DNA of 40,248 bases, taken from the IMG/VR virus record IMGVR_UViG_3300048997_000067, positions 1 to 40,248 of that record. One strand, given 5' to 3'. Each line of letters begins with the position of its first letter. The stretch's first letter is position 1. A program made the translations under genes and the position numbers. Below are positions 1 to 40,248 of this stretch, piece after piece. The stretch comes from a virus. A model generated the notes under the pieces. The model ran no database searches, was not told the DNA's origin, and saw only the letters and a program-made list of their open reading frames with translations.

Positions 1-127
1 GGCCCAACTCGATCTTATCAACAGCGGCGGCGTTGTGGGCTCTGTTCTGCGCCAAGCAGGCCGGGGCGGCGCTCCGCATGTCATCCCGATCATGGGGCAG
101 ATGGCGGCGGCGCATGCCAGCGGCGGC
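1..127. repeat. Terminal direct repeat (circularisation overlap), left copy
   Basis: The first 127 bases are identical to bases 40122-40248. One open reading frame continues through the joined ends, so the repeat marks a closed circle and is not a gene duplication. A length of exactly 127 equals a common largest k-mer of short-read assemblers, so it is most likely an assembly overlap and not a biological terminal repeat. Confidence 0.95.
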
Positions 128-328
128 GCGTCCTTGCCTCTGTGGGCCGGGATGGTCGGCGCCCGGCTCGCCGACAATGCCTTGACCAAGGCGAGGGCTC
201 AGACCTTGGCGGATATGCTCGCCAAGCGTTCGCCGCTCTATCAGAACCGCGAGAACGCGCTTCCCACGACGAACACGCAGCCGAACCAGGCGCAGCTATT
301 GCGTAGCCTGCTCCTGTCTCTCAGGTGA
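1..328 (+). CDS. C-terminal part of ejection-type virion protein (continues from 39031)
   Basis: This is the 3' end of the gene that begins at 39031. Joining 39031-40121 to 1-328 gives one uninterrupted frame of 472 residues. The portion here is Ala/Gly-rich and hydrophobic (residues reading GQMAAAHASGG and LPLWAGMVGARLADNALTKA) and ends in a Gln/Asn-rich tail. The stop is 3 bases before the next start codon at 332, so translation of the two is probably coupled. See the entry at 39031 for function. Confidence 0.85.
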   Translation, partial: AQLDLINSGGVVGSVLRQAGRGGAPHVIPIMGQMAAAHASGGASLPLWAGMVGARLADNALTKARAQTLADMLAKRSPLYQNRENALPTTNTQPNQAQLLRSLLLSLR

Positions 329-331
329 TCC

Positions 332-1069
332 ATGGGCATCATCGACTCCATCATCGGTGCGGAAAGCGGGGGCGATCCAAACGCCAGGAATCCAAATTCG
401 TCTGCGAGCGGACTAGGGCAGTTCGTCGATTCGACGTGGCTCGATATGCTCGCCCGCAACCGGCCTGACCTTATCACGGGCCGCAGCCGGGAGGAACAGC
501 TAGCGTTGCGAGGCGACCCCGACCTGTCCAGGGCGATGACGGACGCCTATGCCAAGGAAAATGCCCAGAAACTTACCGGGGCGGGCTACGAGGCCACACC
601 TGGGAATACCTATCTGGCGCATTTCGCGGGGCCACAGGGCGCGCTCAAGGTGCTCTCGGCCAATCCGGGGGCACGCGCGGCCGATATCTTGGGTCCGGCT
701 GTAGCGAGGGCTAATCCTTTCCTTGCGAGCATGACGGCGGCGGACCTTCGGGCATGGGCCGACCGCAAGATGGGCGGCTCGCCGCAGAACGCGGTTGCGA
801 TGATGCAGCCCGGCAGCACGCCGCCGTCCGCGCCTTCGGAGGCCGCGCCGAGCGGGCCCATGTTTGCCGCGGCGCAGCCCGGCATTCTTGGTGGCGGCAA
901 TGCCTCGCCCGGTTCCACCGGCGGCCTGCTTGGTGACCTCGGCGGTCAGGACACTCCGCAGATGTCGCCCATGCCCATGCCCATGCCGCCGCGGCGCCGG
1001 CAAGTCGACCTCTCGCGGCTGCGCGCCATGCTTTCCGCGCCGCCGCAGATGACGGGCTGGGCTGTCTGA
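332..1069 (+). CDS. Virion-associated lytic transglycosylase (SLT-like)
   Basis: A 245-residue protein with an N-terminal soluble lytic transglycosylase fold: the start MGIIDSIIGAESGGDPNA carries the likely catalytic Glu (residue 10), followed by NSSASGLGQF and, near residue 92, NTYLAHFAGPQGA, the later conserved block. In podoviruses such proteins travel in the virion and cut peptidoglycan as DNA is ejected. The C-terminal hundred residues are low complexity (Ala/Gly/Pro, with a PMPMPMP run and a basic end). There is no signal peptide, consistent with delivery from the particle. It sits directly after the ejection-protein genes, and its stop overlaps the next start as TGATG. The family call is firm; the ejection role is inferred from position. 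Confidence 0.88.
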   Translation: MGIIDSIIGAESGGDPNARNPNSSASGLGQFVDSTWLDMLARNRPDLITGRSREEQLALRGDPDLSRAMTDAYAKENAQKLTGAGYEATPGNTYLAHFAGPQGALKVLSANPGARAADILGPAVARANPFLASMTAADLRAWADRKMGGSPQNAVAMMQPGSTPPSAPSEAAPSGPMFAAAQPGILGGGNASPGSTGGLLGDLGGQDTPQMSPMPMPMPPRRRQVDLSRLRAMLSAPPQMTGWAV

Positions 1070-2136
1070 TGCGGACCCTCGCGTCTGGTGAGACGGACCC
1101 GACCGTTATCGCGCAGGCGTTCCGCACCATCCCGCCGCCCGGCTCGGTTGCCGGCAACATGGTGGTGCTCAACGGCAGCGCCTTGGTGCCGCCTGCATTG
1201 CTGCCGGTCGACGCGGCGGCGACGATGATCAACGGCTTAATTGCCGCGGACGTTGCCGGTAATGCGCTCACGCTCACGATCGCGACGCTGGCCGGGGCCG
1301 CCCCCAGCACGGACGATCCGGTCATCATCATTTTCCGGTCGCTCACGCCGGGATCAGCTAAGGTTTTTGCGCGGCAAATCACGTCCGCGCTGTCGATCAC
1401 GATTCCCAGCGGGGCGACGCTCGGGCATTCCAGCGCTCGCGACCAGCAGTTCATTCTTTATGGGATCGACAATGCAGGTGTGGTGGAGCTCGCGGTAGCG
1501 ACGCCATTGTTCGACCAGTCAGTCCGCCTCAAGACCACCACGACAATCGGGGCGGGCTCTACCAGCGCAACCGGGTTCTACTCGACTACGGGCCGCTCGA
1601 ACTTGCCGTGGTCGCCTATCGCACGTTGTGTGTCTAACCAGACGACAGCCGGAACGTGGACGGCCGTGCCGACGCAGATCGACTCGGCCCCCTTTTCTCT
1701 GCCGCCGACCAATTGCCGGGTTTATCTCGCTAGCGACCAGACCGGCGTGGCGGGCTCCACCTTCACGAAAGTCAATCTCGACACGGCCGACGTTGATCCG
1801 AGTAGCCTGTTCGACTCAACCAATAAACGCATTACTCCGAAGGTGCCAGGAACCTATGAGGTGCTCGCCGGAATTTTATTTACCGGGCCGACCAGCAACA
1901 TCAGCGGCGCTGTGATTGTCGCTATTGCCAAGAATGGAAGCAGGGTCGGTAATTCGGGCATCCCGTGCCCGGCAGGCACGGACGATGCGCGCCCGATCAC
2001 CGCCGGTTTGATGGCGTTTAACGGCACTACGGATTTTGTCGAAACGCAAGGCTTTGCGTTCCTTTCAGGTGGCACCGTCACCTTCTCCGGCAATATCGCC
2101 ACGACTTGGCTCTATGTCGTGAGGGTTGGGCCATGA
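1069..2136 (+). CDS. Tail fibre/receptor-binding protein with C1q/TNF-like C-terminus
   Basis: A 355-residue structural protein rich in Ser, Thr, Ala and Gly, with no Lys-rich or catalytic motif. The first 100 residues look like a virion attachment region. The middle (about 100-210) has the beta-rich pattern of phage fibre modules (DDPVIIIFRS, then a T-rich ATGF block and TAGTWTAVPTQI). The last 140 residues contain FTKVNLDTADVDPSSLFD and KVPGTYEVLAGILF, matching the jelly-roll strands of C1q-like heads. Sf6 carries a related fold on its tail needle, so host-surface contact is a reasonable inference. The start overlaps the transglycosylase stop (TGATG) and the stop overlaps the next start (ATGA). 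Confidence 0.75.
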   Translation: MRTLASGETDPTVIAQAFRTIPPPGSVAGNMVVLNGSALVPPALLPVDAAATMINGLIAADVAGNALTLTIATLAGAAPSTDDPVIIIFRSLTPGSAKVFARQITSALSITIPSGATLGHSSARDQQFILYGIDNAGVVELAVATPLFDQSVRLKTTTTIGAGSTSATGFYSTTGRSNLPWSPIARCVSNQTTAGTWTAVPTQIDSAPFSLPPTNCRVYLASDQTGVAGSTFTKVNLDTADVDPSSLFDSTNKRITPKVPGTYEVLAGILFTGPTSNISGAVIVAIAKNGSRVGNSGIPCPAGTDDARPITAGLMAFNGTTDFVETQGFAFLSGGTVTFSGNIATTWLYVVRVGP

Positions 2137-2447
2137 GCCTCAACCCGAATTTCATCGAAGCCGTCCGCCGCCTTCGTCCAGGCGTGGACTTCACCCGCGA
2201 CGTGATCGTGCAAGACAACGGGCAAGGCCCGTTTCTGGCTGCGTGGAATCTTTCGGGCTTGCCCCCGACCGATGCGGAAATCACAACCGCGATGGCGGGG
2301 TCGAGGCCCGATGCCGACGTGACAGGCTCGATCAATTCCGCCGTTCTCAAGGTGCTGTTCAGCCACGAGAACCGCATCCGCGCGCTGGAGGCCAAGGCGG
2401 CGATAACCCTGGTTCAATTTATCGGCGCGATCAAAACGCTTCTCTAG
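2133..2447 (+). CDS. XkdW-like tail accessory protein
   Basis: 104 residues. An upstream TTG in frame (2106) would lengthen it, but the ATG at 2133 overlaps the previous stop as ATGA and has a GAGGG stretch before it, so it is preferred. The segment LRPGVDFTRDVIVQDNGQGP followed by WNLSGLPPTDAEI resembles XkdW-type proteins found beside tail-fibre genes, where a protein of this sort is thought to assist fibre assembly. The C-terminus is helical. It lies between two fibre genes, which supports a tail role. The family match is from memory of the pattern and moderate. Confidence 0.65.
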   Translation: MSLNPNFIEAVRRLRPGVDFTRDVIVQDNGQGPFLAAWNLSGLPPTDAEITTAMAGSRPDADVTGSINSAVLKVLFSHENRIRALEAKAAITLVQFIGAIKTLL

Positions 2448-2458
2448 GAGAAACTTGA

Positions 2459-3484
2459 ATGGCGCTCCCTTTCTTTAACTGGTCGAAGACGGCCGCGACC
2501 AATGCGACCGCCGACACCACGGTCAACTGGGCCGAGGGCCAAAGTCCGTCCAGCGTGAACGACTCAGCGCGCGCCATGATGGCCAGCACTGCTGCATGGC
2601 GCGACGACACCTCGGGCACGATCACGACCGGAGGCACGTCGACCGCCTATACGGTAACGTCAAATCAGGTCTTCGATACACTCGCCCACATGGGGAACGC
2701 CAAGATTGCTTTCGTGCCACACGCCACCAACGGCGCGACGGTGACGCTCAATGTGGACGGGCTAGGCGCGAAGCCTCTGCGCGCTGTTCCGGGCGTGGAG
2801 TTACCAGCCGGCGCACTCATTGCCGGGACGCCCTATGTCGTCACCTACAACAATTCCGATGCGGCGTTCTACCTGCACCAGGGCACGGCAATAGCCTATT
2901 CCATCCCGCTCGGAGGGTTAATTCCGTATCTCGGGTCCACGGCGCCGCACTCCAATTTTGCGCTGCCTTTCGGTCAGGCAATCTCGCGCACGACCTATGC
3001 GTCGCTGTTCGCGTTGATTTCCACGACGTTCGGAACGGGCGACAACTCGACCACGTTCAATCTGCCGGACTTGCGCAACCTCACCATTTTCGGTCTCGGC
3101 AACATGGGTGGGTCGGATCGCGGCTTGATAACGAATGCGGTGAGCGGAATCACCGGCACCACTATCGGCGCGACCGGCGGGGCGCAGAGTGTCACACTCG
3201 CGCGAGCCAACCTGCCGAATGCGCAACTGACGGTGACTGGCACCGTTACGCCGAAAGTAGCTGGCCTCGCAATGATTGGGCCCAACACCGGGGCGACCAC
3301 GGTGAACATCCATGATGGTGGCGGTACCGGTAACTTAGTTTATGGTGCCGGCCAATTTGCAGTTGTGGATATTGTCAATTTGGACGGCGGCGCGACTGCC
3401 TCGATCAACGGCGGCGTGACTCAAACTGTGGTCAATGAAATGCCGCCCGCGATGGTCCTGCCGTACATCCTGCGGATCATCTAG
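2459..3484 (+). CDS. Tail fibre protein with phage tail collar domain
   Basis: 341 residues. The N-terminus (PFFNWSKTAATNATADTTVN, then NDSARAMMASTAAWRDD) is the attachment module seen in many phage fibres. Residues about 145-200 form a phage tail-collar domain: IPLGGLIPYLGSTAP, then ALPFGQAISRTTYASLFALI, FGTGDNSTTFNLPDLR. The distal part is Gly/Thr/Asn-rich with alternating beta strands, ending NEMPPAMVLPYILRII, the usual end of collar fibres. It probably binds the host surface. The ATG at 2459 is 7 bases after an AGGAGA at 2446-2451. This is the last rightward gene before the lysis module. Confidence 0.88.
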   Translation: MALPFFNWSKTAATNATADTTVNWAEGQSPSSVNDSARAMMASTAAWRDDTSGTITTGGTSTAYTVTSNQVFDTLAHMGNAKIAFVPHATNGATVTLNVDGLGAKPLRAVPGVELPAGALIAGTPYVVTYNNSDAAFYLHQGTAIAYSIPLGGLIPYLGSTAPHSNFALPFGQAISRTTYASLFALISTTFGTGDNSTTFNLPDLRNLTIFGLGNMGGSDRGLITNAVSGITGTTIGATGGAQSVTLARANLPNAQLTVTGTVTPKVAGLAMIGPNTGATTVNIHDGGGTGNLVYGAGQFAVVDIVNLDGGATASINGGVTQTVVNEMPPAMVLPYILRII

Positions 3485-3505
3485 AAAACCGAGTGCCGCC
3501 CATCG

Positions 3506-3616
3506 CTACAGGCCGAACACGAGACCGTATAAAATCGCCGCAAGAAGGGCGGGCACTAGCGCAATCAGCGCATAAGTAACGATCACGGCGCGATTGCTGA
3601 TCCGATCGGTGGCCAC
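3506..3616 (-). CDS. Tiny single-span membrane protein, antisense to the late operon
   Basis: A 36-residue frame from a GTG at 3616 to TAG. An exact AGGAGG (complement of 3625-3630) lies 8 bases before this GTG; a second GTG at 3622 touches the Shine-Dalgarno and is less likely. The protein begins MATDRISNR, then about 24 uninterrupted hydrophobic residues (AVIVTYALIALVPALLAAIL), ending YGLVFGL: one membrane helix with a short charged N-terminus. It lies on the opposite strand to the fibre and endolysin genes, beside the lysis module. It could be an antiholin-like or superinfection-exclusion peptide; no family is recognised. Confidence 0.55.
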   Translation of the reverse strand: MATDRISNRAVIVTYALIALVPALLAAILYGLVFGL

Positions 3617-3635
3617 TTGCACTCCCTCCTAATCG

Positions 3636-3794
3636 CTAACTCTCGTCGGAGCATCTCTCGGAACTGGGCCAATATCTGCCCGGCCTCCGGTCGTCGTCAA
3701 TAGTGGGGTCATACTCGACGGGCGAGGGGTCGGCAGGCTTTTTGCGACCCCTCAACCTGTCCATGAGATTTGTCAGGAAACGCCTGAGTCCCAT
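3636..3794 (-). CDS. Possible small hydrophilic protein upstream of the antisense membrane peptide
   Basis: A 52-residue minus-strand frame ending 19 bases before the start of the 3506-3616 gene, so the two would be co-transcribed. The N-terminus is basic (MGLRRFLTNLMDRLRGRKKP) and the rest acidic and Pro-rich (PVEYDPTIDDDRRPG). The ribosome site before ATG 3794 is weak (GAAGGCGAG); an internal ATG at 3764 is possible. It contains the perfect hairpin at 3724-3753. Support comes from its tandem arrangement with a well-initiated neighbour; it may be non-coding. Confidence 0.35.
   Translation of the reverse strand: MGLRRFLTNLMDRLRGRKKPADPSPVEYDPTIDDDRRPGRYWPSSERCSDES
3724..3753. repeat. Perfect 9-bp hairpin between fibre and endolysin genes
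   Basis: GAGGGGTCG at 3724-3732 pairs exactly with CGACCCCTC at 3745-3753 across a 12-base loop containing TTTTT. No T tract follows on the plus strand, so it is not a classical terminator; the T-run is inside the loop. It lies in the only sizeable gap of the late rightward operon and inside the possible minus-strand frame 3636-3794. Confidence 0.5.
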
Positions 3795-3880
3795 TCTGCT
3801 CGCCTTCGTAGGGCAAGCACTTTACCCACAACTTCCAGCCGATTCAACCACCACGCGAATACCAGAGGACAGGATGGCCA

Positions 3881-4678
3881 ATGGCCGCTTCTGACTATGA
3901 CGCCTGCCTATCCCGCGTGCTCGCCCATGAAGGCGGCTACACGAACGATCCGCGCGACCCAGGCGGCCCGACGAATTGGGGCATCACGCTTGCGGATGCT
4001 CACCTGCATTGGAAGCCAACGGCCACGGCCGCCGACGTGAAGGCCATGCCGGTCTCTGTCGCCAAGGACATCTATCGCGCGAAATACTGGAACGCGCTGC
4101 GCTGCGACGACCTCCCGGCCGGCGTGGATGACACAGTGTTCGACTACGGCGTGAATTCCGGCATCGGCCGCGCTGGCAAGGTGCTGCGCCGTGTGCTCGG
4201 CCTGCCCGATGATGACTGGCACGTCACGAGCGTGGTGATGATCCCGCTCAGCCGGCGCGATCCGGCCGCCGTCATCAAGGCGATCAACGATGAGCGCCTG
4301 AAATTCCTGCAACACCTCTCGACCTGGGATCACTTCGGGACCGGCTGGGCCAAGCGGGTTGCCGAGGTCCGCGCCTATTCGCTCGCGCTCAGTGCCGGCG
4401 TGCCGCCGCATGGGGCGCCGCCCGTTGTGGTCGCGGCCAACGTCGGCAAGGGCCAAGTCCCGAAGCCCAATACCGCCCCCGTCGTCAAAGGCGGGACCGC
4501 CGCAGTCGTTGCATCTGGCGGCCTCTTTCATTGGTTCGGCGCCCATCCCGCCCTCACGGTTGCCCTGCTGGCGGCCGGCGTGGCGCTTGTCCTGTTCATC
4601 GTCTCCCGCATCCACGCATCCCATCAAGCCCAACAGGAAGCCCCGACGCCCGGCATCGTGCCGGTCCCGGCGGCATAG
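3881..4678 (+). CDS. Endolysin, glycoside hydrolase 108 type, with C-terminal membrane anchor
   Basis: 265 residues. The N-terminal domain has the GH108 signature: VLAHEGGYTNDP (catalytic Glu17), then RDPGGPTNWGIT, YRAKYWNALRCDDLPAGVD and FDYGVNSGIGRAGKVLRRVLG. The second half of the catalytic module (WDHFGTGWAKRVAEVRAYSL) is the peptidoglycan-binding part usually fused to GH108. Then comes a Pro/Ala linker and a hydrophobic helix at about 224-243 (ALTVALLAAGVALVLFIVSRI), leaving about 20 polar residues at the end. It cleaves the glycan strands of peptidoglycan. ATG 3881 follows AGGACAGGA by 6 bases. No N-terminal export signal is present. It is first in the lysis operon. Confidence 0.9.
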   Translation: MAASDYDACLSRVLAHEGGYTNDPRDPGGPTNWGITLADAHLHWKPTATAADVKAMPVSVAKDIYRAKYWNALRCDDLPAGVDDTVFDYGVNSGIGRAGKVLRRVLGLPDDDWHVTSVVMIPLSRRDPAAVIKAINDERLKFLQHLSTWDHFGTGWAKRVAEVRAYSLALSAGVPPHGAPPVVVAANVGKGQVPKPNTAPVVKGGTAAVVASGGLFHWFGAHPALTVALLAAGVALVLFIVSRIHASHQAQQEAPTPGIVPVPAA

Positions 4679-4687
4679 GAGAACAAC

Positions 4688-4840
4688 ATGCTCTGGATAA
4701 TCGTGGCTTTCGTGGCCGGCTACGTGGCTGCAGCCTTCACCTGGCAGTGGGTTCATACACTGCTGATCGGGGTAGAGGAAAAGGCGAAGCAACTGCGCGA
4801 CAGCGCCCGCGCGCTGGAACAGAAATTGAGGGGAGCCTGA
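4688..4840 (+). CDS. Small membrane protein of the lysis operon (spanin- or holin-like)
   Basis: 50 residues, starting 9 bases after the endolysin stop with AGGAGA just before. The N-terminus is one membrane helix (MLWIIVAFVAGYVAAAFTW) and the rest a charged helix (GVEEKAKQLRDSARALEQKL). This is the layout of an N-in membrane anchor with a coiled-coil tail, as in i-spanins or small auxiliary holins. There is no lipobox partner nearby, so the exact role is unresolved. The stop is one base before the holin start at 4842. Confidence 0.75.
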   Translation: MLWIIVAFVAGYVAAAFTWQWVHTLLIGVEEKAKQLRDSARALEQKLRGA

Positions 4841-4841
4841 C

Positions 4842-5483
4842 ATGGACTGGCGCGATCTCGCGGGCACCCTCATCAAAGCGGGGGCGCCAATCATCGGCGG
4901 CGCGCTCGGTGGACCTCTGGGCGGGATGATCGGCGGCGCGCTCGGCGATGTCGTGGCGAATGCGTTGGGCGTCAGTCCGACGCCGGAAGTCGTCAACAAC
5001 GCAATCAGCACCATGCCGGCCGATCAACTCGCCCCCAAGGTTGCGGCGGCGGAAGCGGAAGCGCAGGCGAAATGGCCGGCGCTGGCTGAAATCGCCAAGG
5101 CGTACTATGCCGCTGACACCGAAATGGTGAAGGCCGGAACCGCCGACAATGCCAATGCGCGCGAGGAAATGCGCGAGCTCCAGCAGACCGGCTCCGCGCT
5201 CGGCTACTCCGCTGCGATCATGTCGATCCTGGTGACGTTCGGCTTCATCGCGATCCTGGCGCTCTATATCTACCAGCCGCCCACTGCCTCATCCGAAGTG
5301 ATCTCCCTGCTTGTCGGCACGCTGGCCGGGGCTTTCACTCAGGTTGTGAGCTTCTGGCTCGGGTCCAGTTCGAGCTCGCGGGCCAAGGACGCGACCATTG
5401 GCTTGGCAGTTGCCGGGCCGCCACCCCCGAAGCCCATCCTCGGAGACATCATCACAAAGCTCGCGAAGCCAGCGAAGCGATGA
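4842..5483 (+). CDS. Holin, 3TM GTA-type superfamily
   Basis: 213 residues. The Gly/Ala-rich hydrophobic N-terminus (IIGGALGGPLGGMIGGALGD) is followed by a long charged helical region, then NANAREEMRELQQTGSA and two strong membrane segments (GYSAAIMSILVTFGFIAILA and ISLLVGTLAGAFTQVVSFWL). A Ser-rich turn and a short basic tail follow. This arrangement matches the three-segment holin family named from gene-transfer-agent release and common in alphaproteobacterial phages. It would permeabilise the inner membrane and time lysis for the endolysin two genes upstream. Confidence 0.82.
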   Translation: MDWRDLAGTLIKAGAPIIGGALGGPLGGMIGGALGDVVANALGVSPTPEVVNNAISTMPADQLAPKVAAAEAEAQAKWPALAEIAKAYYAADTEMVKAGTADNANAREEMRELQQTGSALGYSAAIMSILVTFGFIAILALYIYQPPTASSEVISLLVGTLAGAFTQVVSFWLGSSSSSRAKDATIGLAVAGPPPPKPILGDIITKLAKPAKR

Positions 5484-5513
5484 CGAGCCGCCGAAGCCGC
5501 GGCTGAAATCCAA

Positions 5514-5870
5514 ATGGCCCTAGGGAATGGCGGAGACGGGGGCGTCCCGATCAGCCTCTTGCTCGACATCAAGGAAGCGCTGGGGATCGTCCAGGCGCAG
5601 AACGCCAGTATCACCAGCGAGCAAAACGAAGCGCGGGCGTCGCGTAACTTGATGCACACCAAGCAGGACGAACTCAGCGCCGAAATCAGGGGCGTCAGCA
5701 GCATCGTTAAGCGGATCGAACCGCAGGTCACCGATCACGAGAAGCTGCGCCAGCAGCTCACCGGCGGCGCGACGGTCATTGTCGCGCTCGGGTCGGTCGT
5801 CATGCTCGCGGTCGGGTTCGTGCTCAAGGATTTCTGGGCGTGGATCGGGACTCATCTGCACTGGAAATAG
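5514..5870 (+). CDS. DUF1515-like lysis-region membrane protein
   Basis: 118 residues from ATG 5514. The N-terminal two thirds form a charged coiled coil (LLLDIKEALGIVQAQNASI, then LMHTKQDELSAEIRGVSSIV and QVTDHEKLRQQL); one membrane helix near the end (GGATVIVALGSVVMLAVGFV) is followed by a short aromatic tail. The pattern recalls the DUF1515 proteins of rhizobial phages, which sit beside endolysin and holin genes. It may act as a holin partner or spanin-like protein. The family call rests on pattern and context only. Confidence 0.65.
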   Translation: MALGNGGDGGVPISLLLDIKEALGIVQAQNASITSEQNEARASRNLMHTKQDELSAEIRGVSSIVKRIEPQVTDHEKLRQQLTGGATVIVALGSVVMLAVGFVLKDFWAWIGTHLHWK

Positions 5871-5904
5871 CGTCGCGTCACCACTAAAGCACGGGGGACT
5901 ACCA

Positions 5905-6447
5905 ATGCGACATCTCATCGCCGCGGCATTGCTATGCCTGCTTGCCATCAACCCGGCCCAGGCCGCGCGCCATCCCAACGGGCAACAGTTCTGCAGGGTT
6001 TACACTACGGATGCCGGGGCAACAGCCTTCCGCTGCTTTACACGATCGGAGGCGCGCAATTCAGCGCGGTCCTTTCGCGGTCGTCATCGCGTGGCTCACG
6101 CTCGCCAGCATCACCGCAGGGCCGTTGCTCGCATCCGCGATCGGGGGCAGATCGTCGCCCACCCGACCGGATGCCCGCGCGTGGCGTTCTGCGGCTGCGG
6201 GGTGGCCTCCCACATCTTCGGAAGTCCAATACGGGCGCTATGGCTGGCTGCCGCCTGGCTGCGCTATCCGTCGGCTGCCCCGGCGCCGGGCATGGTGGCG
6301 GTGAGACAGCATCACGTCTTCGCCATCGTGGCTCTACGTTCGCCCGGCGTCGTCTTGGCCTTCGATCCTAACTCGGGCGGCCATCGCACTAGGATTCATC
6401 TGCGCTCGCTGGCGGGGTACAAAGTGGTGAACCCAAGGGCCGGCTAG
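5905..6447 (+). CDS. Secreted Cys/His protein of unknown function (possible cysteine hydrolase)
   Basis: 180 residues from ATG 5905; longer in-frame starts lie inside the upstream gene and would destroy the signal peptide. MRHLIAAALLCLLAINPAQA is a typical Sec signal with an AQA cleavage site. The mature part has a basic middle, then PTGCPRVAFCGCGVASHIFG, an aromatic block, and PAPGMVAVRQHHVFAIVA, then a Gly/Arg-rich end. A Cys motif followed by a His-Val strand recalls NlpC/P60 or CHAP folds, but no catalytic set can be confirmed. It is the last lysis-operon gene; its TAG overlaps the converging minus-strand stop in one CTAG. Confidence 0.7.
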   Translation: MRHLIAAALLCLLAINPAQAARHPNGQQFCRVYTTDAGATAFRCFTRSEARNSARSFRGRHRVAHARQHHRRAVARIRDRGQIVAHPTGCPRVAFCGCGVASHIFGSPIRALWLAAAWLRYPSAAPAPGMVAVRQHHVFAIVALRSPGVVLAFDPNSGGHRTRIHLRSLAGYKVVNPRAG

Positions 6448-6695
6448 AGCTTCGACATATCCTGCCGGTAGGTGGTGAACAGGGCGAGTGCGAGCTGGTC
6501 GGTCGCCTCGCCGATCGCGGACTTGTTCCCGCTCTTGGCCGCCTCCAGTAGAAGTTTCGTGGCGTGCTGCCAAGCGTTCCACGCGGCTACATCGTCAGGC
6601 AGCTTCAGCATGAAGCGCCGCGCGTCATCCAGCGTGCGCAGTTCCGCATGGTCGCGCGGCTTCAGCGGCTTGGCGAGGGGCGCGTCCCAATTCAT
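6444..6695 (-). CDS. Small protein of unknown function
   Basis: 83 residues, starting MNWDAPLAKPLKPRDHAELR. ATG 6695 overlaps the stop of the upstream gene (ATGA), which decides the start against a longer in-frame extension. It is helical and fairly hydrophobic in the second half (AWNAWQHATKLLLEAA), with no Cys or obvious motif. It is the last gene of the long leftward block, and its stop codon shares CTAG with the converging plus-strand gene. No family recognised. Confidence 0.75.
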   Translation of the reverse strand: MNWDAPLAKPLKPRDHAELRTLDDARRFMLKLPDDVAAWNAWQHATKLLLEAAKSGNKSAIGEATDQLALALFTTYRQDMSKL

Positions 6696-7159
6696 TCGCT
6701 GTCGACCACCTTGCCGTCGATCTTGAGAACCACGTAAACCGCCGAGCGGCCTTGCGCGTCGCCTATCCTGATCGCGTTGGCCATCATGTCGGGCTCCTCG
6801 CCGCCGTGTTCCATGGTCTTGAGGATTTTCAGGTCGCGACCGTCCATGCTGGGATCTTGGGGCCGTCCTTCCGGGGGCACTGTCCGCAGCCCGCGGGCCT
6901 CGGCCGGCACCGCGACGGGGTTTTCCCGGAATACCGGGATCGGCCGATACGCCGCCATCCACTCGGGCGGCTCCATGCTCTTGGCCAAGGTGCGCGCGCC
7001 ATTGCGCAGGTAAATGAGCTTGTCGGGATATTTCTCGCAGAATGCGGCGAAGGCGGCGCGGGCCGGAACGAGGTCGTCGATCTCGCCAAGCTTCTCCAGC
7101 CAGTTGCCTTTGGCGTCGTACACGTCGATCGAGTAGCGCAGGTCGCGGGGGCGGCTCAT
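6692..7159 (-). CDS. Protein of unknown function
   Basis: 155 residues. The N-terminal half reads like a small alpha/beta domain (LRYSIDVYDAKGNWLEKLG, then a helix ARAAFAAFCEKYPDKLIYLR); the middle is Pro/Glu-rich linker and the end has a second strand pair (SAVYVVLKIDGKVVDSE). No catalytic motif is seen. It overlaps the next gene by ATGA. A 71-base gap separates it from the upstream gene at 7231, where a new ribosome site is used. Confidence 0.75.
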   Translation of the reverse strand: MSRPRDLRYSIDVYDAKGNWLEKLGEIDDLVPARAAFAAFCEKYPDKLIYLRNGARTLAKSMEPPEWMAAYRPIPVFRENPVAVPAEARGLRTVPPEGRPQDPSMDGRDLKILKTMEHGGEEPDMMANAIRIGDAQGRSAVYVVLKIDGKVVDSE

Positions 7160-7230
7160 GCCGGTATTGTAGCGGGCGGCGGGGGAGGGGAACAGGCGGG
7201 AGCGGTGCGCAGGTTAGGCACCACTGAGCA

Positions 7231-7542
7231 TTATCGGCCGTAGCCGAGGCGGATCATCGCCGCTCGCGAACGCTTTTCCCAATCAGCCAGGTCCGTTTCA
7301 TACTGCTCTTGCACCCAAAGCGGGATGGTCGCGCTTCGTGTCATCATAGGTGTGTCTGGCCACGTCTCATTGTGCATCTTGGCGTATTTGGCGAGTTGGC
7401 CCGACCTCTCCCATTGCTCCCCGTCTTTGGAGGCGCTGACTGAGGTGTTCGTCCGATCTTGAGCTTCAAGCCGACGAGCACGAGCGCAGAGGTCAAGCCC
7501 CTCAGAAAGCAGCTCCGCGAGATGGTCAGCGTTGTCGGTCAT
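7231..7542 (-). CDS. Protein of unknown function
   Basis: 103 residues, MTDNADHLAELLSEGLDLCA at the start, with a charged helix (ARARRLEAQDR) and a Trp/Met-rich C-terminal half (MHNETWPDTPMMTRSATIPL, then a helical end). ATG 7542 overlaps the previous stop (ATGA). It is very likely expressed as part of the chain of overlapping small genes. No known family. Confidence 0.7.
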   Translation of the reverse strand: MTDNADHLAELLSEGLDLCARARRLEAQDRTNTSVSASKDGEQWERSGQLAKYAKMHNETWPDTPMMTRSATIPLWVQEQYETDLADWEKRSRAAMIRLGYGR

Positions 7543-7739
7543 TCGTGTACTGGTCCAGCGTCACTCGGCGGATTCGGCAGAGGCATCCAGTGGGTCGGGC
7601 TGTTGAAATAAAAACCGCCCCCACAGTTCCAGATTCCGCCGCGCCAGAACGCGGTATGAAGTGAAGGGTTACCGACCTTTGCCAGAAGGACACGCGTTTC
7701 GTCCTTCGGTGCGCTCGCGATCGGCTGCCAGTTATTCAT
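7539..7739 (-). CDS. DUF551-like small protein
   Basis: 66 residues from ATG 7739; a longer in-frame start would run deep into the upstream gene. The opening MNNWQPIASAPKDETRVLLA, then AFWRGGIWNCGGGFYF and NSPTHWMPLPNPP, is the recurring DUF551 pattern (W.PI..APKD at the start, THWMPLP near the end) common in phage early operons. Its function is unknown. Both ends overlap neighbours by 4 bases. Confidence 0.8.
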   Translation of the reverse strand: MNNWQPIASAPKDETRVLLAKVGNPSLHTAFWRGGIWNCGGGFYFNSPTHWMPLPNPPSDAGPVHE

Positions 7740-7927
7740 GACGATGACCTCTTGGGAATTTCGAGTTCCAAGGCCGCCTTCATCCGGCAAGCCCACCACG
7801 CTCCCGACGCCCGGTCTAGAACATCAGGGGTCATTCTGCGGACGCGATCAGGAAAGGACAGTTCGCGCTCGCGCCAAATCTCAAGGGCGCGCTTCTCGAT
7901 CTTCTCGATTTCCCAGTCAGTGATCAT
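7736..7927 (-). CDS. Small helical protein of unknown function
   Basis: 63 residues. MITDWEIEKIEKRALEIWRE opens a highly charged helix; a short conserved-looking stretch follows (FPDRVRRMTPDVLDRASGAW). A GAGG ribosome site precedes ATG 7927. The stop overlaps the DUF551-like start. No family recognised. Confidence 0.68.
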   Translation of the reverse strand: MITDWEIEKIEKRALEIWRERELSFPDRVRRMTPDVLDRASGAWWACRMKAALELEIPKRSSS

Positions 7928-7942
7928 CGGTCCACTAACCTC

Positions 7943-8173
7943 TTAAGCATCGAGAGATTGGCGAGCACGGCGTTCTCCGCGTTCAAAAGTTGTGGCCCAA
8001 TCCTCATCACCGTAGACCCTGGCGAACCTCACCGCCGCCTTAAGATCGGCGGCGGCGCTGCCAAGGTCAGCCCGTAGCCGCTCGATCTCGGCGCGCGCCT
8101 CTCTCAACGCGGTCGTGGTGTCGGCCAGCACTTCGTTATATCCATGCTCTGCGTTCATTGTGTCGCTCATCAT
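7943..8173 (-). CDS. Small coiled-coil protein
   Basis: 76 residues with a continuous heptad-like helix (TTTALREARAEIERLRADLG onward), then a charged tail ending RRARQSLDA. Starts possible at 8173 or one codon later; the former abuts the previous stop codon. Such short coiled coils are frequent in phage early operons. Function unknown. Confidence 0.62.
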   Translation of the reverse strand: MMSDTMNAEHGYNEVLADTTTALREARAEIERLRADLGSAAADLKAAVRFARVYGDEDWATTFERGERRARQSLDA

Positions 8174-8350
8174 CTATTTGCGCCAATTAGGATATTGAGC
8201 ATCGAGGTAGGTCTCGATCTTGGCATCCCGCCCGATGGTGGACTCGCCCACGGGCGCGCAGGCGAACGCGTGCTCCAAATGATCGAGATACCTACACACC
8301 GCGCATTTGCCGCAGGCATCATTGCCGCAATCTGAAATTCGTCGGCTCAT
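8174..8350 (-). CDS. Small Cys-rich protein (possible zinc knuckle)
   Basis: 58 residues from ATG 8350, which overlaps the upstream stop (ATGA). The first half has closely spaced cysteines (SDCGNDACGKCAVCRYLDHL, with another Cys in AFACAP), enough for one zinc site. The end is polar (ETYLDAQYPNWRK). It may bind nucleic acid or another protein; nothing more specific can be said. Confidence 0.68.
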   Translation of the reverse strand: MSRRISDCGNDACGKCAVCRYLDHLEHAFACAPVGESTIGRDAKIETYLDAQYPNWRK

Positions 8351-8526
8351 TTTGCTTCCGGGGTTTGCCCATTTTCGATTGCGTTCCGCGCTAGAGCGAT
8401 TATCTCGTGCAGCGCGTTGCGCTTGCTTAGCGGTCCCTGTCCAAGCGCTGCTGCCGCACACGCTCGGACACCGCGGAGGGCAGCATCGAACAGCCGCTCA
8501 GCTTCTATGGGGTTCGGCTCGCTCAT
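8347..8526 (-). CDS. Small protein of unknown function
   Basis: 59 residues, MSEPNPIEAERLFDAALRGV at the start, entirely helical and rich in Ala. ATG 8526 overlaps the stop of the membrane-protein gene upstream (ATGA). Each end is linked to a neighbour by a 4-base overlap, which is the main evidence that it is a gene. Confidence 0.65.
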   Translation of the reverse strand: MSEPNPIEAERLFDAALRGVRACAAAALGQGPLSKRNALHEIIALARNAIENGQTPEAK

Positions 8527-8699
8527 GTTCGATCCTCCGATTGCCCATGTCTCATCGCCCATTCCTCGGCGACATCCCGCCAAATTTCACGAGTCCAGCA
8601 AAATGCCCACAAGCCACCCAGCCAGGCCAGGGCGAGCGCAACCGAAGACCCGGAGACCACGCCGAGAAGGAATGCTGCATCGAATAGGTTCTGGCGCAT
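8523..8699 (-). CDS. Small single-span membrane protein
   Basis: 58 residues. After MRQNLFDAAF comes a hydrophobic helix (LLGVVSGSSVALALAWLGGL), then Trp/Cys-containing and charged residues (WTREIWRDVAEEWAMRHGQS). ATG 8699 to TGA 8523, overlapping the next start by ATGA. A short membrane anchor with a cytoplasmic charged tail is typical of phage exclusion or antiholin-like peptides, but there is no direct evidence for function. Confidence 0.65.
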   Translation of the reverse strand: MRQNLFDAAFLLGVVSGSSVALALAWLGGLWAFCWTREIWRDVAEEWAMRHGQSEDRT

Positions 8700-8718
8700 C
8701 TATCGGTCCTGTGGTGGT

Positions 8719-8886
8719 TTATGACTGACTGTAGGCGCGGGCGATCTCGCCAGCAAAGGCCCCGAACAGCAGTATCATGCCCTGCGTTTCAACAGATGCT
8801 CCGGCGTCCCTTTCGGCACGCTTGGCCATGTTTTCCATAGCCAACATGACGTTATTCCAAACGCGGGCGTGATCTTGCGGCGTCAT
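8719..8886 (-). CDS. Small helical protein of unknown function
   Basis: 55 residues, MTPQDHARVWNNVMLAMENM, then a charged stretch and an amphipathic end (MILLFGAFAGEIARAYSQS). ATG 8886 overlaps the upstream stop as ATGA. Its conserved placement in the overlap chain supports it. No family recognised. Confidence 0.65.
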   Translation of the reverse strand: MTPQDHARVWNNVMLAMENMAKRAERDAGASVETQGMILLFGAFAGEIARAYSQS

Positions 8887-9128
8887 TTGTTTACATCCTG
8901 CTCATGTGTGAGCGCTTCGCGGATACGCATGGGGATGTTCGCCATGGCGTTGCGCAGCCGCCCGGTCGCCTCTCTCTCGTAGATCTGAAAGACCGTATCT
9001 GCCTCCCGCAGAAGCCCCCGCAGTCGCGCGTTCTCGGCTTTGAGCCGCCGAAGGTCATTTCCGTCCGTGTGGCTCAGGATGTTCCCAAAGCCCAGCGGAT
9101 CGTGCCCCTCGTTATCCATGATGCCCAT
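8883..9128 (-). CDS. Small coiled-coil protein
   Basis: 81 residues from ATG 9128, which follows GGGAGAAG by a good distance. It starts MGIMDNEGHDPLGFGNILSH and continues as a leucine/charge-patterned helix (LRRLKAENARLRGLLREADT). It overlaps the upstream gene by 17 bases in another frame and the downstream gene by 4. It could dimerise through the helix. Function unknown. Confidence 0.7.
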   Translation of the reverse strand: MGIMDNEGHDPLGFGNILSHTDGNDLRRLKAENARLRGLLREADTVFQIYEREATGRLRNAMANIPMRIREALTHEQDVNK

Positions 9129-9324
9129 AAACTTCTCCCGATGATAAGGTAGCGTTGGACGTTTTAGGAAAGCAGCGGCGTAGACAATCGGAGCAATAAT
9201 CGCGACCTTTAATAGTCTTTGCTCCACACTCCGTGCGGGCAACCCGGCGAGTCGCGCCCACCGTAGGTGCCGCAGCGACGATGACGGCGCAGTTATCGCA
9301 AACCAGGATGCGCTCGATGCTCAT
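9112..9324 (-). CDS. Small Cys-rich protein (zinc-ribbon-like)
   Basis: 70 residues. A CxxC near the start (ILVCDNCAVIV) and a second cluster (TECGAKTIKGRDYCSDCLRR, then another C) could hold a zinc ion. The C-terminus (TSNATLSSGEVYGHHG) lies in the overlap with the next gene. Possible DNA- or protein-binding role. Confidence 0.65.
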   Translation of the reverse strand: MSIERILVCDNCAVIVAAAPTVGATRRVARTECGAKTIKGRDYCSDCLRRCFPKTSNATLSSGEVYGHHG

Positions 9325-9530
9325 TTGGGGTCCAATTTCTCACCGTTATTGCGACGAACGAAAAGCCGCTCGGCCATACGAATTACCGCGCCGGCTAGTG
9401 GCTCGTATTTTTCCCAGCCCTCTTGACCTCGACGATCGATGGCGCCTGGATTTTCCCCGCGATGAAGGCAAATCTCCTTTGCCATCTCAATTCGCTCCTT
9501 GCGCCGAGCCTCTGGCGTTTGCTCAGTCAT
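9321..9530 (-). CDS. Small charged protein of unknown function
   Basis: 69 residues starting MTEQTPEARRKERIEMAKEI. ATG 9530 overlaps the upstream membrane-gene stop (ATGA), so this start is preferred over one two codons earlier. It is basic and helical, with a Gly-Asn turn in the middle. No family recognised. Confidence 0.65.
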   Translation of the reverse strand: MTEQTPEARRKERIEMAKEICLHRGENPGAIDRRGQEGWEKYEPLAGAVIRMAERLFVRRNNGEKLDPK

Positions 9531-9673
9531 CGGCATTCACCCGTCGCGGCGTCGGTCTGCTCCCAGGAGCACCCGAATAGCTGATCCGCGGTCGGCTTGT
9601 GCTTGATGTGAAATCCAGCCAACCATAGGATCGCAATCACCGTTACCGTCAGCGCACATACCCAATTAGTCAT
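9527..9673 (-). CDS. Small single-span membrane protein
   Basis: 48 residues: MTNWVCALTVTVIAILWLAG is an N-terminal membrane helix, followed by a short polar domain with two cysteines (DQLFGCSWEQ and TGECR). The stop overlaps the next start. It is the second of several one-span peptides in this block. The two Cys suggest a periplasmic disulphide if the helix is N-in. Confidence 0.62.
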   Translation of the reverse strand: MTNWVCALTVTVIAILWLAGFHIKHKPTADQLFGCSWEQTDAATGECR

Positions 9674-9675
9674 CG

Positions 9676-9876
9676 TCAGCGTCCGCTAAGAGCGCGCTGC
9701 CCATCGACCAGGGCGGAATAGGATTGATGTGGTGTCATGCCGGAAGATGCCGAGCGCGAGCGGGTACGCGCTTGCGCTTCCTCAAGAGACAACCGCCCAG
9801 CCTTTACGGCCGCGACATCTGCCATCCGCGCATGATGCTCTTGCTTTCCCCACTCGATACGCTCTGCCTCGGTCAT
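9676..9876 (-). CDS. Small charged protein of unknown function
   Basis: 66 residues, MTEAERIEWGKQEHHARMAD at the start, with a Gln/Arg/Ser-rich second half. An AAGGAG 7 bases before ATG 9876 is one of the better ribosome sites in this block. Two bases separate it from the next gene. Function unknown. Confidence 0.65.
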   Translation of the reverse strand: MTEAERIEWGKQEHHARMADVAAVKAGRLSLEEAQARTRSRSASSGMTPHQSYSALVDGQRALSGR

Positions 9877-9904
9877 TTGCTAACTCCTTTGATAACGTTG
9901 AACC

Positions 9905-10087
9905 TTATGTTTTGATCTCGTGGCCGCATTTCGGGCACTTAAGAATGTCGTAGGTATCTGACCCGCCGGTGTAGTCGCGGTAGGTCTCCCTGCGCGTCTC
10001 GGATCGCGTGTATTGGAGCATGCTCGCGCAGTTGCCGCACGTCACGCGAAGCACCTTCGTATTGTCGACTCCCACGATCTCGACCAT
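9905..10087 (-). CDS. Small zinc-ribbon protein
   Basis: 60 residues with two CxxC knuckles about 36 residues apart (VTCGNCASML and LKCPKCGHEIKT), the classic zinc-ribbon layout. Between them is a Tyr/Thr/Arg-rich loop (RRETYRDYTGGSDTYD). Zinc ribbons of this kind bind nucleic acid or the transcription machinery; the target cannot be read from the sequence. Confidence 0.72.
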   Translation of the reverse strand: MVEIVGVDNTKVLRVTCGNCASMLQYTRSETRRETYRDYTGGSDTYDILKCPKCGHEIKT

Positions 10088-10113
10088 CTATCGATCCTCA
10101 GTTGTGATGAGAC

Positions 10114-10332
10114 TCAACTTTTTGCGAGTTTGATTTCTGACTTCTGAGGGTCGACCCACCACGCGCGGCTGTTTCCGTCGACATAAAGCCCACGATGTTC
10201 CATGCTCATTCCGGGCATGAAATTCGGAACGATGTCGTCCACTCGCATCCATGTCTGGCCTGCGACCGTCACCCTCCCAAAATCGCCGTTGACGGCACCC
10301 TGGATAGCTTCGATGATCTTCTGGCTTTTCAT
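10114..10332 (-). CDS. Small protein of unknown function
   Basis: 72 residues starting MKSQKIIEAIQGAVNGDFGR. It has a predicted helix followed by beta-like stretches with many Trp and Met (QTWMRVDDIVPNFMPGMSME, NSRAWWVDPQ). AGGAGAG lies 8 bases before ATG 10332. No family recognised. Confidence 0.68.
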   Translation of the reverse strand: MKSQKIIEAIQGAVNGDFGRVTVAGQTWMRVDDIVPNFMPGMSMEHRGLYVDGNSRAWWVDPQKSEIKLAKS

Positions 10333-10371
10333 AGATTTCTCTCCTGTTAAGTTTTCGAATGTGAATGAACC

Positions 10372-10533
10372 TCAAGATTCCATCAGGGCGATGCCGCCAA
10401 CTATGAAACCGCAGACGAGAGCGGTCATACCGATGACGGATACAACGGCGAGCACGCCGCCGGCGACGTAGCAGTAGGTGCCGATTGCGACGAACGGCGC
10501 TAATAGCATCATCGCCCCGATAGTCCGTTTCAT
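10372..10533 (-). CDS. Small two-span membrane protein
   Basis: 53 residues, nearly all hydrophobic: a basic start (MKRTIGAMMLLAPFVAIGTY) followed by a second helix (AVVSVIGMTALVCGFIVGGI) and a short end. The long frame upstream of ATG 10533 overlaps other coding sequence and is not used. Two tightly packed helices suggest a holin-like or exclusion-type peptide; this is inference. Confidence 0.62.
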   Translation of the reverse strand: MKRTIGAMMLLAPFVAIGTYCYVAGGVLAVVSVIGMTALVCGFIVGGIALMES

Positions 10534-10559
10534 GCTCAATGCCTCGCCATTCGTGGACT

Positions 10560-10898
10560 TTATTCGCCGCGCTCGCGCTTCCAGCGCATCAGACCGAAGA
10601 ACCAACGCGCATCGTCGCGACTGCTCATCCCTATCCACCATGTGAGGCCTAGTTGCTGGATCAGGCGCCCGGTCCCTGGCGCGCTCAGAACCTCGCCGTT
10701 TTTCCTGGTGGATATTTCTCGATAGTCGAAGAACTTTAGCTCCCCCTTGCTGTGCGGACGCCCGACATGGAAGCGGGGGAAATGGCTCGCGACATAGACG
10801 CAGACGACCAGCGCCGCAAAGCAAGCAGCGGCGACCACGGCCGTCCCAACCACGACCATTCCGAAAATCGCAAACCAGCTTTCCATCGCGGCGCTCAT
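10560..10898 (-). CDS. Membrane-anchored protein of unknown function
   Basis: 112 residues from ATG 10898. After MSAAMESWF there is one long membrane helix (MVVVGTAVVAAACFAALVVC), then a soluble basic domain (FHVGRPHSKGELKFFDYREI, then TGRLIQQLGLTWWIGM). The soluble part would face the cytoplasm or periplasm depending on topology. No family recognised. Confidence 0.66.
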   Translation of the reverse strand: MSAAMESWFAIFGMVVVGTAVVAAACFAALVVCVYVASHFPRFHVGRPHSKGELKFFDYREISTRKNGEVLSAPGTGRLIQQLGLTWWIGMSSRDDARWFFGLMRWKRERGE

Positions 10899-10914
10899 GT
10901 TTAATGCCCTGCGG

Positions 10915-11364
10915 TCATTCAATCTTTTGCTCGGTGTCCGTGCGCGGCTCCATTCCGAGTTGAATGCCGCCGTAAAGCCCCCGCCGCACAGTTTCAATTC
11001 TGCCGTTGTCGCCGACTATGCGGATATGGTCGATCGCGATGACTTCGATCACGCCGAACCCGCACCCGCAGTTGAATACTCTCTGGCCGACAAAAAACCG
11101 AGCGTCGTCCTTGCCCCGACTCAATGTGCCGTTCTGCGCTTTGCGCCGTAATTCGCGATGGCGCGCCTCCAGGTTCATGGCCTCTGGATTTTTGATCCCC
11201 CGAATATATATGTGGGCCATAACTAAGCTAATCGATGGAATGGCGGCGCATATTTCGGATGGTGACTTCCCGATCTTGGCGAGGTCGTAAATTTCTTTGG
11301 CTCTTGTTCCATCCTGCGGAATGCGCCAGCCGTTCTCGTCTCTCGGTCGAGATTTCCTACTCAT
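10915..11364 (-). CDS. Predicted HTH-containing protein
   Basis: 149 residues from ATG 11364; the preceding gene's stop lies at 11357, giving an 8-base overlap, and GGAGG precedes the start. Residues about 15-60 look like a helix-turn-helix (TRAKEIYDLAKIGKSPSEIC). A basic linker and a beta-rich C-terminal half follow (FFVGQRVFNCGCGFGVIEVI, IDHIRIVGDNGRIETV), with CGCG in a tight turn. It lies immediately downstream of the second recombinase and may be its regulator or accessory factor. Confidence 0.65.
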   Translation of the reverse strand: MSRKSRPRDENGWRIPQDGTRAKEIYDLAKIGKSPSEICAAIPSISLVMAHIYIRGIKNPEAMNLEARHRELRRKAQNGTLSRGKDDARFFVGQRVFNCGCGFGVIEVIAIDHIRIVGDNGRIETVRRGLYGGIQLGMEPRTDTEQKIE

Positions 11365-12316
11365 CCTCCCCCTCCTTCTTCGTGCCGAGCACGCGCGCGA
11401 TGGCCTCGGCCGATCCGCGCGAATAGCCCATCGTGGTGCTGAGGTTCTGATGGCCGGCGAGCTTGCGGATGTCGTCGGGGTTGTTCCCGTCCGCGAATGC
11501 CTTGGTGATCCGGCCAGCGCGGCTGTCCATGTTCCAGACGTTCTTGGGAACCCCGGCCAAGTCCGCCATGCGGCGCCAGATGCGGCGAAACTTCCAGCCC
11601 TCATAGGGGAGGCGCGTCTGCGGGTCGATGATGAGCGGGCCGCTCGGCGGTGCTGAGAACCATTCCTCGTCCACGGCCGGGCAGTTTTTCAGATCGAAGG
11701 TGAGCACCTGACCGCGTTTGCTGGTCTGGTGCGTCAGGATCATATCGGCGTCGATTTCTTCCCGCGTGACGCCGCGCACCCATTTCATGGTGCCATCGGC
11801 GCTGAGGACGGTAGAGAGTTCGGGGCGACCGATGGGGATCCATTCGCCCAGAATGTCCTTCTGTCGCATGGCGGTACTGGTCTGGAGCGCCTGGGCGAGC
11901 GCAACGGCGTAGTACAGGTGGAACGTCGCATAGTCGCGCACGTCCTCGCCCTGGTCTGCGGTCAGCCAGACCGTCCGCCGCGCCGAATTCGGAAATCTGA
12001 GGCCCTTGAGCAACCCCCTGAGCCGCTGGCAATCCGGGTCCTCAAGGATGGTGGCGCCGAACCCCACGATCGTCCGCAGCATGGTCGCCAAGCTGTGCGC
12101 CATGGCGATCCGGTCGCCCTCGATCCATGAGGCGTGCAGGTGCAGAAGGTCACGCGCCCCGAGCCCGGGCAGTTCCCGGTCGCCCATCTCCCGGATCAGC
12201 CGGGCGATCAGGCGCTTGTAGCCCTCCTGGGTGACGTAGCGGAGCGGCTTCACCTTGCTGTTGAAAGGCGAGTCCGGGTCGGTGAGGTAGGCGTCGGCTA
12301 ACTGCAGGATGTTCAT
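11357..12316 (-). CDS. Divergent tyrosine recombinase, second in this genome
   Basis: 319 residues. The C-terminal half carries most of the tyrosine-recombinase set: Arg151 in STAMRQKDILG, a Lys near 200 (HQTSKRGQ), Arg266 in NMDSRAGRI, His289 in KLAGHQNLS and Tyr298 in MGYSRG. The His of the usual HxxR box is replaced by Met263. The N-terminal half is helical, in place of a canonical arm-binding domain. It is unrelated in detail to the integrase at 15198 and is not next to attP. A role in dimer resolution, a second integration site or local inversion is possible. The gene overlaps small HTH genes on both sides. Confidence 0.75.
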   Translation of the reverse strand: MNILQLADAYLTDPDSPFNSKVKPLRYVTQEGYKRLIARLIREMGDRELPGLGARDLLHLHASWIEGDRIAMAHSLATMLRTIVGFGATILEDPDCQRLRGLLKGLRFPNSARRTVWLTADQGEDVRDYATFHLYYAVALAQALQTSTAMRQKDILGEWIPIGRPELSTVLSADGTMKWVRGVTREEIDADMILTHQTSKRGQVLTFDLKNCPAVDEEWFSAPPSGPLIIDPQTRLPYEGWKFRRIWRRMADLAGVPKNVWNMDSRAGRITKAFADGNNPDDIRKLAGHQNLSTTMGYSRGSAEAIARVLGTKKEGEDE

Positions 12317-12522
12317 TTTCTGATCCTTCGATAGGTCACGGTGACTTTCCTGACAGCCTCAAGTCCAAGCGGGCCACAAATAGAAGGGCCGGGCGCACGG
12401 CGGCTAAGCAGCACGTCGCTGACATAGGCGGCCGACACGTCATGCTGACGCGCCCATTCCCGGATACCGCCGGCTTTGTCGCAGGCCCTTCGGAGCAGAT
12501 CGCATACATCTTCGACTGTCAT
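12313..12522 (-). CDS. Small HTH DNA-binding protein
   Basis: 69 residues from ATG 12522 (a TTG at 12558 would add 12). A lambda-repressor-like helix-turn-helix is visible: DLLRRACDKAGGIREWARQH, then DVSAAYVSDVLLSRRAPGPS, followed by LGLEAVRKVTVTYR. The stop overlaps the recombinase start (ATGA), so it is coupled to it. It may act as a directionality factor or local regulator for that enzyme. Confidence 0.7.
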   Translation of the reverse strand: MTVEDVCDLLRRACDKAGGIREWARQHDVSAAYVSDVLLSRRAPGPSICGPLGLEAVRKVTVTYRRIRK

Positions 12523-12632
12523 GCCGTCACTGTAAGCCGCCGCCGCTGACAAATCCAATCACGTTTCATTTCGTCCACTGTCCTGTTTTTCCTCTATGCG
12601 GAACAGCGTCAGATAGTAGGAAGCCATTGCAT

Positions 12633-13319
12633 TTATTCCGCGGCTATCTTCGCAACCATGATTTGAGCAAGCGCCGCGCGTCCGATGTATTCGGCATAGG
12701 CCGGCGGAATCGCCTCGCTCATTTCTCCAAGCGTCATCCAATCAATGCCGAGTGCCTCTGCGGCGGCTACCTTGTGGCCTCCGATCCACACGTCTCGCGT
12801 GCCCCGACCGCCAGCGGAGGCAGCTCTGCGCCGCGCATGACCGCCGTAAATGCCTATTACGGGCCGCTCATCGTGGCTGCATGCCGGCGGTAGGATAGGA
12901 AAATTGCATTCAAATAATCTGTGTCGCTGTGTACGGCAGTCTTGCGCACCGAGTCCAAACATGGAACCGCAGAGCGTGATCGGATTGCGCATATCGAATT
13001 TTGCCGCCTCGACGTTTTCAATGCACCATGGAATGCCGGGACGCCCAATCTTAAACCGGACGAAATTAATCAGCCGTGGGGCCCCGCGAGTCCCGGGCGC
13101 GTGGCGTAATGCTGTGTACCCCTGACACGGGGGAGACGCCCAAATGAAATCGAATGCCTCTGTGGTCGAAAAAGAGAGCGCGTCTGCTCGGTGAAATCGA
13201 AAGGGATAGCGTGGCTGTGGCTTGATATCCACGCCGGTTACGTCGAAGCCGGCGCGATATAGGCCCATCGATGCGCCGCCGGCGCCGCAGAATAGATCGA
13301 GTGCTTTTGGTCTGCTCAT
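12633..13319 (-). CDS. DNA (cytosine-5) methyltransferase
   Basis: 228 residues. Motif I is LDLFCGAGGASMGLYRAGF (7-25); motif IV ASPPCQGYT carries the catalytic Cys65; motif VI is WCIENVEA (98-105); motif VIII is QRHR (131-134); the C-terminal motif X region is EAIPPAYAEYIG. The stretch between motifs VIII and X, which should hold the target recognition domain, is only about 60 residues, so the protein is short for its family. It would methylate C5 of cytosine in a short DNA sequence, likely to protect phage DNA from host restriction. No cognate nuclease is seen nearby. Confidence 0.93.
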   Translation of the reverse strand: MSRPKALDLFCGAGGASMGLYRAGFDVTGVDIKPQPRYPFRFHRADALSFSTTEAFDFIWASPPCQGYTALRHAPGTRGAPRLINFVRFKIGRPGIPWCIENVEAAKFDMRNPITLCGSMFGLGAQDCRTQRHRLFECNFPILPPACSHDERPVIGIYGGHARRRAASAGGRGTRDVWIGGHKVAAAEALGIDWMTLGEMSEAIPPAYAEYIGRAALAQIMVAKIAAE

Positions 13320-13336
13320 TTGCTTGCTGACGCGCC

Positions 13337-13591
13337 CTAAGCGGATTGCATCCGCACGGCTTCAACATCCGTGAGGTACTGCCGGCCGGTATCGGTTAGC
13401 TCGTAGCGATAGGCCGATGTCTCGCGTAGCTTGCCTTGGCGGATCGCTGAACGCACGGTTGGGTATTTGTGACCGTGCGAAAAAAGGTGAGACCAATTAT
13501 CGCGACCGCCGCTGCGCTCTACGTCGCGCAGCAAATAGGTAAGGCGATCCAGTTGAAGGTGGATGGCATGATCGATGCGGGGCCTAAGCAT
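13337..13591 (-). CDS. Small winged-helix-like protein
   Basis: 84 residues. MLRPRIDHAIHLQLDRLTYL opens a helical part; GHKYPTVRSAIRQGKLRETS and YRYELTDTGRQYLTDVEAVR look like the recognition helix and wing of a small winged-helix fold. GGGAGAG precedes ATG 13591. It ends 17 bases before the methyltransferase start and may regulate it. The fold call is from pattern only. Confidence 0.6.
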   Translation of the reverse strand: MLRPRIDHAIHLQLDRLTYLLRDVERSGGRDNWSHLFSHGHKYPTVRSAIRQGKLRETSAYRYELTDTGRQYLTDVEAVRMQSA

Positions 13592-13621
13592 TAGTCTCTC
13601 CCGTATCTATCCTGTGTTCTG

Positions 13622-13780
13622 TCATGACTTACCTTTTGCGGGATCTTCAGGCTGCTTGGCCGGCGGCTTTCCCGCGGGATGGCAACGGTGCATCGCGTGC
13701 CATCCCTGCCAGTGCCCCCACGCTTGCGCGTGGGCCGCCGAGACGGGGAGACAAAGAGCGGCGATCAGGAGGAGGCGCAT
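13622..13780 (-). CDS. Small secreted His/Trp-rich protein
   Basis: 52 residues. MRLLLIAALCLPVSAAHAQA is a clear Sec signal with an AHA cleavage site. The mature peptide is only about 33 residues: WGHWQGWHAMHRCHPAGKPP, then a Pro/Lys-rich tail. Four His, three Trp and one Cys suggest metal or surface binding. A periplasmic peptide of this kind might alter cell-surface properties of the lysogen. Confidence 0.65.
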   Translation of the reverse strand: MRLLLIAALCLPVSAAHAQAWGHWQGWHAMHRCHPAGKPPAKQPEDPAKGKS

Positions 13781-13785
13781 GTGGT

Positions 13786-13956
13786 TCAATCCTGTGCTGC
13801 ATGGCCGTCTGACAAATCCTCGCCGTGCACCGGGCAGTTCTCCGGGCCTGGGCAATGGCCCGGCCAGTCGGGATAGCCGCAGAGGCATCCGGCACGACGC
13901 CTTGCTCGGCGCTGGTCAATGGCCTCACGCCGGTCGTCTTCATCAACCTCGTGCAT
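13786..13956 (-). CDS. Small Cys-rich protein
   Basis: 56 residues from ATG 13956 with GGGAGA before it. After an acidic/basic start (MHEVDEDDRREAIDQRRARR) comes a compact Cys/Pro/Gly region (GCLCGYPDWPGHCPGPENCP) with four Cys and two His in 26 residues. That is enough for a small zinc-binding knot. It lies between the PP-loop enzyme and the secreted peptide. No family recognised. Confidence 0.62.
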   Translation of the reverse strand: MHEVDEDDRREAIDQRRARRRAGCLCGYPDWPGHCPGPENCPVHGEDLSDGHAAQD

Positions 13957-13990
13957 TTCATTCTCCCAGTGCTGTACTAACGTTGGACAT

Positions 13991-14800
13991 TTAAACGCCG
14001 CACATACCGTCGCACTCGTTGTTGAACAGATCGATTTGCCCATGATCCTCGGGTGTCGAAAGATCCACCTCATCGAGGGGCACGCACGACCGATGGATGA
14101 ATTGAGAGCCGAGGAATCGTTTCACCATGCCCGGCGTTCGCAGGCTCCGATCCAGAGCGACCATCGCCGCCCATTCGATCGGCGCAGTATTGCGTCGGGC
14201 GCGTAATTGGTCGTCGCGTTGGTAAGGACAGAAAATGCAAGCCGACTTTGCCGGCACCGGGTAGGCCTTATCTGCAAGCCACTTAAGGCACCATTTGCGG
14301 TCGCGGCGCTGTTCGAGAAGCGGCCACCGATGGACGATGTAATCGACATCGGAGGGCTTCATTCGGGTCGCTTCGTCCATGGAAATGCCGATCCAGCATT
14401 CGACACTGCCGGGGGCGACGTAGCCGCTCGGGCCGACGCCGAGAAGTTCTCGCGTCTTGTGTCGAATGGGGCGGATTTTGAAGTTGCGGGTGCATTGGCG
14501 CTGAACCATCGACTTCACGCCGTCTAAGGCGATCTTGTGGAACGGCACGCGGGCCTGTTCGTCGCCAGCGATCAATGCTTCGCTAAGCCGGCCTCGGGCG
14601 GCGATGTGCACAGGGAACGGCAGCACGTTCGGCGACATCAGCCAGCGAAGGTGGTCATAGACAGCGGCGGGCTCATCTCCGGTGTCTGCGAAGATCGCGC
14701 AATCCGGCATCGGCGTAATTTCGCCGTGCGCGGCCATGAGCGCCATCGTGGTGCTTTGCACGCCAGCGCCGAGGGAAATTATGCGAATCTGGGCGGTCAT
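13991..14800 (-). CDS. PP-loop (PAPS reductase-like) ATP pyrophosphatase family protein
   Basis: 269 residues. The N-terminal PP-loop reads SLGAGVQSTTMALM, then CAIFADTGDEPAAVYDHLRW, typical of the PAPS reductase/ATP-pyrophosphatase fold that adenylates a substrate. Conserved family blocks follow: QCTRNFKIRPIR (Cys103), WIGISMDEATRMKPS, SACIFCPYQRDD (Cys188, Cys191), HRSCVPLDEVDL, and a CDGMCGV end. The cysteine pairs could bind zinc or an iron-sulphur cluster. Relatives are frequent in phages and usually labelled PAPS reductase-like, but true sulphate reduction is unlikely; nucleic-acid or tRNA modification is the usual guess. It overlaps a small membrane gene upstream (ATGA). Confidence 0.85.
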   Translation of the reverse strand: MTAQIRIISLGAGVQSTTMALMAAHGEITPMPDCAIFADTGDEPAAVYDHLRWLMSPNVLPFPVHIAARGRLSEALIAGDEQARVPFHKIALDGVKSMVQRQCTRNFKIRPIRHKTRELLGVGPSGYVAPGSVECWIGISMDEATRMKPSDVDYIVHRWPLLEQRRDRKWCLKWLADKAYPVPAKSACIFCPYQRDDQLRARRNTAPIEWAAMVALDRSLRTPGMVKRFLGSQFIHRSCVPLDEVDLSTPEDHGQIDLFNNECDGMCGV

Positions 14801-14955
14801 TTGTGCGCTGGTCCCCTCTCAGCAGACGGAAACCACCCGCAGCCGCGATACCACTGCTGCGCAAACGGGCGCGCGTTCTCGGGTCGCGTCGCGTAGGCGA
14901 TCGCGGCGATCAGCAGCACGAGCGGCGTGAAGATCGGGTCGGGGCCGCAGGTCAT
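14797..14955 (-). CDS. Small membrane protein next to attP
   Basis: 52 residues from ATG 14955. A short start (MTCGPDPIFT) leads into one membrane helix (PLVLLIAAIAYATRP), then a polar tail with Trp and Cys. Its stop overlaps the PP-loop enzyme's start (ATGA), so the two are coupled. It is the first gene beyond attP on this strand: in the integrated state it lies at the end of the prophage and must be read from the chromosome side or from a local promoter. Confidence 0.65.
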   Translation of the reverse strand: MTCGPDPIFTPLVLLIAAIAYATRPENARPFAQQWYRGCGWFPSAERGPAHK

Positions 14956-14976
14956 CGGCGAACACCCACGGAACAG

Positions 14977-15191
14977 AGTCCACGGATTTTCCACGGATCG
15001 ACTTGCGCGTTTCGTGCTTCGTTCTGCGCGATTGCAACATCGAGCGCAGGCGAGCGGCGCTGAAAATGGCTGATTTTATTGGGTTTCGTGGTGCTGCCGC
15101 ACAGGATTGAACTGTGGACCTCCCCCTTACCAATTTTGGGTAAGTGGTTGATTGGATTAGTGCTGGCTTCAAAGTCCACGGTCATTCCACG
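14977..15191 (-). other. attP: attP region: tRNA-Thr(GGT) 3'-half core with flanking arm-type repeats
   Basis: The core at 15089-15133, read on the minus strand, is the 3' half of a tRNA-Thr: anticodon loop TTGGTAA, stem GGGGG, AGGTC variable loop, T-arm CACAG-TTCAATC-CTGTG, acceptor strand CGGCAGC, discriminator A, CCA. It resembles the E. coli tRNA-Thr(GGT) 3' half. The 5' half is missing, as expected of attP. On each side stands a pair of direct repeats in the same orientation: AGTCCACGG-3-TTCCACG at 14977-14995 and again at 15173-15191, with TCCACG units 11 bp apart, matching the arm-site layout of lambda-type integrases. The right pair ends 7 bases from the integrase stop. Confidence 0.88.
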
Positions 15192-15197
15192 TTCTCG

Positions 15198-16151
15198 CTA
15201 TATTTTGCCGATCACGGCGCGAACCCGCGTCGGATCGAGTTTGGCGTAACGCATTACCGACTTGTGGTCCTTCCAGCCCCCGGCCTCCATGATCTCCATG
15301 GGGGATACGCCTTCGTTCGCCAGCCAGGTTGCGAAGCTATGGCGGGCCATGTGGGGGGTGAACCGAATGTCCAGCCGTTTGCAGAACGGCCGCAGTTCTC
15401 GGTAGAGGTTCGACTTGTTGCCCCAATGGAACACGCGCCCGGCGGCGGCCGGCTGCTGAGCCAAGATGGCTTGCACCTTCGGGTGCAGCGGCATCACCCG
15501 CCAGTCGTCCGTCTTGCTGATGTGATAGCGGACGGTTCCCTCTTTCAGGTCTACATCCTTCCAAGTGACTCGCAGAACGTCGCTGATGCGCCAGCCCTGA
15601 TGGAACAGCCAGACCAGCAGGAGCTTCATCGGCCCCTCAGCGGCCCCCATAAGGGCTTTGGCGAGGGGTTTCGTGAGGGCGCGGGGCTCCGGTGCCTTCT
15701 CCTTGAATTTCTTCACGCGGATATAGGGGCCAAGATTGTTCTCGGCCGCGTAGTGCAGGACGGCAGATGCGGGCACCAGCACGTCCCGGTTCTTGGTGGC
15801 CGGCGATGTGCCGGGCGATAGCACGTTGGCCGCATTGATCAGCGTATGCAGGTTGATATCGGTGAGCAGGTCGTTTCCAAGGAACGCCGCGAGCCTATCG
15901 ACGCTCTTTTGGAAGGGCTTGCTCGGCCGGCGATATTCCTTGTACATCTGGGCGGCTATCCCGAATGTTGCTGGCGCGAATTTCTTGGCGCTTTCGGTGG
16001 CGAGCCGGCGTTCAAGCTGCTCCTTAAATCGCTGAGCAGCCTTTTTGTCTCGCGCTTTCGTTGACGCATCAACAGCGCGTCCACAGTACGTTCCGCGGAC
16101 GTACCAGAAAGGGGTCTTGCCTGCCCTTGGCGGCTTGAGTTCAAGCGACAT
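15198..16151 (-). CDS. int: Phage integrase, tyrosine recombinase
   Basis: 317 residues. The first 55 residues form a small arm-binding domain (TPFWYVRGTYCGRAVDASTK), followed by a helical core-binding domain. The catalytic set is complete apart from the usual His/Trp swap: Arg188 (GWRISDVLRV), Lys213 (SKTDDW), His267 and Arg270 (TPHMARHSF), Trp293 (GGWKDH), Tyr302 (MRYAKL). It joins attP at 15089-15133 to a host tRNA-Thr gene. The gene reads toward attP and ends 64 bases from the core, the standard arrangement. Its first 196 bases overlap the HTH gene upstream in another frame. Confidence 0.95.
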   Translation of the reverse strand: MSLELKPPRAGKTPFWYVRGTYCGRAVDASTKARDKKAAQRFKEQLERRLATESAKKFAPATFGIAAQMYKEYRRPSKPFQKSVDRLAAFLGNDLLTDINLHTLINAANVLSPGTSPATKNRDVLVPASAVLHYAAENNLGPYIRVKKFKEKAPEPRALTKPLAKALMGAAEGPMKLLLVWLFHQGWRISDVLRVTWKDVDLKEGTVRYHISKTDDWRVMPLHPKVQAILAQQPAAAGRVFHWGNKSNLYRELRPFCKRLDIRFTPHMARHSFATWLANEGVSPMEIMEAGGWKDHKSVMRYAKLDPTRVRAVIGKI

Positions 16152-16345
16152 CGTTCCAACTCCTTGATGTGAACGCGGATGCGGACGATATCACGCTCGA
16201 TGAATTCCTTGACCCGGCCGATCGGGGTGTAGAACGGCTCGCCAATGGCATCAGCGGGATTGTCCCGGAGCCACGTTTGCAGCCACCGGCGCTTATGGCC
16301 GAGCCGGCGGGCGGCTTCTTCCAGACCGAACGGTTGCTCACTCAT
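15956..16345 (-). CDS. HTH excisionase-like protein overlapping the integrase
   Basis: 129 residues. The N-terminus is a MerR/excisionase-type helix-turn-helix: PFGLEEAARRLGHKRRWLQT, then FYTPIGRVKEFIERDIVRIR, followed by a basic helix. From about residue 65 the frame runs under the integrase start, a 196-base overlap, and becomes Arg/Ser-rich and unstructured. ATG 16345 overlaps the HNH gene stop (ATGA). A recombination directionality factor directly upstream of int is the natural reading; it could also regulate int expression. Confidence 0.7.
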   Translation of the reverse strand: MSEQPFGLEEAARRLGHKRRWLQTWLRDNPADAIGEPFYTPIGRVKEFIERDIVRIRVHIKELERCRLNSSRQGQARPLSGTSAERTVDALLMRQRKRETKRLLSDLRSSLNAGSPPKAPRNSRQQHSG

Positions 16346-16668
16346 CGTTCCCTCGATGCAACGACAATCTCACCCGAAAATTTCCGCCAGCGCGTCATGG
16401 TGCGGGGCCTCTTGATGCCAACCTGCCGCCGCTCGCGTCGCTTAGCCTTGGCAATCGCCGGCACGTCATCGGCCGTCGTCTTGAGCTTGTGACAGGACCG
16501 GCACTTAACGGAACAATTGGCAAGCGACGCATCGCCGCCCATCTCGCAAGGGATCAGGTGATCGTATTCGATGTTCCCCGTGAACAGCTTGGCGCTGCAT
16601 TCCTCACAGTGGCCGCCGCAACGAGTAAATGCCTGCATCTTGGTTTTGGCGTTGAATTCGGTTCTCAT
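16342..16668 (-). CDS. HNH endonuclease
   Basis: 108 residues from ATG 16668. Zinc-binding cysteines flank the HNH core: TRCGGHCEECSAKLFTGNIE, then YDHLIPCEMGGDASLANC with the catalytic His after Asp, and CRSCHKLKTTAD closing the motif. The tail is strongly basic (KAKRRERRQVGIKRPRTMTR). HNH proteins of this size act as nicking or double-strand nucleases, in phages as free-standing homing enzymes or as packaging or recombination helpers. Both ends overlap neighbours by 4 bases. Confidence 0.9.
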   Translation of the reverse strand: MRTEFNAKTKMQAFTRCGGHCEECSAKLFTGNIEYDHLIPCEMGGDASLANCSVKCRSCHKLKTTADDVPAIAKAKRRERRQVGIKRPRTMTRWRKFSGEIVVASRER

Positions 16669-17207
16669 GCTGCCCCCACTCCGGGCGCGAGCTGCCAGAG
16701 CCCATAGAGGAGTTCCATTTCCTTCCAAATCTCCAGCGGGCGACCTGCGCGAATATCTCGGCGACTCTCAACGCCGCAATGTTCCCGCACAAACTGTTCC
16801 GCATCCGCCGTCGTTTTGATCGTCGGCGAATAGCTTTCCGCTAGGAACTTCACGAACGGAATTTCATTACACCGGATGCCCGCTTGCATCGCAGGCGTCA
16901 GTTCCTCCCATTTGCGAGGGACCCGCACCGGAGAAGCATTGTCGGCTTTCGGTGCGGGCTTTGCGGCCACTCGTGGATCTTCAGAAGCGTTAGCCTCCTT
17001 TCTGTTTATCGGCTTCTCGTCGTCGCCGATCTCGACTAGAGCCAGCATGTAGCGCGTGCCGAGCGAGGCAAGTTGCAACGCGGCCGGTACTTCGTTCGGG
17101 TGCAGGACGAATGACACAACGATGCCGTCCTGCGTTTGCCGAAGGCCATGCTTCTTCGCTTCGCAGTGCTGCGCGCTATCGCGGGCTATGGTGGATGGAT
17201 GGGTCAA
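16665..17207 (-). CDS. Early protein of unknown function, probable TTG start
   Basis: 180 residues. The start is inferred as TTG 17207: it overlaps the ERF stop (TTGA), a GGAG lies about 9 bases upstream, and no ATG occurs in this frame before the conserved-looking block KKHGLRQTQDGIVVSFVLHP. That block, then RYMLALVEIGDDEKP, recurs in phage recombination operons. A linker rich in Ala, Pro and Lys follows, and then a C-terminal helical domain (WEELTPAMQAGIRCNEIPFV, FVREHCGVESRRDI). It follows ERF directly, so a helper role in DNA recombination is possible. Confidence 0.72.
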   Translation of the reverse strand: MTHPSTIARDSAQHCEAKKHGLRQTQDGIVVSFVLHPNEVPAALQLASLGTRYMLALVEIGDDEKPINRKEANASEDPRVAAKPAPKADNASPVRVPRKWEELTPAMQAGIRCNEIPFVKFLAESYSPTIKTTADAEQFVREHCGVESRRDIRAGRPLEIWKEMELLYGLWQLAPGVGAA

Positions 17208-17830
17208 GCCGCCAAATGCTCCGCAGATTTCAGCGCCGACTTGCGCTGCCCGAACCGCGTGCGGACAAGATCGGCGTCCGTCGTCGGTAGCTTCGTGATC
17301 GCCGTCTTGAGCGTCGTCTCGGCGTAGTTGTCGAGCGCGCGCACCGTGTCGCATTGGTCGATCGAGGTCATCATCTGCCGCGCTGTGGCGGAAATATCCG
17401 GGACCTGGTCGCGGGGCTCCGGCATTTCGTCGCGCTCGGGATCGTCGCCCGTCTCGATCTGGAACAGTTTGTAGAGCAGATACTTGTTCGCGCCGGTGAT
17501 CGCCTTGTAGACGCCCTTGTCGCTTACCCCGGCCTTGTTGCGGTCGTTGCCGCTGCCGGCCATGGCGATCTTGTGCGGCCAGATATCGCCGTCTTTGTGC
17601 GCCAGGGTGTATTCGACGATGACGTGGGTGTTGCCGTGCGCGTCCACGTCGGAAAGCTTCGTGACGCAGGGCAACAGCAATAAGCCGGCCTCGACCATCG
17701 CGGGGCGAAGCGCTTCGAGCACGGCGGCCTCCCCGGCATACTTGTAGCCGATCGGGCTTTTCTTGGTCTTCTGCACGTAGCCGACTTTCGACATGACTTC
17801 GTGCAGAGCCTTGGCGATCTTGGCTGACAT
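17204..17830 (-). CDS. erf: ERF-family single-strand DNA annealing protein
   Basis: 208 residues. The ERF core is clear: SAKIAKALHEVMSKVGYVQK, GYKYAGEAAVLEALRPAMVE, then THVIVEYTLAHKDGD, and the Gly-rich GVSDKGVYKAITGANKYLLY with QIETGDDPE. ERF (named from P22) forms rings that anneal complementary single strands and supports circularisation of the phage genome and recombination. The C-terminal 60 residues are a separate helical domain. P22-type, terminally redundant genomes need such a function, which fits the head genes. Confidence 0.92.
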   Translation of the reverse strand: MSAKIAKALHEVMSKVGYVQKTKKSPIGYKYAGEAAVLEALRPAMVEAGLLLLPCVTKLSDVDAHGNTHVIVEYTLAHKDGDIWPHKIAMAGSGNDRNKAGVSDKGVYKAITGANKYLLYKLFQIETGDDPERDEMPEPRDQVPDISATARQMMTSIDQCDTVRALDNYAETTLKTAITKLPTTDADLVRTRFGQRKSALKSAEHLAA

Positions 17831-17834
17831 ACTC

Positions 17835-18101
17835 TTACTCCGCTGCCTGTAGATGCCTGATCTCGGTCGGCTTCTCGGCGTAGGTCTTGCGCGCTTCCTT
17901 GACGATTTCGAGCGCGAGCGTGAGGACGGTTTCGGCGTTGGCCAGTTCGGCCTCGGCCTTGGTTTCGAATTCCGGCTTCATCGGGAGCCATGTGACTGCC
18001 GACACGAGAGAACGGGCATACGAGTTGAGCCCGGTCGAATAGCTCTCGATGGCGCGCAAGTAGGGAGCAATGGTCTTGTCCCATTCGGCAAGGCTGGTCA
18101 T
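17835..18101 (-). CDS. Small helical early protein
   Basis: 88 residues from ATG 18101, MTSLAEWDKTIAPYLRAIES at the start, fully helical and with many Glu/Ala/Lys (KPEFETKAEAELANAETVLT). It lies 4 bases upstream of ERF. Small helical proteins in this slot are often ERF partners or nuclease inhibitors, but no motif confirms this. Confidence 0.65.
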   Translation of the reverse strand: MTSLAEWDKTIAPYLRAIESYSTGLNSYARSLVSAVTWLPMKPEFETKAEAELANAETVLTLALEIVKEARKTYAEKPTEIRHLQAAE

Positions 18102-18103
18102 GG

Positions 18104-18778
18104 TTAGCGCACTCCTGCGAGGTTGTTTTGGGTTGCTCTCTTCTGTTTTCTCAGCCTGGGTGTAAGGAGCGCGGCTTCCGCGTTCCACCCATGGGTAACT
18201 CGATGCTTTATGGTCCCGTAGCAGAGGCTTGTTCCTGATTTGGCAACCGCCTCAAGAAGCGAAAGCCGCTCACCTCTGAATGTCACATAAATTGTGTTCG
18301 TCCGATTGTTGGCCTGCTCTTTTGCCGTTGCCCATCGGACATTCCCCGGCTCATAATTCCCGCGCACGTTAATTCGCTCGATCGAATGCTTCGGCGTCGG
18401 GCGCGGCCCCACATGGGCAAGAAACGCCTCAAAGTCTTTGACCCATGCCGGATGCAGTTTGATACCGCTACCGCCGTAACGCGGGTAATCCTTTGAGGTA
18501 GTTTTCAGACAGCGCGACTTGATTGCGCGAAACGAGCTATATTCGAGCGTCTTTGTTTTACCGTGCGTTGTCTGTTGTGCGCGGGCCTTTTCGTCTCGGA
18601 AACATCCGCACGAGCGTGTGCCGCCGTAACGAAGATCAGCGCGCCTGACGATAACCCGCTTCCCGCAATCGCAAACGCAATTCCATCGCGTGGCCGTTTT
18701 GCGAACATGCGGAACGCGGCTGACGGCTGTGAGCCGCCCAAACCTCTGTCCAGTTAGATCGATGAGGACTTGCCACAT
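18104..18778 (-). CDS. AP2/HNH-type homing endonuclease
   Basis: 224 residues from ATG 18778. The N-terminus is the usual opening LTGQRFGRLTAV, then a zinc knuckle (CVCDCGKRVIVRRADL, CGCF). The HNH-like catalytic part reads YPRYGGSGIKLHPAWV, then HSIERINVRGNYEPGNVRWA followed by TAKEQANNRTN, which is diagnostic for this homing family. A C-terminal DNA-binding repeat follows (LLEAVAKSGTSLCYGTIKHR). It probably spreads by copying itself into related genomes. It sits between two small early genes and may have arrived as a unit. Confidence 0.9.
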   Translation of the reverse strand: MWQVLIDLTGQRFGRLTAVSRVPHVRKTATRWNCVCDCGKRVIVRRADLRYGGTRSCGCFRDEKARAQQTTHGKTKTLEYSSFRAIKSRCLKTTSKDYPRYGGSGIKLHPAWVKDFEAFLAHVGPRPTPKHSIERINVRGNYEPGNVRWATAKEQANNRTNTIYVTFRGERLSLLEAVAKSGTSLCYGTIKHRVTHGWNAEAALLTPRLRKQKRATQNNLAGVR

Positions 18779-18779
18779 G

Positions 18780-19097
18780 TTAGATTTTTGCCAGTGGATT
18801 GCGACGGCGATGGCGGGCGAGCTGGCGCTCGATGCGCTTGGCGCAGGCGTTCGCATCTTCCGAGCGCTCGGAAATCTCCTGAGCGGCGAACTGCATGACG
18901 ACCGCCGAGCCGGCCAGCCGCGCCTCGGCAAGCCGCAAGGCCGCCATGGCGATGTGGAGCGCGTGCTGATAGAGGGCGCCGACATCCAGGCTGATGCCCT
19001 CCGGGAGATGCGGGACGCGGTGTGTATACGTGACTCTGACGGCGGGCTCTTGGTGATCGTCGGGGCCGACGGAATGCGCTGCGTTGTGATAGCTCAT
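18780..19097 (-). CDS. Small early protein of unknown function
   Basis: 105 residues from ATG 19097, which overlaps the stop of the next gene (ATGA). The N-terminus is His/Pro-rich (MSYHNAAHSVGPDDHQEPAV); the second half is a long Ala-rich helix (HALHIAMAALRLAEARLAGS). No family recognised. Confidence 0.65.
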   Translation of the reverse strand: MSYHNAAHSVGPDDHQEPAVRVTYTHRVPHLPEGISLDVGALYQHALHIAMAALRLAEARLAGSAVVMQFAAQEISERSEDANACAKRIERQLARHRRRNPLAKI

Positions 19098-19303
19098 GGT
19101 GCGCGTCCTTCTGCTTTGGCGTCCGCGAGGCCGCAATTCCCATGTGTTTTGCTCGGTTCGAAGCTTGCAGATGCAAGGCTCGGGTTGCTGGTGACCAGCG
19201 ACCACCGCCAAATCATGCAGGCGGAACCCATGCAGTGGGCCGATGCATAGGGATCGGGCTGCCGCATCGGACACCATTTCGTTTTGGCTTCGTCTTCGGT
19301 CAT
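19094..19303 (-). CDS. Small early protein with Cys/Trp motif
   Basis: 69 residues. MTEDEAKTKWCPMRQPDPYA, then HCMGSACMIWRWSLV: three Cys with Trp in a short span, a pattern frequent in small phage early proteins. The rest is polar and Ser-rich. ATGA overlaps on both sides. Function unknown. Confidence 0.66.
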   Translation of the reverse strand: MTEDEAKTKWCPMRQPDPYASAHCMGSACMIWRWSLVTSNPSLASASFEPSKTHGNCGLADAKAEGRAP

Positions 19304-19533
19304 GGCGTGCGGCCTTCTGCTTTGGCGATGGCGGCCATTGCGAGCGACGTGGTTTCGACTTTGATGTGAGGATTTTTTCCAAGCGTCTCGGAAATAAAGG
19401 CCTTCAGCGCGGCGAGCATGTCCTGATATTCCGACAGCGTTTCGTCGAGCGCCTGCCGCGACACGCCGACCTCGACGCCATCCATGTCGAGTTGGCGCTG
19501 ATGGCTCTTGAGGTTTTCCGATCCCGCACTCAT
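19300..19533 (-). CDS. Small helical early protein
   Basis: 77 residues from ATG 19533 (overlaps the upstream stop as ATGA, so this start beats an in-frame one four codons earlier). MSAGSENLKSHQRQLDMDGV is followed by a helical region (RQALDETLSEYQDMLAALKA). The C-terminus repeats a KAEGR element also present in the two neighbouring small proteins' ends. No family recognised. Confidence 0.66.
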   Translation of the reverse strand: MSAGSENLKSHQRQLDMDGVEVGVSRQALDETLSEYQDMLAALKAFISETLGKNPHIKVETTSLAMAAIAKAEGRTP

Positions 19534-19757
19534 CCTACGGTCCAATCTTCCTCGAAACCGGGGATATAGTTGACGCTGGGATCGATCTCGCGGCGTGGCC
19601 TGCGCCCCTTGCCGATCCGGGACTTCCGGTATTCAGCGTTCATCTGCTCGACGATGCCGGGCATGGCCGCATTGGCGCGGTCCATCTGCTCACGGGCGCG
19701 CTTGAGCCATTCGTCTTCCGCCAGAGCCGGGTCAGGAATGAGGGGGGCGAGGGACAT
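19530..19757 (-). CDS. Small charged early protein
   Basis: 75 residues: MSLAPLIPDPALAEDEWLKR, then a charged helix (REQMDRANAAMPGIVEQMNA) and a basic stretch (SRIGKGRRPRREIDPSVNYI). It overlaps the next gene by 4 bases and lies 3 bases after the previous stop. Function unknown. Confidence 0.63.
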   Translation of the reverse strand: MSLAPLIPDPALAEDEWLKRAREQMDRANAAMPGIVEQMNAEYRKSRIGKGRRPRREIDPSVNYIPGFEEDWTVG

Positions 19758-19760
19758 CGA

Positions 19761-19979
19761 TCAGCCCTCGAAGCCTTCGGCGCGAGCTATGGCGGCGTCG
19801 ATGTTTTCGATGCAGAGTTGGCCGATACCGGCGTCCGGGCAGTGCAGGTTCATGAGCGACACAATTGTCCATCGAGATGATTTGAGCGCGGCGAGCAATT
19901 CCGCGGTTCGACCTTCCGCAATGAGCTTGTCATTGTGGGGCTTCACGATCGCCATCATGTCGTCCATGGAGAGGTTCAT
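19761..19979 (-). CDS. Small helical early protein
   Basis: 72 residues starting MNLSMDDMMAIVKPHNDKLI, with Ala/Leu-rich helices and two Cys (HCPDAGIGQLCIENIDAAIA). It overlaps the HNH gene upstream by 4 bases. Function unknown. Confidence 0.63.
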   Translation of the reverse strand: MNLSMDDMMAIVKPHNDKLIAEGRTAELLAALKSSRWTIVSLMNLHCPDAGIGQLCIENIDAAIARAEGFEG

Positions 19980-20311
19980 GGCGTGCTCCTCGGTGAAAAT
20001 TGATTGCGATACCGGCCCTTGCGGCCTCGATCGCGGGCGTTATCCAGCGGCGTGCCGAGAAAGAGATGATCTGGATTGACGCAGCAGGGCGTGTCGCACT
20101 CGTGCAGAACTTGAAGCTCGCCGGGGATTGGCCCTCGATAGAGCCTCCATGCGTAGCGGTGCGCTCGATGATTTTTGCCGGATCGGACAAATGTCCCGTA
20201 TCCGTACCGATCGACGGCGCCGAGCCAAATCCAGCATCCCGCCATCGGGATAGGCGTCAGCCGGTCCTCAAATTCTGAGGCCGTGGGGAATGGAAGGCGG
20301 GGAGGCGACAT
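19976..20311 (-). CDS. HNH homing endonuclease, first gene of the leftward operon
   Basis: 111 residues. The order of motifs is that of short HNH_3 enzymes: AGCWIWLGAVDRYGYGTF, then HRAHRYAWRLYRGPIPGELQ, VLHECDTPCCVNPDHLFLGT and DNARDRGRKGR. His and Asn of the HNH core are all present. It is the first gene after the leftward promoter at 20336-20363. Its start region has no strong ribosome site and lies against a 7-bp hairpin (20315-20336). Confidence 0.88.
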   Translation of the reverse strand: MSPPRLPFPTASEFEDRLTPIPMAGCWIWLGAVDRYGYGTFVRSGKNHRAHRYAWRLYRGPIPGELQVLHECDTPCCVNPDHLFLGTPLDNARDRGRKGRYRNQFSPRSTP

Positions 20312-20314
20312 GGC

Positions 20315-20367
20315 TGCTCTCGCTTCGATGAGAGCACCATACTTAAATTTGGGTAGGTGTCAACCTA
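20315..20367 (-). promoter_or_regulatory. Leftward early promoter (PL-like) with repressor operator and leader hairpin
   Basis: Read leftward: -35 TTGACA (complement of 20358-20363), a 16-base spacer, -10 TATGGT (complement of 20336-20341). The -35 lies in TAGGTTGACACCTA, and the spacer contains the near-palindrome ACTTAAATTTGGGT (20341-20354), which recurs beside the rightward promoter. The transcript begins at a perfect 7-bp hairpin, TGCTCTC (20315-20321) with GAGAGCA (20330-20336), which pairs up a GAGAG that could serve as ribosome site for the HNH gene. Confidence 0.72.
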
Positions 20368-20375
20368 AAAATGAG

Positions 20376-20726
20376 TTAGCCTGTTTTTTGACGCCTCAGG
20401 CCGGCATCCTCGATGGCTTTCGAGATGCGCTCTTTCTCGCTGGGGGGGAGCGCTTCGTACTTTTCCGCAACCGCTGCAGGGGTCAAATATTGGGGACCCT
20501 TTGACCGGGAACCCTCTTTCCATAGCAGCCATTCTCGGGTGGTGCGCAAGGCTTCGGCAAGCTCTGCAGCATGGCGTTGCGGGCGCTTTGGGCCGCCGCC
20601 CTCGATCCAGTTAATGTTCGATTGGCTGTAGCCAACCTCCTCGCCAAGCCTCTCCTGCGACAGGCCAAGCTCCTCGCGGCGCTCCCTCACCCTCGCCCCG
20701 AAGGCGACTGAATCGACCTTGCGCAT
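20376..20726 (-). CDS. CI-like transcriptional repressor without peptidase domain
   Basis: 116 residues from ATG 20726. The N-terminal HTH is of lambda-repressor type: FGARVRERREELGLSQERLG, EEVGYSQSNINWIEGG, then AELAEALRTTREWLLWKEGS. The remaining 45 residues are a short helical tail (LTPAAVAEKYEALPPSEKER); there is no S24/LexA self-cleavage domain. It faces the cro-like gene across an 85-base control region and is the obvious immunity repressor. A -10 hexamer TAGAAT (complement of 20734-20739) ends 7 bases before the ATG, so the main transcript is probably leaderless. Confidence 0.85.
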   Translation of the reverse strand: MRKVDSVAFGARVRERREELGLSQERLGEEVGYSQSNINWIEGGGPKRPQRHAAELAEALRTTREWLLWKEGSRSKGPQYLTPAAVAEKYEALPPSEKERISKAIEDAGLRRQKTG

Positions 20727-20811
20727 AAGCGCAATTCTACTGAATTTTAGGTGGGCCGTCCCCCACAGATTTTTAGGTTGACTTTCACCTAAATTTGGGT
20801 TTGATGGGGGC
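20727..20811. promoter_or_regulatory. CI/Cro divergent promoter and operator region
   Basis: Holds the repressor's -10 TAGAAT (complement of 20734-20739) and, rightward, a -35 TTGACT at 20778-20783 with a weak -10 TTGATG at 20801-20806. Operator elements: ACCTAAATTTGGGT (20787-20800), a near-perfect 14-bp palindrome shared with the PL region, and half-sites TAGGT at 20748-20752 and 20774-20778. Both early promoters have TAGGTTGAC over the -35, so one repressor can shut both. Confidence 0.7.
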
Positions 20812-21030
20812 ATGTCTTCGACCGAAGCACTAAAACTCGCATGTGAACGGGCGGGCGGGCAAAAGCCGCTCGCCGATCGTATCGGAACCACGCAATCGCA
20901 GGTTTGGTATTGGCTGTCCCGCTCCAAGCGAGGGGTGCCTGGCGAGTTTGTATTGCCCATCGAGCGCGAGACTGGCGTTCCGCGACATGAGCTAAGGCCC
21001 GACCTGTATCCGGCAGAGGTGGGAGCGTGA
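20812..21030 (+). CDS. Cro/YdaS-like regulator
   Basis: 72 residues. An HTH of the YdaS/Cro kind: ALKLACERAGGQKPLADRIG, then TTQSQVWYWLSRSKRGVPGE and IERETGVPRHELRPDLYP. It is divergent from the repressor gene, the normal cro position. The ATG is 5 bases after the proposed -10, so the message may have almost no leader; the GGGGG just before the ATG is too close to be a normal ribosome site. It would repress the early promoters during lytic growth. Confidence 0.82.
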   Translation: MSSTEALKLACERAGGQKPLADRIGTTQSQVWYWLSRSKRGVPGEFVLPIERETGVPRHELRPDLYPAEVGA

Positions 21031-21241
21031 GGGCGATAGCGGGCGAATTTCAGAACCGTCATCGTCGCCGCCCGGATTGCAATTCCACGTTTCCGCCACG
21101 TCCAATCTTGCCACAATGTGAGGTAGCGGACAACGGAATGAATCTGCATCGCAGAGTTGCGGGGAGCACTGCAACAATCCAGGGAACAAAACCATTCCGG
21201 TGTTTTCGTAGGGTGTCGTTGCGTCAATCGAGGGGCTGTAC

Positions 21242-21616
21242 ATGCGTGTCGTATCGTCTGGTTCTGAAATCGTTGCAATCAATGCCGCGGCGGAATCCCG
21301 CCACGAAACTTTGCCGGCCGCCGCCGCCAACAATCGCGGCAACATCCTGCCGCAGGCCGAATGGTTCGCCGTCATGGCGCGCGAGCTCTGGGCCTTCAAG
21401 GTCGGCGCGCACCTTCAACATCATCTCGGCTACAGCGACCGGACGTGTCGCGCCTGGGGCTCTGCCGAGAGCGAGCCGCCAGCTAGAGCGCTCGCCCTTC
21501 TACTTCGCACCGAAGATGGCCCGCGCGTACTCGCCTACATCATGCGCGGTTCTGACGCGGAATGGTGGGCTGCTCTCCAGGCCGCCGCCGCCGCACTTGG
21601 CTGCATAGAGAAATAG
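21242..21616 (+). CDS. Predicted DNA-binding early protein
   Basis: 124 residues. The conserved-looking core is WFAVMARELWAFKVGAHLQH, then HLGYSDRTCRAWGSAESEPP (an HTH-like turn), followed by ALALLLRTEDGPRVLAYIM and EWWAAL. Similar proteins stand after cro in other alphaproteobacterial prophages; the function is not established. The 211 bases upstream (21031-21241) hold no convincing gene; they contain the near-palindrome GATTGCAATTC. Confidence 0.7.
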   Translation: MRVVSSGSEIVAINAAAESRHETLPAAAANNRGNILPQAEWFAVMARELWAFKVGAHLQHHLGYSDRTCRAWGSAESEPPARALALLLRTEDGPRVLAYIMRGSDAEWWAALQAAAAALGCIEK

Positions 21617-21631
21617 GGGAGGGGAAACCGA

Positions 21632-22069
21632 ATGCAGAAAACTCAAGAGCCTTACTCGCTGGCTGAAAAACTGCGCCTGTTGAAGGCAATTGAGGACAAG
21701 CTGCGGCCCTATGAAATCCGCGCCCTATTCCCCAATCGCACCGAGCGGGCGATCTATACCAAGATCCGATACGAGAAGCACAAAGAACTCAATAAGTCTC
21801 TACGGATTACCCACATCGGGGTGAGGCCAGATGATGAGCCTCCTGTGTCCGACGCCGATGCCGTCTCGTCAAATCTCGACAACCAGGAACAGGACGCGCG
21901 CTTCCAAGATGCGCTGAGAGCGGCAATCGATGCCGGGCTCGAAATATTCCCGGTATCGTCGCGTAATCTTCCTTGCGGCGAATTCCGGCCGGTGCACTTT
22001 GATCGGCAGTCCGGTGTGTCGTTCGGGCGCTCGCCTGCACTTCTCTGTGCAGAACTCGGATCGCGCTAG
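21632..22069 (+). CDS. Myb/SANT-like HTH protein
   Basis: 145 residues from ATG 21632, preceded by a GA-rich ribosome site (AGGGGAGGGGAAA). The N-terminal 50 residues look like a SANT/Myb-type HTH: YSLAEKLRLLKAIEDKLRPY, then EIRALFPNRTERAIYTKIRY. The middle is acidic linker; the end has a basic and Cys-containing stretch. It may be an early or late gene regulator. It is followed by the 500-base gap. Confidence 0.65.
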   Translation: MQKTQEPYSLAEKLRLLKAIEDKLRPYEIRALFPNRTERAIYTKIRYEKHKELNKSLRITHIGVRPDDEPPVSDADAVSSNLDNQEQDARFQDALRAAIDAGLEIFPVSSRNLPCGEFRPVHFDRQSGVSFGRSPALLCAELGSR

Positions 22070-22530
22070 GCTTAGTTCAATTTCGCTCCTAGTCGTTGCG
22101 TATCGCGTGTCGTTTCACCGCTTAGCGAGAGCGCAACCTTTGAACTTGCTCAAACCAAATACTGCTGAGTCGTCGGACGCCCATGGACACTCTGGGGCGG
22201 CTCAGGATGCGTGGTCACCAGGGGGCCCGGCTACAGCCACATCCCGATCCGAAATGCACGAGGGACTGCCGCAGGGCGACCGATAACCCTGCAAGTTGGT
22301 GCAAAGGGTGTCCGCGCGGTCGCGAGACATCTGCCCAAAGCGACGGCCGGCTCCGTTGAGCACCGAATCGCAAGGGCCTAGGGGACGGGTCCGGCACGCT
22401 GCTGGGCCTAGTCTTCCTATGCCCTTCGCTCCGACCTCACCATTGAGCACGACAGTAGAACAGTAAGACGAAAATACCCCGCCGAAATCGAAAGCGCGCC
22501 GCGAAATAGGTTTTCTTCCTTCCTCAATAG
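22070..22530. other. Gene-free stretch between early-right genes
   Basis: No frame here has a credible start, ribosome site or protein-like composition on either strand. Visible structure: a hairpin at 22286-22309 (ACCCT-GCA with TGC-AA-AGGGT), two copies of GGGCCTAG at 22374 and 22404, and the 12-bp repeats directly downstream. A -35-like TTGAGC with TAAGAC 15 bases on is present near 22444 but weak. A replication origin or a small regulatory RNA are the likely options. Confidence 0.5.
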
Positions 22531-22573
22531 GGCGGAAATTCTGGTGGAAAAAACGGTGGAATTTCCGGTGGAA
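22531..22573 (+). repeat. Four 12-bp tandem repeats (iteron-like)
   Basis: GGCGGAA or GGTGGAA begins at 22531, 22543, 22555 and 22567, exactly 12 bp apart, with A/T-rich pentamers between. The array ends at the start of the 22579 gene, and the last unit doubles as its ribosome site. Regular units at about one helical turn, next to a candidate replication gene, suggest initiator or regulator binding. Confidence 0.7.
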
Positions 22574-22578
22574 TGCAA

Positions 22579-22896
22579 ATGAAGCCAAAGAACCTGACTA
22601 GGTTGATGGCTCTCGGGCTGCCGGCTACCGCGCTGGCGGAAGTGCTCGCTATCTTCACCGAGGAAACCGCCCCCTTTGAAAAGCGCCGCGCCTATGACCG
22701 GGATCGGAAGGCAAAAAAGGCGGCGGCGCCGGAAGCTGGTCCGGTAAATGGCCACGCGGTCGCGGGCGTCGAGATCAAAGTGGATACCCCGCAATGGCGA
22801 GCCTGGGAAAAATTCCGGGGAAAATCCCTGCCATGCGGGCGTTCAGGCGTGTGGGTTGTTGAAACCGAATGGCCACCAGAACATCGGGGAAATTGA
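22579..22896 (+). CDS. Possible replisome-organiser-like early protein
   Basis: 105 residues from ATG 22579 (ATG 22573 is possible but touches the ribosome site GGTGGA). N-terminal helix LTRLMALGLPATALAEVLAI, then a basic block (FEKRRAYDRDRKAKKAA), a linker, and a C-terminal module DTPQWRAWEKFRGKSLPC ending GVWVVETEWPP. The basic block and the W-rich end resemble pieces of phage replication organisers, without the central domain. It sits beside the 12-bp repeats. Replication role is inference. Confidence 0.6.
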   Translation: MKPKNLTRLMALGLPATALAEVLAIFTEETAPFEKRRAYDRDRKAKKAAAPEAGPVNGHAVAGVEIKVDTPQWRAWEKFRGKSLPCGRSGVWVVETEWPPEHRGN

Positions 22897-23502
22897 ATGA
22901 GCCTATCCGAGCAAGCTCTCGACCTTCTTCACCGCCAGCCCGGCCGCAAGCGCATATCCTCCCGCCGCCCGGAGGCCGAGCGCGACCACCGCCCTGTCGA
23001 GCCTGCGCATGTCATCCAGGGCCCCGCACTCGCCATCAGGATAAAACACATGGGTGCGACCGCAGACAACGCGAAGGACGAGAACCACGCCACGACGCTC
23101 GGCCAGATGCTACTTCGCTGGAAAGCCAATCAGACCGACCCTTCCGGTATTTCCAGAGACCAGTTCACGGCCGCTGGCGACTACCGCAGAGTCGTGGTCA
23201 GCCATCACCGCCTCATGGGGGTGCCATCGGCCAATCCGCGCGCCACGGACCTCCTGTGCCCCGGCAAAGGGATAGACTGCTCGCCTGAGCCCGACCAGGA
23301 AGTTATTGATCGCATCCGGGGGGAGTTTCGGAACTGCCGCCGCGTGCTTCTCGATTGCGGAGCCGAGGTCGGGGCCGGGTCTCGGATTAACAAGCTGGTC
23401 TATGCCGTCTGTATCGAAGATGTCCACATATCGACGCTGCAATGGTTTGACTTCGGGAACCTGCGCAACGGGCTGAATGCGCTGGCGAGGTATTTCAAAT
23501 AG
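22897..23502 (+). CDS. Protein of unknown function
   Basis: 201 residues, starting right after the previous stop (TGAATG). The N-terminal third is basic and Pro/Arg-rich; the middle has helical stretches (MGATADNAKDENHATTLGQM); the C-terminal half looks folded: VIDRIRGEFRNCRRVLLDCG, then INKLVYAVCIEDVHI and LRNGLNALARYFK. Two Cys in the middle (LLCPGKGIDCSPEP) could form a site. It is the largest protein of the early-right set, so a late regulator is conceivable. No family recognised. Confidence 0.65.
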   Translation: MSLSEQALDLLHRQPGRKRISSRRPEAERDHRPVEPAHVIQGPALAIRIKHMGATADNAKDENHATTLGQMLLRWKANQTDPSGISRDQFTAAGDYRRVVVSHHRLMGVPSANPRATDLLCPGKGIDCSPEPDQEVIDRIRGEFRNCRRVLLDCGAEVGAGSRINKLVYAVCIEDVHISTLQWFDFGNLRNGLNALARYFK

Positions 23503-23520
23503 GGGATAGGAGAAAGCCAC

Positions 23521-23769
23521 ATGACAGAGATGGATCGGAAAGTAGGCGAGGCTTGGGAAAAACGTAAGACGGAGGGAAAGATCTATGGCCACTCCCGTAG
23601 CGAGGTTACCAACAAGGTACTCGAAGAATTTGAGCGCACACTGAGCCCGGAACAGTTCGATATCATGCTGCTCAAAAGCGACGGGTTGGTGGGAAGCTTC
23701 GGTGCTTTCAAGGCTTACGAATTGCATACCCGCATCTTGCTTCGACTACTGGCCGCTGCTGGCAAATGA
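23521..23769 (+). CDS. Small protein of unknown function
   Basis: 82 residues. MTEMDRKVGEAWEKRKTEGK, then a mixed helical region (TNKVLEEFERTLSPEQFDIM) and a Leu-rich end (HTRILLRLLAAAGK). TAGGAGA lies a good distance before the ATG. The stop overlaps the next start (ATGA). Function unknown. Confidence 0.66.
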   Translation: MTEMDRKVGEAWEKRKTEGKIYGHSRSEVTNKVLEEFERTLSPEQFDIMLLKSDGLVGSFGAFKAYELHTRILLRLLAAAGK

Positions 23770-23984
23770 CCCCCCAACAACCTGTGGACAACTCCGAAGC
23801 CCTCCACGCCAAGATCGACCTCCTACGCGAAGCCCTTAAACCCTTCGCCGACAGCCTATGGCGCTGGGAAATCCGCCCTGGCTATATCAACTCCGCACAA
23901 GACACCTTCACGCTGGGCGATGTGAACTATCTCACGGTCGGGGATATCAAGCGGGCGGCCAAGGCGTATCACAGCGGATCATAG
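23766..23984 (+). CDS. Small protein of unknown function
   Basis: 72 residues. MTPQQPVDNSEALHAKIDLL, then EALKPFADSLWRWEIRPGYI and a short strand-rich end (TFTLGDVNYLTVGDIKRAAK). The LREALKPFAD element is common in small phage proteins of unknown role. Coupled to the previous gene by ATGA. Confidence 0.68.
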   Translation: MTPQQPVDNSEALHAKIDLLREALKPFADSLWRWEIRPGYINSAQDTFTLGDVNYLTVGDIKRAAKAYHSGS

Positions 23985-23993
23985 GAGACATAG

Positions 23994-24131
23994 ATGCGCA
24001 TCTATTGGCTGTGGGGATTAGCCGAACGGATGGAACTGAACGATGCGTGGCCCCGCCGGCTCTGGGCTACAATCAGCAAATGGCAGGACCGCGCCTATGG
24101 GTGGCATCACCCGGATGATTGGTACGAATGA
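23994..24131 (+). CDS. Small Trp-rich protein
   Basis: 45 residues: MRIYWLWGLAERMELNDAWP, then RLWATISKWQDRAYGWHHPD, ending DWYE, with eight Trp. An AGGAGA lies 7 bases before ATG 23994. The dense aromatic content and the linked neighbours argue for a real, compact protein. Function unknown. Confidence 0.62.
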   Translation: MRIYWLWGLAERMELNDAWPRRLWATISKWQDRAYGWHHPDDWYE

Positions 24132-24193
24132 GCATCATATCCCTTGACGGCCGCCGACGACACCTATATGCGGGAAATTACATCATTCAGTAA
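24128..24193 (+). CDS. Possible 21-residue peptide
   Basis: ATG 24128 overlaps the previous stop (ATGA) and reads MSIISLDGRRRHLYAGNYII plus one residue, ending just before the terminator stem. Start coupling is the only support. It may be a leader-like peptide or chance. Confidence 0.3.
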   Translation: MSIISLDGRRRHLYAGNYIIQ

Positions 24194-24195
24194 TG

Positions 24196-24223
24196 CGCCC
24201 GCAGGGACCATCCCGAGCGGGCG
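24196..24223 (+). terminator. Nested-hairpin terminator after the early-right genes
   Basis: CGCCCGC (24196-24202) pairs with GCGGGCG (24217-24223); inside, GGGA-CCA-TCCC forms a second stem. TTTCGCGTTT follows. It ends the early-right transcript or is the point where a late antiterminator acts. Moderate T tract, strong stem. Confidence 0.65.
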
Positions 24224-24356
24224 TTTCGCGTTTCGGGCCGCGTCCCCACGTAAGCCCGATTGCCGGCGGCGGCCACTTGCATCACCCGGCACATGATGGC
24301 CCCGCCGGCTCCTATTCAGTTCGACCACTTTGGGAGATCACGCAGGGAGGAGCAAT

Positions 24357-24599
24357 ATGAAACACATCGTCATTGTTACCAGGATTCTACAGTATCAGTT
24401 CGAGATCGAGGCCGCGGACGAGCACGATGCCTATCGCGTCGCGAAGGAACGGGCCGCTGCTGGGTTTCCAGGAATGCAGTTCGCGGACATTTCGCAGTTT
24501 CACACCATCAAGATGTTGCAATGCACGGGGACGCCGACGGTGACCCACACCGTTGGTGAAACACGGCCGCCTGCGCCCAAGCGGGCCGCGCGCAAATAA
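24357..24599 (+). CDS. Small protein of unknown function
   Basis: 80 residues from ATG 24357, six bases after GGGAGGAG. MKHIVIVTRILQYQFEIEAA looks like a beta strand pair; then DEHDAYRVAKERAAAGFPGM, typical of small phage proteins with a DA..VA.E pattern; the end is basic. It is isolated between a terminator upstream and paired hairpins downstream, hinting at separate expression. Confidence 0.66.
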   Translation: MKHIVIVTRILQYQFEIEAADEHDAYRVAKERAAAGFPGMQFADISQFHTIKMLQCTGTPTVTHTVGETRPPAPKRAARK

Positions 24600-24606
24600 G
24601 CTCCCA

Positions 24607-24689
24607 TTCGGGGACTTCCTCCAGTTGGCCCCGAAGGCCGGCGGCGCCTCGACCACACGCAGCGATGCGCTCCCTGGGTTCCGCCGGCC
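24607..24689 (+). terminator. Two hairpins before the packaging genes
   Basis: TTCGGGG (24607-24613) pairs with CCCCGAA (24629-24635). A second perfect 9-bp pair, GGCCGGCGG (24636-24644) with CCGCCGGCC (24681-24689), is followed by GCCCTTTT. The second can end transcription from upstream or mark an antitermination point before the late operon; a packaging-site role is also possible at this position next to the small terminase. Confidence 0.5.
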
Positions 24690-24711
24690 GCCCTTTTGAA
24701 GGAGGCGATTT

Positions 24712-24834
24712 ATGGATAATTGGAATCTGCCGCCGCCGTCTTTGACTCCATGGGACAAAGAGTTCCTTGGAAAATGCTTCGCCGTTATGGGGGCGGGCAT
24801 CATCCTGATGTGGTTGGGTGGCGCATTCGCATAA
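24712..24834 (+). CDS. Small membrane protein at the head of the packaging operon
   Basis: 40 residues: a Pro-rich start (MDNWNLPPPSLTPWDKEFLG) followed by one membrane helix (CFAVMGAGIILMWLGGAFA). AAGGAGG lies 7 bases before ATG 24712, among the best ribosome sites in the genome. Its TAA overlaps the small terminase start (TAATG), so it may also tune terminase translation. Function unknown. Confidence 0.66.
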   Translation: MDNWNLPPPSLTPWDKEFLGKCFAVMGAGIILMWLGGAFA

Positions 24835-25340
24835 TGGGCGTTGGCAGGCCGTCCGATTATTCCCCGGAAGTGGCCGACAAGATTTGCGGTCTGATTGCAG
24901 ACGGCCAATCGCTTCGCGAGATATGCGAGGCTGATGAAATGCCTGATAAAGCGACAGTATTTCGGTGGCTGGATAAGCACGAGGAATTTCGCGACCAATA
25001 CGCGCGTGCGCGCGAGGCTCAGGCCGAACATTGGGCCGATGAAATTCTCGAGATAGCCGACGACGGCTCGAATGACTGGATGGAGCGCCAGAGCCGCGAT
25101 GGTTCCACCCAGGAGGTAATCAACAGCGAGCACGTCACGCGGTCCCGCCTGCGGGTGGATTCGCGCAAATGGCTCATGTCGAAGCTGGCGCCCAAGAAAT
25201 ACGGGGATCGGGTTGACCTCACACATGCCGGCCCTGACGGCGGCCCCGTCAAGATTGAGCAAATCCAACGTGTCATCGTCGACCCTAAGCATTCCGACAG
25301 CGAGAGTGTTTCGCCCGCTCCTGGAACCGAGCCGGTATAA
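24834..25340 (+). CDS. terS: Terminase small subunit (Sf6-like)
   Basis: 168 residues from ATG 24834, which overlaps the previous stop. It has the compact HTH of the Sf6 group: GVGRPSDYSPEVADKICGLI, then ADGQSLREICEADEMPDKAT and VFRWLDKHEEFRDQYARARE. The central part oligomerises (AEHWADEILEIADD), and the C-terminal block VDSRKWLMSKLAPKKYGDRV is the usual end of this family. It selects phage DNA at pac for headful packaging. It overlaps the large subunit gene. Confidence 0.92.
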   Translation: MGVGRPSDYSPEVADKICGLIADGQSLREICEADEMPDKATVFRWLDKHEEFRDQYARAREAQAEHWADEILEIADDGSNDWMERQSRDGSTQEVINSEHVTRSRLRVDSRKWLMSKLAPKKYGDRVDLTHAGPDGGPVKIEQIQRVIVDPKHSDSESVSPAPGTEPV

Positions 25341-26571
25341 GGCTGCAGACGGGGGCCGTGGCTCGGGCAAGTCGCACTTTTTCAGCGAGCTCCTTGTCGA
25401 GGACAGCCTGGCCGAAAAAGGCCTTCTTTCCGTCTGCATCCGCGAAGTGCAAAAGACGCTGCAGGACTCCTCGAAGCGCCTGATCGAGCACAAGCTGGCG
25501 GTCCACAATCTCGGCGAGCCGGAAGGCTTCAAGGTCTGGAAGGACCGGATCGAGACGCCCGGCGACGGCGCCATCATCTTCAACGGGATGCAGGATCACA
25601 CCGCGGAGTCGATCAAGTCGCTCGCCGGCTTCAAGCGGGCATGGATCGACGAAGCGCAGATGCTATCGGTGCGCAGCCTCACGCTGCTGCGGCCGACCAT
25701 TCGCGAGCCCGGCTCGCAGATATGGGCGAGCTGGAACCCGCGCCGCAAATCGGACGCGATCGATCAGTTCTTGCGCGGCTCCCCGCCGAAGGGCGCCGCG
25801 ATCGTGCGGGCGAACTGGCGCGACAATCCCTGGTTCACGGCCGAGATGGAAGCCGAGCGCCGGCACGACCTTGAGCATTACCCCGAGCGTTACGACCATA
25901 TCTGGGAAGGCGAATACGCCAAGGCGTTCGACGGTGCCTACTTCGCCAGGCAATTGACCCAGGCCAAGGCGCAGGGCCGCATCGGTCGGGTGGCAGCCGA
26001 TCCATTGTTGCCGTTGCGGGCCTGCTGGGATCTGGGCGGTTCCGGCGCCAGCGCCGATGCCATGTCGATCTGGATCGTGCAGTGGGTCGATCGCGAAATC
26101 CGCGTGCTCGACTACATCGAAGGCCAGGGCCAAGTGCTGGCCTATTACGTCAACGAATTGCGTTCCCGCGGCTACAGCCACGCGATCTGTCATTTGCCGC
26201 ATGACGGCGTGAACGCCAACAGCGTTACCGGCAAGCGGTATGAAGACCACTTGCGCGACGCCGGTTTCGATGTGCCAGAGCCCACGCCCAACCAGGGCAA
26301 GGGCGCGGCGATGATGCGCGTCGAGGCCGTGCGGCGGATTCTCCCGCGCTGCTGGTTCAACGAAGCGTCAACGGAAGCCGGCCGCGATGCTCTCGGCTTC
26401 TATCACGAGCACAAGGACGAGGAGCGCAAGGTGGGGCTGGGGCCAGATCATGATTGGTCGTCCCACGCGGCCGACGCCTTCGGGCTGATGGCGATCGTTT
26501 ACGAAGAACCGGAGCGCGAGCGCGAGAAAGCGCGGGGCGCGCACGCATTTGAAGGATCGTGGATGGGATGA
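25270..26571 (+). CDS. terL: Terminase large subunit
   Basis: About 433 residues. No ATG lies at a natural place; GTG 25270 puts the family's opening PTARVFRPLLEPSRYK near residue 8, while ATG 25225 or TTG 25213 would add 15-19. Walker A is GGRGSGKS; Walker B is AWIDEAQ. The coupling block SWNPRRKSDAIDQ follows. The RNase H-like nuclease shows ACWDLGGSGASADAM, HLPHDG and HDWSSHAADAFGL, supplying three acidic residues. It powers DNA translocation and makes the headful cut. Confidence 0.93.
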   Translation: MSSSTLSIPTARVFRPLLEPSRYKAADGGRGSGKSHFFSELLVEDSLAEKGLLSVCIREVQKTLQDSSKRLIEHKLAVHNLGEPEGFKVWKDRIETPGDGAIIFNGMQDHTAESIKSLAGFKRAWIDEAQMLSVRSLTLLRPTIREPGSQIWASWNPRRKSDAIDQFLRGSPPKGAAIVRANWRDNPWFTAEMEAERRHDLEHYPERYDHIWEGEYAKAFDGAYFARQLTQAKAQGRIGRVAADPLLPLRACWDLGGSGASADAMSIWIVQWVDREIRVLDYIEGQGQVLAYYVNELRSRGYSHAICHLPHDGVNANSVTGKRYEDHLRDAGFDVPEPTPNQGKGAAMMRVEAVRRILPRCWFNEASTEAGRDALGFYHEHKDEERKVGLGPDHDWSSHAADAFGLMAIVYEEPEREREKARGAHAFEGSWMG

Positions 26572-26606
26572 CGCGCCGCGAAAGGTGGAAGCTGGGAGGC
26601 GATGAA

Positions 26607-26744
26607 ATGACGCGCCTCAACGAACTCGACCGTCTTGAGATGTGGGATGTCTGCCGACGCATGCGGCCGGATTGGACGGGAGAGAAGTTCGAAGAACACT
26701 GGAAAGAGTTCTGCCGTCTCAAGGAACAGCACGCCAAGTCATGA
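26607..26744 (+). CDS. Small conserved-position protein between terminase and portal
   Basis: 45 residues from ATG 26607, 8 bases after GGGAGG; earlier in-frame ATGs (26559, 26568) lack a ribosome site. MTRLNELDRLEMWDVCRRMR, then PDWTGEKFEEHWKEFCRLKE. The stop overlaps the portal start (ATGA). Small acidic/aromatic proteins of this size recur at this place in rhizobial P22-like phages. Function unknown. Confidence 0.7.
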   Translation: MTRLNELDRLEMWDVCRRMRPDWTGEKFEEHWKEFCRLKEQHAKS

Positions 26745-28693
26745 GCGAGAAAGACCTGATCGCCGACGGCAAGGAGGCCTTTGAGCAGGCCGTCGACGCG
26801 GAAGGAGACAATCGGGCCAACTTCATCGACGACCTGAGGTTCGCGCGCCTGTCCGAGCAATGGCCGGACAAGATCATCAAGCAGCGCCAGCTCGAAGGCC
26901 GCCCGTGCCTGACCATCAACCGGCTGCCGTCATTCATCCGGCAAGTGGTCAACGATGCCCGGCAGAATAAGCCGGCCATTAAGGTCCACCCGGCCGATAG
27001 CCAGTCCGATGTGGAGACGGCCAAGATTTACGATGGCCTGATCCGCAATATCGAATACGCCAGCAGCGCCGACACGGCTTACGACACGGCGACCGAAAGC
27101 GCGGTGTCGGGTGGCTTTGGGTATTTCACGATCGACATCGACTTCGCCCATGACGACACATTTGACCTGGACATCCTGATCAAGCGGGTTCCCGATCCGC
27201 TGTTGATTTACGGCGACCCCAATTCCACGGAAGCGGATTCGTCGGATTGGAATACCGCATTTGAAACCGTATTCATTCCGAACGACGAATTCGAGGAGGA
27301 CTACCCCGACGCCGAGAAGGTGGATTTCGACTCTCTGGCGAAGGAGGTTGGCGAGCCTTGGTTTCGGGAAAATAACGTGCTGGTCGCAAAATGGTGGCGG
27401 CGCGAGGAGGTCGAGCGCACCATCCTGCTCATGTCGGACGGCTCTGTGCTGGATGAGGAACGCCTGGCCGACTGCAAGGATTATCTCGATGCGCAGGGCA
27501 TCACGGTGCTCAAGTCGCGCGTGGCCAAAAGCTACAAGGTCAAGCGCCACCTGATGACCGGCGCGGAAATCCTCAAGTCGGAGGATTGGGTCGGCAAGTT
27601 CATCCCGATCGTGCCGGTGTATGGCGACGAGATCATGATCGACGGCAAGCGGCATTTCCGCTCGCTGATCCACGACGCCAAAGATCCTCAACGGATGTTC
27701 AACTATTGGCGCACGACCACGACCGAGCTCGTGGCGCTCGCCCCCAAAGCGCCTTTCATCGGCAAGAAGGGGACCTTCAAGATCGACGCGGTGAAATGGG
27801 CAACCGTGAACACGCAGAGCCATTCCACGCTGGAATACGACAACGAGATGCCGCAGCGCCAGCCCTTCGCGGGCGTCCCGGCCGGCGCGCTGCAGGAAGC
27901 GCTCAATTCCTCCGACGACATGAAGTCGATCATGGGCATCTATGACGCCTCGCTCGGCGCGCGATCGAACGAGACCAGCGGCAAGGCCATCATGGCGCGG
28001 CAACGGGAAGGAGACGTATCGACCTTCCACTTCATCGACAATATGTCGCGGGCCATTCGTCACGCGGGCCGGATCATCATCGACCTGATCCCGCATATCT
28101 ACCAGAACGACCGTATCGTTCGCGTGCTGGGCGAGGACGGCACGCCGTCGCAGGCCCCGCTCGGTCAGCCGGTTCCGGTCACGGACCCGCAAGGCCAGCC
28201 GGTGATGAACCCGCAGACGGGCGAGCCACATACCCGCATCTATGATCTTGGCGTGGGCAAGTATGACCTGACCGTCACGGCCGGGCCATCGTACACGACG
28301 CGGCGGCAGGAAGCGGCCGATCAGATGGTCGAGCTATTGCGCGCCTTCCCGCAGGCCGCGCCGGTCATCGGTGACCTTTATGCCAAGAGCCTTGACTGGC
28401 CTGGCGCGGATGAAATCGCGGCGCGGCTCAAGGCGCTTTACGAGCGCACGATGGGCGGGGGCGGGCAGCAGCAAGGGATTCCGCCCGAACAAATCGCGAA
28501 GGTCACCCAAGAGCTGCAGCAGTTGCAGGCGCGCGTCGCCGAGCTCACGCAGGAAAACACGGTGCTCAAGCACAATGCCGACATCAAGCAGCAAGAGGTC
28601 CAGGTCAAAGGCTTCGACGCCATGACAGACCGGATGCGCGCCGTCCACGACATCACGAAGCCGCCAGAGGTCCACGTACCGCCCGCAGCGTGA
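26741..28693 (+). CDS. Portal protein, P22-type
   Basis: 650 residues from ATG 26741. The P22 portal pattern is present: RANFIDDLRFARLSEQWPDK near the start, then RPCLTINRLPSFIRQVVNDA, a DTAYDTATESAVSGGFGYF block, and GKFIPIVPVYGDEI with RSLIHDAKDPQRMFNYWRTT. The last 90 residues form a coiled-coil barrel (QELQQLQARVAELTQENTVL). Twelve copies form the DNA gate at one vertex, holding terminase and later the tail. Long portals with a barrel are typical of headful phages. Confidence 0.95.
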   Translation: MSEKDLIADGKEAFEQAVDAEGDNRANFIDDLRFARLSEQWPDKIIKQRQLEGRPCLTINRLPSFIRQVVNDARQNKPAIKVHPADSQSDVETAKIYDGLIRNIEYASSADTAYDTATESAVSGGFGYFTIDIDFAHDDTFDLDILIKRVPDPLLIYGDPNSTEADSSDWNTAFETVFIPNDEFEEDYPDAEKVDFDSLAKEVGEPWFRENNVLVAKWWRREEVERTILLMSDGSVLDEERLADCKDYLDAQGITVLKSRVAKSYKVKRHLMTGAEILKSEDWVGKFIPIVPVYGDEIMIDGKRHFRSLIHDAKDPQRMFNYWRTTTTELVALAPKAPFIGKKGTFKIDAVKWATVNTQSHSTLEYDNEMPQRQPFAGVPAGALQEALNSSDDMKSIMGIYDASLGARSNETSGKAIMARQREGDVSTFHFIDNMSRAIRHAGRIIIDLIPHIYQNDRIVRVLGEDGTPSQAPLGQPVPVTDPQGQPVMNPQTGEPHTRIYDLGVGKYDLTVTAGPSYTTRRQEAADQMVELLRAFPQAAPVIGDLYAKSLDWPGADEIAARLKALYERTMGGGGQQQGIPPEQIAKVTQELQQLQARVAELTQENTVLKHNADIKQQEVQVKGFDAMTDRMRAVHDITKPPEVHVPPAA

Positions 28694-28707
28694 TGGGAGA
28701 TTCAGAG

Positions 28708-28962
28708 ATGAAATACATTCGGATGTATGACATCGCATGGGATGAGGATTTTCAGTGCGAGGCTGATGACGAAGTCGCCGCGAGAGCGAAGGCTTGCGGT
28801 ATGGAAGTCGCCGATCATCCTTTCCCAAAACTACCCATACGGCAACGCTCGAAGGCGGATGCGGACCGCGAACGTGCCGATGAGTATGACGAGGTTGAAA
28901 GCGGTGGAAAGAAATATCTCATCAAGAAACCACCGACGACCGGCACACCGCCGGCAACCTGA
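28708..28962 (+). CDS. Small protein between portal and scaffold
   Basis: 84 residues from ATG 28708, seven bases after GGGAGA; upstream GTG/ATG codons are less well placed. MKYIRMYDIAWDEDFQCEAD opens a strand-helix unit; the rest is charged (RQRSKADADRERADEYDEVE), ending KKYLIKKPPT. No family recognised. Confidence 0.65.
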   Translation: MKYIRMYDIAWDEDFQCEADDEVAARAKACGMEVADHPFPKLPIRQRSKADADRERADEYDEVESGGKKYLIKKPPTTGTPPAT

Positions 28963-28992
28963 TTTTCCCACCAACCGAAAGGAGTGGAACCC

Positions 28993-29877
28993 ATGTCATC
29001 CACCGATGGCACGACCGAACTCGACCCCAACGCAGCGGAAACGCCAAGCGGCGAGGTCGAGCAGGAAGAGACGCTGACGCCGGCAGAGGGCGACGGCGAA
29101 GCCGAAGGTGGCGAGCAAGAAGCCGACGACTCGGAAGAAGTCGAGCACGAAGGCGCTAAGTACCGCATCCCGAAGGCGCTCAAGGGCGCTCTCTTGATGC
29201 AGGCCGACTACACGCGCAAAACGCAGGAGTTGGCTGAAAAGGGGCGGGGCCTCGACAGTGAGCGCGAGTCGTTCACCAAGGAGAGCGAAGCCCGCCGGCA
29301 GAGCGAGAAAGACATCGGCCGCGTTGCGGTCATGGACGAGGAGCTGGAGGCGTACAGGAAAGTCGACTGGCAGGCATTCCGGAACACCAATCCGGAACAA
29401 GCCGCCGCGGCGTTCCAGGACTACTCTTTGCTACGTGACCGGCGCGACGAGCTGGCCACCAAAGTGCATACCGACGTGCAAAAACGGTCGCAGGAAGCGC
29501 AGCAAACCTTTGCCAAGCGCTATGCGGAAACCAACGGCACGTTAGCAAAAGACATCAAGGGCTGGAACCAGGACACCGCCACCAAGCTACGAGACTTCGC
29601 AGTCGCGAACGGCGCATCGCAACAGGACATTCTGACGCTCGCCGTCAACGCTCCGCTGGTGAAGCTCCTGCACAAGGCGTGGCTCGGGGATCAGCTCATT
29701 GCCAAGCAGGCCAAGGCGGCACAAGCCGCCAGGGTCGATGTGGCGAAACCCGAGGAAGCCCAACCACTCACGCCAGTAACCCGTCGTCCGTCCGGCAATG
29801 CGAAAGCCGGTCTGCATGATGGCCTGTCGGCAGAGGAGTGGATGAGGCGCCGAAACGCTCAAGTGAAACGCAAGTAA
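28993..29877 (+). CDS. Capsid scaffolding protein
   Basis: 294 residues from ATG 28993 (8 bases after AAGGAG; the GTG at 28984 is too close). The first 60 residues are very acidic (EVEQEETLTPAEGDGEAEGG), followed by a long charged helix (MQADYTRKTQELAEKGRGLD), a mid-domain (YSLLRDRRDELATKVHTDVQ) and a basic C-terminal end (AEEWMRRRNAQVKRK), the coat-binding part in P22-type scaffolds. It directs procapsid assembly and leaves during packaging. It is directly upstream of the coat gene. Confidence 0.85.
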   Translation: MSSTDGTTELDPNAAETPSGEVEQEETLTPAEGDGEAEGGEQEADDSEEVEHEGAKYRIPKALKGALLMQADYTRKTQELAEKGRGLDSERESFTKESEARRQSEKDIGRVAVMDEELEAYRKVDWQAFRNTNPEQAAAAFQDYSLLRDRRDELATKVHTDVQKRSQEAQQTFAKRYAETNGTLAKDIKGWNQDTATKLRDFAVANGASQQDILTLAVNAPLVKLLHKAWLGDQLIAKQAKAAQAARVDVAKPEEAQPLTPVTRRPSGNAKAGLHDGLSAEEWMRRRNAQVKRK

Positions 29878-29951
29878 TCCCACCCATCGGCCCGTCGTGA
29901 GACGCGCCCAGCCCAGCGCGGTCGCATTGAGCGCCCGCCAGAAGGAACCCT

Positions 29952-31166
29952 ATGGCTAATACCCTCCTCACTCCCACCGCGGTGACCCGCGAGGCTCTCC
30001 GCATTCTTCACCAGAAGCTCAACTTCATCGGCAACTGCAATCGTCAGTATGACGAGCAATACGCCAACAACGGCGCCAAGATCGGCACCGATCTGAAGGT
30101 CAGGCTTCCCAACCAGTACGCGGTGCGCCGCGGCACGTCGCTTTCGGCGCAGGATACCGTCGAGTCGAGCGTCACGATCTCGATCGCCAGCCAGTACGGC
30201 GTGGATCTCAACTTCACGTCGACCGACCTCACCCTGTCGCTGGATGACTTCTCGACCCGCATTCTCGATCCGGCGATGGCCGTTCTGGCGGCCAACATCG
30301 AAGGCGACATGCTGTCCCAGGTCTACAAGGACGTTTACTACAGCGTGACCAACTTCGGCTCGGCGGCGACCTTCGCCAAGGCCCTATCGGCCCGCAAGGT
30401 GCTGGTGGACAATCTGGCGCCGACCAGCAAGCGCTCTGTCGTCCTGCAGACCCAGGACAACGTGGACCTGGTGGACGCCCTCAAGGGCCTGTTCCAGGAC
30501 TCCGGCGAGCTTGCAGAGCAGTACCGCGAAGGCCTCATCGGCCGCACCGCGGGGTTCAATTGGTACGAAAACACGCTGCTGCCGAGCCATGTTCGCGGCG
30601 CGGGCACGTCGGCCTTCACGACCGACACCCGCACCTCGGCGCTGGCGCTTACCTCGACGGCGGTGACCTCGCTGACCACCAACGCGCTGGCCTCGGGCGG
30701 CTTCCTCAAGGGCGACATCGTGCGTATCGCCAACGTGATGCGCGCCCATCCCGAGACCAAGGGCAACACCGGCGTCCAGCAGAGTTTCGTGCTGACCGCC
30801 GATGCCGCCTCGGGCGCGACCTCGATCTCGATCTCGCCCTCCATCATCCTGTCGGGCGCGTATCAGAACGTGGTCATCCCGACCGTGGCGCAGTCCGCGA
30901 CCGGAACGGCGGAAGGCACGGCATCGTCCACCTATCCGGTGTCGCTGGCGTTCCATCGCGATGCCTTCGCGTTCGTCACCGCCGATCTGGTCATGCCGAA
31001 CGGTGTCGACTTCAAGGCCCGCGAAGTCATGGACGGGATCTCGATGCGTATCGTGCGCGCCTACGACATCAACAACGACAAGTTCCCGTGTCGTCTCGAT
31101 GTGCTGTGGACCGCGAAGTCGATCCGCCCGAACCTCGCGTGCCGCATGGAGTTCAACGGCTCGTAA
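29952..31166 (+). CDS. Major capsid (coat) protein, P22-type
   Basis: 404 residues. N-terminal block LTPTAVTREALRILHQKLNF, then VRLPNQYAVRRGTSLSAQDT, SQYGVDLNFTSTDLTLSLDD and FSTRILDPAMAVLAANIEGD follow the P22 gp5-like coat family. A GTSAFTTDTRTSALALTSTA stretch and a beta-rich centre correspond to the inserted domain. The C-terminus ends RPNLACRMEFNGS. It forms the icosahedral shell. The gene is followed by the strongest terminator of the genome (31177-31200). Confidence 0.95.
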   Translation: MANTLLTPTAVTREALRILHQKLNFIGNCNRQYDEQYANNGAKIGTDLKVRLPNQYAVRRGTSLSAQDTVESSVTISIASQYGVDLNFTSTDLTLSLDDFSTRILDPAMAVLAANIEGDMLSQVYKDVYYSVTNFGSAATFAKALSARKVLVDNLAPTSKRSVVLQTQDNVDLVDALKGLFQDSGELAEQYREGLIGRTAGFNWYENTLLPSHVRGAGTSAFTTDTRTSALALTSTAVTSLTTNALASGGFLKGDIVRIANVMRAHPETKGNTGVQQSFVLTADAASGATSISISPSIILSGAYQNVVIPTVAQSATGTAEGTASSTYPVSLAFHRDAFAFVTADLVMPNGVDFKAREVMDGISMRIVRAYDINNDKFPCRLDVLWTAKSIRPNLACRMEFNGS

Positions 31167-31176
31167 TCCTCCACCT

Positions 31177-31200
31177 GGGGCGGTCGCAAATGGCCGCCCC
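31177..31200 (+). terminator. Strong rho-independent terminator after the coat gene
   Basis: GGGGCGGTC (31177-31185) pairs with GGCCGCCCC (31192-31200) over 9 bp (one T-G wobble), a 6-base loop, then TTTTTC. It begins 10 bases after the coat stop, so it limits read-through into the glycosyltransferase cassette and tail genes while keeping coat output high. Confidence 0.9.
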
Positions 31201-31216
31201 TTTTTCATGAGGTCAC

Positions 31217-31987
31217 ATGACGGAAATCAAGTCCGGTCGCAAAGCGGCCGATGTGAAACTGTTCATCGCCATGCTGGCCCTCGACGGCCGCACCCATTGC
31301 GTCACGACTGGCTCGCTGCTCGAAGCCCAGGCCCACATGATCTCGGCCGGCATTCCGAACACGCCGCACGTTCAATTCCTGATGCAGGACAGCAACGTGC
31401 CGTTCTCCCGCAATCGCGCGGTGGCGCAGTTCATGCTCACCGACTGCACCGACCTGATTTTCATCGACTCCGACGTGAGCTGGGATGCCGCGACGTTCCT
31501 GCGTCTCTTGTGTCATCCGGTCGATGTGGTCGGCGCCACCTATCGGCAAAAGATTCAAGACCCGGTGACCGGCGAGCTGGTCGTCAGATACGCGGTCGAC
31601 TTCCTCTATGACGAAAATGGCGACAGTAACGGCAGCGATCCAGAAACGGGATTGCTCGAAGTGCGGCGCCTTCCCACCGGGTTCCTCCGAATATCGCGCA
31701 ACGCCATCCAGCGCATGATTAACGAGTGTGACGTGCCGGAATACCAGATCGACGACCACGGCAAGCCGCTGACGATCAATCGGCTGTTCTCCTTCGATTA
31801 CGTAAATGGGCAGGAAATCAGCGAGGATTATCGGTTCTGCGACCTTTGGCGCGCGATCGGCGGCAAGGTGTGGTGCGATCCCGAAATGCGGGTTCATCAC
31901 CACGGCCTGGCATCATTCAGCGGTCATCTCGGCGAATTCATGCGCACTCTGGTCGCGGCTCATCCGAAGGCGGAGAAAGCCGCATGA
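31217..31987 (+). CDS. Glycosyltransferase, GT-A-like
   Basis: 256 residues. VKLFIAMLALDGRTHCVTTG opens a Rossmann-like fold; NVPFSRNRAVAQFMLTDC leads to the metal-binding LIFIDSDVSWDAATF (D84-S-D86); VDVVGATYRQKI follows the nucleotide-sugar side, and RRLPTGFLRISRNAIQRM plus ISEDYRFCDLWRAIGGKVW end the acceptor side. Such proteins transfer a sugar from an NDP-sugar. It is coupled to the next glycosyltransferase (ATGA). The acceptor could be virion protein, LPS or modified DNA; nothing in the sequence decides. Confidence 0.85.
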   Translation: MTEIKSGRKAADVKLFIAMLALDGRTHCVTTGSLLEAQAHMISAGIPNTPHVQFLMQDSNVPFSRNRAVAQFMLTDCTDLIFIDSDVSWDAATFLRLLCHPVDVVGATYRQKIQDPVTGELVVRYAVDFLYDENGDSNGSDPETGLLEVRRLPTGFLRISRNAIQRMINECDVPEYQIDDHGKPLTINRLFSFDYVNGQEISEDYRFCDLWRAIGGKVWCDPEMRVHHHGLASFSGHLGEFMRTLVAAHPKAEKAA

Positions 31988-32886
31988 AGCTCTCCATCAT
32001 CATCACCACCCGCAACCGCCCGCACCTGATCGTTCCGCATGTCCGCGTGACGCTGCGTAACGTCCGCGATCCCAACACCAAGATCGTGGTTATGGCGGAC
32101 GAGGACGACGCCGCAACTGCGCTGGTTCGCCCGCAGCTTGAGCGCTTGGGCGTCAAGGTGGTGACGGTCCCGCGCCCACAATCGCTGGGCGGTAAGTTCA
32201 ATCTGGGAATGGCGGCCGAGCCCGGCGACGTTTATCTCGCGCTGGTCGATCATACGCCCATGGAAACCGTTGGATTTGACAAGAGAATCCTCGACGCCTC
32301 CACCATGTACCCGGACGGCTATGCCTGCATCTTCAATTGGTGGGCCAACCTGTCCTTCCCCTTCATCAATGCCGTGACGCATAAGCTGGCGGTGAAGATG
32401 GGAGGCATCTATCCCGAGCTTTATCCTTACTGGTTTATCGATCATCACCTGTTCGACGTGGCCCGCATGATCGATCGCATCGTATTCGTCGATGTGGTGG
32501 CGACCACGGCGCGCAAGGAAAGCGCCGGCAAGGTGTGGACAACCAACAAGCGCGAAACGTGGTTCTGGGCACTGCTGTTTGATGCCCTTGCCAAGGAACG
32601 CCAGGAGATGGCGCGCTCGATCATCGAAAGCGACGACTTTGACGAGACGCCGGTTCGCAAGCGGGTGCTACTCAACAATTTCCCATGGGTCGCGCATCAC
32701 TCGATAATGGTCAACTCCTACGCAAGGCAGGATTTGGGCGGAGATTTCACGACCGACGCCTGGTACGAGGCGGTGAAGGCGACCGGCGTGGCGAAGCTCA
32801 AGCAGGCGCTTTCGGCCGAGCAATTTCTTGAATACGAGACGCTACAGGCGCGCGTCGACAAAGACACCAAAAAGGTGGCCGCATGA
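31984..32886 (+). CDS. Glycosyltransferase family 2-like
   Basis: 300 residues from ATG 31984 (overlaps previous stop). MKLSIIITTRNRPHLIVPHV is a classic GT2 start; IVVMADEDDAATA and VTVPRPQSLGGKFNLGMAAE fit the nucleotide-sugar domain; YLALVDHTPMETVGFDKRIL is at the DxD position although the metal motif is atypical. WANLSFPFINAVTHKLAVKM and YPYWFIDHHLFDVARMIDRI form the acceptor part. The long helical C-terminal region is family-untypical. It acts with the preceding enzyme, perhaps on the same glycan. Confidence 0.82.
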   Translation: MKLSIIITTRNRPHLIVPHVRVTLRNVRDPNTKIVVMADEDDAATALVRPQLERLGVKVVTVPRPQSLGGKFNLGMAAEPGDVYLALVDHTPMETVGFDKRILDASTMYPDGYACIFNWWANLSFPFINAVTHKLAVKMGGIYPELYPYWFIDHHLFDVARMIDRIVFVDVVATTARKESAGKVWTTNKRETWFWALLFDALAKERQEMARSIIESDDFDETPVRKRVLLNNFPWVAHHSIMVNSYARQDLGGDFTTDAWYEAVKATGVAKLKQALSAEQFLEYETLQARVDKDTKKVAA

Positions 32887-33461
32887 TGCTCGCCACCCTC
32901 GAATACGCCAAGCCCCTGCAAGTCGATACCGAAATGTTCGAACTGGTGGATCTGATCAAGCGGGAGGGCGTGCGCTCCTATCTCGAAATCGGCGCACGAT
33001 ACGGCGGAAGTTTCGAGCGCATCATGATGGCGATGGGCAAGGGGAGCCGCGGCGTCCTGGTCGATTTTCCAGGGGGGAATTTCGGCGACGGCAATTCCGC
33101 ACCGATCCTGTTGAGCGCGGTATCGCGCCTGCGCCGGAACGGGCTCAAGGTGGATGACGTGATATTCGGCCCATCGGGGGCGCCGGAAGTCTTGAGCCGC
33201 GCGAAAGCGCTTGCACCATACGACGCGGTGTTCATCGACGCCGACCATTCCTATGAAGCGGTGCGGCGGGATTTCTTCACGTATGCGCCGCTCGGCCACA
33301 TGATCGTCCTGCACGACATTGCGGCGCCGGAGGGCACGCAATCGAAAACCGGCCGCCCTGTCGAGGTGCCGCGATTCTGGCAGGAGATCAAGGGCCGCTA
33401 TCGCCACGAAGAAATCATCGCCCCGAATACCAACATGGGCATTGGGGTGATCTGGCGATGA
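32883..33461 (+). CDS. SAM-dependent methyltransferase-like protein
   Basis: 192 residues from ATG 32883 (overlaps previous stop; ATG 32886 is an alternative). YLEIGARYGGSFERIMMAMG is the SAM-binding motif I; GVLVDFPGGNFGDGNS and DAVFIDADHSYEAVRRDFFT are motifs of the cephalosporin-hydroxylase/CmcI-like class-I group, ending HMIVLHDIAAPEG. This group acts on sugars and small molecules; here it probably methylates a sugar added by the two transferases. Coupled on both sides by ATGA. Confidence 0.82.
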   Translation: MMLATLEYAKPLQVDTEMFELVDLIKREGVRSYLEIGARYGGSFERIMMAMGKGSRGVLVDFPGGNFGDGNSAPILLSAVSRLRRNGLKVDDVIFGPSGAPEVLSRAKALAPYDAVFIDADHSYEAVRRDFFTYAPLGHMIVLHDIAAPEGTQSKTGRPVEVPRFWQEIKGRYRHEEIIAPNTNMGIGVIWR

Positions 33462-33736
33462 CCCGATCCGAAGCGATGCGGCAGCGCTGGTCTGATCCGG
33501 TCAAGCGCGCGCAACTGGTTACGGCCTATCGGGTGGCCGCGCGAGAGCCGAAGCGCTACGCGCAAAACGCCCGCAACATCGAGCGCGGGCGACTCGAAAC
33601 CCTGGATGCCGAGGCGCGAGCCCAGATCGTCGCTGCCGTCGCCGCAGGGCGTGGTCGCAAGCAAGTCGCGGCCGATTGGCTGGTCTGTATCGATACGGTC
33701 GGCAAATACGTCCGCGAAGCCCAGGAGCGGCGATGA
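33458..33736 (+). CDS. Small HTH protein of the glycosylation cassette
   Basis: 92 residues. The basic first half (MTRSEAMRQRWSDPVKRAQL) resembles the short DNA-binding repeats of homing enzymes; the end is an HTH (AQIVAAVAAGRGRKQVAADW, then VCIDTVGKYVREAQERR). It lies between the methyltransferase and the adaptor gene, overlapping both by 4 bases. It could regulate the cassette or be the remnant of a mobile endonuclease. Confidence 0.65.
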   Translation: MTRSEAMRQRWSDPVKRAQLVTAYRVAAREPKRYAQNARNIERGRLETLDAEARAQIVAAVAAGRGRKQVAADWLVCIDTVGKYVREAQERR

Positions 33737-34389
33737 GCATCGGCACCTACGCCCAACTCAAGACAGCCATCGAGACATGGCTGGCGCGCACGGGTGATAC
33801 CGAAATCAGCGCCAACGCGGCCGATCTTGTCACGCTCGCCGAGGCGAGACTTAATCGCGAGCTAAGGCTGCGGGTGAATTGGACCAATGCGGCTCTGACG
33901 GGCACCATCGGCGTAAGCACGGTTTCGCTGCCGTCCGACTTCCTTGAGGCGCAATCGCTGTTCCTGACCACGTTCGGGATTCAGACGAAGCTCGGCACCT
34001 TCGCGGCCGGCGAGCGGCCGATCGGCACCACCAACGGCGTCCCAGGCATATGGGCGATCGATGGAACAACTATCCAACTCGATCTTCCCTGCGATCAGGC
34101 CCACACCTTCATCTTCCGCTATCTCGCGCGCTTTGCGCTCTCCGACGCGACCCCGACAAACTGGCTGCTCACGTATCATCCTGATGCCTACCTGTTCTCT
34201 GCGCTGGTCGAAGCCGAGACGCTGACAAAGGACACGAGCCAGCGCTGGATTGCGCTCTGGAAGGAGCGTGCCGACGAGGCGATTGCCTCCATCAATGAAA
34301 TCCAGGCCCGCAATATCCTCGTTGCCAAACTAAGGGTTGATCCGGCCATCGGCGCGCCGCGGCCCTTCAACATCTATACGGGGCTGTAA
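33733..34389 (+). CDS. Head-to-tail adaptor, P22 gp4-like
   Basis: 218 residues from ATG 33733. The helical N-terminus IGTYAQLKTAIETWLARTGD, then DLVTLAEARLNRELRLRVNW, a beta middle (GVSTVSLPSDFLEAQSLFLT) and a C-terminal helical bundle (YHPDAYLFSALVEAETLTKD) fit the gp4-type adaptor that closes the portal after packaging and docks the tail. Its stop overlaps the gp10-like start. Confidence 0.85.
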   Translation: MSIGTYAQLKTAIETWLARTGDTEISANAADLVTLAEARLNRELRLRVNWTNAALTGTIGVSTVSLPSDFLEAQSLFLTTFGIQTKLGTFAAGERPIGTTNGVPGIWAIDGTTIQLDLPCDQAHTFIFRYLARFALSDATPTNWLLTYHPDAYLFSALVEAETLTKDTSQRWIALWKERADEAIASINEIQARNILVAKLRVDPAIGAPRPFNIYTGL

Positions 34390-36095
34390 TGCCCGCGATC
34401 GGGTTCGGAGAATACCGCCCGGACGTGTCGGACTACAACGGGCAGCACACGCAGCAGCTCGCCAACGTGCTGCCGCGCGGCGACGGCTACGGGCCGGTGA
34501 GGGCGCCACAGGTCTTTTCCTCTGCGCTACCCGCGGGGTGTCGCAAGCTGTTCTATGCCCGGAAAATGACAGACGGCACGATTGTCGTCTTTGCATTCAC
34601 GTCGAACCGCATCTTCAAGCTCGACAATACCGCCTTGACCTGGACACCAGTATCGAAGGTCGCGGCGCTGACCTCGATCAGCAACGGCAGTCCGGCGGTG
34701 TTCACGCTCAACAGCCACGGGCTGTCGAACGGCGATACCATCGTTCTGTCGACCTCTGCCACGCTGCCGACAGGCCTCACGGTCGGCACGATCTATTATG
34801 TCATCAACGCGGCTGCGAACACGTTCAATGTTTCGCTCACGTCGGGCGGAACGGCGGTCAACACGTCGGGCGCGGGTTCCGGCACACATTCGATGACCTA
34901 TTTCTACTCGTCGCTGCCCTCAACCGATAACTGGTGGGCGCTGCAATACGGCAACAACGTCCTGTGCGGCCAAGCCAATAGCGTGCCGCAGGCCTTCGAC
35001 GTGACGGCCTCGACGGCCTTCGCGGATCTCGCCGGTAGCCCGCCGACCGCCAGGTACGGGACCGTTGTTGGTCAGTTCGTGGTGCTCAGCGGCTTGGTCA
35101 GCAACCCCAACCGCGCCCAATGGTGCGACCTCAACGCCATCACGACATGGACTTCGGGGGTGGGCTTTGCGAACTCGTTCGACGCGCCCGACGGCGGCAT
35201 TGTGCGCGGTGTTGCGGGGGGCGAGTTTGGCATTCTGTTTCAGGAATCCTCGCTGCGCCGCTTGATCTATTCGCCGGGGGCCAAGCCCGCATTCCAGATC
35301 GAGCGCATCGCCGAGGAAGTGGGCTTGCGCGGTGCTGATTCCATCGTGCGGGCGGGCGAGCGGGTTCTGTTCTATTCGGCGCAGGGCTTCAAGTCCATTG
35401 GCCCGACCGGCGGCACCGTCTCGATCGGCAAGGAGCGGGTAGATCGAACATTCGCGGCGGCGCTCGATACCGCAAACCTTCAGCTATTCATCGGGGCTGC
35501 GGACCCGGAAGGAACGCGCGCTTTCTGGGCCTACAAGCAGCCTTCGGACTCAAGTACGTCGCTGTTCACCCAAGTCATATCGTATGACTGGCAACTCGAC
35601 CGATGGGGGCCGCCGTTTCCATTCAGTGGGGAATTTCTCGCTCCTATCGTCAAGCCCGGACTGACACTCGATGCGCTTGACAGCGTTTCATCGTCAATCG
35701 ACGCGCTCACGTTTTCTCTTGATGCGGTCGGCTCGGCCATCCAAGCGAGCCTCGCGGGCGTGGATTCCAACCACAAGATGGTGTTTTTTTCCGGCTCCAA
35801 TCTCGAAGCGACCATGCAGACGCCCGAACAATCGCTCGGAGACAGCCGCGTCATGGTGCGTGGCATCCGCCCATTGACCGATGCGCCCAGCGTTTTCGGT
35901 TCGATCCAGTACCGCGACACGCTGCAAGCCACGGCCACGACCAGCAGCGAGGCGGCGGTCAACTCGCGTACCGGGATTTGCCCGCTGCGGCGCGATACGC
36001 GATATGCCAGGGCGCGCGTTCGCATCCCGGCGGCGACATCGTGGAATTACTGTTCCGGTGTTGAGCCGGATTTCGGGCCGACCGGGGGAATATGA
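34389..36095 (+). CDS. Tail tube/DNA-stabilisation protein, P22 gp10-like, with inserted beta domain
   Basis: 568 residues. NVLPRGDGYGPVRAPQVFSS starts the beta-propeller-type fold; DNWWALQYGNNVLCGQANSV, PPTARYGTVVGQFVVLSGLV and FQESSLRRLIYSPGAKPAFQ are typical gp10-like repeats, followed by VGLRGADSIVRAGERVLFYS. At about 93-172 an extra module is inserted (GSPAVFTLNSHGLSNGDTIV, then LPTGLTVGTIYYVINAAANT), a beta module found in phage proteins of other kinds. It seals the tail below the adaptor. Confidence 0.9.
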   Translation: MPAIGFGEYRPDVSDYNGQHTQQLANVLPRGDGYGPVRAPQVFSSALPAGCRKLFYARKMTDGTIVVFAFTSNRIFKLDNTALTWTPVSKVAALTSISNGSPAVFTLNSHGLSNGDTIVLSTSATLPTGLTVGTIYYVINAAANTFNVSLTSGGTAVNTSGAGSGTHSMTYFYSSLPSTDNWWALQYGNNVLCGQANSVPQAFDVTASTAFADLAGSPPTARYGTVVGQFVVLSGLVSNPNRAQWCDLNAITTWTSGVGFANSFDAPDGGIVRGVAGGEFGILFQESSLRRLIYSPGAKPAFQIERIAEEVGLRGADSIVRAGERVLFYSAQGFKSIGPTGGTVSIGKERVDRTFAAALDTANLQLFIGAADPEGTRAFWAYKQPSDSSTSLFTQVISYDWQLDRWGPPFPFSGEFLAPIVKPGLTLDALDSVSSSIDALTFSLDAVGSAIQASLAGVDSNHKMVFFSGSNLEATMQTPEQSLGDSRVMVRGIRPLTDAPSVFGSIQYRDTLQATATTSSEAAVNSRTGICPLRRDTRYARARVRIPAATSWNYCSGVEPDFGPTGGI

Positions 36096-36493
36096 ACCTT
36101 CTCCCTGTTCCGCCAGACAAGGCGGCGCAGATGCCCGCTCTGGTGTGGGACCATATCGCTCGAGCGGTAAACCGGATCGGCCTCTCGGACCCGGTGAGCG
36201 TGCAGTTCGATGTGATGTCGGGCGTTGCCGTGCTCTGGATCGCGGTCGACGAGGTGCCAAAGATCGTCGGGGCCGGCGTCACGCAGATCGAGACGTGCCG
36301 GGGAAAGCGTATCTGCACCATTCTGGCATGGGGTGCGGACGACCATCGCCGTTGCGCGCCGCTTCTCTCGGTCATCGACGACTATGCCCGTAGCGAGGAT
36401 TGCGCGGCGGTGCGGCTCTACGGCCGTGAAGGATGGCGTCGCAAGCTCCCGGACTTTGAACTCAAGGCGATCATCATGGAAAAGGCGCTCTGA
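36092..36493 (+). CDS. Small GNAT-like tail-region protein
   Basis: 133 residues. MNLLPVPPDKAAQMPALVWD, then a strand-rich middle (VAVLWIAVDEVPKIVGAGVT), CRGKRICTILAWGADDHRR and a helix with RLYGREGWRRKLPDFELK at the end. The order resembles a small acetyltransferase-like fold common in this place in P22-type phages of alphaproteobacteria. Catalysis is doubtful; structural use is possible. ATGA overlap with gp10-like gene. Confidence 0.65.
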   Translation: MNLLPVPPDKAAQMPALVWDHIARAVNRIGLSDPVSVQFDVMSGVAVLWIAVDEVPKIVGAGVTQIETCRGKRICTILAWGADDHRRCAPLLSVIDDYARSEDCAAVRLYGREGWRRKLPDFELKAIIMEKAL

Positions 36494-37377
36494 TGGGTGG
36501 AACATCCAAGCAAAGCACAAACACCAATTCTCAGACGCGGACGGACCCCTATGCGCCGACGCAACCGGGTTTGCAGGACATTATCGGGCAGATCGGGGGC
36601 CAGATCCCCAACTCGGGGCCGACCGCGACCGAGAGTAACGCATTGGATGCGCTCGGCCGCAACGCGGCGGCGGGCAACCCCTATGCCCCGAAGATAGCGG
36701 GTTTGGCGGATGACCTTCTTGGCGGCGGCCCCGACCGAACCGGCATGGTCAACAGCGCCTATAGCGACTTCAAGGGCGCGCTGAGTCCGTACGCGACCTC
36801 GGACACGAATCCTTACAGCAATCCATCTTTCGTGAACGCCACCAACACGATGTCGAACGACATCATGGACCGCATCAAGTCGCAGTATGCGGGCGCCGGC
36901 TACACGCCGACGAGCTCGGGGGATTTCGGGCAACAAGTGGCGCGCGGCGTCTCGCAGGGCGTGGCCCCGACTTGGCTGCAGGCCAACAACGACCTGGAAA
37001 ACCGCAAGCTCGGCGCGATCAGCGGCCTGTTGGGCGGCGCCGGCACGACGGCGGGGCTGCTTTCCGGCCTTGACCAGACCGCGTTCGGCAACCGGCAGGC
37101 GGGTGTGGGCGTGGCCGGAACAGCGCTTCAGGCGGCGGATTCGCCGTATCTGCGCCAATTGCAGATTGAGGCGCAGCGCCGCGGCCTGCCGCTCTCTGGC
37201 CTCGGCAGCCTGGAAAGCCTGCTCCTGCCGCTCGCCCAGGTGGGCGGGGTCAGCAACAGCACCGGGCAGTCCACTGGCGAATACCAGATGTCCGGCGCGG
37301 ACCAGTTCGCGAAGATCGCTGGAGGACTCAAGAGCCTGACCTCCCTGGGCAACCCGTTCGCGATGGGGGGCGGCTGA
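36493..37377 (+). CDS. Ejection-type virion protein, first
   Basis: 294 residues. Polar N-terminus (GGTSKQSTNTNSQTRTDPYA), then long Ala/Gly/Ser helices (GNPYAPKIAGLADDLLGG, FKGALSPYATSDTNPYSNPS), a mid-helix (NTMSNDIMDRIKSQYAGAGY) and a Gly-rich end. Lack of Cys and high Ala/Gly/Gln match the P22 gp7/gp16/gp20 set, which crosses the envelope during infection. Position after gp10-like and the GNAT-like gene is right. Start overlaps previous stop (TGATG). Confidence 0.75.
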   Translation: MGGTSKQSTNTNSQTRTDPYAPTQPGLQDIIGQIGGQIPNSGPTATESNALDALGRNAAAGNPYAPKIAGLADDLLGGGPDRTGMVNSAYSDFKGALSPYATSDTNPYSNPSFVNATNTMSNDIMDRIKSQYAGAGYTPTSSGDFGQQVARGVSQGVAPTWLQANNDLENRKLGAISGLLGGAGTTAGLLSGLDQTAFGNRQAGVGVAGTALQAADSPYLRQLQIEAQRRGLPLSGLGSLESLLLPLAQVGGVSNSTGQSTGEYQMSGADQFAKIAGGLKSLTSLGNPFAMGGG

Positions 37378-37381
37378 TCCA

Positions 37382-39031
37382 ATGGGCATTCTCGACGGCT
37401 ACTACTTCTCCCCCGAGACTTATGGCGGCGTGAACGCCGGGCTCCTGAGCCGCTTGCCGGAATGGATGCTGCCGCAGGGCCAGGGGCAGGGCTTTCCCGA
37501 TCAGATCCCCGGCAATGCGGCCCCGGCGGTAGGCGATCAACCGCCTGGGTTGCTTGAGAGGCTGCTCGGCGGTACGGGGGCTGGTGGACCCCCGCAGGGC
37601 AGCAACGAGACGGTCGGCCAGTTCGGCGGCCCCTCCGAGCCCGGCGCGAGTCCACCGAGCCCGTTTGCCGGCATGTTCGCATCGGCACAGCGGCCCGCCC
37701 AAGGCGAATCAGCGAACCCCGCTATGCCTCCTGCGATCGCTCAGGCTCCTATGCGGGCGCCGACCCAGTCACCCGATCGTCTCGGCGCGGCGTTGGGAAG
37801 CTTCACTGGGAGTCCGACGCTGTTCGGCGGCCTCGCCAACGCGCTAGGCGGCGCAATTACGGGTCGGCGCATGGACACGCAAGGCATTACGGAAGCCGCC
37901 CTTACCAAGCAGGGACTTCCGCCCGAACTCGCGCGCGCGGCTGTGGCCAACCCGACGATCATGTCGGCCGTCGTCCCGTCGCTGTTCGGCCAGAAATATC
38001 AGCTCGAAAAGCTCAAGGGCGTGGCCGGCGAAGAAACGCCGTACATCTTCGACCCGCTGCGCGGCCAACTCAAGCCGATCCCCCAAAATGGCGGCATGGC
38101 TGGCGTGCCGAACGGCATTCAGGTGCTCGCGCCGGGTGTGACAAGCCTTAACCCGGCCGCAACTGGCGACGCCTATCTGGCGCAGTTCAGCCCCGAAGTG
38201 CAGGCGATCGTGAAGGCTCATCTCAATGGCGACGTGATGCCGACTGGCAACCCGCGTATCGCCGGGCTCGTGCCGCTCGCGAAAACGGTCGCAACCACAT
38301 ACGCCCAGCAGACGGGCATTCCCTTCAGCGATGACCTCTACGCCCGCAAGCGCAAGATGGGAACCGACCTTGCGTCGTCGAGCAACAGTTCGATGGGCGG
38401 AATTATCTCGAACGGCTTGAGCGCCTTCGAGCATCTTGGGACTCTCGCCGACAAGCTGGCGAACCTTGGCAATTACAGCGGCCCCGATCTTCCGGGCGGC
38501 GCGGTCATCGGTGAGATCGGAAACCGTTTCGGTAGCCAAATTCTTCCGCGCGCCGAGACAAAGGACAAGCTTGGCGGTGCGAATACGGCCGCGATGAAAT
38601 ACGGCCAGGAAAGCACCAAGTTCTATGCCGGTTCCGGCGGGGGCGAGGGCGAGCGATTGGCCGCGCTGAAGAATCTCGACCCGGCAGTGGCCACCGGCGC
38701 GCAGCAAGCCGGCTACCTGCAAGCCGAAAAGGAATTGATGCTCGGCCGCCTGCGCGAGAAGGAAGCGCAGATTCGCGACCTCTACGGCGACCGCATTCCG
38801 ACCGACGTGCAGCGCAAACTCGATGCCTTGTCGGCGGGGCTCAAGCCAACGCTCGATAAGATCGACACCAATATAGCGAAGCTGCGCGGGCAAACGCCGG
38901 CAACCGCGAAGACGGAGATTCCGGCCGCTCCACAGATCAGCGAGGGCGATACCGCGACTGGCCCGAATGGCCATAAGATAATGGTGAGAGGCGGCCGCTG
39001 GATTGATATGCAAACCGGAAAGCCCCTCTAA
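37382..39031 (+). CDS. Ejection-type virion protein, second
   Basis: 549 residues. The first 130 are Pro/Gly/Gln-rich linker; LGAALGSFTGSPTLFGGLAN then starts helices. Mid-region LAQFSPEVQAIVKAHLNGDV and TYAQQTGIPFSDDLYARKRK; an end coiled coil (QAEKELMLGRLREKEAQIRD) with GPNGHKIMVRGGRWIDMQTG as a small closing module. No enzyme motif. It is one of three adjacent large proteins expected to be ejected with DNA. Stop overlaps next start (TAATG). Confidence 0.75.
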   Translation: MGILDGYYFSPETYGGVNAGLLSRLPEWMLPQGQGQGFPDQIPGNAAPAVGDQPPGLLERLLGGTGAGGPPQGSNETVGQFGGPSEPGASPPSPFAGMFASAQRPAQGESANPAMPPAIAQAPMRAPTQSPDRLGAALGSFTGSPTLFGGLANALGGAITGRRMDTQGITEAALTKQGLPPELARAAVANPTIMSAVVPSLFGQKYQLEKLKGVAGEETPYIFDPLRGQLKPIPQNGGMAGVPNGIQVLAPGVTSLNPAATGDAYLAQFSPEVQAIVKAHLNGDVMPTGNPRIAGLVPLAKTVATTYAQQTGIPFSDDLYARKRKMGTDLASSSNSSMGGIISNGLSAFEHLGTLADKLANLGNYSGPDLPGGAVIGEIGNRFGSQILPRAETKDKLGGANTAAMKYGQESTKFYAGSGGGEGERLAALKNLDPAVATGAQQAGYLQAEKELMLGRLREKEAQIRDLYGDRIPTDVQRKLDALSAGLKPTLDKIDTNIAKLRGQTPATAKTEIPAAPQISEGDTATGPNGHKIMVRGGRWIDMQTGKPL

Positions 39032-40248
39032 TGCCTCTCGGCTTGCCTGACGGATACACTTTGGATGCGTCCGCGGGGCCTGCGCTTCCGTCCGGCTATA
39101 CGCTCGACCAGCCGGCGCAACGTTCATCGGTTGGCGACTTCTTCGCCTCAATCCCGCGCGGCCTTCTTTCCGGTCTATCGAATGCCGCAAGCGCAGGCGG
39201 GCAGGCGGCTCAGCTTGAAATGGGCCAGCCGGTTGACGTGCCCAATGCGCCAGAAACCACTTCAATCCTCGAAAAGAACGTCACGGGGCAGCTTCCACAG
39301 CCGCAAGGCATGCCCGGCCGTTTTGGCGCTGCGATTGGTGAGAGCCTTGGCAATCCTGCGTCATATGTCGGGCCCGGAAGTCTCCCGCTGAAAATTGGCG
39401 GGGCGCTCCTGGGTGGCATTGGCGGTCAGGCGGGCGAGGAAACGGGTATCCCCGGCGCTCGACTTGTTGGCTCTCTAGTGGGTGGCGTAGCAGCCGCCAA
39501 AGCACTCGGGCCAAAGCAGGCCGTTGCCGAAATACCGACCGGGCCCGAGTTGAAAGCAGCCGCCAAGGCGGGTTATAAAGACGCGGCGGAATCCGGTCTC
39601 CAAATCGCGCCGAGCGGGCTTCATCAGGTCGCCGAAAATGCGAAACAGGAACTTCTCCGAGAGGGATTCGATCCCAACAGCAAGGTCTTCAAGCTCATTG
39701 GGGATGCCCAGAAAATCCCTTCCCGTTCCGACGAATTCGTTTCCAGCCAAACCTTCGACATTTTCAACAAGCGCCTCGCCCGCATCTCCCGCGAGACGCA
39801 AATGGGTGGATCTGGACCTGAGCCAACCGCTGACGCCGCCGCGGCCGCAACCGCGCTCAGGCATTTTCGCGAGTATGGCCAGAATATTCCTGAGCGTGAT
39901 GTCCTGGCCGGTTCGGCCCAGGCGTACAAGGATGCCTTGGGAACGGCGGACCAAAACTACGGCGCCTATAAGCGAGTCCAAGGGCTCGACACCCGCATTA
40001 ACAAGTCCGAGAACGCCGCAGATCGGCAAGTCGCCGGAAGCATAGCGAACCAAATCCGCCAGAAGGTTGGCGGCATGCTCGACAAGCCGGCTGCCCTGCG
40101 CGGGCTGACGGACGCGGAAAAGGCCCAACTCGATCTTATCAACAGCGGCGGCGTTGTGGGCTCTGTTCTGCGCCAAGCAGGCCGGGGCGGCGCTCCGCAT
40201 GTCATCCCGATCATGGGGCAGATGGCGGCGGCGCATGCCAGCGGCGGC
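39031..40248 (+). CDS. Ejection-type virion protein, third (runs through the junction to 328)
   Basis: 472 residues when 39031-40121 is joined to 1-328. The N-terminus has two repeats of the kind LPDGYTLD/LPSGYTLDQP, then a hydrophobic, Gly-rich region (KIGGALLGGIGGQAGEETGI) that could span a membrane, followed by a charged helical part (LHQVAENAKQELLREGFDPN, FNKRLARISRETQMG). The transglycosylase follows directly. With its two upstream neighbours it forms the P22-like set of three ejected proteins; assignment to gp16, gp7 or gp20 is not possible by eye. Confidence 0.8.
   Translation, partial: MPLGLPDGYTLDASAGPALPSGYTLDQPAQRSSVGDFFASIPRGLLSGLSNAASAGGQAAQLEMGQPVDVPNAPETTSILEKNVTGQLPQPQGMPGRFGAAIGESLGNPASYVGPGSLPLKIGGALLGGIGGQAGEETGIPGARLVGSLVGGVAAAKALGPKQAVAEIPTGPELKAAAKAGYKDAAESGLQIAPSGLHQVAENAKQELLREGFDPNSKVFKLIGDAQKIPSRSDEFVSSQTFDIFNKRLARISRETQMGGSGPEPTADAAAAATALRHFREYGQNIPERDVLAGSAQAYKDALGTADQNYGAYKRVQGLDTRINKSENAADRQVAGSIANQIRQKVGGMLDKPAALRGLTDAEKAQLDLINSGGVVGSVLRQAGRGGAPHVIPIMGQMAAAHASGG
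40122..40248. repeat. Terminal direct repeat, right copy
   Basis: Exact copy of 1-127. In the closed genome, base 40121 is followed by base 1. Confidence 0.95.

Follow-up and report, generated by a model that had tools for sequence, protein, structure and literature searches.

What does a phage encode in a dense run of leftward genes set against its attachment site, and when would those genes act? We addressed this question for a block at positions 6444–14955 of the window, the whole 40,248-nt stretch analysed (IMGVR_UViG_3300048997_000067), which is a complete circular phage contig with ends identical over 127 bp. The genome probably belongs to a temperate podovirus-like phage whose hosts are soil bacteria of the Hyphomicrobiales; no attP-matching host or integrated copy was found among 397 Hyphomicrobiales genomes. 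Since the contig is complete and circular, the prophage state of the block is one that we infer. attP (14974–15191, minus strand) is built around the 3′ half of tRNA-Thr(GGT) as its core (15086–15130, TTGGTAAGGGGGAGGTCCACAGTTCAATCCTGTGCGGCAGCACCA), with arm-type repeats (CGTGGAAnnnCCGTGGACTnTG, 15170–15191 and 14974–14995) arranged symmetrically on either side. The tRNA-Thr was read by eye, with T-arm, anticodon loop and CCA end intact; an Rfam search returned no match. attP lies just after int (15198–16151, minus strand), a canonical tyrosine integrase with an N-terminal domain (PF00589, 7.7e-24; PHROG 1) for which no close relatives were found. Upstream of int, a probable excisionase/HTH gene (15956–16345, minus strand) was assigned by position and had no match in Pfam or PHROGs. 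A preliminary description had placed the block between the lysis genes and the prophage end, and this placement holds.

The block consists of real genes, about 29 in number. Its minus-strand ORFs cover 8074 of 8512 nt (95%) and are chained by nine ATGA/TGATG-type overlaps, far above the 5052 ± 505 tiled nt (maximum 6366) and 1.3 ± 1.1 overlaps (maximum 4) of shuffled DNA; the plus strand of the same interval gives 4642 tiled nt and no overlaps. These statistics rule out chance ORFs as the source of the block and confirm the chaining by ATGA overlaps noted earlier. About 25 of the genes are small ORFs, as had been described, but the block also encodes two enzymes, a C5 methyltransferase and a PAPS-reductase-like protein, together with an HTH protein of YdaS/Cro type and a second tyrosine recombinase.

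The small genes, all on the minus strand, fall into several classes. Of six proposed membrane or secreted peptides, hydropathy bears out g09 (8523–8699, beginning MRQNLFDAAF), g14 (9527–9673), the hydrophobic g18 (10372–10533), the membrane protein g19 (10560–10898) and the secreted g26 (13622–13780), with g29 (14797–14955) borderline. Four of five proposed Cys-rich proteins likewise stand: g07 (8174–8350, CxxCxxC), g12 (9112–9324, six Cys and two CxxC), g27 (13786–13956) and g16 (9905–10087), a zinc-ribbon protein (PHROG 2834, 4.8e-16). The fifth, g20 (10915–11364), has 3 Cys in 149 residues and is better listed as an orphan. The DUF551-like protein is g04 (7539–7739; PF04448, 31.4 bits against a cut-off of 22, E=3.6e-7), and coiled coils are predicted from sequence for g06 (7943–8173) and g11 (8883–9128). 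The remainder are orphans: g01–g03 (6444–7542) at the distal end, with a relative of g03 in L123 (52%), g05 (7736–7927), g08 (8347–8526), g10 (8719–8886), g13 (9321–9536), g15 (9676–9876), g17 (10114–10332) and g25 (13337–13591). For the small genes, a tblastn search of 50,697 phages gave no relatives at a threshold of 1e-3; the query was long and concatenated, and E-values are weakened by its length.

Two genes make up the modification component. g24 (12633–13319, minus strand) is a C5 cytosine DNA methyltransferase, carrying motifs I (DLFCGAGG), IV (SPPCQ), VI (ENV) and VIII (QRHR) in its translation and matching PF00145 (23 bits against a cut-off of 22) and PHROG 363 (2e-31). g28 (13991–14800, minus strand) is a PP-loop sulfurtransferase-like protein assigned to the ‘PAPS reductase’ PHROG 424. 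Its predicted fold is of PP-loop type, with PAPS reductases, LarE and NcsA as the best Foldseek matches; seven cysteines are invariant across 42 aligned sequences, and PADLOC reports an SspD match (5e-8). The HUP/PP-loop fold and conserved cysteines are common to g28, SspD, CysH and the NcsA–TtuA–LarE group. In contrast to these enzymes, g28 has no Pfam match (threshold 0.1); it lacks the CysH motif ECGLH, its C-terminus reading ECDGMCGV, and no SspA–C partners were noticed in the block. A general pairing of g28 with g29 was rejected, because g29 is missing at other g28 loci.

The second recombinase, g21 (hereafter rec2; 11357–12316, minus strand), lacks an N-terminal domain. It overlaps neighbours on both sides, the YdaS/Cro-type HTH gene g22 (12313–12522, minus strand) by 4 nt and g20 by 8 nt, and no att site of its own adjoins it. 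The AlphaFold model (pLDDT 93) aligns with residues 75–356 of lambda Int (Foldseek, TMt 0.80, rmsd 3.0), so that the predicted core is the core-binding and catalytic fold of lambda Int without the arm domain. About 85 N-terminal residues of rec2 relatives are missing from rec2; these residues, which have no Pfam match, presumably form the arm domain. Within the R-K-H-R-H/W-Y set, rec2 retains R151, K200, R266, H289 and Y298, and Met (M263) replaces the His of HxxR, as it also does in 101 of 111 full-length relatives. rec2 scores below the PF00589 cut-off (14.2 against 27.1 bits), and the scores of most full-length relatives are likewise close to it or slightly under it. These relatives are tRNA-linked integrases, an intact tRNA lying 17–281 nt downstream at 31 of 56 genome loci. 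rec2 would probably act on core-type sites or modulate Int, if active, rather than integrate alone.

Comparison with phages L002 and L113 separated what is fixed from what varies. Both share the gene order of the window (int, one or more methyltransferases, HTH–rec2, small ORFs), convergent with the late genes, and tblastn found no match to the window's structural proteins in either record. The most notable feature is this recurrence of an arm-less second recombinase at the same place in phages with apparently unrelated structural genes. rec2 is the best-conserved part of the block (69% and 59% identity in L002 and L113, respectively), and the HTH protein g22 retains 35–38%. About 20 small ORFs are unique to the window, while g29 (40%, same place), g09 (3.5e-12) and g06 (weak, 1.8e-4) have relatives in L002 only. 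The block is thus not conserved as a whole, nearly all its small ORFs being private, as emerged from the suggested comparison of related phages. Across the three phages from which the skeleton is known, a modification and recombination core is the conserved part, with the small genes rapidly exchanged, which corrects the view of the block as a collection of orphan peptides.

Could rec2 and its surroundings simply be debris? rec2 might be the remnant of a replaced integrase amid passenger DNA mostly without selected function. Members of its family are integrases at prophage ends, several chromosomal short forms have decayed and lost catalytic residues, and codon use in the small ORFs of the block is atypical. 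We consider this unlikely: the catalytic residues of rec2 are intact, the same truncation and coupled HTH occur in three phages, divergence by codon position (1/2/3 = 0.25/0.19/0.44) is typical of purifying selection, and tightly coupled tiling speaks against junk. On the rec2 tree, the forms from the window, L002 and L113 make one clade (support 100). Short forms as a whole change label at least nine times, so a single clade of short forms was rejected. Nor do short forms always stand beside another integrase (about 5 of 14 phages), and no serine recombinase was found as the real integrase of the phages that carry them.

rec2 could instead be the agent of turnover, acting like the shufflon recombinase Rci to insert, delete or invert small cassettes at short repeats. 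It is the most conserved gene amid otherwise private cargo, and arm-domain loss has a precedent in Rci, an integrase relative without that domain (PMC8138268). Like Rci and other simple tyrosine recombinases, rec2 has core-binding and catalytic domains only; unlike Rci, it belongs to a separate family, has Met for the HxxR His, is HTH-coupled and resides in a phage with another integrase. In L002, the element GTYCACGAATGGCSAG occurs at gene boundaries in three direct copies, plus a 12-mer of it in inverted orientation, and the window has one copy (GTCCACGAATGGCGAGGCATTGAGC-ATG, 10531–10569, minus strand, upstream of g18). However, this copy is single, no convincing inverted-repeat site pairs were found, and the layout of the element is a poor fit to a two-arm core site. 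All four full copies sit just upstream of start codons, resembling start-associated sequences, for which there is precedent (PMC3203893). As a widespread site the element was discarded, its 42 exact matches in all viral contigs looking like chance. Shuffling by rec2 is accordingly very improbable. We hold equally long the shot that HTH–rec2 is a dedicated arm-less recombinase beside the main integrase, repeatedly evolved from Met-for-His tRNA integrases, that reshuffles the attP-proximal arm, supplies new small effector genes and is the phage counterpart of shufflon/integron systems. An active rec2 would explain rapid content change in such phage arms; it would also represent an additional class of tyrosine recombinase, one able to function in the absence of the first catalytic His.

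The timing of expression bears on what the small genes may do. The block is co-directional with a leftward early promoter (20336–20363, minus strand, TTGACA-16-TATGGT) inside a CI-type operator, of which an inverted copy lies on the other side of CI (20769–20806). We somewhat favour the reading that the leftward early operon has the block as its attP-distal tail, a mosaic of accessory genes for entry and establishment. After infection, transcription of the circular genome from the CI-controlled left promoter would run through the recombination genes, xis and int to reach the block; insertion at attP would then sever the block from that promoter and move it to the other prophage end. Rapidly exchanged small ORFs would accompany a fixed skeleton: int/attP, the translationally coupled HTH–rec2 pair and one or two enzymes that modify DNA. 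The methyltransferase g24 would protect the DNA of the phage from restriction by marking it; the small proteins may act on host or rival functions. DNA modification and recombination are the clearest functions in the block and point to action on entry. The sequence itself shows that the genes are real, how attP is built, that the skeleton is conserved, that most small genes are orphans, and the predicted fold and catalytic residues of rec2; we infer the transcription logic, early timing and counter-defence role, as well as any activity of rec2. Against this reading, absence of a terminator at attP has to be assumed, and orphan small genes could have any role.

Alternatively, the block may be a prophage-expressed defence or superinfection-exclusion island, with membrane and Cys-rich peptides made by the lysogen blocking other phages. 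It adjoins integration and immunity functions and varies between relatives, as prophage defence loci do, and it encodes several short membrane peptides. Gordonia phage CarolAnn and mycobacteriophage cluster N have small variable genes in such a position, some encoding single membrane proteins, that are expressed in lysogeny and exclude phages (PMC6426606); expression and exclusion were shown there, and the comparison with the block gave no homologue. Just ahead of its own block, L113 has a sequence that closely resembles a promoter (TTGACG-17-TATAAC), together with CTCATATGAG repeats. However, a minus-strand scan of the window block found no convincing promoter and none better than the left promoter. 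Since the left promoter would be cut off by integration, lysogen expression is not favoured, and block anatomy suggests against the expression that exclusion would need. Matches in the scan overall were no more than chance, so lysogens could transcribe the block from an overlooked promoter of alphaproteobacterial type. The earlier idea of exclusion, defence or anti-defence genes found no backing, as no small gene matched a known family of this kind (PADLOC, Pfam, PHROGs, phage tblastn): PADLOC, run on the larger genes and the HTH only, gave nothing beyond the generic methyltransferase/SspD, and Pfam and PHROGs gave no exclusion family. A lysogen-expressed island is therefore a lesser, though real, possibility. 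An exclusion or anti-defence role for the small genes as such is plausible, and if they act on entry or in lysogens, they offer a compact set of new counter-defence or exclusion candidates.

The early-operon reading has a familiar parallel. The lambda b region holds variable non-structural accessory genes beyond attP, at the prophage end opposite int, and the block occupies a like position. Unlike that region, it is distal on the leftward strand and runs towards the lysis genes in convergent orientation, and it carries a second recombinase, modification enzymes and unrelated cargo. Bradyrhizobium phage ppBjS10J-1 (OP596615) encodes an integrase of the g21 family (36% identity, annotated hypothetical) with an HTH gene overlapping upstream; unlike rec2, it is full-length with its N-terminal domain and lies at the genome end. 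In a Bradyrhizobiaceae genome (L191), a 71% relative of g24 adjoins an integrase of the g21 family.

The 127-base identical ends of the 40,248-base window (IMG/VR record) mark it as a phage contig that is circular and complete, about 40.1 kb long. The rightward strand carries the late genes, from terminase at about 25.3 kb, portal at 26.7 kb and capsid at 30 kb through the tail genes, which cross the contig ends to 3.5 kb, to the lysis genes (3.9–5.9 kb). The early genes are read leftward, beginning at a CI-type repressor (20.4–20.7 kb) and continuing with HNH, ERF-type recombination, xis and int genes, and the block at 6444–14955 forms the leftmost stretch of this strand, convergent with the lysis genes. 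Directly behind int, the canonical integrase (15198–16151, minus strand), the minus strand reads TTGGTAAGGGGGAGGTCCACAGTTCAATCCTGTGCGGCAGCACCA, which we read as the 3′ half of tRNA-Thr(GGT) with anticodon loop, intact T-arm and CCA end. On either side lies one copy of a 22-base direct repeat (15170–15191 and 14974–14995) with two CGTGGA units per copy, an arrangement typical of arm-type integrase sites. This tRNA half with its symmetric double arm sites constitutes attP (14974–15191); the block therefore begins at attP and would lie at the prophage end opposite int, where the preliminary description had placed it. A search of 397 sampled Hyphomicrobiales genomes found no host carrying this tRNA-Thr. 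By eye, three HNH endonuclease-like genes (16342–16668, 18104–18778 and 19976–20311) share one early operon, and two glycosyltransferase-like genes and one methyltransferase-like gene of the late operon directly follow the capsid gene (31217–33461), with a possible role in virion decoration.

Leftward ATG-start ORFs cover 8074 of the 8512 nt of the block with nine overlaps of 4 nt or 1 nt, far above both dinucleotide-type shuffles (5052 ± 505 nt; 1.3 ± 1.1 overlaps) and the opposite strand (4642 nt; zero overlaps), so the block genes are real as a set. The membrane, secreted, Cys-rich and DUF551 genes described previously were recovered, with two exceptions: the protein at 10915 cannot be called Cys-rich, and the one at 14797 is a borderline membrane peptide. 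That inventory left out four larger or recognisable leftward genes: a PAPS-reductase-like enzyme (g28, 13991–14800), a C5 methyltransferase (g24, 12633–13319), an HTH protein (12313–12522) and a second tyrosine recombinase (rec2, 11357–12316). The block is a real, dense and mosaic accessory arm in which DNA modification and recombination stand out as the clearest functions; an anti-defence or exclusion role of its small genes is a plausible conjecture.

The most unusual component of the block is its second recombinase, an arm-less and recurrent enzyme. In full-length members of its family (the g21 family), Met replaces the first His of HxxR in 101 of 111 cases, with R, K, R, H and Y kept. Of 56 genome loci, nearly all from Hyphomicrobiales, 31 have an intact tRNA gene next to such a member, and Bradyrhizobium phage ppBjS10J-1 carries one at its genome end, behind an HTH gene; the family therefore comprises integrases. 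About 85 N-terminal residues are absent from rec2 and from its counterparts at L002 and L113, loci in two other phages, and the rec2 model (pLDDT 93) superposes on lambda Int 75–356 over about 310 columns. Arm-less forms arose several times in the family, not always with a second integrase nearby. Mobility is described as requiring the arm-binding domains, whose loss has a precedent in the shufflon recombinase Rci (PMC8138268). Divergence between rec2 and its L002 counterpart by codon position (0.25, 0.19, 0.44) indicates purifying selection. We infer that rec2 acts on core-type sites or modulates Int. Elsewhere, a canonical integrase lies near a g21-family recombinase at L156, L142 and L117, and across contig ends in G059 and G060; such dual-integrase phages thus recur. 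Arm-less members at L136, L148, L166 and L170 near 10000 lie beside head genes (prohead protease/connector) rather than att, and g21-family genes at L198, L200, L205 and L259 in Bradyrhizobium chromosomes are decayed, with catalytic residues lost.

rec2 matches L002 (record G001) at 68% identity and L113 (record G023) at 57% (69% and 59%, respectively, over the full protein alignment), and the terminase, portal, capsid and tail proteins of the window had no tblastn match in either record. Both loci nonetheless share with the window the order int, methyltransferase(s), small ORFs, HTH-rec2 and further small ORFs, with HTH overlapping rec2 by four bases and the block converging on leftward late genes. 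Common to all three blocks are rec2, the HTH gene (35–38%) and a distantly related C5 methyltransferase; the window and L002 additionally share the small membrane peptides g29 and g09 and, weakly, the coiled-coil g06. The other small genes (roughly 20) are private to the window. Searched as one concatenated query, the 25 small proteins gave zero matches at E 1e-3 in 50,697 phage records. With skeleton constant and cargo variable, the block is thus not conserved as a whole in these relatives; conservation of the whole block would have spoken against the preliminary proposal. L002 also encodes (14108–14320), by eye, a small protein resembling an Xre/MbcA/ParS antitoxin C-terminal domain, with no obvious toxin partner.

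On the minus strand, one sigma-70-like site alone reaches 10 of 12 (20363–20336), and it lies within a 38-base operator-like arm (20335–20372) that has an inverted copy across CI (20769–20806). By analogy with lambda, the block would, in the circular genome, close the left early operon, and integration would split it from the left early promoter. Because the promoter scan overall performed no better than chance, and because L113 has a promoter-like TTGACG-17-TATAAC and CTCATATGAG repeats ahead of its own block, between int and block, the block may be expressed in the lysogen. The same L113 interval (6750–6835) holds a divergent ribbon-helix-helix-like gene.

Among the enzymes, g24 shows the motifs of C5 methyltransferases, and in a Bradyrhizobiaceae genome a 71% relative lies next to an integrase of the g21 family. 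PHROG 424 names g28 PAPS reductase, but the protein matches no Pfam family and lacks the ECGLH motif. The g28 model (pLDDT 93) adopts a PP-loop fold close to CysH, LarE, NcsA and TtuA, the SspD model of PADLOC matches g28 at 5e-8, and seven Cys are invariant across 42 aligned sequences. We consider g28 more likely a nucleic-acid or other sulfur transferase than an enzyme of sulfate assimilation. The PHROG 424 family is widespread in phages, sometimes with a C5 methyltransferase after it (L391).

A ~38-base element around GTYCACGAATGGCSAG occurs three times in L002 (8606, 11478 and 12017) and once in the window (10531–10569), each copy directly 5′ of the start codon of an unrelated gene, and is conserved between two phages otherwise of little similarity. 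A recombination site is less likely than a start-associated or promoter-like element; in placement it resembles the start-associated sequences of mycobacteriophages (PMC3203893).
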